From NCBI GenBank assembly GCA_030141605.1, contig JAQGDQ010000235.1:124001-188000 (forward strand): a DNA stretch of 64,000 nucleotides. Direction: 5' to 3'. Shown piece after piece: positions 1 to 64,000 of the stretch. Position 1 is the stretch's first letter, and every line of letters starts with the position of its first letter. The notes beneath the pieces are model-generated. The model had not been told where the DNA came from. It searched no databases and worked only from the letters and a program-made list of their open reading frames with translations. Position numbers and translations under genes: made by a program. This DNA comes from Tubiluchus corallicola. Taxonomy: Eukaryota; Priapulida; Priapulimorpha; Priapulimorphida; Tubiluchidae.

Positions 1-641
1 GTATGTCAGTCCTCACAGCTAGGGTGTACAGGTGTATCTGTATGTCAGTCCTCACAGCTAGGGTGTACAGGTGTATCTGTATGTCAGTCCTCACAGCTAG
101 GGTGTACAGGTGTATCTGTATGTCAGTCCTCACAGTTAGGGTGTACAGGTGTATCTGTATGTCAGTCCTCACAGCTAGGGTGTACAGGTGTATCTGTATG
201 TCAGTCCTCACAGCTAGGGTGTACAGGTGTATCTGTATGTCAGTCCTCACAGTTAGGGTGTACAGGTATATCTGTATGTCAGTCCTCACAGTTAGGGTGT
301 ACAGGTGTATCTGTATGTCAGTCCTCACAGCTAGGGTGTACAGGTGTATCTGTATGTCAGTCCTCATAGCTAGGGTGTACAGGTGTATCTGTATGTCAGT
401 CCTCACAGCTAGGGTGTACAGGTGTATCTGTATGTCAGTCCTCACAGTTAGGGTGTACAGGTGTATCTGTATGTCAGTCCTCACAGTTAGGGTGTACAGG
501 TGTATCTGTATGTCAGTCCTCACAGTTAGGGTGTACAGGTGTATCTGTATGTCAGTCCTCACAGTTAGGGTGTACAGGTGTATCTGTATGTCAGTCCTCA
601 CAGCTAGGGTGTACAGGTGTATCTGTATGTCAGTCCTCACA
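1..641. repeat. 39-bp minisatellite, 16.4 copies
   Basis: A 39-bp unit beginning GTATGTCAGTCCTCACAG is repeated head to tail 16 times plus a 17-bp partial copy, with only a few C/T or A/G changes between copies. It starts at base 1, so the array continues off the window. Because 39 is divisible by 3 and the unit lacks a stop in one frame, it gives a long open frame with a 13-residue repeat; I read this as an artefact of period length, not a protein. Confidence 0.97.
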
Positions 642-2811
642 ATTAAAATTGGAATGGATACATGTGTAATAAGCCCTGGAAGATGTGGAAACTTATTGAT
701 TTTTCGTTCAGAAGTTCAAAGTTCAAGGTCACAAGTTTGTTCTAGGAATCTAGATTCTTGTAGTCTTGTTTGCATAAATTATTGCAGTGTTTAAATCGCC
801 TGTTCCGTGTTCGTAGTTCCTTTTAGAATTTTTTCTGTTTAACTATAATTTGTGCACACAGCCAAAGTACCAAAACTTAGAAAACATGATACGTACTGAT
901 AGTATTTGATTATTCGTATCAGCGGATGAAATTAACTGCAGATGTTGGCCTATCTTCATTACATAACGAGACTTGTTCGCATTTTTGGAATGAATACCTA
1001 GCAATGGCATTTCTGTGCTCCGTGTGAATTACAGAATTTTCTCTATGCTGCAGTGCAGTAGCGGGTCGTGTATAGTTACTATGGTACTAGAGCACCCCTT
1101 GTTTTCAACTCATTGTTATAGATAATATTCAATATAATAAGTCTTTTTTGTTTAGTTCTTTTTATACTTGTGAGGAACCGGATCACGTGAGGGTAGTACA
1201 GTTTTTGCTTCACAGCACAAGCAACATGATATTTGATTATTGTGTGCATGCGGCCATGCACACATGTATGTCTGAGACAACACGTTAGACACTAGCGTTT
1301 GCTGCTAGGTAGAAAAGTACTGCCTCGAACACAGTAACAATTGCCATGTGATTACCGCGTAGCGTCATATTCTTGGATGTGATAAAGTGTAAACTTAGCA
1401 TGTGTGCTTAAAACATGAATTATTTAATAATGGATGCCTTGCATCCCCAATAAATAAGTTCTGTGACTGTAAGTGAACTACAACAGCTTAGTTTTTCACA
1501 GTTGTCTCTCCATGAGAAAGTTGCAGTTAAAAAAAGAGGCCTTTCAAATGTGACTAAAACATTAAAATTACATATCTTTATCACGTTTTACACAGTATTA
1601 AATCAACATCTAAAAATTTTCTGAAGCAGCACCCCCAGTAATTTTAGTCACGAGCCGCCACAGGTGCAGTATAATTCTCTTTTTGTAATTCTTTCAGTTA
1701 ATGGCTTCCCTTATGAATTCATCTCACCTGCCCACCTGAGTCTCGTCCTATTTCTTAATCTTACGATCTCGTTACTTACAGCTTCCCAAGTCTTATCATC
1801 TTAATAAAAAGATACGTTAGAATAACTTGCGGATGCGAAATTGTCACTTGGGTTGAATCATTTTGCTCGTACTAATGAGTTTTGGGGAACTGGGTGAATC
1901 ATTTGATCTGTAACCTGTGTAGATGAGGGACAGTGGGCTGAGAGACCAGGATTGTCTTGTTTTCCAGAAGTAGTTGCTGGCTTGTTTCTCTTATTTTTGA
2001 TTAGCCAGAGAAAAGCAGGGAGATTGTTCGTACTTACTGATACTAAGCTAAATCAGTAGGCCCCGTGTATTAGACCCACGGTCTTGTAGAACCAATCGTC
2101 TAATTGTCTCAAAAACCTCTAGTACGGACCATTTCTTACTAGTATAAAAAACTAGTTTACAAAAGTATATAAAAACTGTCGACAATTGACTCAAATAATT
2201 CTGCACAATTGATACAATATTTTTATACTGAGAGATATTCATGTGGTTACACTGATGTAATGATGTAAACAAATTGACGGCCCGCCAACTAGCGGTCAAC
2301 TCGCAAAACTGATTCTTGCAATATCCTTAAAAGCGAGGTCTGGCAAACGGAAATTTGAGTCTAGTTACTCTAGTAGATACTGAACATCCGTAAGCTTGTG
2401 TAGATGGATAACTGTGCAATCAGCCTTCTAAATTTTGACAATTATGGATGCGTCTGTTTTATTTCTCGCAATGATAGTAGCATTGTTGACCAAATAAAAG
2501 CAAAATGGATGACACAACGCATACAGTGATCCAGTTTTTCAACCAAGCATTTCACAATGTTATATTCTATTGTTGCTCCTGGACGTAACTTTTTTAATGT
2601 CGTCTTTCTCATTTTCATCTGGAACCGTCTACAATAAGATGTTGATCAGACAAGTCACAAGTGTTTCTGTATGGTAATATTGTTACAGTTTGTAGAGCTG
2701 ACAAACTTCTAACTTCGTTTAAAAACACATTTATTAAAACTGATTTAAAAAAACAAGTAGCTTTTAACAAAGTAGAGCAACAAATTTCCTCGCCATAACT
2801 CCGGCGTTCTG
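642..2811. other. Non-coding stretch, no gene seen
   Basis: AT-rich DNA with short, unrelated open frames only and no Cys-rich exon of the kind found downstream. It is either upstream of, or an intron of, the + strand inhibitor gene. Confidence 0.6.
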
Positions 2812-2857
2812 CTTCTTCTTCTTCTTCTTCTTCTTCTTCTTCTTCTTCTTCTTCTTC
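2812..2857. repeat. (CTT)n microsatellite, LINE 3' tail
   Basis: About 15 CTT triplets. On the minus strand this is (GAA)n directly following the reverse transcriptase remnant at 2858-3240, so it probably is the simple-repeat tail of that LINE and not an independent microsatellite. Confidence 0.85.
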
Positions 2858-3240
2858 ACTGAATCACACATCCAGGGACATGATTCTGCTCACCTCCCTA
2901 TGCCAGGACTCCCTACACTCTGCAATGCCCCAAGTGGATTTATTTCTAATGATCAATGCTGAAGTGTTTAAATCTTTCTGTGCAAAATCTAAATATGTTA
3001 ACATTTGTCCTCCTGCAGGTTTTTTAGCTGGTTCTACGAGTTGTTAAAGAGTTGTCTTCACTGGAATATCATCAGGTAGTCTAAGCATATGACGTCTTAA
3101 ACGGCGTCTTTTTATTTTTCTTGTCCAAGGTGCTTCTTTTATTTTTTCATATAAATCTTTGTTAGAAATTTTCTTTGGCCATCTAATACCCAAAATGTTT
3201 CTGTAATTTCGCCTTTGAAACGCATCGATTTTAATGTCCA
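2858..3240 (-). pseudogene. Non-LTR retrotransposon RT C-terminus (RTE/CR1-like), fragment
   Basis: Minus-strand translation gives a recognisable C-terminal, post-catalytic part of a LINE reverse transcriptase: the segment FQRRNYRNILGIRWPKKISN is followed by a basic stretch resembling RRRLRWxGHxLRMPDD of related elements. The catalytic core is absent (5' truncated), at least one stop interrupts it, and the 3' end runs into (GAA)n. 5' truncation plus a simple-repeat tail is typical of LINE insertion. The clade is uncertain. Confidence 0.7.
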
Positions 3241-3475
3241 GAGCTCAGAGTTATACTAATCTGCACACTTCTTTTTTTTGCTCTCCTCTGCTCCGTCTTC
3301 CTAATTTGCCCAACTAGTTCACTAATCAAGCCATATTATATCTGTGACTCAAGTACAGCTTAGTCGAGCGCAACAATATTACCACACAAAGATTCATAGC
3401 AGTTATGTGAAGCATTTAAGGATCGAGTCACTGTAGTTAGACATTATTACTACAACAACAACATAGTTAAGATCG

Positions 3476-3617
3476 AATTATTACTTTCAAAATTGAGAAA
3501 AAAACAACAATTTTTCTAGAGCCTTTTGGACTTTGCGAACACAATATTGATCAGATGAAGAACAAATTATTACTTTCAAAATTGAGAAAAAAACGAACAA
3601 CTTTTCTAGAGCCTTTT
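3476..3617. repeat. Tandem/direct duplication (~55 bp, two copies)
   Basis: Two copies of a segment starting ATTATTACTTTCAAAATTG and ending TTTCTAGAGCCTTTT, about 88 bp apart. No coding potential. Confidence 0.85.
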
Positions 3618-3805
3618 TTTAAAGGAAGACGGGATGATTTTTCATGTTACCCCATTTTCAAGTCCGGTAAAAGTATGCATTTTAACACAGTTAATACTGG
3701 AAAAGTGTTTCTGATTTAACGGCGGGCGAGCCCAACTATTGATGATAATTTTCAACAGGAAAAATTTTCCACGAGCGCCTTGCATGTGTTTGCGAAAGCG
3801 AAAAT

Positions 3806-4212
3806 TGAAGTACATTGCTGCTGTAAGATATTCAGTGTGTTGTACTAAAACTAGGCAAGTTTTAAGGTAAAAATTCAAATTTCAAATTTACCGCTTTGTT
3901 CATGCATAATGTGTCGGACGTGTGTAGCCCGTCGTAAACTAACACATCTGGACTGAGAGGTACAGCACCTGTACCTGGTGCAATGTTGTTTGTGCAAAGC
4001 ATTTGTGCAACACTAGTGCCCGTATAACTAGCGAATGGCGAAATCCATGTAACAGTGAAGAACTAGTCGCGCGAACGTGAAATTGTGTTTGAGAAGTAAT
4101 AATTTTTTCACGTAAATCATTTTTGAAAAAGTAGTATGTTTTCCCTTTAATACTTTAAAAGAATTGATTGTTTTGACCTGCAGTTTAAGATTGGGTCCGG
4201 TTTTGCTTTAAA
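3806..4212. repeat. Dispersed ~400-bp repeat, copy A
   Basis: Matches 6751-7146 along its whole length with scattered substitutions and small indels, and matches 6517-6655 at its distal end. Landmarks are GCGAACGTGAAATTGTGT and a terminal GTCCGGTTTTGCTTT. No terminal inverted repeats or coding region; an unclassified interspersed repeat. Confidence 0.8.
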
Positions 4213-4460
4213 ATGGAAGGACAAAAGCTGGCAATGTCCTACTGACGTTTTAGGATTTCATTAGATACATTTGCACGAAACACGATGCCGACAGTGAGTT
4301 CCATAGAAAAGCAGTCCTGGGGAACATTGGGTCCAGTTTTGCTTTAATATGAAGGGACAAAGGTTGGCGAAGTCCTACTGATGTTTTAGGATTTCATTAG
4401 ATACATTTGCACGAAACACGATGCCGCCAGTGGGTTCCATACAAAAGCAGTCCTGGGGAA
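4192..4460. repeat. Two tandem ~135-bp units
   Basis: Two head-to-tail copies begin ATTGGGTCC(G/A)GTTTTGC and end AAAAGCAGTCCTGGGGAA, about 10% different. They abut the end of dispersed repeat copy A and may be part of the same element. Confidence 0.85.
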
Positions 4461-4928
4461 GGCTAGAAAAATGATGGCTCGGGAAATTTGAAGTGAATTG
4501 ACATCTCTTTCTGTTCGAGTGTGGCTTCCTCTAATCTTCTACTGTCAACAGTATGACTGGTCGTGGCTTCAGTCTACTGGTAATTTGTTTTTTCTTTCCG
4601 AGGAGGAGTGTCTGTCTGAGACTTCTGGGAAATGAAATAATCAATAACTGTGAAGAATTTTCAGACATTCAAATTCCCACTTGAGTGGCCATTTACTGTG
4701 AAACCTGTGTTATCTGGAGATAATGGTTTCTTGATCACGTCAATTCAGAGGAGAATAGTGAAATTGCAGAGAATTTGCCGCGCGTCGGACTTTGACGAAA
4801 GAGAAAGTAAGCAACGACAGGGGCGCCTCTCTGTGTTACGTAATCTTGCAGTAAATGTTTCACAGAATGTAGAATAATTTATTCGTCTCAATAACATAGT
4901 AAACACAGCATTAACAGATCGTGTTGTT

Positions 4929-5592
4929 GGGCGCCGAGTAATCCACTAGCCGAAGTAGGAGATGTCATACATGGGCTGCCCAAGTAGGACACTAGAGACA
5001 GGTCGCGAATTGAGTCGTTAAGTGTACTGGCACCGTCCGTTGTCCTTGTTTATGGAATAATAATTAAAAACGTCAGTAGACGTTGAATAATTTATTATAC
5101 ATCTGATAAAAGAAAAGAATTTTATTCCGAGCTACAAGAATTAATATTTGCCAATATTAATCTTCTTTGAAGTGAAATAAGCACACTTTTAGCTGATTCC
5201 AACATTTGTTTAAGGTATATCATTTTTTATCTTGTCTTGCTTCACAGACAGGTGATACTTTCACTCCCTCTTGGACAAATAATTGTTTTCTACTAAGTAA
5301 ACGGGTTAGCGAGTTATGTGCCCTACATAGTTTCTCTCTTTAAAGCATTAGATACTTAAGTTAATGTTATGATGATATTGTTGTAAAAAATACATTTGTA
5401 AATAGTCAAGGACTATCCAGCATTATTATAAAGTTACTTTTTTTCGAAAAACAAATTTACTTTTATGTTTTAGTATGTCATAAATCTCAATTTTCGCTTG
5501 GGCTACCCATGTACGACGCTGCTTTTCCGCAAATTTAGCACATGCGTTTTGCCGGAAGTGTCCTACTTGGGCTAATGGGCTACTCGGCGCCC
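4929..5592. mobile_element. MITE-like element with ~32-bp inverted termini
   Basis: The left end begins GGGCGCCGAGTA and the right end is its reverse complement, the similarity continuing for about 32 bp. The left side also carries a second, displaced block (GCCCAAGTAGGACACT) matching the right terminus, so the left end is internally duplicated. No transposase and no clear target duplication, so the superfamily is unknown. Bases 5344-5413 resemble 63663-63760. Confidence 0.65.
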
Positions 5593-6516
5593 TACATGTG
5601 TGACAGTTAAGAAGGACAGGGTGGTGAAAAGATCGAAAGGTCATCAAGTCTACCACCCTTCTACTAAGTTGACATTACAAAACTCTACTTAGATTAGCAC
5701 TGTGAGCTATGTAAATTGAAGATTTCAATGTTATTATATTTTAGCACACACGTCACCAACTGAGTAAAATTTTAAATCATTATATCCTGTCAATAAGATT
5801 AAAAATAGCTTTTCTGGTTAGTGAGTGGCGCCGCCTGCAGGGTGAGCGAGTGACATCCAATTGGCATTAACATTTTAAATTATTATTTCTAGTTACAAAA
5901 GTCTTTCCAGCAGGTAAATGAAATGCTAAGTAACCTAGATTTGCATGGAAAGTAAAGTAAAGTAAAGCCGCCTGCCTCATCAGTTGAGTAGCTTCAGTTT
6001 TTTACATGGACTTTACTTAAATATGCATTAGTCCGTGTGTGGAGTAATTTACTAGCAGGATCTTGCTTGGGGCACTTCACCATGTTTTTGACCCATTGAT
6101 TTATTTACTAGTTTTTTGGTTTGGTCGTCTATTTATGATTGTTGACAAAATTCTGAAAAAAAACTTTTACGGTGAACTCTGATTTGTAGAAATTTTTTGC
6201 TTAATGAATGTGGCTAGAACAATTTGAATTACTTTGCGGCGTATTGTCCTTTGGCGCAATGGATGAGGCAGCAGACCATTTTGCTACGTTCCAGAGATTG
6301 TCGTGTCGTAAGCCTAGAAATAATGAAGTTGAACTCAAATCAAAATGTATTTAACTCCTGTTGTTGATTAATTGCATTATTAACCCAAAGTGTTTTTCTC
6401 ATTTCATAACAATTTTGACCTGTGTTTCACATAAAATCTAAATGCTATTTTTAGTTTGATCAAGATTGACCTGATTTTGTTGCCCTCTAATGAAAGTACA
6501 TGAATTTTCTTTACTA
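5593..6516. other. Non-coding stretch, no gene seen
   Basis: AT-rich, with a short (AAAGT)n run near 5948-5968. No recognisable exon or RNA. Confidence 0.55.
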
Positions 6517-6655
6517 TGGCGCGAACGTGAAATTGTGTCTGTGTGGTAATAATTCTTTCACGTAAGTCATTTTTGAAAAATAGTATGTTTCCTTTCAATG
6601 TTTTAAAGAGTAAATTGTTTTGACATACAGTTCAAGAGTGGGGGTCGGTTTTATA
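6517..6655. repeat. Dispersed repeat, partial copy B
   Basis: Matches the distal third of copies A and C, from GCGCGAACGTGAAATTGTGT to GGGGGTCGGTTTT. It is separated from copy C by a CT-rich microsatellite, so B and C lie in tandem. Confidence 0.8.
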
Positions 6656-6750
6656 CATGCTTCTTTCGTTTCTCCCTCCTTCTCTCTCTGTCTCTCTCTC
6701 TCTCCGTCTCTCTGTCTCTCCCTCCCTCTCTCCCTCGCCCTCTCTCTCTC
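6656..6750. repeat. (CT)n-rich simple repeat
   Basis: Polypyrimidine run of CT, TCTC and CCCT motifs. It produces Arg/Glu-rich or Ser/Leu-rich open frames on both strands that should not be read as proteins. Confidence 0.9.
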
Positions 6751-7146
6751 GAAGTGCAGTGCTACTGTAAGATATTCAGTATGTTGTACTATAAAACTAG
6801 ACAAGTTTTAAGATAAACATTCAAATTTCAAATTTACCACTGTTCTCATGCATGAGCTGTCAAATGTGCGTAGTTCGTCACAAACTAACACATCTGAACT
6901 GAGCGGTACTGCACCTGTTTTTTGTATAATGCATTTCCGAAACCTAGGCTGTAGTGCCCGTGTAACTAGTGAATGGTGAAATTCATGTAAAAGTGAAGAA
7001 CTAGTGGCGCGAACGTGAAATTGTGTTTGTGTGGTAATAATTGTTTCACGTAAGTCATTTTTGAAAAAATAGCATGTTTCTTTCAATATTTTAAAGAGTA
7101 GATTGTTTTGACCTACAGTTTAAGAATGGGGGTCGGTTTTGCTTTT
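6751..7146. repeat. Dispersed ~400-bp repeat, copy C
   Basis: Near full-length second copy of the repeat at 3806-4212, same orientation, with a small deletion where copy A has extra sequence around 3975-4005. Confidence 0.8.
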
Positions 7147-7602
7147 ATTGCACTTTGTTAATAAAACAATAAATTTGATTCATTCTCTCATATAGCATCA
7201 TGTTCTGCCATAATTATCAGTCTTACAAATTTCGACTCAGATTTATTGGTGTCTTGAAAAAGAGAAATTAGTCATTTTAATGAATTTACAAACCACTGCA
7301 CTGATTTTAAAGCAGATTTCATAGATAAAGCATAAAAATTCTTCTTGAAATTTCATATCATTTACGTGCCATCTTATTGCGCACAGAACCTGCTTCAGTA
7401 GTAACGCTGTATGAAACTTGTAAATTTAAACTCCCGCGATGACCGTTAGGCGCAGCCATTTTGAGGGCAAGTCGTTTCAGATAAATTTAGATAAAATTGT
7501 GTAAAGTTTGAAAAAATAATCAAAACATTCATACCGCATTCCTCAACAACTAAAAAAAGTTTAAATTACTTTACATGCTCAATAACAACAATGATGTGTT
7601 TT

Positions 7603-7692
7603 TGGTGAATCAGCGGTGCACACTGGGATGGCGATACAGTGGTGCATGCTGGGAAGGTGAATCAGCGGTGCACACTGGGATGGCGATACAGT
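7603..7692. repeat. Short tandem duplication (53-bp period)
   Basis: A ~37-bp segment starting GGTGAATCAGCGGTGCACAC occurs at 7603 and 7656, with a partial third copy between. Non-coding. Confidence 0.85.
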
Positions 7693-8339
7693 GCCATTTT
7701 ACTAGGTGGCGCGAATATTGTAAATTATTAAAAATTTTCTTTTCAAATTGCATAAGTTTTTTAATTTTAAACAGGTAAGCGTAATGTAAAGTAATATAAA
7801 GTCGCGTGGGAAGTTTTTTGGCACACACTTCAAAATTGCCAATATAGAACCAACATAGCTAAACATTTTATAATATTTCAAGGACCAAAAGTCTGTAATG
7901 AGATTTGTCAATCTGCAAAAAATAGCAGATCTATTACTAGATTTATAAAAATGCTAAAAAATCAAATTTTAAGCAAGTATCAGTGAGTAATCAAAATTTC
8001 TATCAGTATCCATCCACATAGTAGTGGCAAAACAGTGGTGTTATCTTAATCAAGTTATCTTAATTTTACATACTATTAACAAATAATAGTCTTTCTATCT
8101 TTTATATCATCTCATATATGAGCTTCATTCATTACATCATTCCATTTTAAGCACTAATGTTTTTTTATCACGATTCACTTTAAATTTCAGATTATCTCCA
8201 TTACTTTTTTTTCTATCACTGTGTGGGACAATCTAACAAGCCCTGCTTTTTGATTGCCCGCAACACATTTACCTTCGTGTATAAGTGAACAGTGTTTGAG
8301 GCTTTTCCTGTGCAGTATTTCTTATTTGTATTACGTTCA
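7693..8339. other. Non-coding stretch, possibly decayed LINE
   Basis: No exon seen. Given the LINE-like 3' end that follows, part of it may be LINE sequence too eroded to recognise. Confidence 0.45.
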
Positions 8340-8421
8340 TTGTAGGCCCTTTCACTAGATATTGTACATGAAACTATTGTAAATGTGTAATGTGAAATAA
8401 ATGACTTATGACTTATGCCGT
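8340..8421 (+). mobile_element. LINE 3' end (CR1/jockey-like) fragment
   Basis: The segment ...TGTAAATGTGTAATGTGAAATAAATGACTTATGACTTATG resembles the 3' end of CR1-group LINEs: a short AT-rich UTR, AATAAA, then two and a half copies of a 7-bp ATGACTT unit. The upstream part shows no clear reverse transcriptase, so this is a severely 5'-truncated or decayed insertion. Confidence 0.5.
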
Positions 8422-9017
8422 TTTTTCTCCTTTAACCCAGACCACGCCAAGAGTTGTGTAAACTCGTAAACTGATTATTTCGTAGTACTTTCAATGTTCT
8501 GTGGTATTTTTTCAACTGTTCCAGTATAGCCATGTTTAATGAGACGTATCTTGAAGGAATTGTGCAATAAATTATGAATGTTAGCCATTGCTGTAGGCAT
8601 CAGTGAAAGTAAAACGCTAGTAAAATCAATGAGACATGTTTCTAGCTGTTCTAGCCAGGTGATTATGATGTCTATTTTTAATTATTTACCTCAAGCAATA
8701 CCTGCTCCATAAGCCTTAGGTGAAAACAACACTAAACACTTTGACCCAGTAAAACATTTGCCGCTTTGTTAAAAGGGAAGGAAAGAGAATTTTAATGTAC
8801 ATCCCAAACAACTTTTCGTACAAAAGAACTTTTCATACAAACTTTCATTACGTAGCATTATGCTTACTTGTTTGAAGAACTTATGCAACCTAAAATTTTT
8901 TTTGTGATAAAAATGTACTAGACATATAATTTTCAGCATTATACACTTTTCTTCATTTGTGTCTTAATTATAGGCTGTGCTAATTTGCATCTTATTCACG
9001 AGTACTACTCATTTCAG
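8422..9017. other. Intron sequence upstream of exon
   Basis: AT-rich; ends in a pyrimidine-containing acceptor (CATTTCAG) at 9010-9017. No other feature seen. Confidence 0.6.
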
Positions 9018-9227
9018 CTTGCAAAGTCGAGTTGTCATGGGTCAACAGACAGGTCGGAATAATCGCCGGAATAGTCGGAGTTTTTAAGCCACGTTGCACG
9101 GCTTCTGGTGATTACCAGCCATTCCAGAGTTGGGCCAGTACAGGATATTCGTGGTGTGTTGACAAGCATGGTTATGAAATTAATGGAACAAAGGTTAGGC
9201 CTGGTGAAATTGCTAAATGTGCAGAAG
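9018..9227 (+). CDS. Exon: thyroglobulin type-1 domain of secreted inhibitor-like gene
   Basis: Acceptor TTTCAG ends at 9017 and donor AG|GTATGA starts at 9228; both junctions are phase 1. The exon encodes exactly one thyroglobulin type-1 module: a Cys at the first full codon, a second Cys before TASGDYQPFQS, the core WCVDKHGYEINGT and a final Cys before AE. Family members have six Cys paired 1-2, 3-4, 5-6. Here the third (normally in the QC motif) and fourth (normally the first C of CWCV) are both Ser, so exactly one disulfide is missing while the other two pairs remain. Such modules occur in inhibitors of cysteine proteases and in matrix proteins such as SPARC relatives. The exon joins in frame to 11872. 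The N-terminus and signal peptide of the protein are not in view. Confidence 0.85.
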
Positions 9228-10129
9228 GTATGAGCTTTTGTAACTAACTTTAGAAGTTTTCTTTTTTGTTTTACGTAAATACTATAGATATATCTGCCAT
9301 ACTTTGTAGTCCTCATACATAATATTCGGGCAGCAGAGTAAGAATTTTTAGCTGAATCGTGTTTAGCATTTAACAATCAATTATTTTAGATTTTATTTCT
9401 TTGGAAAATCTTAAAAGTATTCAGGTGATGGCATTTTGTCATCCTGGATTAAAATATGCACGCTTTCTTTCAAAACGGCTGTCAATTCCTTTATATATAA
9501 ATTGCCTTATATGCAAAGTTTATATATGTATGTATTTTATCTGAGTTGTGTGCAGGCTTTCACTAACAATGCTTAAGTAATTCACTCATTAGGATTTTAA
9601 TCCTTAGTGCACGGTGTGCAGAATATGCAACTTCATGTCACAATTTTGTTCAGGGACTTTGTTTCCATTCAGTTTTCAGAAACATAGCATGAGGGCTGAC
9701 AAGAAAAATGTGATAAAATCTGCCAGTGGTTCAAATAATATGCACAGGGCTGTGTGCATAGTTTAACTTTTTCCCAACTTGTACAAACATTTACCCAATA
9801 TGTGTGATGGGTAAAAGCAAAGCCTTCTTAACAAAACTTTCAATGGAGTTTGGGAAAGAAATGACCAACATTCAAGCATATCATATAAAAGCAAAATAAG
9901 TTCTGTTGTTTTCAATTTTTTCAATAAACTGTTCGCATCCTAGTGGATTTTGCCTTCACTTGTATTGGACACCCACCCAGCAAAAGATGATCTACCTTGC
10001 TGCACTCTTTAACTCAGGTTATTATTACCATACTAAGGTAGTTTTTATTGCACCTGGGCATATTATTCACACAAGATAATCACAACTAATGTAAACTTTT
10101 CTGTACAAAATGTTTGCCACATCTTACAA
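9228..10129. other. Intron sequence
   Basis: First part of the intron after the thyroglobulin exon. AT-rich, no further exon recognised. Confidence 0.6.
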
Positions 10130-11340
10130 AATTTGAAAACCAAATGTAGTCACACCCCTGATGGCATACTGAGCATTTCGTTTTCTAAACTTACTCGTAA
10201 CATAGCGACTCCTTTGAGCATGATATTTTGAATATCTTTTCATTTCTATACTCTGTCTACGGGTTGGTTAACCACAGATATCATCCCTGTTTTTAAAAAA
10301 AGCTGACTTGCCAGATCTCTGTAATTATTGACCAGTTTTATTAAGTTATGATGGTTGCAACAGAATGGAAACTTGCATTAGAAATGAATTGTTTCATTAC
10401 TTTTAACTCGTAAACTTATCACAATCACATTTTTAAAGATAAATCCGCTTGTACTGAACTGTTAGAATGTACAAATAAATGGAGTAATTTCTTAGACGAA
10501 GGGTTTTAATATGAAAGAATTGTTTCGAGCACAGCCCAGAGTTCCATATTAGGACTAATATATTTTTACTGTATATAAATGATTTTTCTGACAATCTGAA
10601 CTTGGTCTTTGTTAAGCTGTACGTTGATGTAACTGATGGTAATCAAAGTCTTAGTCATGCTTTGGACATTCTTGCAGAACGGCCCAACAAATGGCAGCTC
10701 ATAAGCGTGAATTCCTTCACATATGACACAGTAATCACCATTTTTAGTATGCATTAAACCACACACCTTATCAGTAAATACTAATTGTAGAAACTTGGGT
10801 GTTACCCTGCTTTCAGACATAAAATTTTCGATTTTCTGTACTGAACAATTATCCAATGCATTTACATTTAAAGCGGAAAATATGATTTTTCATGGCTTTG
10901 TTGCTAAAAACATTGGCACTCTTTTAACATTGTATAAGTTATTCGTTCAACCTTTGTTGGAATACTGCACCCTGTATGGAATTTTATCCTCATAATGTTA
11001 CTATGATTGATAAAATTGAGTGGGTACAAAGATATGTACAAAACGGTTATAAGTTAACTGTTTTAGTAAACTTGACCGTTTGAAACTACAGGCTTTTGTA
11101 CCAGACATTTTATTTTTGATATGAAAAGTGTGTGCAAAATTTGCCATGGTGGGAGCAAGCTGAAATTTGGCAGTTTCTTCAGGGACATTTTCTCTTAATG
11201 TCACAAACAAGTCATTGTCCGTAATAATAAATCTTATGTCTCTAATTCCTTTACTAAATCCTCTTACAACAATTTCTTGCTAACAGCTCTACTCACTAAT
11301 GTACACAGACTCTTAAGGAGAGTGCTGGCAGTCAATTCCA
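10130..11340 (+). pseudogene. Decayed LINE reverse transcriptase (CR1/jockey-like)
   Basis: Plus-strand translation in shifting frames shows the order of a LINE reverse transcriptase: a PDGI-like start near 10155, a TELLECTNKW segment near 10455, SSILGL (the GSILGP box) near 10540, FLLYINDFSDNL near 10565, and a C-terminal part with LLTLYKLFVQPLLEYC near 10920-10965 followed by IDKIEWVQRY. The catalytic Y-A-D-D box reads YVDV, so both catalytic Asp are not preserved. Multiple stops and frameshifts make it a dead intronic copy. Confidence 0.75.
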
Positions 11341-11871
11341 CAGGCATAGGTCAGTAGCTGCATCCTCACTCTCGTGCAGCTTGCTTTGCTTTCCTGTACA
11401 AATTTCATAACGTATTTTTGTAACACGGTTAAATTTACAGAGTTAAAGTGATATAAATATTTTAAGCAAATCTTTTTGCAGAATAGAATGCTCTTCAGTT
11501 TTTACGCTATACAGTTTTAGGTATAAACTGTGACTTAGAAACTACAAGGCTATGGAAGATCTGTGAAAAATCTATTGACTTTTCGTATTTTCCTGTTAAA
11601 TACTCCTTGAATAAAAAAATCAAAGTGTAATTCTCTTTCACAAAAGATAGAGTTTGCTCTGCAGTTAGGCTGTTGTTGGCATTTTTGTACAGCGACGTTT
11701 ATTTCATTAGAATTTGGTTACAGAACTATTTCATATTGTGCATGCTTGCTGAAAGACATTGCTTTTATACCTTTATTGGGACAAAGTTGATCTAGCCGTT
11801 CAATTGTGTAATGCAGTGTTGTATGTCAAGTTTGTGGTCTTACAAATGTGACAAACTTGTTCATTTTTTAG
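11341..11871. other. Intron sequence upstream of Kazal exon
   Basis: No feature apart from the acceptor tract TTTTTTAG ending at 11871. Confidence 0.6.
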
Positions 11872-12099
11872 ATGTTTTGGAGAATGTGCTTGTTTCAAGA
11901 AAAAGTGCTACAGAGACACAGCTACCACCAGTTCCACCACCGATCTTTCCAATATCACCAGAGCCGTGCGCATGTCCAAAACTACATTTTCCTGTGTGTG
12001 GAAGTGATGGAAAGATATATGCAAATCCGTGTGTTTTAAAGTGTGAAAGCCTTACAAGCGGTCTTACAGTAGTAGCAGCAGACAATGACGACTGTTTAG
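11872..12099 (+). CDS. Exon: Kazal-type inhibitor domain
   Basis: Acceptor AG at 11870-11871 and donor G|GTAGGC at 12100; phase 1 at both ends, 228 nt. After a Pro-rich linker (LPPVPPPIFPISPEP) the exon encodes a complete Kazal module with six Cys: CACPK, PVCGSDGKIYANPC, LKC and DDC. The first two Cys are one residue apart, as in non-classical Kazal domains. By the family convention (second residue after the second Cys) the P1 residue is Lys, which would suggest a trypsin-like target; that is inference. It follows the thyroglobulin exon and precedes a lustrin-type exon. Confidence 0.92.
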
Positions 12100-12608
12100 G
12101 TAGGCTAATAAACAATTTTATTTTTTAGATGAAAGTTTAAATCTAAACATGATTATTGAGCTTGGGCTAAATTAAATCATTATTAAATGCATATTATACA
12201 TTAAAGGGGTAGTTTTCGCTGTGAACTATTCCTTTATTAAGTATGGGGGAGTATGGGAGCTGAAACCACCTGGAAATCATTATACTGGCTGGTACTTACC
12301 GAGGTTTGTAGCTGAGTTTTCCTTCCGTTTACTAACATTGTACTGTTTAACTTCATTTTGTACAGTAAAAGAATAGAGTAGAATTCCTAATCTTGAAGAA
12401 CCTATGCTTTGGAGATTGATGTGCTCCCAATGTGGGTTTGGTTTAATGCATGTTTTTACAAGGATGACCTACCAAAGCACAAGATCTTTAATTTGCCAAA
12501 CTTCACGCATTCAAGTAAAAGAAATCTTAAGGCATAAACACGAGAAAACAATTTGAAGCCGAATCAAATAATGCCATTGTCTAAAAAAAGGCTACTAGGT
12601 GCTAGATT
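12100..12608. other. Intron sequence left of BEL insertion
   Basis: No exon seen. Interrupted at 12609-12613 by the target duplication of the BEL element. Confidence 0.6.
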
Positions 12609-12613
12609 ACGTT
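12609..12613. other. Target-site duplication (ACGTT), left
   Basis: Identical to 18424-18428 on the other side of BEL #1. Confidence 0.9.
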
Positions 12614-13108
12614 TGTGAAAGTCATGTTTGAGGTTGTAGATGAATCACTTTGTAGAAAAACAAAAAACAACTATACTACATATTTGCACAAAACTGAAAA
12701 GCATTTGTTAGACTACATACACATATGTAGAATGACTGCTACACTGAACACTGAGAACAAGAGTGTCCTGCACTGATCACTGAGAGTTAGACAGTAAGTA
12801 ACATGAGTATCACGACTGCTGCACTGCACTGAGAGTGTGAGTTAGACAGGTGTGTAGCACGACTAGCATGACTTCTGCACTGTGAGTGAGACAGTGACTA
12901 GAAAGTAAATCCAGTCAGTATATATAGGTATAGGTAATTATGCAAACTTGGCTTCACGAAAACCATTACTATAAAATAGGGAGAGATCCAGTGAATATGC
13001 ATATTCACTGGACTGTACAATTATACTAGGGGTGAGTTTAGCTAGTAAAATGTAAAAGGATTAGTTAATAGATGCAGCACCTAAAAATATACACTTACAA
13101 TTTCAACA
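12614..13108 (-). repeat. BEL #1 3' LTR
   Basis: 495 bp, homologous to 17977-18423. Contains a perfect 20-base palindromic stretch around CAGTGAATATGCATATTCACTG shared in part by the other LTR. Immediately inside it (13109-13120) the minus strand is purine-rich (AAGGTGGGAGTA), the expected polypurine tract. Confidence 0.95.
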
Positions 13109-13210
13109 TACTCCCACCTTGAAACGAGAACATTAGAGTTTCAATACAATGCAATTCAATACAGTGAAGCAACAATAAATGAAATACTGCAAGATTTGGC
13201 ATCAGAGGGA

Positions 13211-16200
13211 TCAGGTGCATTCTAAGGGGTAGAGGAGACAAAGAGGACGGCGAGTAAGGCATCCACGACTCCTGATATAGGCTGCTCGTGGTTTTCCGTC
13301 TTGACCGGGGATCAGCGATTCGATCTTGCCTAGTGGCCAACGCCATCGAGGGACAGGCTTGGCATGGACGAGGATGATATCTCCTTCTTTAGGAATAGCT
13401 GGAAGTCTTGACTTGGTTCTCCATTGTCGTAATGATAGAAGGTACTCGTTCCTCCATCTGGACCAAAGATGAGTGCTGATGGCAAGAAGATGTCTCCATC
13501 TCCTCTGTAGATCTTCAGAAGGTGGTGAATCGTGGATGCTTATGTCCAGAAGTGCAGGTGGGGTAGTCCCAAAGATGAAGTGTCCTGGAGTCAAAGGCTC
13601 TTCTCCAGACAAAACGAGCGGGCGCCTATTGATGCGTTCCTCTAATTCCGTGACTACTGTGGTAAGTTCAGTCAGAGATAAGGATGTGCTGCCAAGTGTC
13701 TTGCGACAAGAGCGTTTGATAGTTCTGATGAGTCTCTCCCAGTAACCTCCCCACCAAGGTGCAGCTTCAGGGATGAAGGACCAGGACAGACGCTTCTGCA
13801 TGTGTTTCGCCAAGCTGACGAATTATCGAGCATTGTCGCTGTAGAACTGAGCGGGTCCACGGCGTGCTAAGAACCGACGAACAGCAAGTTCAGTATCCTT
13901 CTCATTGAGTGAGGTGACAACTTCCATGTGTACGGCTCTAGTGACGGCACATGTGAACAGCAGAACCCATGATTTGGTCTGGTCGCCAAGATACAATGGG
14001 CCGAAGTGATCAAGTCCGGTGTGCGCAAATGGTTTCGCCTCTGTGACTCTAAATGGTGGAAGACTGCCTTCAGTAGATGTGTATGGTCGTCCTTGAATCT
14101 TCTTGCAGGAAATGCACTTCTGAAGAATCTTCTTGACAGTCCTGTAATTCTTTGGGAGCCAGTAGGATTTGCTAACTTCTGTAGCTATGGTGGAAACGCC
14201 TTGGTGATAAAGTTTGTGATGACAATCCATGATGATAAGTGATGCAAGTGGTGAGCCAGGGTGTAACCAAGGTATCATCTGCTCACTATTTCTCGGTGTA
14301 CACATAATGAGTTGAAGAGACTCGGACCATTGCAGACGAGCATTCCAAAGTGAAGAAGAGGGAGTTACATCACCATTTTTTGCAAGCTAAGTATGTCGTC
14401 AGAGTTATAAACATTCTGACTGTCTCTGAGAAGAGCATCTATCGCCGTGACCCTCTCGTGTGGTGTAATCGGTCCACCAACGCGATTTGACCTGATGAGT
14501 CGCAAATTATGAACGAATCTAAGTACATACGAGGTGACGTTGATAGCCCTTTGAAAGGAAGACCATCTATAAACAGGAAAAAGTGGTGTCTTCTTAGAGT
14601 CTATAAGAGGAGTTGATGCAGTAAGCAAAGTGGAGGACTTCTGTTCGAAGTCAGAGTAGTCCGACTCATCCCTATAAGTGAGACGAAAAGGTGGACCATA
14701 TCTCCAAAGATCCAGGTGTTGCAAGTCTAGTAGCTCACAACCACGAGTTGGCAGGTCTGCGGGATTCTGTGAACTCGGTACATGTGACCACTCGCTGGCT
14801 TGCAAGAGTGTGTGGATTTCAGCAACTCGGTTCCTCACGAACATGTCTTTAGGCATACTTCATATCCATCCGAGTGTTACCATCGAGTCCGATTAGAAAT
14901 GTCTGCTGCATGATGATAAAACTGGTGCGTGTTGCTGTATGTAGGTCCCTAGACGTGCCCCAAGAAGAGCAGCCATCAGCTCTAAATGTGGAAGAGTAAG
15001 AGTCTGTGGTTTAAGTGGGGCTAGTTTACTCTTCGACATGAGTAAGTCTACATTAGTGTTTGTCTTGATGTACGCAACAGCTGCATAAGCGGCCTCACTG
15101 GAAGGACAAAAGATTTGAAGTTCAGAATGTGAAGTCATTGGTACGTATCTAGGAAAGTGTATCCGGGATTCGTGTTGCTGAGTCTCCTCAATGAAACAAC
15201 CCCATTGTACAGCAATACTGGAAGGCAGTTCATCTTCCCAGTCGAGAGACTCTCTCCAGAGTGACTGAAAGAGAATCCTGAGACGTATGGTGAATGGGGA
15301 AATAAATCCCAGCGGGTCGAAAATCTTTGAGATTTCGGCTAGCATTTGACGCTTGGTAATGGGAGTTTCGGATGAAAGCTTCAGGCTGGCGGCTATGGTA
15401 TCAGATCGATAGCACCAGCTGAGACCAAGAACTTTGGTAAAGTCATCAGTGTTACACTCCTACCGTTCTCTTGCAGAAGAGGAAGAAGTCTGCCAAGCAC
15501 GCAGGTTCGTACCGGCACTGGCAAAGGCTTGAACAGCTTCGGATTAGTATGGATCAATGTCGGATTTGTAGTCCCAACCGGCTACTAGATTGTCGACGTA
15601 CATGTTGTGCCTAAGAGAGGTGACTGTTGAAGTCGCAGGTAGGCTGTCCAGATGCATCGCAATTATGGCATGGAGAATGGCTGGGCTTGCAGAAAGCCCA
15701 AAGGGAAGTCTGACAAATCTGCTGACGTGCTGTTTGCTGTCCAAGGCCCAAATGAACTTGAGAAACTCTCGATCAGGAGGCGAGACCAATTTGGTGATTG
15801 CGGAAACGTACCAAAATGGCTAAAAGGTCGCTGAGCAAGTTGGGACCGGTTACAAGACAATTATTGATGCTAAGGCCAATAGTAGGCTTTGCTGAGCCGT
15901 TGAAAACAACTCGTATCTTCGTTCCTTGGATGAGACTATGATGGGGTAAGAAATTCCCACTTTCTGTGTCAGGAGAGTCTTCTATGATTCCAAGGCTATG
16001 CCTCTCTTTTAAAGAGTCTCTGTATCTATGTTGCCTTTCTAGTGGCAACCTGTAGAAGGATCGACCATGTGTCAAGGCTTGCTGTTTCGTGAACTGAGGA
16101 CGTTCGAACCCAGCCCATGGCAAAGTAGTCTTGTATCGACCATCAATGTGCTTGATCGATAAAGGAAATTCGTCCTTTTCCGAGTCAGGATAGATGTTCA

Positions 16201-16768
16201 TGGATTCCAACTGCCACCAAGATTCACAGATATTGGCATCTGCATTCCTAGACTACAGAGTGAGTACAAGACCAACTAAGGAGGACTGTTGTGACAGGGA
16301 GTTAGGAACACAACCACTCAAGGTCCAACCAAAGATGGTAGGAATCAGCATAAGAGTGGAGTATTAGGGGAAAAGGGGTGCATTAGGAGTAAAGATGTGA
16401 GGAAGGGCATCATTTCCAACCAATGTATCAATGGGTAATTGTAGTTGACTGTAGTCATCAGCATAATCTAGACCCTGTGGTAACATAGTTAAGCAAGACA
16501 ATTCAACACCCTGAAGAGCTGAACATATGATTGGAACAACCCAACAATTTATGAAATACCATTGATCATTATACATACTACGAAGTTTAAACTCATATTT
16601 CTGTCGGTTAATTGAGGAAGTATTCTTCCCACCAAAAGTTTGATCTTCAAACAACTTACGTTGAGTGGCACGTTTGCACTGAATTTGTTGACTGAGAGCT
16701 TCGCTAATGTAGGTCTCTTCAGGACAGGACCTCCTAAACAGGACGATCGATTCCATCCATGTGGACAA
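13211..16768 (-). pseudogene. BEL #1 pol remnant (protease, RT, RNase H, integrase)
   Basis: Minus-strand frames read in order: a DUF1758-like protease region (16768-16364) in which no D-S-G-S active site can be recognised; RT with VVFNGSAKPTIGLSINNC (16210-15773) and the catalytic box MYVDNLVAG, where BEL elements have YVDD; an A17/RNase H region (15345-14365); the zinc-binding integrase motif HHKLYHQG...CISCKK and the DDE core LDHFGPLYL, FYSDNAR (14305-13823), then GGYWERLIR and a DUF5641 C-terminus with VPRWRWPLGKIESL (13813-13211). Frame changes between successive blocks and an Asp-to-Asn change in the RT box show it is not functional. Confidence 0.92.
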
Positions 16769-17899
16769 GAACAGTTTGTAGAACTGTGCGGTGACCGTTG
16801 CTGGTAGTTTTCACCATGCAGTTGAGTTTAGGAGGAGGCGTATCACAAACACCACCAGGAGAAATTCCGCTGAATGCACTGTTTGAAGAAACACGATGCA
16901 GCAGTGTATGGTGCAAGGAACTACATTCTTTACACACATTCTTGGATGTGCACTGTTGTAGTTGATGAGACTGCAAACAATTGAAACACAAGTGTCTGTC
17001 CTTGATGAGCTTCTGTCGAGCATCAACGGACAAGTCTAAGAGCTTCTGACAACGGAAAGGGGTTCTACATGAATCGCCACACAATAAACAAGACTTGGTG
17101 TTATTGGTGCCCCTTGTCAGAAATGTAGAACGTTTACCAGAAAACTGCTTTACAGTTGGTTGAGCAGGCTTCTCGACGAAATAGTTGACTTTACGAAGTG
17201 GCTTCACATCGAGAGAAGTGCATGGTTGTAATCGAAGAAGTGCTGACATATGTGCACTTATTAGAACTTCTTTGTGCCCAAACCGACACGTGACAGTAGC
17301 GTAGTTAGCTGAGGAAAGAGGTAACCTGGCTATGGCTGTGGCAGCCTCACCACATAGTTGTCCTTTTAAGTAAGTGAACTTCTGTACAGGTAATAACTGC
17401 TCATGAGAATGGATAGCAGCATCAAACTGTTCCCAGAACGCCAACCATTCCAAAACCTGGCCATCAAATTTTGGCAGTTTCAGCTTAGGCAAATGAGTAA
17501 AAGCAGCTGAACGAGAAAGTGAAGTGTCAGAGAGAGTGTCAGCTCGATGGGAGCCTGCAGCAGGACCTGTGGTAGGATGGTCTGCTGCAGAAGCAGGGCC
17601 AAGAAACTGATTGGCACGATGTACTTCACGTGTAACACACAATTTATACTCATCAACAGATTCGACTTCCTCATCAAGTGACTCCTGTTCGGCATCAACG
17701 TCTAACAACTGTGACAAGATGTTGTTGTCTGCTTCAACAGATGCTCTGTTCTTTCAGTAACAAGTGATAAGAGAAGGCTTACCTCTTCCTTCCTTGGAAT
17801 TTCTCGATTTAGTTTGTCAGATAATAAGTTGGTAGCATTGGTAACTGAAGATCTTAAAGCTCGTCAAACTCGTTTAGTTTTCTCCACTTGCTCTGTCAT
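16734..17899 (-). pseudogene. BEL #1 gag remnant
   Basis: A plausible start codon lies at 17899; a stop follows after 11 codons and a frameshift occurs near 17715. Downstream is the DUF1759-like motif LPKLKLPKFDGQVLEWLAFW, then two Cys-rich knuckle regions (CLLCGDSCRTPFRCQ and CFNCLQSHQLQQC). The segment between them is much shorter than usual, with a jump from LRLQPCTSLDVKPLR to a linker, indicating an internal deletion of roughly 100 or more codons. Confidence 0.85.
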
Positions 17900-17957
17900 G
17901 TTGACAACAGAAGTAGAAGTGCTGTGTTGTTATCCCTGTGTGCTGTCTGGGCTCACA

Positions 17958-17974
17958 TCCGGCTCGAAGGACCA
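17958..17974 (-). other. BEL #1 primer binding site (tRNA-Tyr type)
   Basis: On the minus strand TGGTCCTTCGAGCCGGA lies 2 nt after the 5' LTR. It is complementary to CCA plus the 3' end of metazoan tRNA-Tyr (TCCGGCTCGAAGGA), a 17-nt match. Confidence 0.85.
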
Positions 17975-17976
17975 TA

Positions 17977-18423
17977 TGTGACAGTCATGTTTGAGGTTGT
18001 AGATGAACCACTTTGTAGAAAAAGAATAAACAACTATACTACATATTTGCACAAAACTGAAAAGCATTTATTATACACATATGTAGAATGACTGCTACAC
18101 TGAACACTTAGAACAAGAGTGTCCTGCACTGATCACTGAGAATTAGACAGTAAGTAACATGAGTATCACGACTGTTGCACTGCACTGAGAGTGTGAGTTA
18201 GACAGGTGTGTAGCACGACTAGCATGACTTCTGCACTGCATTGAGAGTGAGACAGTGCAAACTTGGCTTCACAAAAACCGTTACTGTAAAATAGGGAGAG
18301 ATCTAGTGAATATGTATATTCACTGGACCGTACAATTATACTAGGGGTGAGTTTAGCTAGTAAAATGTAAAAGGATTAGTTAATAGATGCAGCACCTAAA
18401 AATATACACTTACAATTTCCACA
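17977..18423 (-). repeat. BEL #1 5' LTR
   Basis: 447 bp; the same ends as the left LTR (TGTGA to CCACA) but lacking a ~46-bp segment. The primer binding site adjoins it on the left, which fixes the element's orientation. Confidence 0.95.
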
Positions 18424-18439
18424 ACGTTTCTTACTGAAA

Positions 18440-19180
18440 TCCTTAGAACTAAAATGCTATTTAAGAACAACTGGTCTGTATTCACTATGGTGTAAAGATT
18501 ACTTTTGCAAAATTTCATTGTTGAGCTCAGAATGTGTTAATTTAATGAGTTAATGAGCTCAATTTAATTTGGGGGTACAACTTTTTGTGCACCATCTATG
18601 TAATTTATAAAACTGAAAACTTAAGAGGCACCAATATGTGACCTTCGTGATGAAATTCAACTTCTAAGAGCAACTAATCTTAAACAGTGTAAGGTTACAT
18701 TGTGGTGCTCAAAATGTGATTTAAATTGATTTTGGTGCACCCCTTACATAACGCACCGATTTGATCCACGATTAAATTCATCATTTAAGAGCCACTGATC
18801 TTTATTTAGGAGGTAGAAATGAAAATTTTTGCAAAGTACCACTAATGTACTGAAAGTGTGATTTAAATTGAGTTTGCGGTACTTTAATTAGGGTGCCATT
18901 ATATAACACACCAATTTGAATATGTAAAATTGACAAATAAGTGATCTCAATGACAAAATTCATCATTTAAGAACTACTGATCTTTATTCAGTAAAGATTA
19001 AAGAACATTTTTGCAAAGTTTCAATGATGTGCTGAAAGTGTGTTTTAAATTTTTTTGAGGTACTTTAAGGGCACCCCTATATAATGCATCAACTTGAAAA
19101 CTTAAAAATGATCATTACGTGATATATACGTGATCATTTTCATCATTTAGGAGCACCCTGTAAAATCTGCTCCAATAAAA
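18440..19180. repeat. Degenerate ~180-bp tandem repeat, about 4 units
   Basis: Diverged units recur at about 18458, 18660, 18781, 18962 and 19142, each with a CATTTAAGAxC(A/T)ACTGATCTT-like start, a TTTTGCAAA block, an AATGTG(A/T)TTTAAATT block and a GCACCCC-like segment. It starts right after BEL #1 and holds no gene. Confidence 0.75.
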
Positions 19181-19878
19181 GAACTTAAGAGTAACCAAGA
19201 AATGATTTCCAACAGACTACTAATGTGTTCTAGTACTTAAACTGCTTGTATGCCAGATGTCATATAAACTTTAATCAGCACCCGCAGTAACAATATGTGG
19301 GTAAGAAATTGTCAGTTCTTGCACTTGGCTGAAAAAGGGGATTTGGATGTGGAAAATGTTTTTCTAAAAACTTAAAATGAGGAAGTCGGAAAAACATATA
19401 TTTTTCCAGTATTGGGGCAGTGATTTTAAATGATACAGTATCGAATTGATAGTTATTGATACAATTTCTTATCATATCGAATCGACACGAAAATTTTCCC
19501 ACTTTTGTTATCTTACCGATCTTCCAAATAAAAAATCGTTATCGTACCGATAAAATTGCATATTGCAATCGTACTCGTTGTGCCATATTCGACAATTTGC
19601 AAGGAGTTGTCGCCAACACGTTTGAAAAACAAAAGTGCACTCCAAGGTTGCACATGATAGCGTCTATGCAAAAGCGAGTTTTTTGCATGTATTTTTACGG
19701 AATTATTATTATGGTGAAATTCTTCTAGTTTTTTTTTATTCTGATTCTGATTCTGATAACATTAGTTTATTAATTTTTGTGAAATGTAGAGCAAGAATTT
19801 TTTCTAAAAGTTTTATACAACTAAATAAATATTATTTCTGTTCTATTTGTATTGTTACTAGTATTTGTATATATATAT

Positions 19879-19916
<38 letters not shown>

Positions 19917-22028
19917 TATTGGTAATAGTATAATTATAATGTTATAATAGTATATAAACAAATGTAGTTGAAAATCGTTTTGTATCGTTTTAAAAAATGT
20001 ATCAAATCGCATCATATCGCTAATCTTTTTCTTATATTGAAATGGAGGTGAACTAAAACTGTATCGCATCGAATTGAAAACAATTGTGACCTGAATTGAC
20101 ATTGTGAGACACCAGCTGAAATTGCTGTAAAAGAAGGCCTACCAATTGTAGACCCTATTGTTCAACACCCAGATATCCTAAAGTAGGCCTGCACCAAATT
20201 CTAGAAGGCTGAAATATACAATGACAGCCACTTTACTTGGTAGATGGTAATGACCAAATACCAAAAAGTAGGATCAAAACCAGAACAAGAATAGAGAAAA
20301 TAAAATACCTGGAATAACAATGACAGATGAGCAAAGACATAATGACTAATTACCAGATGCCTTAAAAATAGGAATGGCCGAATTTGGGACCGCCATATCC
20401 CAATCTGTTTCTATTATCACTGAAACCATTTTTTTCATATTAGGTACTAGTTGAAGTGTCTATTGTTATATATTTCAAACTTTTATAAAATTTACAACAA
20501 TTTATAAAGCTTATTAATATTTGAAATATATCTTCTGCCTAATTAATTTGTACTGTGTATACTAATTAAGTATACTGTACATATATTGTTCAGTTATGTA
20601 CTGTGAAAAACAAGATGACAACTAACAAGACTATACACCATTATTTCTAACCGCAGAATTAGTTTAAATCATTATAAACTAAAAAAAACTAAAAATATAG
20701 ATTGTGTTTAGAAAAAAGTAATAACAAAAGTTATAACAATAACGAACTTAACCACCATAATAATAATAGTTTTTCAATAATTCTAAGTTTTAACTGCTGT
20801 AGCTGGCAGTCACATAAAATGTATCACTGCTTAAGTAACTCAACTAAGTTATTAACTAATGTCCAACTAAAAAGTTATGGTACTTATAAATGCATTATTA
20901 AGCTTTCTTTGGCTGCTGTTTATAGTTTATAATATTTGTAGTGTCTTTACTGTAGTGGTGTTAATACAGGAAAAATTTTGAAAACACAAATAAATATACA
21001 ACGTTAGGCTTAAGGTGTTGAGGCCTGGAAGTAATACGAAATATCCATAAAAATTATAAAATTTGTAAGGGAAACCACTGTTTGTATGTTGAATTACAAA
21101 GTGCAACACATATTACACATTGTTTTAACTGAAATAACACAATTCTAGCATCCCACTATTTTGTGTTAGAAACTTGAGATCTTTTTTCGATTTGTGACTT
21201 TCAACTTTCCAAACTTGACTTTTATGTAATTCGCGAGTCTCAGGCTGACTGTCGATAGCTGACAGTTAGAACAGTATGTAGCGTGCCTCGTTCCTCCCAG
21301 TCACTTCATTCAGCTCGCAAGTTGAGAATTATTACTGAGTGACAACCAACATGCACTTTGTAATTGCAATAACAAATGATTTTTCGTTTTTTCTATTTCT
21401 AAAACAATTCTCTATTTCACGTTTTTGCACTTACTGCTTTCCCATTTTTCCAGTTGCTTATATTTAACCGCTTGGAGCAAAACAATCAGGGGCTCTTGCT
21501 CTTTTCAGGTGATGTCCTTCGTTGGTCTACTGAAGGACATTCTCTGATAGCACTTACTTGTCATTGTAATTACAGATATTCATGTAGCCTTTATATTTGA
21601 ACTTGCGCAACTGTTTATGGTGTAATACATTTTATGTAATACTGTAATTGTATTTTTTATTTGGAGGTTTTTGTTACATAAAAGCAGGCTCTGTAATGTG
21701 TGTGATATGCGATAAGTTAACCACTCACGAAAGGATACATGTTTTTCAGAAGAGAATAACAATTTTTTTAACTCCGAGCCCCTAAAATCTGCCAGCCTGG
21801 GCCTATAGGCTACAGCATAGTTTTGCGTATTGATAAATATGCCCCTACTTGATTGGAGTTTGTGGTAATTAATCATGTCTTTGCTTTTTATATGACCACC
21901 AACAAAGTAAGTATAGTGCATTAATTAGAAATTGATAATTTTGTTCCTCGCAAGCAAGGCAGGTTATAAGTTATATTCATAGTTCTGGTATTTTACGTCT
22001 GTAAAATGATGATCAATTTTGCCTGCAG
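19181..22028. other. Intron sequence with (TA)n at 19866-19912
   Basis: AT-rich DNA with scattered TATCG/ATCGAAT motifs on both sides of the (TA)n run (19440-20110), possibly an eroded MITE without definable ends. A conserved-looking but non-coding stretch lies at 20110-20360. No exon until the acceptor CTGCAG at 22023-22028. Confidence 0.55.
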
Positions 22029-22190
22029 GCTCGGAAGCATTCACTTCAATTTGTGGTGGTAAAATGCCTCTTATGGCTACTGATACACAGCCTATAGAAT
22101 GTCGGCCTTTTAATCCATGCCCAGAAAGTGACGCTGGTACCGTCTGTGTATTTGAAAAAGGCAAGTCTGCTGGCATCTGTTGTCTAAGAG
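22029..22190 (+). CDS. Exon: lustrin-type cysteine-rich domain
   Basis: Acceptor CTGCAG|GC and donor AGAG|GTAGGT, phase 1 at both ends, 162 nt. Encodes six Cys in the order SICGGKMPL, IECRPFNPCPES, TVCVFE and GICC; the terminal CC pair after a CP...C segment is the mark of the lustrin Cys-rich family (Pfam Lustrin_cystein), first known from the nacre protein lustrin A and common in helminth, nematode and other invertebrate secreted proteins. The domain's biochemical role is not established. The exon joins in frame to the Kazal exon on each side. Confidence 0.85.
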
Positions 22191-22579
22191 GTAGGTATTT
22201 ATATTGTTTTTTTTAATAATTATTGTTTGATTCTTGAAGTTACTTATGTTATAGATCATTTTTCTTCCACTTAGGTACTTATATATATATTTATATGTTT
22301 ATTGACTGATTAAGAGATAGTCGAACATGATATTTTGGTTCAGTCCATAGTTCTCTACAAAAAAGGACTTTTGATCAATAGCATGATCATTACTGTCCAA
22401 AAACAGCTCAGGGGTTATTTACAAATTCACAATATACGCTTTTAATCACATAACATGATCATTACCATCCAAAAATCGGTAAAGAGTTATTTACAAATTT
22501 ACAATATGACATTGGGTTTTCATTGAAAAATTCATGCAGATTGTTAAATTTCAGTTCAGTGTTATCTTCACGAAGGTGA
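22191..22579. other. Intron with a ~70-bp direct duplication
   Basis: Segments at about 22371-22437 and 22441-22508 share GCATGATCATTAC(T/C)(G/A)TCCAAAAA and TTATTTACAAATT(C/T)ACAATAT. No exon. Confidence 0.7.
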
Positions 22580-23110
22580 TTCATAAGTGGACAAAAACAG
22601 ATAACATGCACTATCTAAATGTTTGAATGTTTAAGCCAGGACAGGAGCATAACCTGTCGTCTCTTTTTATCTTTGCCCATCTTCCAGTCTCAATAGCTAG
22701 GTTATGTGAGGAGAGGCGTAACCGAGATGTTTTAATCCTGAGGAGCTCATTTACTTTAACACTATACATTGCACTGACAGATAGTTCTGGATTCAGATAC
22801 AGATAGGTGCACAGTTTAGTTCTTTCAGAATCCCTGACACGTTGTTTTGTGTTCTCGAACTCGTCAGAGATAATATCCGTTTTACGAAGGATAGCTTTCA
22901 CATATTGTACACATGGTGTGTTCGCTTCTGAGCACAAATTCCACACGATTGAAAATGGGTCATCGGGATCGTTGGTTCTCGATTCGATTATCCTTTTAAA
23001 GAACTTTGATTGAACGTTTTGAACGTACGCTTTGGCACAAGGTAATCCTAGCTCGACTAAACATAAGTCATTAGCGGTTGTCTTCCTGACATTGATATTC
23101 CAATGAATAA
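22580..23110 (-). pseudogene. LINE ORF2 C-terminus
   Basis: The minus strand encodes the tail of a LINE reverse transcriptase: IIHWNINVRKTTANDLCLVE then, after the RT, KTSRLRLSSHNLAIETGRWA and RLCSC, matching the Cys-rich post-RT tail. The endonuclease and RT catalytic parts are missing; the piece follows the ORF1 remnant within a few tens of bases, so a large internal deletion joined them. Confidence 0.75.
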
Positions 23111-23139
23111 TCTTAAATTCAGTTCAACTATCTCATAAA

Positions 23140-24245
23140 AAAGAAAGGGTTCTCCAACTATCAATGACGCTACCGTTTTGCAGTATTTGTCGCTTTTTCC
23201 TATCAAATACTATGTGACATCCAGCATTTTCAGCCTTATCTCGTTTTTCGGCATCAAACAAGCATTTCCACTCCTTTCAGATCGCGGGACGGGAATCGAT
23301 TGCGTCAAATAGCTTTCAATTTGGGATCAGCACTACCATTAAGCTTAGGAGCTTTCTTCATAAGCTTCTCACGACGATCATTTATGTCAAGCAACCAATA
23401 TGGGCCGGTTGCGACCGACAGTTTCCGCTCCAAGCCTCTTGAAAGTGTGAGAGACTACTACTTCATGATGCCCAAAGTCAAAAAATTCATGTCTGAGTAG
23501 ATTTATTACGTTTTACCTGTAAGAAAAATCATAATAAAATAGAACAAACTAATTTGAGCCCAAAAAAACAAAGAAATTAATAATAAAGTCAGACTGAACA
23601 ATCAAAATAAACTTACATCATGGCTCTACTACTCTTGACAAATAAATGGTTTAACTGAGACATAACAACAACAACAACTCTCTTAGCCAAGAACAGACTG
23701 CCAACTAAGCTAGTTGGTAAACTAGCTCTGTCAGTAGAGCATGACAGAAAGAAGCCAAGTCAAGACATACATATGAATGCAGTTAAAGGACAGTATAGGG
23801 GGGTTTACAGAATAAGAGAACACTGAAGTAATAAAATAACCTAAAATCCTTCACAAAAGTCTAATCATCAGGGGTTTCATCCAGTGCGTCAAACACGGCG
23901 TTCACCTTGTCTGAGTCAGCACTATATGTTCCAATGTTTTCTTTTTTGGGAACACCCATCAAAACAAGGTTCTGGCTGCATAACCGACTATCTAATTGTT
24001 CAAGGAACCTTTGTGGAGTATTAACTGTAGTCCTAAGAGCATCAATTTCGTTCTGCATAAGCTTCCTCTTTCTCATTGATTTTGTCAATCAATTCAGATT
24101 CCAGTTTGTCAGTCCGAGTCAAAATCGCACCACTACTGTCATCAGGGCTGTTCATTAAAATATCAGTTATTGTTGATTTGTTAATTGTGTTCATCTGTGT
24201 CTTCGACAGAGCACGTAATGCAGCTGAAGTTGTGGGTAAAGACAT
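23140..24245 (-). pseudogene. LINE ORF1 (L1-like) remnant, interrupted
   Basis: Starts MSLPTTSAALRALSK near 24245. A coiled-coil-like segment (RFLEQLDSRLCSQ) leads to NLVLMGVPKKEN, which looks like the first RNA-recognition strand of L1-type ORF1 proteins. A second block at 23140-23470 carries RLGAETVGRNRPILV and ends near FDRKKRQIL. Between the blocks, 23500-23860 is unrelated DNA with a hairpin and tRNA-A-box-like motif (minus strand TAGCTTAGTTGGCAG), perhaps a SINE insertion. Several frameshifts are present. Confidence 0.7.
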
Positions 24246-24299
24246 TTTGTACGTCTGCAATAGTATGCTATTCGGCCTATTAAAGGCCTTTCTGCTCTA

Positions 24300-24989
24300 G
24301 TTAATTACCTTGTCCAACAACTCTGCAACCGTATTGCTCTTGTCGAACTACACAATGTACTCTGATATATCAGAAAGTTGTTGATGACTAATATCACAAT
24401 AATTAATAACCTGATAAGATTTTTAGTATCAAAATTGTTTTCTTCACACATTAATTCACCATAATGAATACTTTTTGATACTTTGTCAGTTGATTTACAC
24501 TTTAAAATTATACAAAAACTGGGAGCGTTGAAAAACATAACAAGCTATAACCACTCAACCAAGATACAACGCCTTACAAAAGCTGCTGGATAATCTGCCA
24601 GGAATACGGGCTGATTTGTGGCCTGCTGGATGTTGTGCAGTCATAGATAATTGGTAGTCATCCACCCATTGGTAGTTTTAATTGATACCAGTTACACCTG
24701 AGCCAGTAGGATTAGTCTCGAGATTTGTGGTATGGGGTAACTTTGGTAGATGGTGATGGTCAAGCTGAAAGGTCGTCCCAAGAGTATATCTAAAACAACA
24801 GAAATGGTTATAAACTTCAGTAGCTGCGATGACAGGCATTGTAAGAGAATCTGAGTCGGCTCAATATGAGAAACAAAGGCACTTATCACCGACTGACATT
24901 TACAAAATACCACTCCCCCCCTATAAAGAGAGAGGGATGCATTCAGGATTCAAATAGTTGTAAGTGTAATGAACACAAGATTTTAAATA
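24300..24989. other. Intron sequence
   Basis: No exon, RNA or clear repeat recognised. Confidence 0.5.
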
Positions 24990-24991
24990 TA

Positions 24992-25422
24992 CAGTGTTCT
25001 CTCACTTATCGCGGGTGTTCTGTTCCAGGCCCCCCGCGATAAGTGAATTAGGGATGCTATACCCATTTTAGTAGTTATACATTACTATTTATATTTAGTA
25101 GTTAGTATTATATATTAGTAGTTATATTTTAAGTCTTTATAAACCCTCCCCACACTCTTATAGATAACCCTTTCATTCCCTAACTTATACATTCCTTTAA
25201 TAACTTTTCCCATACTGTACATGTACCTTTTCAAAAACTTCATTTAAATGTTCATAAAAATGTTTTGAACTTTTAAACCTAGATACGTAATTTTGACGGA
25301 GTATCGCAAAAACCCTCGAAATAGGGAAAATGCCGCGATAAATATTTTACATTAATATTTTTGAAAACCCGAGAAAGAGCGAAACTGCGATAAACGAACC
25401 GCGAAGTAGTGAGGGAACACTG
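24992..25422. mobile_element. MITE, Tc1/mariner-pogo-like, TA target
   Basis: Inverted ends CAGTGTTCTCTCACTTATCG (left) and CAGTGTTCCCTCACTACTTC (right, reverse complement) are flanked by TA dinucleotides (24990-24991, 25423-25424). Both ends contain repeated CGCGATAA motifs in inverted array. 431 bp without coding capacity, so a non-autonomous element. Confidence 0.88.
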
Positions 25423-25439
25423 TACGGCTTCTCGAATAA

Positions 25440-26470
25440 TTGGCATATTCAGCTACTCCATAATTTCATTCAGAATTGAGTAAGTGTTTCGTGGTCCTTG
25501 TGGCCGGGCTTTTTATGTAGGGCTAGGCATTATAGTTTGGGATTTTCGTCTTACTGAATGACCCTCAATGCATTCCTATCGAATTGTCAGCATACTTCCT
25601 ATAATGCATCATTGTATGGTTTCTTGCATAACTGGCTTACCACACTGATTGCAAAATTTAAATAACCCTAACAATTTTTTTAAGTATATGGGGAAATAGT
25701 CATTCATCATGTGATCTGAAAGCAATTCTTGTCTGTCTTAAAACGATCATTCAGCAAATTTAGCATCTGTCGCAAAATAAGATGCCTTGACAGACTCGTC
25801 AATTTCTGATTCGTAGAAAATGTTTTTCAAATCCTCATACTCAGTGTCAGATCATGATCAGTCAGAATTACAGGACTCTTAAAATGATGCTGATTATGGA
25901 CCATAGTAGCAGAACAATCAGATGTCATTCGTGCTTTAGTAAGAACTTGCAGCTCTTCACTTGGTGCAAATGCTTGTGATTCTAGAGAGTATGCATGTGC
26001 CTCACCTAAGTTTATAGAAGGAACCCCACAAGTCTCACTTTCCTTTTTCTTTCAAACCTCACACTTTTAATCCAGACAATATACCTTCCTGTGGCTTATA
26101 ATTCTGTCTTGGTGTCTAGTTTCTTTCCCCACAATCAAGCGTATTTGTATCCACAGTTCTGTTACAAGTTTCTCCTTCAGAAAATCGAAAAATGATAAGT
26201 CTTTATTGTTTGTTTTATTAAACCAACAAAAGGCAATTTGACAATGGGGCTTTTTTATTAAGTGTTATTTTTAACCAGAAGACATTAAGTGTAGTAAGAA
26301 AAAAGTGTTGCGCAAGATACCACTAATGTCACAGCAATATTTTCGTAGGCTGAACTTGGTTATTAATCTTTTTCAATGAATGAATGCAGTGTTTTGACCT
26401 TAACCATTAGGAAAGCCTTTATTGTTGTTTTAAGCTGGTTTTTATAATAGGGGGTTTATTAATATATCCA

Positions 26471-26526
<56 letters not shown>

Positions 26527-26735
26527 ATAACATAACTATATATAATTATAATAATAATAATTTATATAACACAGAATACAGAACACAGAAATACAAAAAA
26601 ATTCTGCATTTGCGTCTTGGATTAATCAGATTTGCAAATATAAATGAATGTTTATTTGTGCAGTGCAAAATTCTCTATATGGAGAACGTATCATTTTACG
26701 TTATAGCTCTCTTTTCATATTAAACTAATTATAAA
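25440..26735. other. Intron; weak minus-strand coding-like patch and (TA)n
   Basis: At about 25830-26035 the minus strand has an open run including SINLGEAHAYSLESQAFAPS and then, in another frame, an acidic segment with NIFYESEIDESVKASYFA. I do not recognise it; it may be a transposon remnant. (TA)n at 26474-26521. Otherwise nothing. Confidence 0.35.
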
Positions 26736-26975
26736 TTGCTTCCAGAGTTTTTTAATAATCCATTAAAATTTAATTGGAAGCATTATAATACTGTTTTTTT
26801 AGGTTATGTTCGTATTAATGTTGCTGATCATTTTGTTATATTTTTACGATTTTACGGGCCCCTCATTTGGAATTATCTGCCTGACAACATTAAAAATCAA
26901 TGTAATGCTTTCAAGTTTAGAAAAAGGTCAAAAGATTTCATATTAGAACATAACTGTAACGTACACCATATGTAA
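26736..26975 (+). pseudogene. LINE RT C-terminal fragment (CR1/jockey-like)
   Basis: The translation ends with FYGPLIWNYLPDNIKNQC followed by KFRKRSKDFIL, the typical last ~40 residues of CR1/jockey-group reverse transcriptases (GPxxWNxLPxxIK), then a stop. Only the extreme C-terminus is kept, as expected for a 5'-truncated insertion. Confidence 0.75.
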
Positions 26976-27641
26976 TTGTTTTCGTAATAGATCATTTCAT
27001 GTAATGTGAAGTGTAAGTCTAGAAGAAGCAGCAGCATGAAGAAAAATAAGTTGCAAAAGTAAGAAAAAGTAAATTCGTTTTGGTACCTTTGAGTGTTTCT
27101 GCTTGCATCTTGCTCTGTAGGTTGCTATAGCTTGTTAATATTATTAAAATGTTAACATAAATTTAATCCCTACATTTTGTCACTCTCTATTGTTTCTCAC
27201 CATATCTCCACTCTCATTACCTTACCGGTTTTTCTTCCTTCTTCCTTTCAGCTTCCACACACCTGATATTTCATATTGCCTGTTCGGCTCATTTCTTACA
27301 GGTTTACCTTCCAATTTGAACCGATTATCGTCTGCATTAATGGTTTCACTCTATGTGATGTTATATCTATTTTTCTTAAGTTAATTTTATGTTGTACATT
27401 TTTGTTTAAGATATTGTTAAATTGTTCTCGTTACAGTTGTTGTTGCTGCTGTTTTTGTTTTGTTGGATCATTTTCTATTTTTCCTTTATTTTCCTTAATT
27501 ACACCAGGACGAACAGTTTTTCTAGCAGTGGTACACAAGCAGTGTTGTACTAAACAATGCTGCTTAAATCTTCTTATTAATCATTATTAACCTATTATTA
27601 AGCATAGCAGAGTATGCTTCATAAAGTTTAATCTTTTTCAG
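26976..27641. other. Intron sequence upstream of Kazal exon
   Basis: Pyrimidine-rich 27180-27500 without coding signature; acceptor CTTTTTCAG ends at 27641. Confidence 0.6.
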
Positions 27642-27773
27642 ATGTTTGTAACTGTTCGCTGGAGAAAGACCCAGTGTGTTCAACGGCTGGGAAATTTAAC
27701 AACCTGTGTCTACTAGAATGTGCAGCCAAAACAAATCCGGAAATAAAACTCCTGAACCACACTCGTTGTTTCG
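27642..27773 (+). CDS. Exon: second Kazal-type domain
   Basis: Acceptor TTTTTCAG|AT and donor TTCG|GTAAAA, phase 1 at both ends, 132 nt. Encodes six Cys: VCNCSLEKDPVC, NNLC, LEC and TRC, with one residue between Cys 1 and 2 as in the first Kazal module. The usual G-x-DG-x-x-Y core is altered (STAGKFNN), so it is a divergent copy. The P1 position is Leu, unlike the Lys of the first Kazal, suggesting a chymotrypsin- or elastase-like target if it inhibits at all. It is too short to stand out as an open frame but fits splice phase and domain order. Confidence 0.85.
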
Positions 27774-27804
27774 GTAAAATCTTGTGACCAATAAATTTGA
27801 TTTA

Positions 27805-28259
27805 CCGTATTTTCCCGTGTATAAGAGACCCTTTTTTGCTCAGAATTTTCACTTTAAAAATAGGGGGTCTCTTATACATGGGAGTAAGTCTTTTCAATAA
27901 GATGCATAAATTGTGACACTAATGATTTTAAAGAAATAAGTGCTCTACAACTGTTTTGCGTGTCGCGTTCGACTATGAAGCGGTTGTAAGCAATACAAGC
28001 ATCGTGACACAGGCATTATCTCCTCGTTTTCTCTTTCCCTGTTACAGGTTTGCAGGTACGCACTTTAATATATACCAGTACTCTTTTTCTACAACACATT
28101 AACTGGTTTTATTTTGTTTTCAGTACCGCACTGAGTTGAAAAAAGTTGTACTTTACCCTCTAAAAATGTCCGTCTGAAAAAACTTTTTTCCAGAATTTTT
28201 GCCTAAAAATTGAAGGGGTCTCTTATACACAAGGGTCTCTTATACACGGGAAAATACGG
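27805..28259. mobile_element. MITE with CCGTATTTTCCC ends, TA target
   Basis: Inverted ends CCGTATTTTCCCGTGTATAA at both sides, with repeats of GGGTCTCTTATACA just inside; flanked by TA at 27803-27804 and 28260-28261. 455 bp, no transposase, Tc1/mariner-like by target site. It begins only 31 bp after the Kazal exon's donor site. Confidence 0.88.
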
Positions 28260-28261
28260 TA

Positions 28262-28883
28262 GCTGACTTACTACTTTCCTCTATTTTCACAATTTGAATA
28301 CCCTGCCTGAACTTTGACAAATGTGTGTAAAAATTATTTTTGTTTTGTCTTATCCCTTTTTCTGAAATTAATATAAAAAGTAGCCGTAAATAACTATGGA
28401 ACCTATCAAACTGGCTTATTTAGGATATTGCAGCAATGATCAGGCTGAAATAACAACAACAAAATAGTTACATATAATACTGCCATACCTAAATATAGCC
28501 TAAGTGCAAATATAAATGTTTCAAATTGTACTAATTTAAGTAATGTTCCCTTAATCACAAAAGCAAAACTGCAAATAAAATACCGTTCTTAATGTTAATC
28601 ATCTGCCTGATACTGCATTAAGTTCTTATTGTTAAATGTGTTTAAAAATTGCCTCCCTGTAGACAGCAATACGGGTACTCTTCACATGCTGAAATCTTCG
28701 AGATCACATTTTGTCAGGAAAACAGCCTGAGCCTTCCCAAAATTAGCAGTCAGCTGAATTAGGATTTTATTTGTATGCAGTTGAGAAATCTAAACTTTCA
28801 ATGAAAGATGGAGAAATTTTATGACAGACAGATGGTAACCTAATTAGCCAAAAACTGATGGTGCTTGAGAAAGTGTTGAAATT
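28262..28883. other. Intron sequence
   Basis: No exon or clear repeat. Confidence 0.5.
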
Positions 28884-30113
28884 AGTTCATGACAGCCCCC
28901 TTTTCTGGACACTTTGGAGCTCGTCTTACAATTCATAATTTGACTAAATTGTATTATTGGTGTAATTTGAAAAAAGATATCAGATAGTACATCAAGTCTG
29001 CTTTAGTTGCATTTGTGTGAATCGTAATGCACAGCCAGTGAGAGAATCGCGAGGCACCATTGAAGTTTTTGGAGATAAGTTTGAGCAGATCAGTGATGAT
29101 GTATTGATGCTCAACCGGAATTCTTGAGGTCAACAGTACTTTTTAGTCGTAACCGTTCTTCTGCAAACATGGGGGAAGCTATTTCTGCCAGCCCACCACA
29201 ACAGACAGCATTGCCGAGTATTAAATTGGGTTCTTCGAACCAATTAAAGGTCCGAATCAATCATTCTACTTAACAGTCAAGGTGCACTTTGAAGCGGAGT
29301 TGGTAAAGAAACTTTATGAGAGACTATGAATCGAAAAGCTTTGCACATCACCCCATAGACCTCAGACAAACGGGCAGTGTAAGAGTAAATTCTACCATTT
29401 GAGAAGCCCTGTCACACTATGTAAACAATGCCAAAGATGACTGGCATATGTTCTCACCGATGATTGTGGGTATATAGCCTGTATGAACTAGTATTCGGAA
29501 AACTAGCCAGACAGCCGTTGGCGAGCGAAATAATTGTAAATGAAGGTTAAGAATCATCTGTAGTAACTCACTTCAAGAGCTATAATGTAAAGCTGACAGA
29601 AAACTTGGTTGCCACATGGGAAAAAGCCAAGCAGCATATTCGTGACTATCAGAATTGGCTGAGAGCTCAAAGCCAGCCGCATGGGTCCTTTAGTGAAGGT
29701 GATTTGGTAGCAAATCTAGGGGCTCAAAATCTCGCAGTAGTGCCAAGAGGAAGCTTTCTCGTTCTTTGAAGGCCCATTTCGTGTTGTGGAAGCTCGTCCA
29801 CCTGATTTCCATGTGTGCAGACCAAATGCACAATGTGGATTTATGGTCATAATCTGACACAAAGCTAGACTTTAAGCGAAGATCAGTTGACGATCACCTG
29901 TTGGAATCTGTAAATTTGTGTGCAGATGATGTCAGTGAAGAAGTTCAATCTGTAGTGAGTGGTATAAACAGTAGTGATTTCAATTTTAGTGATTGAGTTG
30001 GAGCTTGATATTCCTGTAGAATCTATGGTTGTGGAGAATTGACCAGATGTACATTCTCGACTAAGTCGACCCAAAAGACCTCTTGTTAAATTCCAAGAAT
30101 ATGTAAAGGAGTA
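28884..30113 (+). pseudogene. Ty3/Gypsy integrase region, decayed
   Basis: Plus-strand translation gives the integrase zinc-finger region (MTAPFSGHFGARLTIHNLTK then LYYWCNLKKDI), remnants of the DDE core, LYELVFGKLARQPL near 29480, then NLVATWEKAKQHIRDYQNW, FSEGDLVANLGAQNL and a final SRPKRPLVKFQEYVKE with stop at about 30113. Many stops and frameshifts. No matching LTR pair could be placed around it; here the integrase is at the C-terminus, the normal Gypsy order, unlike the element at 47258. Confidence 0.8.
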
Positions 30114-32264
30114 ATTCAATATGGATTTGTTGTGAAAAATTTTGTTGATTTGTGTTTTCGCACTTACATGACATTGTTTTAAGTTTGGAAGGTTTAGTTT
30201 AATATGCGTATTCGAACTTACATAGTCTTGTTTTGAAATTCAAGTTGCAATACTTTTTTTCATATTTATGTAATTTAACTGCTAAAAATTTCTTATATAT
30301 TAGTGATGTTGAACAGTGTCTAGTTACTGAATAGGCAGGATTTTTTCTTGGTGGCAGTATGTTAAACAGAATACTTTATTCGGAATAGTCAGAATCAGTA
30401 ACTTTTCAGTCTCGTTTAAGCTTCAAACTGGATAACTATAGCAATTATGGTTTTGTAAGACTCGATAAATGTTGTAGATTTGCATTAGGCCTATATGTTG
30501 CAATGAGTAGGTTGTATTGTGTTGATGCCTCTGTATAGGTGTTTGTCTCTAACATACAGTATAACGTAGTAATCCAGTCCCCTATAAAACAGTGCGCTAA
30601 AGTGCGTGCAAAAGACAGCTGGCAGAAACCAGTTTGAAGCCAGGTATGTGCACAAATCCAAATGCTAGTTAGACCAAATGTACACTACAAATTTAAAAAA
30701 ATGCATTTACAATAGAATTACAAAATCTATTGTTAATAGAATTAAGTTAACAACAAAAGCTAGATATACATTTAAATATTCTACCTTCGGTATCACTTCA
30801 ACCTACATCTGCCTTGTAAAATGTCTATGACTGTATTTGGGATTACTTTTGTTATACAAAACAGGTCTAATCTCCACAGTGTGGACGATTTGTTCGTCAT
30901 CAATTATGAAAATGTACTTGACCGACTGCACAAAAAAGTTTTGGCAATTAATTGTCTTTCTGTGTGGACGCAGTGGAAACGGCAAACACGGAAAACTGAT
31001 TTGCAGTTGTGCGCTATACTTCGAAAGTTTTCCATATGAATCGTGCATAAAAAAGTTCGTGCCCGTGCGGTGCACCTGTACCATTTATGTGGAAGCTCGC
31101 CCTAAGGTGTTTTACATTCCACTGCTAGGTAGCATTACTGACTTTCTCTCCCCTCCCCTCTCCCCTGGTGTATGCAGTGAACAAAATGTTTTTATTGCAG
31201 TTTTGGACACTAGATTATATAGCCTTTTAAAGGTTGCTAGGGTGTAAGCATGACCATTTCTTCCAAAACAGATAAAGTACATATTCCTTGACAATTTTGA
31301 GGCCAAATATATGATACATACAGAAAACATTGAAATGCCAGAGTTTTTGATGTTGCTAAAATTTTGGCCTACCCGGGGTCACCCAAAGGTCAGCAACAGA
31401 GAATGTCTCAATCATATCTAGTAATATATCAAAATAAACCTTGGGGTGAGGTAGGTTTGGCACTAAGAAAAGTTGACCCACCTTTAGGTTGCCTAAAGGT
31501 CATCTAGAAGTTATCTCTCAAACATGATTTGTAATATATCAAATTAAAGCTTAGGGCGAGATGGGTTTGGTACTGCCATATTTTAACCCAGTTGGTATTA
31601 CCTAAAAGGCATCTAAAAGGAATGTTTCAATACGGAATGTGTTGGTTGGAAATATAAAATTAATGTCAAAATTTAGAACTTCAAACAAGAGTACATTTCA
31701 TTGGCATTTGCTGACCAGTGTGTATTTCTGTAATGCATTTTTATGACTTTTTTGTATTACTAGAGTTGTTTTGTACTATTGAATAATTTCACTTCAGAAC
31801 CTCTTGGAATCTCATTATATCAGTTTTGGAACAAATACAACTTACAGAAACCATTATAATATAGCAGTTCTTGACACTGCAAAATTTTGCCTCAGGCAGG
31901 GTTACCACGATGTTACACGTAATATTATACAATTTTTCTTCAGGGGGACCAACACCATCACAGTCTTGTTAAAACATATAATAATGCTGAATCTTACTTT
32001 AATAAAATAATGAATAATACAAGTGGCGGTTTTAAGTTATTTTTATATAATTTTCTATAGTGTATGTGTGGTGTGTGTTCCTAATTTTGATAGTAAATGC
32101 TTGATTGGCTTGCATTGCTGTATGTGTTCTTTCATTTCATCATCTCCTCGCCCCTGTCACTTAAAATGGTTTGTACTTACCTGTTGGAGTGCTTCGTTTG
32201 CTTATGCAGAAAAAGCATTACCTGTTGATAATTTTCACTGATACAGACGTTCGTTGTTGGTCTG
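30114..32264. other. Intron with ~118-bp tandem repeat at 31375-31640
   Basis: Units at about 31375, 31492 and 31612 share CTAAAGGTCATCTA, GTAATATATCAAA and a GAGGTAGGTTTGGCACT-like block (2.3 copies). Short open frames on both strands at 30800-31250 are unrecognised. Part of 30114-30650 may be the UTR/LTR of the preceding Gypsy fragment. Confidence 0.5.
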
Positions 32265-34734
32265 ACCAGTGGGCATGTTCCAGCATACCTGTAGTTAACG
32301 TATTTGTCTGGAAAGGCTGATACACGATCTACGATGTAAATTCTTTACCATGGAGAGCTGAGCTAAGTGTTGTTTTTGCAAAAAGGACAGTGTTCCTGTT
32401 ATATAGTCTGTCTTTGTCAGTCTCGTAGCTGTTCATGGTCTGATGGTCTGGTCAAGCCACGAAAGTGTGATGTTTTTCCATTCCAGTCAGCTGTTGGTAC
32501 ATTGCTGTTGTAGACTACAAGAGGGTTGCTGGAAGCTGTTGGTTAGCTGTCGTCATCTGCATTGCTGGCGTCAGTGTAGTCATTGTAGGAGGAGGATCGT
32601 TGTATTGTGCACAATATCTTCATGAACAGTCAGATAAATTATGCGCGATCATTTTCTTATCCTTGTCTTTCCTTGAGCGTTTTCACAGCAAGCAATTAGT
32701 AGTAATTTTGAACTCTTACTGCTGTCTTGTTGTTGAACTATTGTCTTTTGTAATAATTATAGCTTTAAAATTTATCTTGTTTCATCTTGTTTTAAAATAT
32801 ATGTAGTATATTTTCCTGATCACTATATAAAGATTAGGAAGCCAATAGCCCTCAAAACGTTACAATGGTGGCAGTGTTTTAGGAGAAATCTGCTCTCTAG
32901 TTTTTCTTAGGTGTTTGGTGTAAGCTGGTTCATGTTGCTAACTTATATTATATTTTCGTCAGATAATTATTTCCCTTAACCTGATACTTTCTCTTTGGTG
33001 TAAAGAAGCCAGGTTATTTAAATTGTGATGGCCGTTCGTAAGCAGAAATGTACCTGTCTTGAGCTATTTTCGTAGACATGGAGAGCACACAGTAATTCAA
33101 CAGCTAGTTTTGAGCTGTAATATTTTTATAGGAGTGTTTTTACGTTAATATTGGTTTTGATTTTCTGGTAGCTGCCTACACCTGTATACAGTTTAAATTC
33201 AAGAGTAGAATTTTTTTGCAACTAGCAGAAGCACTTTACTAAACAGCGTTGTATGCACTTTGCTGAGAAATAACGGAACTCTTGTACAGACTGAAAACTG
33301 TGTACAATAACAAATTTAAATGATTTGGTTCATGCAGAGTTTTAACACAGCTGCTTAAAGCAAATTACCTTAAACACAAATCAAGTGCAAACTAGTACAG
33401 GTGGTCCACATTTCGTCTTCTAAAAAACTTTTACGGGGTAGTCACATTTTAGCAGTATTAGGTGGTTTGAAGAAACCAAAAAACTTGAAATTTAGTTTTA
33501 AGATTTTATTCTGGAATGCCTACATAAACAGTGAAGTAGTGTCATGTTGAAAAACAGAAAACCAAGTGCCAGAACTACAGGTGAAATCATTTAGGTGTGA
33601 AAACAGGTTTAGAGATTATGCATTCATAAACACTGTAGAAGCCAATGGAAATTTAAACAGTAAAGAGAAAGATTTAACAATTTTAACAAGAACACCTGAA
33701 GGTGGCAGCACTATCCAAAAGTCAAAAAAGTATGATGACAATACAACATAAATTTAAATTTAGAGTAATTAAAATGATTTTCTTCTGTCCACCAGGTTTG
33801 TACAGGGCGGTCCAGAAATTTGATATGCAAATAAACACAGCTAATACTGGAAAATTTAAAAATTCTACTGAACAAATTTAATTATCATAGTACAGGGTGG
33901 CTCGAAAATTTAAATACATAAATTTAAACTGATACAAGATGGAAAAAATTCACAAAATTTGTTTGCATTTGGAACATAAGGTACAAGTATAAATATGTTA
34001 GGGGAAATAATACAACACACATTGGAAGATTTGTCTAGTTTTACAAAATCTTAATTACGAGAAATATTAAAGGAATATGGGGAACTTCCACAAAAAAAGA
34101 TGACATGATACATTGCATTTTGGGGCATCAAACTACAGAGAATGTGATTGACACTATGAATGATCATGTTTTACCCAACAATGCACCTATTCGCCAAATT
34201 TAAATGTTGGTGAACAAGGTGCAACAGACAGTAAAGATGAATCTACTGTTGTATCTGGGCAATCAGTTTGGAGTAAGGTGTTGAAACCAGAAGTTTTAGC
34301 TCTAAACACTAATGTTTTGGAGAGTATCCCTCATCAGAGTGGGGGTATGCAATCCCAGATTCAGGGTGATTTGGGGGAAGTCACAATTATGCCAGTTGCA
34401 AACTGACTCCTGCTGAGTGCAACTACAGTGCAGTTGAAATAGAGCTGCTTGCAATAATTTTTTTTGCACTGAAAAATTGAAATTTTATCTTGAAGCAGCT
34501 ACTTTCGTATTGAGAAGGGATCAGCGTTCCCTATTGGCTTTGCCGAAAATCAAAAGAAATAACAATCGTAGGTTATGTAGATGGAGCCTTATTTTGAGCG
34601 AATATTTATGTTTCATCTTGTGTTTCAACTGAATAGCCTTAAAAAACAGCAGACGAACCTGTAAATATACATGTAGTATATTTTCCTGATCATTATATAA
34701 AGATTAGGAGTGCAATAGCCCTCGGCAAGTTACA
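32265..34734 (+). mobile_element. Internally deleted Ty3/Gypsy element (older family)
   Basis: Two LTR 3' ends match: 32795-32864 and 34661-34734, both with TATATAAAGATTAGGA and CAATAGCCCTC, ending GTTACA. The left one is followed after 1 nt by TGGTGGCAG, a primer-site start like that of the element at 47258. Inside are a gag N-terminus (34022-34180, SAP-like, with a stop) and an RNase H piece (34404-34650; LTPAECNYSAVEIELLA, then LALPKIKRNNNR). Everything between gag and RNase H, and all the integrase, is missing. The upstream limit of the left LTR is a guess. Confidence 0.65.
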
Positions 34735-36854
34735 CATTACAGGCCTGAAGGCAGGTTTAATTTTGCAAATCTGGAACTCATTAATCCAGTTTACACTGTT
34801 TGTGATGGGAAAAACTGATTTGGGTTACAGACAATTTAGTTTGCGACCAGGCTCCTCATAGGAATTAAATTTTGACGGAGGTTTGACTGTAATTACACTC
34901 TTGGCACTCCCTACTTAGTGGTATTGCAAACTTGGAAATCCAATTCAAAATAAGAGCTGTTTTAAAATGATGTTTTAAGAATTTATTTTTTGGAAACTGA
35001 TTTTCTTTTGAATTTTTTGTTGTACAAGTACAGTGGGGGATTATGTTACATTTGTTTTTATGGCCCTTGTCTGTACATAATTTTCTGTGGTTACTACTTT
35101 AGTGTAACTTCGACATTCTCAACCAGGCTTATATCAATCGAAAGTCTCATGATGGTTTATTTTTGAGTTTGGCCCGTAGGAGAAATAGGGCAAAACGACA
35201 AAAGTGGGGCTTTTAGTTTCACAAAACTTAGAATATTTATTTGAGAGAACATGACAGCCTTAGAAGCAGAGCCAGTTTATGGCGAACCAATTCAGCTTTC
35301 AAGGGAAGTTGCGGAAAAGCTTCAACTCTTTCAGTGCGAATGACTGTGATGCGTTACCATTTCGGGGCATTTTCGGTTAGGAACTATTAAGCACGTATCC
35401 TTGTTGTGATGTCATCAACTATTCTTGTCATCAATTACAGTAAACAGACACGGTGGAATGTACACAACTTATTGATTACAATACAGTTTATTTTTATAAG
35501 CTATGTTTATTTTACGAACATATTATGTACAATATATACTAATGTTATTACAGTTGATTGTACATGTAGCTATTAAGTGTTTTAAGTGGGAGTTACACGC
35601 CTAAATCGGGGCCCAAAGCGTCATTTCTGAGCTTCACCGCGAGTGACTAAATGGGTCACACCGAACCATCCCACATATTGGCTTCGTTCATTATAGTTTG
35701 ATTAAGTCTTGAGTATTTAATATTTTTGTCTTTTTGTTGATTTTGCTATTAGCTTGTGACTCTGCTTCTTGGTTTTCTGTCACTTTACTAAGTTTTTGTT
35801 ATTCTCTCTAAGTGGCTTCTTTAATTATTTTATATTTAAGCTGTGTATATTTTCAGTTTCTTGTCTTTGCGTTAGTCAGCACTGATCGTAACTATAAATA
35901 GGATATTTGTTAGTTAGAATGCTTTGCATAATTATATATATATATATATATTTCAACAATATTTTTGGTTATTTTGACTTACTTTTGGGTATTGTGTTGC
36001 TACAGTGCTAGCTCTGATTTTCTAGCTTTTTTCAAGTTATTTACGTGTTTGCATTATTGTTGTTGTGATATAATGTAATGTGTTAATGAATGCTAGTCAT
36101 ATATATTTCGTTCGCAACATTTAGTGTTTCATTTTTGTAGCACTGTTTGAACCACAGAGAGGAAGTCTTCAACCAGTACACGCTCTCCCTCTTATTATCC
36201 TGACTGAGCCAAAATTAAAAATCCAACCATCCCACTACACTTCTAACTTAAAACTGTATGGTCACATTCACATGTTACTGTCAGCACAGTAAGACTGTTT
36301 GTGAGCAAAATGTTTTGCTTTAAGCTTGCATTATTACATCATTTATTTGTCTCACAACTAAAAGATACATACAGAACAATCAGTACCATGTACAAACAAG
36401 CTTGATGAGTGTGCCAAGCGTAGCAGCAAAGAATCCAGTCTCCCAACTGCAAGAATTATCTGACTTCCAAACAAGTAGGCAATGTAAAGAAACATTTGTG
36501 AATTCGGGTAAAATAAATATATAAAATCAAGACTAAATAATACAAAATATTCACAGATAGGCTACATGCAATAAATACAATTAATTGTAATGAAAAAGGA
36601 AGCAACTGTGAGATGTAAGATTGTATATTTTTTATGCATAATGTGCCATCTACATAAATATGTGTGTGTGTGTGTGTGCGCGTGTGCGTGCGTGCATGTA
36701 TATTTTGGCAAATTTGTTTTCGCAATATACATTTCCTAAGAATAGTTTTGTTAAAAAATTAGTTTCTTTTAGTTATTTGCCAGAACTATATGTATATATA
36801 TTTGCACATCGTTATACTTTTCTTAATGTTGCTAATTGAAGAAATTTTTCTTAG
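34735..36854. other. Intron; (TA)n 35932-35951, (TG/CG)n 36659-36698
   Basis: No exon until the acceptor TTTTTCTTAG ending at 36854. Two simple repeats only. Confidence 0.55.
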
Positions 36855-36995
36855 ATGGATCTTACCATTGTCGTGGCAGTCGGGCATTTATTGACCCAGA
36901 AACTAAAGAAGCAATGATTTGTTCTCCCTCATGTCCTCAAGATTATTTCTGTAATCAAGAGCTCATGGATGCACCAGCTTTATGCTGCCCTATAG
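36855..36995 (+). CDS. Exon: second lustrin-type cysteine-rich domain
   Basis: Acceptor TTTTTCTTAG|AT and donor ATAG|GTACAA, phase 1 at both ends, 141 nt. Six Cys in lustrin order: YHCRGSRAF, MICSPSCPQDYFC and ALCC. A Pro-Glu-Thr segment (DPETKEAM) lies where the first lustrin exon has ATDTQPIE. It follows the second Kazal exon, so the visible protein is thyroglobulin, Kazal, lustrin, Kazal, lustrin. The donor implies at least one further exon to the right, not found before the window ends. Confidence 0.83.
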
Positions 36996-37390
36996 GTACA
37001 ATTTTTATTTATTCTGTATTTTTCAGATAGTGATTTTTCATGCTCTTAGTCTTTATTCCAATATTCAGTGTGCTGTACATGTGTTTTGCTTGGTTTGTAT
37101 ATATAAATGACTAACACACGCTTTATTTCACTAGCTACATAGTGAAATTTTTCTTTTAGTTAGCAGTTAGCTAATGTCTTGTATTGTAATGTATGTGAGT
37201 CCTTACTTTTCTGGCATAGCTATGATGTCTACTTTGCCCTAGTAATTAGTCATGCCATATATATATTTCCCTTTTTTGCTGTATGAGATGCTTTTTTTCC
37301 AGCAAAATCATGATAAAAACCTTCTTTTATGCTGTTGGTAGATACCTAATATGTACACCTTTTATTTTTACACTTATTATAATGAAACAT
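36996..37390. other. Intron sequence
   Basis: No feature up to the hAT target duplication. Confidence 0.6.
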
Positions 37391-37398
37391 ATTAAAGA

Positions 37399-40300
37399 CA
37401 GTGGCGTCGTGCCATAGGGGCCCGGGGGGGCCCGGGCCCCCCCCAATTTTTTTAGAAAATGTCAAAAATTTGAAGGGCGTCAGCAGCTCGTAATGAGACC
37501 GGTAAGCAAATTTATTTCCGACTTTTTGACACGCGGCCAGCGCTCCATAAATGCGAACAGTATGAGCATGAGTATGTGTTTACCTGAAAGTCAGGATGTA
37601 GTTAATTTGTTTGCCTGTAATCTATCTATTCAGGAGGCAGGCAGGAACAGTTAACAAAGCAGCTCGTTTAGTAGCATTAGCGTCTTTGCACAAAAGACTG
37701 TTAGTTAACAAAACGGCTCAGTTAGCACTCGAGCTTCGTTCAGCAGTGTGTTATAATAGAGAATAAGTGAAATAATAGAGCAAAAACAATGCAAACATTG
37801 AAGTCATGTTGAGCTTGCCTAGTACCAGAGAGTCAGTTTGATCAGCTAGCCTAGTACCAGAGAGTCGGTTTGGGAGATACCAATTGATGATCCATGGCTC
37901 AGCCACCTCCTGATTGGACATTAACGACTCTTTGCTACTCCTTAGTGACTCTTTCCCACGAGTTTGCTGCATAAAAGGGCGTGATTTTGAGCACATTTCT
38001 TCATTTTTCTGCTGCTAGGAAAATCTTTGCTAGTTTTCGCTGCAATTTTAGCTATTTCTTAAACGATGTCGAGACAGTCCAATCTGACTTCATTTTTCAA
38101 ATCCAACCGTGTTCCCGACCCAGGTTCTACGGCGTCTGTATCTACTGTAACGTCGATTCCAACAGAACGAATCCAAAAGGATGAGTACATCCGTCGCGGG
38201 CCATTGCGGGACGTAGTGGATGCATACCCAAAGACCAAAATGGGAGGAAATCGAAATCATTTCAGGGTCAGTGGTTCAACGATAGGTCATGGTTGGAATA
38301 CGTAAAGGATATTGATGCTGCATTCTGTTTCCCGTGTCGTGTGTTTGGCGCATCGACTTACGACGTGACGTTTCAGAAGACAGGATTCAGAAATTGGCAT
38401 CGAGCGTTGGAAAGTAATAAGGGCTTCGACAAACACTCTAAATCTGCGGAGCACCAAGCCTGCATGCAGTCTTGGCAAGCATTTTTGACGAAACCCCCCA
38501 TCGACGCAGTATTAGATGCAGAGAGGAAGAGGCTCTTGGAGTTGGGCGACTCTGATCGGCAGAGACGACACGACATTCTCCCTATACTTGTGGATGTTAC
38601 TAAGACGCTAGCAAGACTCCGATTACCATTCCGCGGTCACGACGAGTCTGAAGATTCTAATAATAAAGGAGTGTTCATGGAGATCACAAATCTTCTCTCT
38701 CGATGGAACCCTGACCTGGCTACACACCTCGCCAAGTCAAGTGCCAATCCAAAGGGATACCCCAGCTACACGTCTCCCAGTTCTCAGAACGATTTGATTA
38801 AGTGCAGCGCTGATGTGATCCGTTCTGGAATTATCAAGGACGTAAAGGCAGCCAAGTATTTCGCCGTGTGCTTGGACACTACACCAGACACGAGCAAGCA
38901 AGATCAACTCTCAGTCATTCTCCGTTATGTCGATAAAAGTGGAGGCGTGCACGAAGATTTTTTAGACCTTGTCCATTCTGAGGACATGACTGCTGCAGGA
39001 CTGTTCAACGATCTACAGAAGGTTCTTGAAGCACATGGGCTCGAGATGACAAATATCCGAGGACAAGGATACGACGGCTGCTCAACGATGTCAGGCATTT
39101 ACTCTGGGGTACAGACTCGAGTCCGGAACATTTCCAAATCCGCATTCTTCGTTCACTGTTTCGCACACAGACTTAATCTTGTCATTGTGGACACGTGTTC
39201 ACGAAACATCATCATTCGAAACTTCTTTGGTGTAGTTGAATCCCTCTACAATTTCATCGAAGGATCCACAAAACGACACGCGGCATTTGCGAAAATCCGA
39301 GATGATATTCTACAGCTCGAATCGAATGAACACAACAAAGCATCCAAGACTCTGCACCCGCTTTCAGCAACTCGGTGGTCATCTCGCGTCGACAACTGCA
39401 AGACTCTTAAGGACAATCTGACTGGTGTAGTCATGACATTGGAATCCTTTAGCGAAAATCGATCATATGATCGAAAAACTGCTGGAGAGGCGTTCTCCCT
39501 CCTAAAATCAATAAATTATGAATTTTGTCTGTGTTTAGCAATCATGACTGATCTGCTGGGAATGTCACAGATTGTTTCCAAAGCACTCCAGAGCAAAGAA
39601 CTCAATGTGCCCTCAGCAGTGCTTCTCATCCAAGCCTTAATTAAAGAGACTGCAGCAAAGCGAACGGTGAATGACTTCGAAAAGTACTGGAAGATTGCAC
39701 AAGAAATAGCTGAGAGCATTGGGGTGGAGTACAGTGAGCCACGTCGTCGCAAAGTCTCGAAAAGAATTGACGAGTACTGGCAAACAGAGGCAACGCAAAC
39801 CGGTGTTGATTCTCTCCGAACAGCTCTGTTCTATGAGACCATCGACCTGATGACAAGTGCATTGAACTCTAGATTTGGTTCTGATGTCATTCCGTTGCTA
39901 CTGTCAACTGACTGTCTGATCAACCCATCAACATCACCTGCAAAGATGGAGAAAGTCAAAACTCTTTGCACTTTCTACATGGCTGATCTCGATGAAGAAA
40001 CCCTCGAGTTGGAGTACCGCTTGTTCACTCATGCTGTCACTGCAGACTCTGTTCCTGAACATGTCAACACAAACTGCATTCACTCAATATACTGTTATAT
40101 GACTTCTTCTGGACTGGACAAACTTTTCCCAATGATCTCCATCGCATACCAGTTGATTCTGACTCTGCCCATTACATCTTGCTCTTGTGAGAGATCCTTT
40201 TCTGCTCTTAAATTTGTCAAGAATGCTCTCCGCAGTACAATGAGTCAGACGCGACTGAGTGACCTGATGATCCTTGCAGTTGAGGCTGAGAAAACAAAGA

Positions 40301-40597
40301 ATATGGACTTGAAGTCTGTGGTTGAGCTCTTCTGGAGTGATTTTCTGCGTCGGATTCCTGACAGCTGATAAATACTTAATTAAATTTTAATTTAATTTTT
40401 AATTTTAATTAAGTTTCCGTTGCTATAGCTTTAAGTTAAATGCCATGTTAAATAAATCGTTTTTCTTGCACGCAAAATACTGTTTATTTTTTTTCAAAAT
40501 TAAATTTTCAAAATTTAAAATTAAAATTTAAACAGTTAAAATCCGTCATTATAGTCGGGCCCCCCCCCCCAATTTTTTTGGGTGCACGACGCCCCTG
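37399..40597 (+). mobile_element. hAT DNA transposon, near-complete
   Basis: Terminal inverted repeats CAGTGGCGTCGTGCC (left) and CAGGGGCGTCGTGCA (right, reverse complement), flanked by the 8-bp target duplication ATTAAAGA at 37391-37398 and 40598-40605, the hAT signature. G/C-homopolymer blocks lie just inside both ends. It carries one transposase gene. The 5' leader contains a tandem duplication (CTAGTACCAGAGAGTC twice) and a TATA-like CATAAAAGG ~95 bp before the first ATG. Confidence 0.96.
38066..40368 (+). pseudogene. hAT transposase (ZMYM1/DUF4371-like), one frameshift
   Basis: The first ATG at 38066 starts MSRQSNLTSFFKSNRVPDP; the frame shifts by one near 38235-38262, after which 691 codons are open to 40368. 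Domains: TTF-type zinc finger (WLEYVKDIDAAFCFPCRVFG), DUF4371 with the probable first catalytic Asp in CLDTTPDTS and second in GQGYDGCSTMSG, the FVHCFAHRLNLV helix, and the C-terminal hAT dimerisation domain with the catalytic Glu in SCSCERSFSALK. All three acidic residues are present, so the single frameshift may be the only lesion; a sequencing error or a tiny intron are alternatives. AATAAA at 40451. Confidence 0.9.
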
Positions 40598-40605
40598 ATT
40601 AAAGA

Positions 40606-40777
40606 CGAATAACACACTAACCTTTTTATCACACAATAATTTTTTTAAACAAATTTAAATATTTCTCTTACCGGTGAACTTAGTCGGTTCTTCTGCCATT
40701 TTTTAAATGCCACAAGTGTGAGCAACAGAACTAGCGATGCGTGAGAGCAAAATTGAGTATTAAACTATTAAAAATTA
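40606..40777. other. Short spacer between hAT and BEL #2
   Basis: Only about 170 bp of apparent host DNA separates the two insertions. Confidence 0.7.
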
Positions 40778-40782
40778 GAGGC

Positions 40783-41173
40783 TGTTGTTACAGCAAAACA
40801 CAAGAGTTCCTTTCATTTTGTGTTCACTGCCGTCTTTATTTTCTAAAGTTGTAAACAAAACAATACATAAAATCTGCAGAATGCAATTTGAACAAAAAAC
40901 ACAGAAGTTCAACAAAAAAATTACACAGAAAATTGCTATGTATTAAATATACAAAAAACACTCACTTCGTACGGCCAAAGAGCGCACACCGTTTATGGCT
41001 GAAGCATAAAACCAATTCCTTACATCAAAATTGCACTATCGACATTACAACACATTGCATTATTCACAAAACCAGACAACTCTGCTCGCAATTCCCACCC
41101 GTCCCCTTCAGTTTTTGGCTCCCTCATGTGGGAAAAAGAAAAAACAAATTATATGGGCTATTTGCCCATAGCA
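40783..41173 (-). repeat. BEL #2 3' LTR
   Basis: Starts TGTTGTTACAG and ends CCCATAGCA. The minus strand just inside reads CCATTTGAGGTGGGGGTGC, a good polypurine tract. 391 bp, same length as the partner at 61508. Confidence 0.95.
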
Positions 41174-41256
41174 CCCCCACCTCAAATGGCGCATTGTGCC
41201 ATTTCCTAAGTAAAGGGTCAAGGGTCAACTCTATTAAATACTACAAAGTGTTGATC

Positions 41257-44200
41257 TTACAATCCTTCAACAAAACAGAGTTTATGAATTGGACGGGTTA
41301 GAATAGAATTTTTGGTCTGTATATCTGCAGAGCGAACATTGCCATCATCTCTGCAGTGTGTTTTTATGACTCTTCCCAAGGGCCAGTGATTCCTTGGTAC
41401 CTGATCACTGATGACAACGATGTCATTTTCTTTGAGGTTTTCCTTTTTGTGGAACCATTTTGTTCTTGCGTTAACCAAAGGCAAATACTCCTTGTACCAG
41501 CGTGACCAGAAAACGTTGGCCAAATACTGAGTTTGCTTCCATCGTCTTCTGTAATGATCAGTAGGTGAGAACTCTCCTGGAGGTAGGTTAGAATTCGAAC
41601 GAAGCAATAAAATGTGATTTGGCGTAAGAGCTTGCAAGTCACTAGGGTCATCTGATGAAATAGTCAGAGGTCTACTGTTGATGATCGATTCAACTAGGCA
41701 AAACAAAGTAGTTAATCGTTCGTCATCGATTGCTTGTAAATTACTACCTACGAGAATTCGTCTAACTGATCGAATTAAACGTTCAAAGAAGCCACCAAAA
41801 TGACTTGAAGCGGGTGGATTGTACAACCATTGGATGTCTTTTTGCCTCAACTCAATATGTACCTGTTCTTGGTTCCATTCGCTAATCGATTTTCTAAGTT
41901 CCTTGTCAGCAGAGATAAAGTTTGTACCCTGGTCACATCTGATAGTAGTGGGTGTCCTCTTCTGGTTATGAACCTATGTAGTGCTTGTATCATGGAGTCT
42001 GTATCCATCGTATATAGTACTTCAAGATGAACAGCTCTGGATGTTGCACATGCGAAGATGCAACCATATCTTTTGATTCTGGTGCGTCCTCTATTAACCC
42101 AAAAATGACCAAAACAGTCGATGCCTACAGTTTCAAATGCATAAGAGCTGCCAACTCTATCAGGGGTAAGTCGGCCTATTTTTTCCCCATTTGACGAGCA
42201 AATAGGCGCCGGCAGATTCTGCAGTCTCGAAGAACCTTCTTTGTCAGATTCCTGACTCCAATTATCCAGTACTTTGTCCTAGTTAAAGCAATAACATGCT
42301 CTCTACCGACATGTGCATTAGTTTCATGAAAGTCACGAACTATTAAAGTTGACAGATGAGATTCGCTTGGAAGGATGATAGGATACTTTGTTTCTTCCTC
42401 AATGGTGGCATGTTTCAGGCGTCCATATATGTGGAGTAAGCCATCTTGGAAAATCTGGGGATTCAGCTTTATCAGCTTGCTTGATTTTGTAATCTGGCTA
42501 CCAGTTTTAAGAGACTTCAGTTCTTGAGAAAAATATTCGTGTTGCACGTGCTTTATGAGTGCCTTTTCTGCATCCTGTAGCTCGTCAACAGAAATACTTG
42601 TACTATACTGACGAGAAGTATGTGGTGTTTTATTTCTCAATATCTCTTTCACTCGTAGCAACCAGGCTGCAGCTTTCTTTAACTTGTAGAGACTGCTGTA
42701 GTGATTTATCAGCTTATTCACTGGTTCGTGATTTGTTGAGACAGCTGCATACGTTAGAATCTTGGATTCCTTCTTAAGTTCTGGATCTAAACTTAAGTCT
42801 GGCACTGCTATGATCGGATGCGACCATGTGGACTTGTCGTTTCTTAAAAAGTCGTGACCATTTATCCATCTTTTATCAGAAGCGAGTTTCTTTGCTGACA
42901 TGCCTCTAGATACATCGTTAGCAGGATTGACGTCTCCAGGTACATAATTCAATGGATCTGGATCTGTCAGTCGTCGAATGGTTGCCACCCTATTGGCAAC
43001 AAATGTCTTATAACGAGTTGCCTCATTACTTATGTAGCCTAAAACTGCCATGCTGTCAACCCAAAAACACGATTTTAACAGTGGAACTGTTAGCTCTCTT
43101 CTAAGCATGAAATCCACTTTTGCTGCAAGAACAGCCGCAGCAAGTTCAAGACGGGGGATTGTCACAGTTTTTATGGGAGCTAAGCGAGATTTGCTTAAGA
43201 CCAAAGTACAATTAATATCTCTGGATGTGTTTGTGACACGCAGGTATGAGGCTGTCCCGTATGCCTTTTCTGAACTATCGGAAAAATGATGCAGCTGGTA
43301 ATTAACTACATTTCCAAAGTCTGCAGGGATGTAGCATCTTGGAACACTCAAAGTCTTAAGATAATGTAGATTCTCTAGCCAAGCTTGCCATTTGGCCTTA
43401 ATGTGGTCAGAAAGATCATCATCCCAATCTTTTTTAGACGTGTTTCTTCTTGAAACAGAAGCTTGGCATTCAAGATGCATGGGCTGGTTATACCCAATGG
43501 GTCATAGGTCGAAGCTGTGACACTCAAAAGCCTACGTCGGGTCATAGGTCTGTCCTTCTTCTTGACTTGAATATTAAAAGTATCTGATTCCAGGTCCCAC
43601 ATTATCCCAAGGACCCTGTCCACAGGAAGAGTAGCTGGATTTCTTTGACATGATTGCTGCGATCTTTGGGTGCTACAGAAGATATTACTTCCCGATTGTT
43701 GCTGGACCATTTTGTCAAGTGAAAGCCTCCTTGGCGAAGTAATTCAGAAAGGTCCTTGATCAGAGAGGTAGCATCTGCTACAGTTTGTGTGGTTGCCAGA
43801 AGATCAACAACATAAAAGTTCCTTAAAACTGTCTGAATGACTATGTCCTCATAGTCATTGCTGTTGTCTTCTGCTGTCTTCCGCAATACAAAGGATGCAA
43901 TGCTAGGGCACCACATGCCTCCAAATATGTGCACTGTCATCTGGTAGATTTGTGGTTCTAAATCCACGTTCCCATCAGGCCACCAAATAAATCGTAAAAC
44001 GTCTCTGTCATCTGGATGCACTTGAACTTGGTACAACATCTTCTCGATGTCTGCTGCAATTGCAATAGGCTTTTCACGAAACCTGACCAACACCCCAACA
44101 AGGTTGTTAGTTAGGTCAGAGCTTTGTAAAACATTTTTATTGAGAGTTGTTCCACGAAAAATAACTGCACAGTCGAACACCACTCTGGTCTTATCTGGTT

Positions 44201-45310
44201 TGCTTTCACTTTTGACAGCAAAATGTGGGATGTACCATACTTTACCGGGCACAGGCTCATGATCCTTAGGAATGAGTTCTGCATGTCCGTTTCGTAGCAA
44301 CGTTGCAATTTCATTTGCATATTTATTATGAAAAGTGCTGTCCTGCCTGAATCTTTTTGCTAAACTTTCTAATCGGGACAGAGCAATGACTTTGTTATCC
44401 CCTAGTTGAGGATTTTTGTCTCTGAACGGTATTCTTATCTGGTAATGCCCATCTGGAGTTACAACAGCTGAATTTTTCCAAATTTTAATAGCTTTCGCAT
44501 CCTCTACAGACATGCCGACAGTTTCATTTTGACATTCTTCCAACTGCCAAAATTTTTGAATCACTTCCTGCAGCCCTTCCATATGAGCATAATGACTTAA
44601 GGCAATCTTAGTTTCTCCTGAACATAGCGGACCATTCAAAGTCCATCCAAGTTTAGTACGTGTCGCCCAAGGTGCATATTTTGGACCTGTCTTAATCTCC
44701 AGTGGCATGAGTGCTTCAGGTATGTCTTGACCAATTAAAAGACCTACATCTAAGTTGCTGCAATTGCCATTTAGGCAATGGAAATCAAGCCATTGAATGT
44801 GCGGCCATTCTTTTAGATGGTCTTGCGTTGGCATATTCTCCATATCGCACATCAAGGAAGGTCTGGTGAAGACGAAGACAGATCAATAAAATCTTGATTG
44901 TCAATATGCGAGACTTTGAGCTTGACAACAGTAGTCTTATTTTCACTCATCTTCCTTTCCAGAGTTGTTAGACGTAAAACAACACTCCTTCCCTGAGCAC
45001 CTAGTCTTAGGCGCAATGACTCTGAACAAAATGTATTCGTTGAACCATTGTCCAGTAAAGCTAGAGTCCTAGTTGGTACACCGCCTGGTACCTTTACTTG
45101 GACTGGTAGTATAGGCAAAGCTGTTCTTGCATTTGGCTTTTGTTGCTTTACATATCCACTTTGAGAGTTTGGCTTTGGTGATGCATCTCTATCTTCCTTT
45201 GCGTTGTTCTCAATTCTGGGAGATTTGTTACGCTTTCCATATGCTTCTTTAATCTGTGAAACATCTCTGTTTGGTATGGCGCTTGCTGTATCTTCCCTCT
45301 TCAGGTGCAA
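41257..45310 (-). pseudogene. BEL #2 pol remnant
   Basis: In minus-strand order: a retropepsin-like segment with LALLDNGSTNTF (about 45070-45000); the RT block 44855-43602, with AIAADIEKMLYQVQVHPDDR and the active site NFYVVDLLATT where BEL elements have YVDD; A17/RNase H-like sequence with YGTASYLRVTNT and integrase zinc motif HETNAHVGREH...CRICRR (43480-42176); the DDE core and DUF5641-like C-terminus with NHWPLGRVIKTH (42175-41257). Most blocks are long and open but in different frames, and the RT box has lost its first catalytic Asp. It is a younger-looking corpse than BEL #1. Confidence 0.92.
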
Positions 45311-45319
45311 AAAATTGGT

Positions 45320-46450
45320 GTGCCTTTCATGTCAAACCTCACATCTTTTCTCAGACCTGCAATTTCTGCTGATGTGGCTGTGCTTCAAGCAGTTGAAGCA
45401 AAGCTTATTTTGAGTAATAAACTCGCGACGTTCTTGAACAGATAACTTCTTGAAAGCAGGACATTTAATTAGTAGATGTTCTCCTGAGCAGGAAATGCAT
45501 TTTAAAATTTGAAACCTCTTGTCATTGCTCTTAGGATCATCTGCAGCTTGCGGTTGTTGTGTGTTTGTGTTAGCAAAGGGCTTTGTGCTTTTCTTGCTTT
45601 CTTTTCTGTCTACAGGCTTCTTGCGATATGTTGGGTCATTCTCTATTTTTGCCTGAAGTTCAATGAAACTCACAACATCTTCAATCCTGGGATCTCTGCC
45701 TGAAGTTCGTATTTTATAGACTTCCTTTCTCCATGAAGCATGAATTCCAGGCGGTAATTTGTCAACAATCTGAGATAGGTTTCATTGCGTGTTTATCTCA
45801 GATATGTGTCCAACTGCAGATAAAGCTTCTGAGCAACTTCTTAAAGTATCAGCGTAATCACGAAGCAGCTCTGGTTCGGACGCTTTTATATATTTGAAGC
45901 TTGATATTTCTTTCAACCAGGCCTACGTAATGGAGAATTCATCACCATACCTCTCCTTCAGCATTTCTTTGGCACGCATGTAACCAGTATCTGGGCGCAT
46001 ATTCATGCAACAGTCCATATATTTTCGCACCTTTTCGCTTCAAAATTGCAGGAGAAGTGAAAGTCTCGCAACACTATCTGTCGTGTTATTCTCTACAGTT
46101 GATTCAAAACGTCTAATGAATCTAGCATACTGGAGTTCTGAACCGTCAAATGTTTCGAGTTGGATGCTAGGAAATGGAAAACCGCTAAAGGCGCTATAGG
46201 TAGGCATACCTGTATTCATTGCAGGGGTATATTCAAGCTGTAGAGGTTGATTGCATGGGTTGGATGCATAGATGGTTGCTTGGTTACCTGGTTGCTTAAG
46301 GTTGCTGACACTGATTGGTTGGTTGCCAAAATGCCGATCTTGTACACGTGGCTGCTGAAAGAAATCTGTTTCGCTTTCACTAATATTAGGCTGGCTTGTG
46401 CGCAAAAGCACCCGCCAAATCTTCTCTGTCGCACGTAAAGGGTTGCGGGT
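45320..46450 (-). pseudogene. BEL #2 gag, central and C-terminal part
   Basis: Carries LETFDGSELQYARFIRRFE (DUF1759-like) near 46150 and two zinc-knuckle-like Cys clusters (CISCSGEHLLIKC and CFNCLKHSHISRNC) near 45500-45350, with frameshifts between. Its upstream limit near 46440 abuts a CpG-dense patch; the missing N-terminus is found 14 kb away at 60520-61027. Confidence 0.88.
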
Positions 46451-46645
46451 TCGCGTCTCGCCGAGTTCACTTTTTTTCGCGCGGATTCGAGCCGAAACTG
46501 GTGGAACTTAATGCTCGGGCCTTCCTTCGTCGCGTACGCACGTTAAAAAAATCGCGCTACTTTTGTGCGAGGTGAAAAATTTTTGCCGCAGCAATGTGCG
46601 AACCCGGGGCCCCTCATTACAGCACGGGCGTGTCAGCAGACGAAG
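46438..46645. promoter_or_regulatory. CpG-dense patch (possible promoter fragment)
   Basis: About 26 CpG dinucleotides in ~208 bp (for example TTCGCGCGGATTCGAGCCG), in a neighbourhood with very few. It contains two GGGTTCGC motifs resembling Pol III B boxes but no A box at proper spacing. It lies exactly at the left edge of the foreign block inside BEL #2. Promoter function is a guess. Confidence 0.4.
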
Positions 46646-47061
46646 ATAATTTATTGAGCATAAGCAATAGTATAAATTTTCGTACGATTAGTAGATGCAT
46701 TGAATACCTGTTTATGCGGAAATTCTCACAGTAATTCATTTTTCACAGTTTGTGCCTTGCAACTCATTCAACGTAATCAGAATGTAATGTTTTAATTCAG
46801 TTAATGTTTGTAATTTTTTGAATGCTTAATTGAACGTGCATAAACTACTTTTCACAAGTTTCTGGTGTTATTCGGCACTTTATATACTGTGTATAATTTA
46901 TTTATTCAGCAAAATCAATTCCAACATACCAAAAGAAAACAAGATTGTAAGGTTATAAGGTTTTATTTTTAAGGCTTTAAACATTTTTATAAATATACTA
47001 CTGATTTCATTATTATTTTATTTTAGTTTTAAAAACATTTATACTTATACATTTTTATGTT
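46646..47061. other. Non-coding, AT-rich
   Basis: No gene; leads into the satellite remnant. Confidence 0.55.
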
Positions 47062-47252
47062 TTAGCAAAAAAACTGCACTTCTGGTTAGAATGGAACCAC
47101 AATCACAATATAATATATATATCACAACATTACAGTCAAAATTACATGTTGAAAAGAAGAATACAGTGCAGAAAAAATACAGATATACACGTTTAAGCAA
47201 AAAAACTGCACTAACCATATAATTTAAGGAACACAGTGCAGAAAAAATACAG
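47062..47252. repeat. Left remnant of 120-bp satellite
   Basis: Contains AGCAAAAAAACTGCACTTCTG, ACCACAATCACAATATAA and ATACAGTGCAGAAAAAATAC in the order of the array at 55515-57945. It is the part of the array left of the Gypsy insertion; its unit with AACCATATAATTTAA also occurs at the array's far right end (57884). Confidence 0.9.
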
Positions 47253-47257
47253 ATATA

Positions 47258-48564
47258 TGTAATGGCCCGTGCATGCAGGGGCAGACCATAGGGGCCAATT
47301 AATGGTAGTTGCTGCTAAGTTCGATCAGTTCCTTGGCCGAGCTAGGGGCACTAACCGACTGCCCACTAAAGAAACAGACAATAGCTGAGCGTAGGCAGAC
47401 TCTACGGGGGCTCTACCTAAATAGCATGGGTTCTTTTGTTGTGGGATTGATTAAAAACAGGCTTCCCATCAATACCTCAAAAACCAAACTGTAACCAGTC
47501 GAATAAATGACAAAATATTAAGTTTAATGACACAAACAAAAACAGTTGTATAATTTAGCTTTTTGTAAACAATGGAAATTAGTAATAAGCAAAAGCTAAT
47601 CTGAAAACGCTACTAAACAGCATGGCATGAAATAAATGCAATGACTAAACACACAAAAATCATACAGTGTTCCTAACTATTTAAAGGGTTCCTACTTACT
47701 CTACCAGCCACCCCAAAATGCGTACGCTAGCATAGTATATTCTCCAGACAAGTGTAGTTTGCGGTCAGAGTCCTTTAGAACGACTGAAGTATGGTTCTGA
47801 CTTCATGTAACGGGTTCACGACTCCCACAGTAACGACTCAAAAATCTGAGAGAAACGTAGCTAAATGTTTCAACGTAAGTCTAACAAAAGGGTGACGTGT
47901 GAACGGAGCTGTAGGCATACATGCGCTCGGAAATTCACATCAAAAACAAGTTCTCCCTCTGGCGCCAATTAACGATAACGTAAGTAAACAGGTACCTTTG
48001 CCTTCCGGTTTATTGGCATACAGTTCCTACCCGGGCAGTGACGACTTCTCCGTCCCATGCGACGGACTATCGAGCTGGGCACCTTTCCAACTGCACGACG
48101 GTGCTCTCACATGATCCGAAACGACATCTTCCCGGCATGGTAAGATCAGCAAAGCCAGGTAAACCAATGAGTGGACATCTTTCACCACCACAAATAGATC
48201 ATTAGCTTTTCAAACGTCAGCTAATGGACAATCAGGTAAAACGCAAAAACGCAGTTTAACCAACCAAAGTCAAGTTGCATATCCTGTCCGAGAAATCTGT
48301 GTCATGAACGTACAGAAATCCATGTGTTTGGCTTCAATCCGCTTAAATACACCAACGTACAGTTACACGTTTAACCCAACCCAGGGGGGGGCTAACATTC
48401 CCTAAACTAACAAATAGTATTACCTAGTTGATTATAACAATCTAGAAACAATTTACACTTAGTGAACATAAGTAAGGAAAAGCTGGTGTCAAAATCAGAA
48501 AATAAAGCTTAATGTTTATCTGCAAGTTAAAGTACGGCTCTATGATTTAACCTGGGTCCTTACA
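47258..48564 (-). repeat. Gypsy 3' LTR
   Basis: 1307 bp, 99.7% identical to 54202-55509. A minus-strand AATAAA lies at 48009-48014. Confidence 0.97.
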
Positions 48565-48580
48565 ATGGCCCCCTCTCAAA
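48565..48580 (-). other. Gypsy polypurine tract
   Basis: The minus strand reads TTTGAGAGGGGGCCAT directly before the 3' LTR, as needed for plus-strand priming. Confidence 0.8.
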
Positions 48581-48863
48581 CGAGTGCTGAAATACCGATA
48601 TTTGGCTTGCAAAATAGTAAGGGTTTCAGCACTACAAGAAGTTTTGGGTAAAGATCAACAAATATATTTACTATAACAGAACCAAAATAAGTCGGTTTCG
48701 ACTTGTTCAATATCAAGAACAAAAAAGGGTACTCCCAAACAAAAGCTTAGGTATTTACGCAGTACTCCGCTGTGTTTCGAACATGTCAAAATATGCATGT
48801 TGTACTTGTCATGTAAAATGTTGATCGTGTTTTAGCAAAAATATATAACTGTGCCATATATGA

Positions 48864-51800
48864 TTATATGCGTGATAATGTGTCAGCAGGCACATTCTTT
48901 CTGCCAGGTAGGTGTTCCACAGTGAGAGAATAGTTTTGCAGAATGAGTGCCCACCTTGAGATTCTCCGATTGGAGTGCCTCATTTTGTGCAAATGTTGCA
49001 AAGGGGAGTGGTCACAGCGTATTATGAATTTACGCCCTTCGAGATAGTAGTTCCACTTCTCGACAGCATGGACAATACTTAAGAGCTCCAGCTCAATAGC
49101 TGAGTAGTTCTTCTCAGCAGACGTAAGCTTACGGCTGAGGTAGGTGATCGGAACTTCATTGCCTGGTTCCTGTTCCTTACTCAAGATAGCACCCAAACCC
49201 CGAATTGACGCGTCAGTAGTTACGATGAAAGGTAAACTAAAATTCGGACTATGGAGTACACTATCTGAGGTAAGAAAGTCACGCAGGGTAACAAAGCTCT
49301 GTTCATGATCAGCAGACCATGTGACTGTAGATGGTTGGGTCTTTTGAGTTAGCTCAAAGAGTGGTAGAGCAATTTGGCTAAAATGGGGGATGAATCTACG
49401 GTAAAACCCCACTAAGCCCAAGAAGGCTCTTACTTGAGTGTTCGTCTCTGGACGAGGAAAGTTTTGTATTGTCTGAATCTTTTCTGCTTGAGGACGTAAA
49501 CGATTACGCCCCACCACATAGCCTAAGAACTCTGTTTCTCGTTGGGCGAGGAAACATTTCTTTGGCTTAATAGTAAGTTGTGCTGCTCTTAAAATACAAA
49601 AGACCGTTTCAAGGTGCCGGAGGTGGTCATCCCAATTGTTCGACTTGACACATATGTCATCGGTAAAACCTCTTGCATGCTGGTTGATATCTTCTAAAAG
49701 GATGTCGATAAGTTGTTGAGATGTTTGGGCTGCATTCTGTAATCCGAAAGGCATAGCCTTGAATTCCCATTTCCCAAAGTCTGTTATGAAGGCAGAAATT
49801 GGCCTGGATTCTTGGGCGAGAGGAATTTGCCAATATGCCTTAGTCATATCAATGTGGGAAATCCATTCTGAACAGTGCAATTCATCGACCATCTCATCAA
49901 CCCTAGGCATTGCGTACTGGACAAAAAGTGTCTTGCGATTCACAGCACGATAGTCGATGCAAAAGCGAATGGTTTGGTCCTGCTTAGGTACTAAAATGGC
50001 AGGAGAAGCATAGGGTGAGTCGGATTTCTGAATTACATCGAGCTTCTCCATCTCGATAATCTCTTTTCGGACAATTTCTTTCCGAGATTGAGGGATGCGA
50101 TACGCTCGCTGATGCACTGGAGTACAATCTGAGAGAATGATATGGTGCTCTGTTACATGGGTTCGGCCTGGGATGTCTGAGAAAATGTCAGCATGCTTTT
50201 GTAGAAGCTGACTAAGTTGGCAAGATTGTTGTTTGGTTAGGTGCTCTGGTATCTCCACATCGGTGGCGAATTGAGTTTGTATCGCTGGGGGTAAGAAAGC
50301 AACTTCAGGGAGTTGAGCTGCCTGCATAGGGGTAGGAGCCAATTCTTCCTCATCATAACTTGGAGACAGGTCATCTACCCCTGGGAATGCCAGATCTGAC
50401 TGTTGGCATTTGGAAAACAGAGCTACGCTCTCTGATCGTTTCACCAAAGGCTTTAATAAGTTTATGTGAAACGTCCTTGTATGTACTTTTACACCAGGTT
50501 TGGAAATCTGAACTTTATAACTATGATCTGACAACTTGTCAACCACTTGGTAGGGGCCCTGCCAGATTCGATTTAGTTTTTTCTTGGAAGATGGTAATAA
50601 AACTAACACCTCTTGTCCGATTTCCAATGAGCGAGCAGATGATACTTTGTCGTACCATCTTTTTTGGGCTAGTTTGGCCTGGTTTAAGGCCTGGTGAGCT
50701 TCCTCAGTGGATTGCTCTAATTCATTGATGACCCTATCAACATAGTCATCAACATTGTAATATGATGGAGGGTCTGTACAACCCCATCTTCTTCGCAGGG
50801 CTGACATTGGGCCTCGAACTGGGAAGCCATATACTAGTTCGAATGGGCTATACTTTAAAGAAGCTTGGGGTATCTCTCTATAGGCAAAGAGTACAAACGG
50901 GATTAATTCATCCCATTCAAAGATACATTGAGTTTGTAGCAACTTCCTTATGGAACTCTTGAGTGAGTCATTAAATTTTTCCGTGACACCCTGTGTCATC
51001 GGATGGTAAGGTGTTGCAAACATTCCTTTAATACCTAAAGCATCTTCAAGCTTCATGATGAGAGTCGAAGTGAATTGAGCACCACGATCTGATAATATTT
51101 CTTTGGGTATGCCATGCCTACAAATAAATTGGAGGAGAGCCTGTGCAACACATTCTGCTGACTCTGATTTGAGGGGGTAGGCATCCGGATATCGGGTTGC
51201 TTGATCGACGATGACCAAAGCATACTTATGACCAGAGCGTGTTCTCGGTAAAGGGCCAATTAGGTCTATGCAGATCTGCGCAAATGGCTCCTTTACTATT
51301 GGCAAAGGCTTGAGTGGGGCTCTGTCGGCAGTCCTACGTTTAGATGCTCTTTGACAGGCTAAACATGACTTGACATATGCCTTAATGTCACTCAAGACTT
51401 TGGGCCAATAATATTGGGATAAGACCCGATCAATGGTCTTGCGCATCCCTTGATGTGCAGCTGGCAGTTTGTCATGGGCAAGCTCGAGCACTTGCTGACG
51501 ACGGACTGAGGGTACTACTAGAAGGTCAGTGTGGCCTCCTCTTGCATTACGGCGCACTGTGTGAAGTACTCCTTGCTTTAAGAAGTAGCCAACCTTTTGG
51601 GCTTTGCATTCAGCTTCTGCTTGCACATGGTCAAATAAGTTGCGCAAAGTAACATCATTTTTCTGTTCACTTATTAAGTGTTCTCTTTGCACCAATTCTG
51701 CAAGGTTCTGTTGTTTCCTAGCCTGTTTCTCATTTAAGACAGGTAGGGGTGTATCAGAACTAGCTTGGTGCTGTATTTCTGCATCATGTTTTTCTTGTTC

Positions 51801-53789
51801 AGTTAGAGCCCTTGCCTTAGCTCTCGTTACTATCGGGAATGCAACAAATTTTGTAGCGTCTGCATCAGCAACAGGCTGAGGTTCCCAACTGGGTTGAGGG
51901 GCAGACATGCTCTTTTGCTCAGTAGACTGAACTACCTGAGAGTACAACTTGGGTGTCTCCCGACCTTCACCCGAAGTCAATGGTTGGTTTCTGAGTGTGG
52001 GAGCTTTCCCAGGTTGCTTGGGTTGTTGCTTGTTTGTCCCACTAGATTTGTCTTTCTTTGACAAAAATGGAGAGATTTCAGTTTCAAAGTCATTCCCCAA
52101 CAATAGTGGAACTGGACAATCAACCGCGACTGTGACTGTCAGATAACCTGTAGCGTAAGGCGATTCTATTTCAACAATAGCAACGGGACAAGATTTGTCA
52201 CAGTTATGTATGCAAGACAGTTGGTTGGACAAACCTTTCACGTATTGTTCAGGGCGGACATGGTCTGGGTGGACAACAGACTTTGAGGCTCCAGTGTCTC
52301 GCAACCCGATGACGTCTTTTCCATTCAAGACGGCTCGAAAACATGGTTGACCAGACACACACTCTTCGGTTCCGGCTCCAGCAGTGACTAAAGCCGACAT
52401 ATCTGGAGCACAAGGGACCAAAAGTTGTTTGTATGACGGTTTGTCTCTCACACTAAGTGCTAATCTAGGCCTTTCAGTGGGAGAGGCCTTCTTTCTTGGG
52501 CAAGAGGAAGAATAATGGCCCTGCTGGCCGCAATGGTAACATTGCACTCGGGCTAGTGCGGTTCCTCCCTTGTGTGTTGCAGGTTTTACGTCAGGTTTAC
52601 GGTTTGCTGATGATGAAGAGAATTTAATAGAGGTTGCTCTGGGATTCTGAGCTGAAATATAAGCGTCAGCTTTTTGAGCAGCTTCGTCAAGTTTGTAGAT
52701 GCCATTTTTCTTCAGCCACAAAGCGACCTCTGCAGGGATTATTGTCATGAAATGCTCATAGGCTATTAAATCTACGGCCTGATCTTTACTGGTGACCGAC
52801 ATAGCATCTGCCCAGTCCCGTAGGCTCTGCCTGAGACGTACCACTGTCTGCGTACACGTCTCATCTTTGCGTTTAGAAAGGTCCCTAAACGCTATGCGGT
52901 AACTCTCAGGAGTCACCATATAAGCTGCAAGAATGGCTTCCCTGACTTTGGTATAAGAACGAATATCATCCCCTTCAATAAGTTGGAATGCATAACTAGC
53001 CTTACCCGAGAGGTGAGGGGCAAGAGAACAACACCACTGTGACCTCGGTATATCATTCACTTGGCAACAACGCTCATAATAAGTCAAGTACTCCAGGATC
53101 GACTCACCTTGACCTTCCTTAAAAGGTCGCACTTTGAGTTTAATATACTGTGTGGATTCAGTAGATGTAGAGTTTGCATTTGCGTTTGATGTATTTAATG
53201 AAAGACGTGCTCTTTGCAACTCTCTGTCATGTCTTTTGCTTTCTTGCATTGCTTCCCACTCTCTCTCCATCCTCCTTTCTTCACGCTCCCGTTGACGTTC
53301 CTTTATCTCTAATTCACGCACCTGCCATTCTCTGTCTCTCGCTAACTCTCTCTCTCTCGCTCTGGACTCCTCCAGTTGTAAAATTAATTTGACTTTATCA
53401 TCTGGGGGCAACCCCGTTAAATCATACGTGCCTGTCTCATTACTAGTAGTTATTTGTGTGCTAGGATCGCTAAGCTGTTTTGCTGGTGTTTGGTGCAAGG
53501 TAAGCTGTGGCGGACTCGAGTCGGGGGAGGGCGGCGCTAACCTCGTAGCTTGTGTTTTCTCGACTGTCTGTTGTACTGCTGACAACAGTGTAGTGACGGG
53601 CGAAACCATTACTTGTTGGGTTTCCGATGGTAGTGGGCGCTGGGCCTGAATTTCTAATATTGTGTCAATAAGAACTACCCGCCTATTAGACAAAGAGATC
53701 ATACCCAATGATCTAGCTATTTCTCGAAGCTTGGACATTGGCAATGTGTCCAACTGTTCTTTTGTATAAACATTATCCTCGTCTTCCAT
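48864..53789 (-). CDS. Gag-Pol polyprotein, integrase upstream of RT (Gmr1-type Gypsy)
   Basis: 1641 codons from ATG at 53789. In order: a short SAP-like helix pair (residues ~8-47), a charged Arg/Glu coiled coil (~135-200), the retrotransposon gag core (~215-380), a CCHC knuckle CYHCGQQGHYSSSC (417-430), an aspartic protease with LRDTGAS (496-502) and LLLGNDF (~562), integrase zinc finger HDKLPAAHQG...CLACQR (~772-813), DDE core ICIDLIGPLP, ILSDRGAQF and VTEKFN (~840-938), a GPY-like segment (WQGPYQVVDKLS, ~1076), reverse transcriptase with HIDMTKAYWQIPL and FTDDICV (~1313-1380), and RNase H with TTDAS, ELELLS, RCDHSP and PADTLSRI at the very end. All catalytic acids I expect are present. 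Conventional Gypsy elements end with integrase; this one ends with RNase H. No chromodomain. One continuous frame means no gag/pol frameshift signal is needed. Confidence 0.97.
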   Translation of the reverse strand: MEDEDNVYTKEQLDTLPMSKLREIARSLGMISLSNRRVVLIDTILEIQAQRPLPSETQQVMVSPVTTLLSAVQQTVEKTQATRLAPPSPDSSPPQLTLHQTPAKQLSDPSTQITTSNETGTYDLTGLPPDDKVKLILQLEESRARERELARDREWQVRELEIKERQREREERRMEREWEAMQESKRHDRELQRARLSLNTSNANANSTSTESTQYIKLKVRPFKEGQGESILEYLTYYERCCQVNDIPRSQWCCSLAPHLSGKASYAFQLIEGDDIRSYTKVREAILAAYMVTPESYRIAFRDLSKRKDETCTQTVVRLRQSLRDWADAMSVTSKDQAVDLIAYEHFMTIIPAEVALWLKKNGIYKLDEAAQKADAYISAQNPRATSIKFSSSSANRKPDVKPATHKGGTALARVQCYHCGQQGHYSSSCPRKKASPTERPRLALSVRDKPSYKQLLVPCAPDMSALVTAGAGTEECVSGQPCFRAVLNGKDVIGLRDTGASKSVVHPDHVRPEQYVKGLSNQLSCIHNCDKSCPVAIVEIESPYATGYLTVTVAVDCPVPLLLGNDFETEISPFLSKKDKSSGTNKQQPKQPGKAPTLRNQPLTSGEGRETPKLYSQVVQSTEQKSMSAPQPSWEPQPVADADATKFVAFPIVTRAKARALTEQEKHDAEIQHQASSDTPLPVLNEKQARKQQNLAELVQREHLISEQKNDVTLRNLFDHVQAEAECKAQKVGYFLKQGVLHTVRRNARGGHTDLLVVPSVRRQQVLELAHDKLPAAHQGMRKTIDRVLSQYYWPKVLSDIKAYVKSCLACQRASKRRTADRAPLKPLPIVKEPFAQICIDLIGPLPRTRSGHKYALVIVDQATRYPDAYPLKSESAECVAQALLQFICRHGIPKEILSDRGAQFTSTLIMKLEDALGIKGMFATPYHPMTQGVTEKFNDSLKSSIRKLLQTQCIFEWDELIPFVLFAYREIPQASLKYSPFELVYGFPVRGPMSALRRRWGCTDPPSYYNVDDYVDRVINELEQSTEEAHQALNQAKLAQKRWYDKVSSARSLEIGQEVLVLLPSSKKKLNRIWQGPYQVVDKLSDHSYKVQISKPGVKVHTRTFHINLLKPLVKRSESVALFSKCQQSDLAFPGVDDLSPSYDEEELAPTPMQAAQLPEVAFLPPAIQTQFATDVEIPEHLTKQQSCQLSQLLQKHADIFSDIPGRTHVTEHHIILSDCTPVHQRAYRIPQSRKEIVRKEIIEMEKLDVIQKSDSPYASPAILVPKQDQTIRFCIDYRAVNRKTLFVQYAMPRVDEMVDELHCSEWISHIDMTKAYWQIPLAQESRPISAFITDFGKWEFKAMPFGLQNAAQTSQQLIDILLEDINQHARGFTDDICVKSNNWDDHLRHLETVFCILRAAQLTIKPKKCFLAQRETEFLGYVVGRNRLRPQAEKIQTIQNFPRPETNTQVRAFLGLVGFYRRFIPHFSQIALPLFELTQKTQPSTVTWSADHEQSFVTLRDFLTSDSVLHSPNFSLPFIVTTDASIRGLGAILSKEQEPGNEVPITYLSRKLTSAEKNYSAIELELLSIVHAVEKWNYYLEGRKFIIRCDHSPLQHLHKMRHSNRRISRWALILQNYSLTVEHLPGRKNVPADTLSRI

Positions 53790-54180
53790 GTTTATTAATG
53801 TAGTATTATAATACTGTAAGTGTGAATAAATTTATTATTCGACTTTTGCCAAGCAGTATCAACTGTGCGAATTCTTTAAATTGTGTAATTCGCCACAGCG
53901 AATTCTGCGCAAAACTCGGCTTCAATAACTGCAACAAGATTTTGCTATGGAAGCCACGAGAACAAAGTACACTAAAGCGCAGCAAAAAATTCGTATTACT
54001 GCACAAAGTTATAACAACTAAACCTGTTATACGTTCAACGCAATGTTAGAGAAATGAAATATCAGTGACCTAGTTTCTCGCACCTACTTTCTTGTGCGAG
54101 TGCTAAATTTCTTCCCAAGGTCTTTGTATTAAACTTAAATTTTTGAAATAAACGCACAGAGTAGCAAACCTGATTAAATC

Positions 54181-54199
54181 AATCCCACCGCTGCCACCA
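54181..54199 (-). other. Gypsy primer binding site (tRNA-Leu type)
   Basis: Plus-strand AATCCCACCGCTGCCACCA equals the 3' end of metazoan tRNA-Leu(AAG) plus CCA, a 19-nt match; it lies 2 nt from the 5' LTR. Confidence 0.9.
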
Positions 54200-54201
54200 T
54201 C

Positions 54202-55509
54202 TGTAATGGCCCGTGCATGCAGGGGCAGACCATAGGGGCCAATTAATGGTAGTCGCTGCTAAGTTCGATCAGTTCCTTGGCCGAGCTAGGGGCACTAACC
54301 GACTGCCCACTAAAGAAACAGACAATAGCTGAGCGTAGGCAGACTCTACGGGGGCTCTACCTAAATAGCATGGGTTCTTTTGTTGTGGGATTGATTAAAA
54401 ACAGGCTTCCCATCAATACCTCAAAAACCAAACTGTAACCAGTCGAATAAATGACAAAATATTAAGTTTAATGACACAAACAAAAACAGTTGTATAATTG
54501 AGCTTTTTGTAAACAATGGAAATTAGTAATAAGCAAAAGCTAATCTGAAAACGCTACTAAACAGCATGGCATGAAATAAATGCAATGACTAAACACACAA
54601 AAATCATACAGTGTTCCTAACTATTTAAAGGGTTCCTACTTACTCTACCAGCCACCCCAAAATGCGTACGCTAGCATAATATCTTCTCCAGACAAGTGTA
54701 GTTTGCGGTCAGAGTCCTTTAGAACGACTGAAGTATGGTTCTGACTTCATGTAACGGGTTCACGACTCCCACAGTAACGACTCAAAAATCTGAGAGAAAC
54801 GTAGCTAAATGTTTCAACGTAAGTCTAACAAAAGGGTGACGTGTGAACGGAGCTGTAGGCATACATGCGCTCGGAAATTCACATCAAAAACAAGTTCTCC
54901 CTCTGGCGCCAATTAACGATAACGTAAGTAAACAGGTACCTTTGCCTTCCGGTTTATTGGCATACAGTTCCTACCCGGGCAGTGACGACTTCTCCGTCCC
55001 ATGCGACGGACTATCGAGCTGGGCACCTTTCCAACTGCACGACGGTGCTCTCACATGATCCGAAACGACATCTTCCCGGCATGGTAAGATCAGCAAAGCC
55101 AGGTAAACCAATGAGTGGACATCTTTCACCACCACAAATAGATCATTAGCTTTTCAAACGTCAGCTAATGGACAATCAGGTAAAACGCAAAAACGCAGTT
55201 TAACCAACCAAAGTCAAGTTGCATATCCTGTCCGAGAAATCTGTGTCATGAACGTACAGAAATCCATGTGTTTGGCTTCAATCCGCTTAAATACACCAAC
55301 GTACAGTTACACGTTTAACCCAACCCAGGGGGGGGGCTAACATTCCCTAAACTAACAAATAGTATTACCTAGTTGATTATAACAATCTAGAAACAATTTA
55401 CACTTAGTGAACATAAGTAAGGAAAAGCTGGTGTCAAAATCAGAAAATAAAGCTTAATGTTTATCTGCAAGTTAAAGTACGGCTCTATGATTTAACCTGG
55501 GTCCTTACA
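54202..55509 (-). repeat. Gypsy 5' LTR
   Basis: 1308 bp; differs from the 3' LTR by four substitutions (in the GGTAGT(T/C)GCTG, AATT(T/G)AGC and GCATA(G/A)TAT(A/C)TT segments) and one extra G in a G run. Confidence 0.97.
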
Positions 55510-55514
55510 ATATA

Positions 55515-57945
55515 CATGTTTAAGCAAAAAAACTGCACTTCTGGTTAGAATGAAACCACAATCACAATATAAATGAAAACCACAAATTACAGAAACATTA
55601 CAGTCAAAATACAGTGCAGAAAAAATACAGATATACATGTTTAAGCAAAAAAACTGCACTTCTGGTTAAAATGAAACCACAATCACAATATAAATGAAAA
55701 CCACAAATTACAGTCAAAATACAGTGCAGAAAAACAGATATACATGTTTAAGCAAAAAACTGCAATTCTGGTTAGAATGAAACCACAATCACAATATAAA
55801 TGAAAACCACAAATTACAGAAACATTACAGTCAAAATACAGTGCAGAAAAAATACAGATATACATGTTTAAGCAAAAAACTGCACTTCTGGTTAGAATGA
55901 AACCACAATCACAATATAAATGAAAACCACAAATTACAGAAACATTACAGTCAAAATACAGTGCAGAAAAAATACAGATATACATGTTTAAGCAAAAAAA
56001 CTGCACTTCTGGTTAGAATGAAACCACAATCACAATATAAATGAAAACCACAAATTACAGTCAAAATACAGTGCAGAAAAATACAGATATACATGTTTAA
56101 GCAAAAACTGCAATTCTGGTTAGAATGAAACCACAATCACAATATAAATGAAAACCACAAATTACAGAAACATTACAGTCACAATACAGTGCAGAAAAAA
56201 TACAGATATACATGTTTAAGCAAAATACTGCAATTCTGGTTAGAATGAAACCACAATCACAATATAAATGAAAACCTCAAATTACAGAAACATTACAGTC
56301 AAAATACAGTGCAGAAAAATACAGATATACATGTTTAAGCAAGAAAACTGCACTTCTGGTTAGAATGAAACCACAATCACAATATAAATGAAAACCACAA
56401 ATTACAGAAACATTACAGTCAAAATACAGTGCAGAAAAATACAGATATACATGTTTAAGCAAAAAAACTGCACTTCTGGTTAGAATGAAACCACAATCAC
56501 AATATAAATGAAAACCACAAATTACAGAAACATTACAGTCAAAATACAGTGCAGAAAAATACAGATATACATGTTTAAGCAAAAAAACTGTACTTCTGGT
56601 TAGAATGAAACCACAATCACAATATAAATGAAAACCACAAATTACAGTCAAAATACAGTGCAGAAAATACAGATATACATGTTTAAGCAAAAACTGCAAT
56701 TCTGGTTAGAATGAAACCACAATCACAATATAAATGAAAACCACAAATTACAGAAACATTACAGTCACAATACAGTGCAGAAAAAATACAGATATACATG
56801 TTTAAGCAAAATACTGCAATTCTGGTTAGAATGAAACCACAATCACAATATAAATGAAAACCTCAAATTACAGAAACATTACAGTCAAAATACAGTGCAG
56901 AAAAATACAGATATACATGTTTAAGCAAGAAAACTGCACTTCTGGTTAGAATGAAACCACAATCACAATATAAATGAAAACCACAAATTACAGAAACATT
57001 ACAGTCTCAAAATACAGTGCAGAAAAATACAGATATACATGTTTAAGCAAAAAAACTGCACTTCTGGTTAGAATGAAACCACAGTCACAATATAAATGAA
57101 AACCACAAATTACAGAAACATTACAGTCAAAATACAGTGCAGAAAAATACAGATATACATGTTTAAGCAAAAAAACTGCACTTCTGGTTAGAATGAAACC
57201 ACTATCACAATATAAATGAGAACCACAAATTACAGTCAAAATACAGTGCAGAAAAATACAGATATACATGTTTAAGCAAAAACTGCAATTCTGGTTAGAA
57301 TGAAACCACAATCACAATATAAATGAAAACCACAAATTACAGAAACATTACAGTCACAATACAGTGCAGAAAAAATACAGATATACATGTTTAAGCAAAA
57401 TACTGCAATTCTGGTTAGAATGAAACCACAATCACAATATAAATGAAAACCTCAAATTACAGAAACATTACAGTCAAAATACAGTGCAGAAAAATACAGA
57501 TATACATGTTTAAGCAAAAAAAACTGCACTTCTGGTTAGAATGAAACCACAATCACAATATAAATGAAAACCACAAATTACAGAAACATTACAGTCTCAA
57601 AATACAGTGCAGAAAAAATACAGATATACATGTTTAAGCAAAAAAACTGCACTTCTGGTTAGAATGAAACCACTATCACAATATAAATGAGAACCACAAA
57701 TTACAGAAACATTACAGTCAAAATACAGTGCAGAAAAAATACAGATATACATGTTTAAGCAAAAAACTGCACTTCTGGTTAGAATGAAACCACAATCACA
57801 ATATAAATGAAAACCACAATTACAATCAAAATACAGTGCAGAAAAATACAGATATACATGTTTAAGCAAAAACAAACTGTACTAACCATATAATTTAAAG
57901 AATACAGTGCAGAAAAAATACAGATATACAAGTTATACAGTTCAC
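55515..57945. repeat. ~120-bp satellite array with 5-mer higher-order structure
   Basis: About 20 monomers, each with CTGGTTAGAATGAAACCAC and ATACAGTGCAGAAAAA. Most are 120-123 bp; four are 106-107 bp because they lack AGAAACATTACAG-type sequence. Short units start intervals at 55662, 56009, 56596 and 57184; between 56116, 56702 and 57291 the pattern (four long, one short; 586 and 589 bp) repeats with shared variants such as AAAATACTGCAATTC and CCTCAAATTACAG. Open frames in it are artefacts. Confidence 0.95.
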
Positions 57946-58099
57946 AGCATGGCAGAACTGCATGGATGGCAAGGGAATCAAAATGAGTTATAGTTAGTAG
58001 TGTTTGGTAGGGGCAGAAAAAATATTTAAAAAACCCCAAAAAAACTGTGCACAGCAAAAAATAAAATAATACAAAATATAAAAATACAATACAAAGTTT

Positions 58100-59188
58100 A
58101 CAACTGAACTCCAGCTCCGACCGTTTGGCTGCAATGAGTTTATGCACGTCTTGGTCATCCCACTCGAATATGGGTGCTGAGATTTGCCTCATGAATTGTG
58201 CATACAGTGGATGAGACTTGAGAGGACAGGATGCTATTCTTCTAATGAAGTGGTAGATATCTAGCCGAACAATCAGGTTCTTCCACAAGTGAAACATGGC
58301 ATGTGTCTTACTCCTTGTTCCTGTCGATGAACAGCAATCCCTGTCCACGTACATCAGATGTGGCGGATCTTGGTTCGCCTCGCTGTAACGTCTCATCAGT
58401 CCAGCAGCCATCTCCGTCAATCCAGCACCTTCTGCACACGTGGCAACAGATATGTTAGTAGTGCAGGAAACTGCGAACGATGGCCTACATCGATTTGCTG
58501 TAGTATTCCTGGGCACCATGCTGCAACTTTGGTATGGCACACTCTACATTCCAGATAGTCAGTAGCAAGAAGAAAGATGCCATCCACATCGACTACTTGG
58601 CGAACTGTCTTGTAATATCCACAAAGAGCCATTTGTCCTACGCAGTCAGGTTTTACACACTGCAGTCTCATTTTCAAGAAACGAAGTGGCATCCAAAGAA
58701 ATAATGGTCTTGCAAAAAGCAGAGCCGTGGATGCTGGTGGCTGATTATGAATCATTGGAGGTTGCGGTGGATGAACCCACATCTGGATGTTCGGCTTCTA
58801 CTGCCGCTTACCACCAGGTCCAATGATGAAAACAGCCTTAGAGATCCAGGCCTATTCCCTCTTTGGTATGGCTTCTTTCCAAGCTGAAGGCAAGAGACTC
58901 TATAGAGAAATAAAACCAGTGTTAAAATTATATAAACACTATATTCAACATAGTCATACTATAGTCAGTTTCTAAAGTGCAGTTTCTAAAAATTACAGTT
59001 TCTAAAAATTAGTAAGAACACATGAGGTACAAAAAAATTAGAAAAAAATTAGAACTAACCTGAGGACCAGCTGGCCTTAGCTGACTCGTGCTTGGCTTAC
59101 TCACGACAACTGGCTCAACTGGGGGTGGTACATGTTGTAGTTGACCACGTTGTGCTATGTCGTCTAGCACAACACGCACAGTACGTGC
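58100..59188 (-). pseudogene. DUF6729-like gene fragment with introns
   Basis: Minus strand: a small exon 59188-59062 bounded by TAG and GTTAGT, encoding VVLDDIAQRGQLQHVPPP; then an acceptor at 58900 and an exon with AWISKAVF, WVHPPQPPMIHNQPPAS, LFARPLFLWMP, a Cys pair region (CVKPDCVGQ), DVDGIFLLATDYLECRVC and GHRSQFPALLTY. These resemble the Cys-containing DUF6729 family found in many aquatic animals, whose function I do not know. After a frame change and apparent internal deletion, 58540-58100 carries EGAGLTEMAAGLMRRY, LMYVDRDCC and LIVRLDIYHFIRRI, which look like a DDE-type nuclease core, suggesting a transposon-derived gene. Two in-frame stops near 58860 and 58800 indicate a pseudogene. 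Confidence 0.6.
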
Positions 59189-59269
59189 TATAAAAAATAT
59201 AGTATTTAGTATACATAATTACAACACCTTCACACAAGTGCACACGAGTTATGTTAGTGGCTCATCAAT

Positions 59270-59570
59270 TTCTATCTCCCAAACTGACTCTCTGGTACTA
59301 CTAGGCTAGCTCAACATGACTTCAATGTTTGCATTGTTTTTGCTCTATTATTTCACTTTTTCACTATTATAACACACTGCTGAACGACCCTCGAGTGCTA
59401 ACTGAGCCGTTTTGTTAACGTATTAACAGTCAGAATAATTTAACTCGGCGACAAACTTTAATAATAAAAAATATTATTGGGCTACTGTACCGAAGCGCTC
59501 ATACTGTTCGCATTTATGGAGCGCTGGCCCGCTATTGCGTGTCAAAAAGTCGGAAATAAATTTGCTTACC
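59270..59570 (-). repeat. Fragment shared with hAT 5' leader
   Basis: The reverse complement of 59497-59570 matches 37500-37570 (GGTAAGCAAATTTATTTCCG through CGAACAGTATGAGC), and 59270-59425 matches 37690-37880 (GTTAACAAAACGGCTCAGTT, GTACCAGAGAGTCAGTTTG). The match stops just before the hAT terminal repeat. In both places a gene follows downstream on the same strand. Confidence 0.88.
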
Positions 59571-59817
59571 GTTTGCTGTCGAGTTCTCATGTTTCTCTCT
59601 CGAAAAAATGGTAAAAATTTCACACAAAGTGTAAATAATTTGTCACAAACGCATTTCAAATGTGGCGGTGTGGCGAATCTACGGCGCGTGCGTAAAATTT
59701 GCGTCAGCGCCATCTATTTGAAGAAATTCAAACGAATTCCCATTTTGTCCCAATTTGTCTCAATTGTCTCAATTTCACATTGAAAATTGGTGTCCGGGAG
59801 GCGCAAAGGTCTGTATT
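59571..59817. other. Spacer with CpG-rich and short-repeat sequence
   Basis: Contains CCATTTTGTCCCAATTTGTC and CAATTGTCTCAATTTCAC near-repeats and several CpG. No gene. Confidence 0.5.
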
Positions 59818-60475
59818 TCATTGAAATATTTCCAGTGGCGTAAAGACATCTCTTAACTTGTCATAATGGTGTTGCCAAGGCTTCTCTTTCCCAAGGAAAT
59901 GTACAACTTTTATTTCATCCCTACAAGCTTCAAATGCAGGTAGATATGTGTAGCACGTAGATGCCAAAACATTATAAGTAAAGAGGAGACGATCCCAGTC
60001 TTTAAAAAAGCTGTTCAACAAGCCCTGATCTCCTCCTTCAAAGCTTGGGAATGTTCTGGCAAAGGTTAATAGACTGTTATAAGTGTCAAGACTTGGTCTG
60101 ATGACCATAACACCACTGTTGAAATGGTCAGGCCAACCAATATCAAGAGGTTCTTCTTTTTCAAAGTCAATATTTCGCAGGACAATCGTGTCTGCATCCA
60201 TGAAAATGCATTTAGAGTAACGTGTCAAAGCCCAACAATGAAGCTTGGTGTATGTTGCTCTCAACTCGGGACGTCCTGCATATAGCGCCTCTAAACCGTC
60301 GCAGATTTGTTCTTCAACAAGCTCAACGTCATCAAAAATTGTCTGCATTTGTATCATAATCTTCGACGAGAGCTGCGCTCTTACCATGACAACTATGCTA
60401 TGCTTAGTATTTGTTTTTCACAAAGAATGAGCTAAGACCATAGCGCTTTGAGCATAAAAGTCATTAGTTGCAAGG
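59818..60475 (-). pseudogene. Glycogenin-like glycosyltransferase (GT8) fragment
   Basis: Minus-strand reading gives VTLATND at the start, then a UGA after AHSL, then open from MVRAQLSSKIM to a stop at 59818. GT8/glycogenin motifs are clear: TKLHCWALTRYSKCIFMDAD (metal-binding DxD), GWPDHFNSGVMV, GGDQGLLN, FTYN, YTYLPAF and VHFLGKEKPW. Known glycogenins self-glucosylate a Tyr and prime glycogen in the cytosol; they run beyond 330 residues, whereas this stops at ~215 without the C-terminal glycogen-synthase-binding end. It has no introns across the catalytic core and starts abruptly at AG|GTAACC inside BEL gag, so it looks like a retrocopied or captured piece, not a working gene. Confidence 0.88.
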
Positions 60476-60519
60476 GTTACCTAAGCTTCATTTGGGGTTT
60501 CCAAGTTATCCTTTGTCTG

Positions 60520-61027
60520 CTGTGCCTTTACCCATGAAGTGTTTCGTCTTATTTTATTTTCAGAGCTTGCTTCGCAAATTGAGCGCTCACTAGCTTCATT
60601 ATTAGAGTACACTGCAGCTTCGGCATTTCCTACTTTGAGCCTCGTCTCCAGATCTACGCGCTCTTGTTGCTGCTTTAATCGTTGTTGCTGCAGTTCCATT
60701 TCTTTTTGTTTTTGTTCAAGCTCTTGCTTTGTACTAAGGCATCCCTTTCTACCAGCAAAGCAGCTTTTCTAGCTTCTGCTGCTACTCTTTTTGATAATAC
60801 AGAAGAAATAGCTGATGCTTTGGATGATCCTTTATTTACTTTATAGTTTGTCTCTTATGCGCATCTTCTTCATGGATGGCCGAAGGGCCGGGCTCAATAG
60901 GTAAAAACCCAGTAATGCTCTCCTTTAATCTATCAATAAGTTCGGCTTTTGACCCAGATACCTTTAACCCTCTCTCTTTCAACTTTTTTCTCAACTGCTC
61001 AACAGTGTAATTTTCTATATCAGACAT
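60520..61027 (-). pseudogene. BEL #2 gag N-terminus (SAP domain, coiled coil)
   Basis: ATG at 61027 (MSDIENYTVEQLRKKLKERG) opens a textbook SAP DNA-binding motif, with the GSKAELIDRL second helix. After a frame change it continues with SVLSKRVAAEARKAALLVE and, after another, with a Gln/Glu-rich coiled coil (MELQQQRLKQQQERVDLETR) and AVYSNNEASERS, the sequence style of BEL gag leaders. Two frameshifts. It is cut off at about 60478, where glycogenin-like sequence begins. Confidence 0.75.
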
Positions 61028-61507
61028 TGTAAAAGAATTAGCACAAACTATAACAAGAACAGTGTTAAACAATGCAACACCTATTCAACAATGTAATAGC
61101 AACTTTGCATAATATCCAGAAACGCAAAACTGTAAAGATTATACTATCAAATTGTAACATAGCTCTGTCTTTTAGCATGTATACAGACTAGATCAATTTT
61201 TTCCTCTCAATATTAAAATATTGCAACGAAGTATCATTACAGATTACATCAAAAAGTTTTCTTCAAACTTGTATTTAGTTTATAGAAACCTGTAACTTCA
61301 TACAGCTGGTTGACTTTGCATAACTCACCTTGCAGCCAAGTTCTTCAGACAGGTAAAACAGGTAAGTTGATTGCTTGTACAGCCTGGCTTCCTGTGATGT
61401 ATGAAACTAGTTCGTCCGTGTCAAGGTAGTAAAAATGGCTCCTCGCTTTCAGTTTATGCTCCATACACCCAACAGCCTGCACGGTCCATTTCAGCCGAAA
61501 AAATAAA
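61028..61507 (-). other. BEL #2 5' leader
   Basis: Between the gag start and the 5' LTR. I could not identify a primer binding site right next to the LTR; the first TGG is about 20 nt inward and matches no tRNA end that I know. Confidence 0.5.
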
Positions 61508-61898
61508 TGTTGTTACAGCAAAACACGAGAGTTCCTTTCATTTTGTGTTCACTGCCGTCTTTATTTTCTAAAGTGGAAAACAAAACAATACATAAAATCT
61601 GCAGAATGCAATTTGAACAAAAAACACAGAAGTTCAACAAAAAAATTACACAGAAAATTGCTATGTATTAAATATACAAAAAACACTCACTTCGTACGGC
61701 CAAACAGCACACACCGTTTATGGCTGAAGCATAAAACCAATTCCTTACATCTAAATTGCACTATCGACATTACAACACATTGCATTATTCACAAAACCAG
61801 ACAACGCTGCTCGCAATTCCCACCCGTCCCCTTCAGTTTTTAGCTCCCTCGTGCGGGAAAAAGAAAAAACAAATTATATAGGCAATTTGCCCATAACA
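61508..61898 (-). repeat. BEL #2 5' LTR
   Basis: 391 bp, TGTTGTTACAG to CCCATAACA, 96.7% identical to 40783-41173. It is followed by GAGGC, the duplication also found left of the other LTR. Confidence 0.95.
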
Positions 61899-61903
61899 GA
61901 GGC

Positions 61904-63124
61904 ATACAGCTATAGTTACAATAAAAGAAAATCTGCTTTTTAAAAACATAGCCAAACTGTTAAATTAAAAACAATTGAAATTAGAAAGTATAAAGAAACG
62001 TATCTTATTTACATCTATGTTTGGCTGAGAATTGAAAAAAATAGAAAACAAAAAGAGGGAGAGGGAAATAACTGCATCTCAAAATTTAAATTAGGCATTC
62101 TATTTCTTTGCATCCAATGCTAAGCAGCTGTTTAACATCATCTGTCTTACGCTGAGTTTAGAAGTGAAATATCTGCTCAGAAAAACTAACTTCTCCCAGC
62201 TCTTTCTCTATCTAATTTTAAAGGCGTATAAAACTCCCTTAAGCATTTCCATAACATGCACGACAGATGCTTTTTCTTGACGATGTTTCGTGAAAATTTA
62301 ATAAATCGAGATCAGACTTATTTATATATTACAAAGGCAAATTTCAGTCTCTTTACATTCTATTAAAAGGGTGTTATGAAAAAAGGCACAAATCTGTGAA
62401 TGCTGGGAATGGCTTTTCTAGCAGTCAGCCATCCATTTATTGACTAAGTCTAGCATTATTTACTTTGTTTTCTAAGTACACATGCTGTGAACTCTCAAAC
62501 TGTTTCCGTACTTGCCTTTTGCAGCATAAATGTAGTGGCGTCACTATTACAAAGACCCGCAAAACTTTAATTACTTATGCAGTTATTGCAGTATAACTAT
62601 AACAGTGAACAATTTTCTGATTTTTGCTTGCTTTAAGTAAAATTAAATAAAGAAGTGACTTGAACATTATTATTATTAGTGTTTGTGGTCACTATACTGA
62701 AGTTTTAAAATAATTGACATTAAAATTAAAAATAACAGACCGTGTACACTATTTTGGCAAATACATGAAAATTTTAAACGTTTGAATATAATTAATTGGT
62801 TCGTTTTTACACTATCTGCACAAAGGTATGGCAATAAAAAGGTACCAGGAACATAAATTAATATGCATGCCATGACTGACTTGTGAGACCTATTTACGAT
62901 AAAAGTTTGTGTTTAGTCTGCAAGTACTTTATTTTAATAGCTATGATCTGTGTGTTGTTTGGTAGTTTAAATTTAACTTATTAACTTCAGTTCCATATTT
63001 TATATAAAGCTTTATTGAAGCATATGCTTCATGATTATAATCTTTGCAATTTTTGTAATTAATGAGGATAATAATATGAATGAATTACTCATATTTTCTA
63101 ACTACGGTACTACCTGCATTAGGA
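61904..63124. other. Intron-like sequence, no gene seen
   Basis: AT-rich. No Cys-rich exon or acceptor with fitting phase found. Confidence 0.5.
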
Positions 63125-63660
63125 TTGTTTTTTGTGGAAATGGTGCAAACTCATATTCACCTGTCTGTAAAAATCTATCAACTGTATTGCTAAACCTCTA
63201 TTTTATAATTTTAACAAGTCATTTTCAACGGGTATAGTACCAGACTCTCTGTAAAAGGATAATCCAATCGTTAAAAACGGTGACAAGTCCTAACTGGAAA
63301 TTTATAGACCCATTTCAATTCTTCCCCATTTTGCCAAAATTCTTGAAAGAGTAATGTATAATAGACTATTAAGTTTCATGAAAAAACATACCATATAGCC
63401 ACAGTCTCTCTACTTACATGGCTCCACTTGAACTTCTTGATCTAATATCAAATGCAATTGACAATAATGAATTTACAATTTGTATCTTTATTCATTTATT
63501 TAAGGCCTTTGATACTGTTGACTATAAAATCTTAGCTAAATTAAACAACTATGGTGTCAAAGGTCTGCTTTTACAGTGCTTTACATAAGAGAATGCAGTC
63601 AGCACTAATAGACAACACATTGTCTTCTTTGAAGCATATCAGTTATGGTGTCCCACATTA
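63125..63660 (+). pseudogene. Decayed LINE reverse transcriptase (CR1/jockey-like)
   Basis: Frames on the + strand show FNKSFSTGIVPDSL, KNGDKS, YRPISILPHFAKILERVMYN, LDLISNAIDNNEFT and FKAFDTVDYKILAKLNNYG (the first catalytic Asp region, AFDTVD), then a GVP-like end. Several stops; the YxDD region and everything after it are lost. Bases 63663-63760 then resemble 5344-5413. Confidence 0.78.
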
Positions 63661-63662
63661 GA

Positions 63663-63760
63663 GCATTAGATACTTAGTTTAATATTATGAATTTATGAAG
63701 ATATTTATGGAGCTAATAATAATGATTATATTGTTGTAAAAATACAATTGTAAATTGTCA
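63663..63760. repeat. Repeat shared with 5344-5413
   Basis: Both contain GCATTAGATACTTA, TTAAT(G/A)TTATGA, TATTGTTGTAAAA and TTGTAAAT. Presumably the same dispersed family, 3' end of a LINE or MITE. Confidence 0.6.
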
Positions 63761-64000
63761 CAATAACGTCACTTAACTTTTATGATTTCACTTCACAATA
63801 ACTAAACATATACATGATTTTATCAAAATTACTGCACAGGAAAAAACATTGCATTTCACATAATAGATATCACAAAATAACAAAATACATTATAAGCACA
63901 TTATAAGTACATGTGGACTAGTGGACTATCGAACTGACACGTGTCAAATAGTCAGCGTATACTTATATAGCGTAGCTTATATAAACTTTAGAAAGAGGCC
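63761..64000. other. Non-coding end of window
   Basis: Nothing recognised. Confidence 0.5.

Follow-up and report, generated by a model that had tools for sequence, protein, structure and literature searches.

What does it mean for an LTR retrotransposon to encode its integrase ahead of its reverse transcriptase (RT), and does such an arrangement belong to one copy or to a lineage? The element at positions 47258-55509 of the window (the whole 64,000-nucleotide stretch of DNA analysed here) raises this question, the integrase-first order being textbook for the Gmr1 group (PMC6238403, PMC2582038). We read it as an LTR retrotransposon that is complete, belongs to the Gmr1-type branch of Ty3/Gypsy (Metaviridae) and has recently inserted into the genome of a protostome, a reading to which we assign a probability of about 0.93. 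That it adds another member to Gmr1, well formed and ordinary, rather than a new type of element, is well supported.

The coordinates given in the initial annotation proved exact, and the element lies on the minus strand, which that annotation had not stated. It extends from a 5' LTR of 1308 nt (54202-55509) to a 3' LTR of 1307 nt (47258-48564), both on the minus strand and both reading TGT...ACA. Their alignment over 1308 columns holds 4 substitutions and one 1-nt gap, a divergence of 0.31% with the 4 substitutions counted, in line with the near-identical LTRs and young insertion claimed for this locus. The target site duplication is likewise intact as claimed, with ATATA at 55510-55514 on the 5' side of the element and at 47253-47257 on the 3' side, the flanking sequences being ...GATATA and ATATACATG... 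The empty-site sequence GATATACATG occurs 8 times in an adjoining 120-bp tandem array (55506-57872, with further units at 47028-47257), so that the insertion must have struck one end of this array. Diverged copies elsewhere in the genome match part of the array. After the 5' LTR, and 2 nt past it, the sequence TGGTGGCAGCGGTGGGATT (54181-54199, minus strand) provides a primer binding site, its 19 nt being complementary to CCA plus the 3' end of a tRNA-Leu that the host genome itself carries in 3 copies, as the proposed primer site would have it. A putative polypurine tract, GAGAGGGGG, lies 4 nt before the 3' LTR (48569-48577, minus strand), its sequence being read directly and its function inferred.

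A single gag-pol frame of 1641 codons (48864-53789, minus strand, as are all domains below) occupies the interior. Pfam searches, run on separate pieces of the polyprotein only, recovered SCAN, zf-CCHC, RVP, Integrase_H2C2, rve, an integrase SH3-like domain, RVT_1 and RNase H in that order, which agrees with the gag-protease-integrase-RT-RNase H succession first proposed. The gag part holds a SCAN-type capsid C-terminal domain (aa 294-381, 52647-52910; PF02023, E 5.5e-12) and a CCHC zinc knuckle (aa 416-431, 52497-52544; PF00098). Next comes an aspartic protease (aa 481-571, 52077-52349), recognised by its DTGA motif and by a PF00077 match that was just over the cut-off (E 5e-4) in one of two polyprotein pieces. 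The integrase comprises an HHCC zinc-binding domain (aa 759-817, 51339-51515; PF17921, E 7e-20), a catalytic core with D,D-35-E spacing (aa 834-930, 51000-51290; PF00665, E 2.4e-15) and a C-terminal SH3-like domain (aa 1066-1115, 50445-50594; PF24626, E 2e-7). RT (aa 1267-1425, 49515-49991; PF00078, E 1e-27) and RNase H (aa 1516-1620, 48930-49244; PF17917, E 1e-37) follow. All catalytic motifs are present, as had been reported: DTGA, HHCC, D,D-35-E, the RT D with FTDD, and the RNase H D-E-D. The FTDD box is also found in a copy on contig C1849, two other close copies have FIDD and most relatives YIDD; the catalytic aspartates of the box are intact. By eye, the gag N-terminus, LDTLPMSKLREIARSLGM (53550-53789, minus strand), resembles a SAP-type helix pair; it has no Pfam match. 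With its LTR pair, target site duplication, primer binding site, putative polypurine tract and open gag-pol frame, the element is structurally complete, and the whole anatomy, motifs included, cannot be due to chance.

The initial annotation had named two observations that would speak against it, an RT falling among standard Gypsy elements and an integrase at the C-terminus in other copies; neither was borne out. The RT piece was searched against the 343.5-Mb eukaryotic assembly, in which the window lies on contig C1143; of 401 candidates, 150 were scored as matches, and domain order was mapped in 56 loci, the window element included. The integrase came first in 36 of these, again counting the window element, and last in 20. 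It lay upstream of RT in all 35 other sampled relatives (those with at least 44% RT identity or of the lineage of L056, a locus at G000:C1958:298760-303808), none of which had a C-terminal integrase, while all 20 sampled elements outside this clade had the order RT-RNase H-integrase. In a maximum-likelihood tree of RT and RNase H with 33 distinct rows, the integrase-first elements, including the one in the window, form a single clade outside ordinary Gypsy (support 98/96), and the order changes once against 15.8 times in shuffles. L056, whose RT is 37% identical to that of the window element, is the first branch of this clade and sits on a long branch. The integrase tree has two order changes, with a single change in just 8% of bootstrap trees and no starred conflict; three long-branch ordinary elements are placed among the integrase-first group with weak support. 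The RT clade thus lends good support to one origin of the integrase-first order, which the weaker integrase tree does not contradict. L056 itself is divergent and integrase-first with a SCAN-type capsid; contig C19 holds a near copy of it (96%) and C1595 a decayed one.

The SCAN-type capsid is a third Gmr1 trait of the window element, one that the initial annotation had not mentioned. By sequence, and among solved structures, the capsid piece matches the SCAN domains of human ZNF24, PEG3 and ZNF174. The genome holds 112 SCAN places. When a SCAN and an RT were paired if on the same strand with the SCAN 1.5-5.5 kb upstream, 50 of the 74 RTs with at least 44% identity had such a SCAN, against 1 of the 69 with at most 40%, the sole exception being L056 (Fisher p = 8e-19, a value that overstates independence because near-identical copies were counted). 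A further 61 of the 112 SCAN places are without a nearby RT from the scored list, and many lie in open frames 821-1109 codons long; the majority are probably gags with an unscored RT. Vertebrate SCAN domains descend from a Gmr1-like gag according to reviews (PMC3424704, PMC4592553), and one survey found SCAN in frog Gmr elements alone (PMC4131045). Order, RT clade (98/96) and capsid therefore agree on the Gmr1-type assignment made at the outset.

Three other explanations have to be weighed against this assignment. The domain order is the same as in Ty1/Copia, as expected if the element were a Copia element or a Gypsy/Copia chimera with a captured copia integrase. The likeness ends with the position of the integrase, however: among solved structures the best match is Ty3 for both RT (4ol8, E 9.6e-39) and integrase (7q5b, E 3.9e-35), followed for the latter by foamy virus, and neither a copia protein nor Ty1 is among the structure matches listed for either. 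The integrase moreover has the Gypsy-type HHCC domain and SH3-like end, and integrase-last Gypsy elements of this genome carry a homologue of it. Copia membership was rejected on these matches, and we consider capture from copia to have a negligible chance of being right. With Ty3 nearest for both proteins, comparison at the protein level indicates that the integrase was relocated within Gypsy rather than taken from copia. Nothing was found in favour of a local rearrangement of an ordinary Gypsy element, confined to the copy in the window: the same order stands in 35 other loci of the RT clade and the integrase-to-RT linker of ~0.4 kb recurs in L056, for all its divergence in RT. This possibility was rejected given the clade-wide order, and its likelihood is vanishingly small.

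Somewhat more room, though still very little, is left for an integrase-first Gypsy lineage that evolved independently and converged on Gmr1 without being a member. The case for membership is built from a single genome: the order, the capsid and the monophyly of the elements there, which are the ones that the trees cover. This scope, and an integrase tree that is not clean, are what favours convergence. Convergence would, however, also have to account for the SCAN-type capsid, a second trait tied to Gmr1-like elements (PMC3424704, PMC4131045), and Gmr1-like elements have been published from other protostomes (PMC3587641, PMC8220671). We consider it improbable and retain the Gmr1-type assignment.

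The host was placed by its microRNAs. Seven mir-2 hairpins pass the family score, and each of two clusters (G000:C2054:587.9-588.6 kb and C1024:830-833 kb, loci L009 and L010) has one mir-71 next to it. The mir-71/mir-2 cluster has been described as protostome (PMC3763532), so the host is a protostome. A pair of mir-71/mir-2 clusters is reminiscent of flatworms, but there the mature miRNAs are at most ~100 nt apart (PMC4405270), whereas the mir-2 hairpins in L009 are ~280-300 nt apart; the host is therefore not assigned to that phylum. The genome has no match to the molluscan haemocyanin or annelid erythrocruorin linker families, a silence that is not proof, and no candidate at all for the arthropod cuticle family, which speaks against an arthropod with the same reservation. 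Mitochondrial COX1 has no match in the assembly. The suggestion that a non-deuterostome host would widen the range of the group therefore stands in its premise only: crustaceans yielded Gmr1-like elements in 2013, described as the first from protostomes (PMC3587641), the Gmr1-like element LGF3 followed in 2021 from the annelid Lamellibrachia (PMC8220671), and Gmr1 is one of five Gypsy clades that another 2021 paper names as occurring in several phyla (PMC8556966). With such elements already published, the range is not widened.

The element shares its protease-integrase-RT-RNase H order (PMC2582038, PMC3424704, PMC4131045) and its Gypsy-type RT and integrase with Gmr1 of Atlantic cod and the deuterostome Gmr1-like Ty3/Gypsy elements, and its SCAN-type capsid with the vertebrate Gmr1-like gag (PMC3424704, PMC4131045); it differs from them in its protostome host, the comparison being one of traits and not of sequence distance. 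GyRex4, Gychoro2, GyMaja1 and GyLiva4 of crustaceans (PMC3587641) and LGF3 of Lamellibrachia (PMC8220671) belong to the same group and are also non-deuterostome. The crustacean elements were placed by RT/RNase H sequences that resemble a fish element with the Gmr1 structure (PMC3587641), whereas in the present case the genome itself shows the complete order, the capsid, the LTRs and many families, which makes the evidence unusually complete. Ordinary Ty3/Gypsy elements (RT-RNase H-integrase) have homologous RT, RNase H and three-part integrase, but differ in the position of the integrase, and of the 69 more distantly related RT loci 68 lack the SCAN-type capsid.

The family of the window element has at least 40 LTR matches in the genome and few internal regions, with five RT matches of at least 94% among the 150 scored. 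Two single LTRs have 5-bp duplications of their own (TCCGA and GATGG) and are thus solo LTRs. The LTR pair of the C1849 copy differs by 5 substitutions, and its lineage differs from that of the window element by ~4%; set beside the 4 substitutions in the window, this indicates that at least two sublineages inserted recently, as judged from LTR divergence. If substitutions are assumed to accumulate at 1e-9 to 1e-8 per site per year, the insertion in the window would date to ~1.5 to 0.15 million years ago, which is no firm date. In other integrase-first families several RTs are identical, and the frames have 1613-1641 codons. Matches on C1787, C2138 and C2264 fall at nearly the same coordinates of their contigs, which suggests uncollapsed haplotypes, by which copy counts would be inflated. 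A search with the flanks for a second haplotype or empty site of the locus gave just this locus and diverged repeats. That the element may still be mobile, as initially proposed, is plausible.

Following established LTR-retrotransposon biology, the LTR would drive a transcript translated into one polyprotein, which the protease would cleave; the capsid would assemble particles, tRNA-Leu would prime reverse transcription, and the integrase would insert the DNA copy, giving the 5-bp duplication. The integrase-first order would have arisen once, when a Gypsy-type integrase moved ahead of RT in the ancestor of the clade, a change older than the window copy and involving no capture of a copia integrase. 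From a non-deuterostome, these data supply evidence that is full-length and extends across the clade, both for a single origin of this order within Gypsy and for its link with the SCAN-type capsid, the source of the SCAN domain in vertebrate transcription factors; both have mostly been described in vertebrates. Tentatively, and with rather less than even confidence, we suggest that this protostome genome harbours a diversity of Gmr1-type elements with a SCAN-type capsid, many of them young, that, together with the vertebrate data, the capsid predates the protostome-deuterostome split or was transferred horizontally, and that Gmr1 may so far be unpublished from the phylum of the host.

The window also contains two BEL/Pao elements with broken frames (41257-46507 and 13211-17753, both minus strand), with Peptidase_A17 and DUF1759 or an integrase zinc domain, and a hAT transposase in an open frame of 727 codons (38185-40368, plus strand) with DUF4371 and a dimerisation domain. 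Near the insertion, a Glycosyltransferase family 8 exon (59818-60417, minus strand) likely belongs to a host gene.
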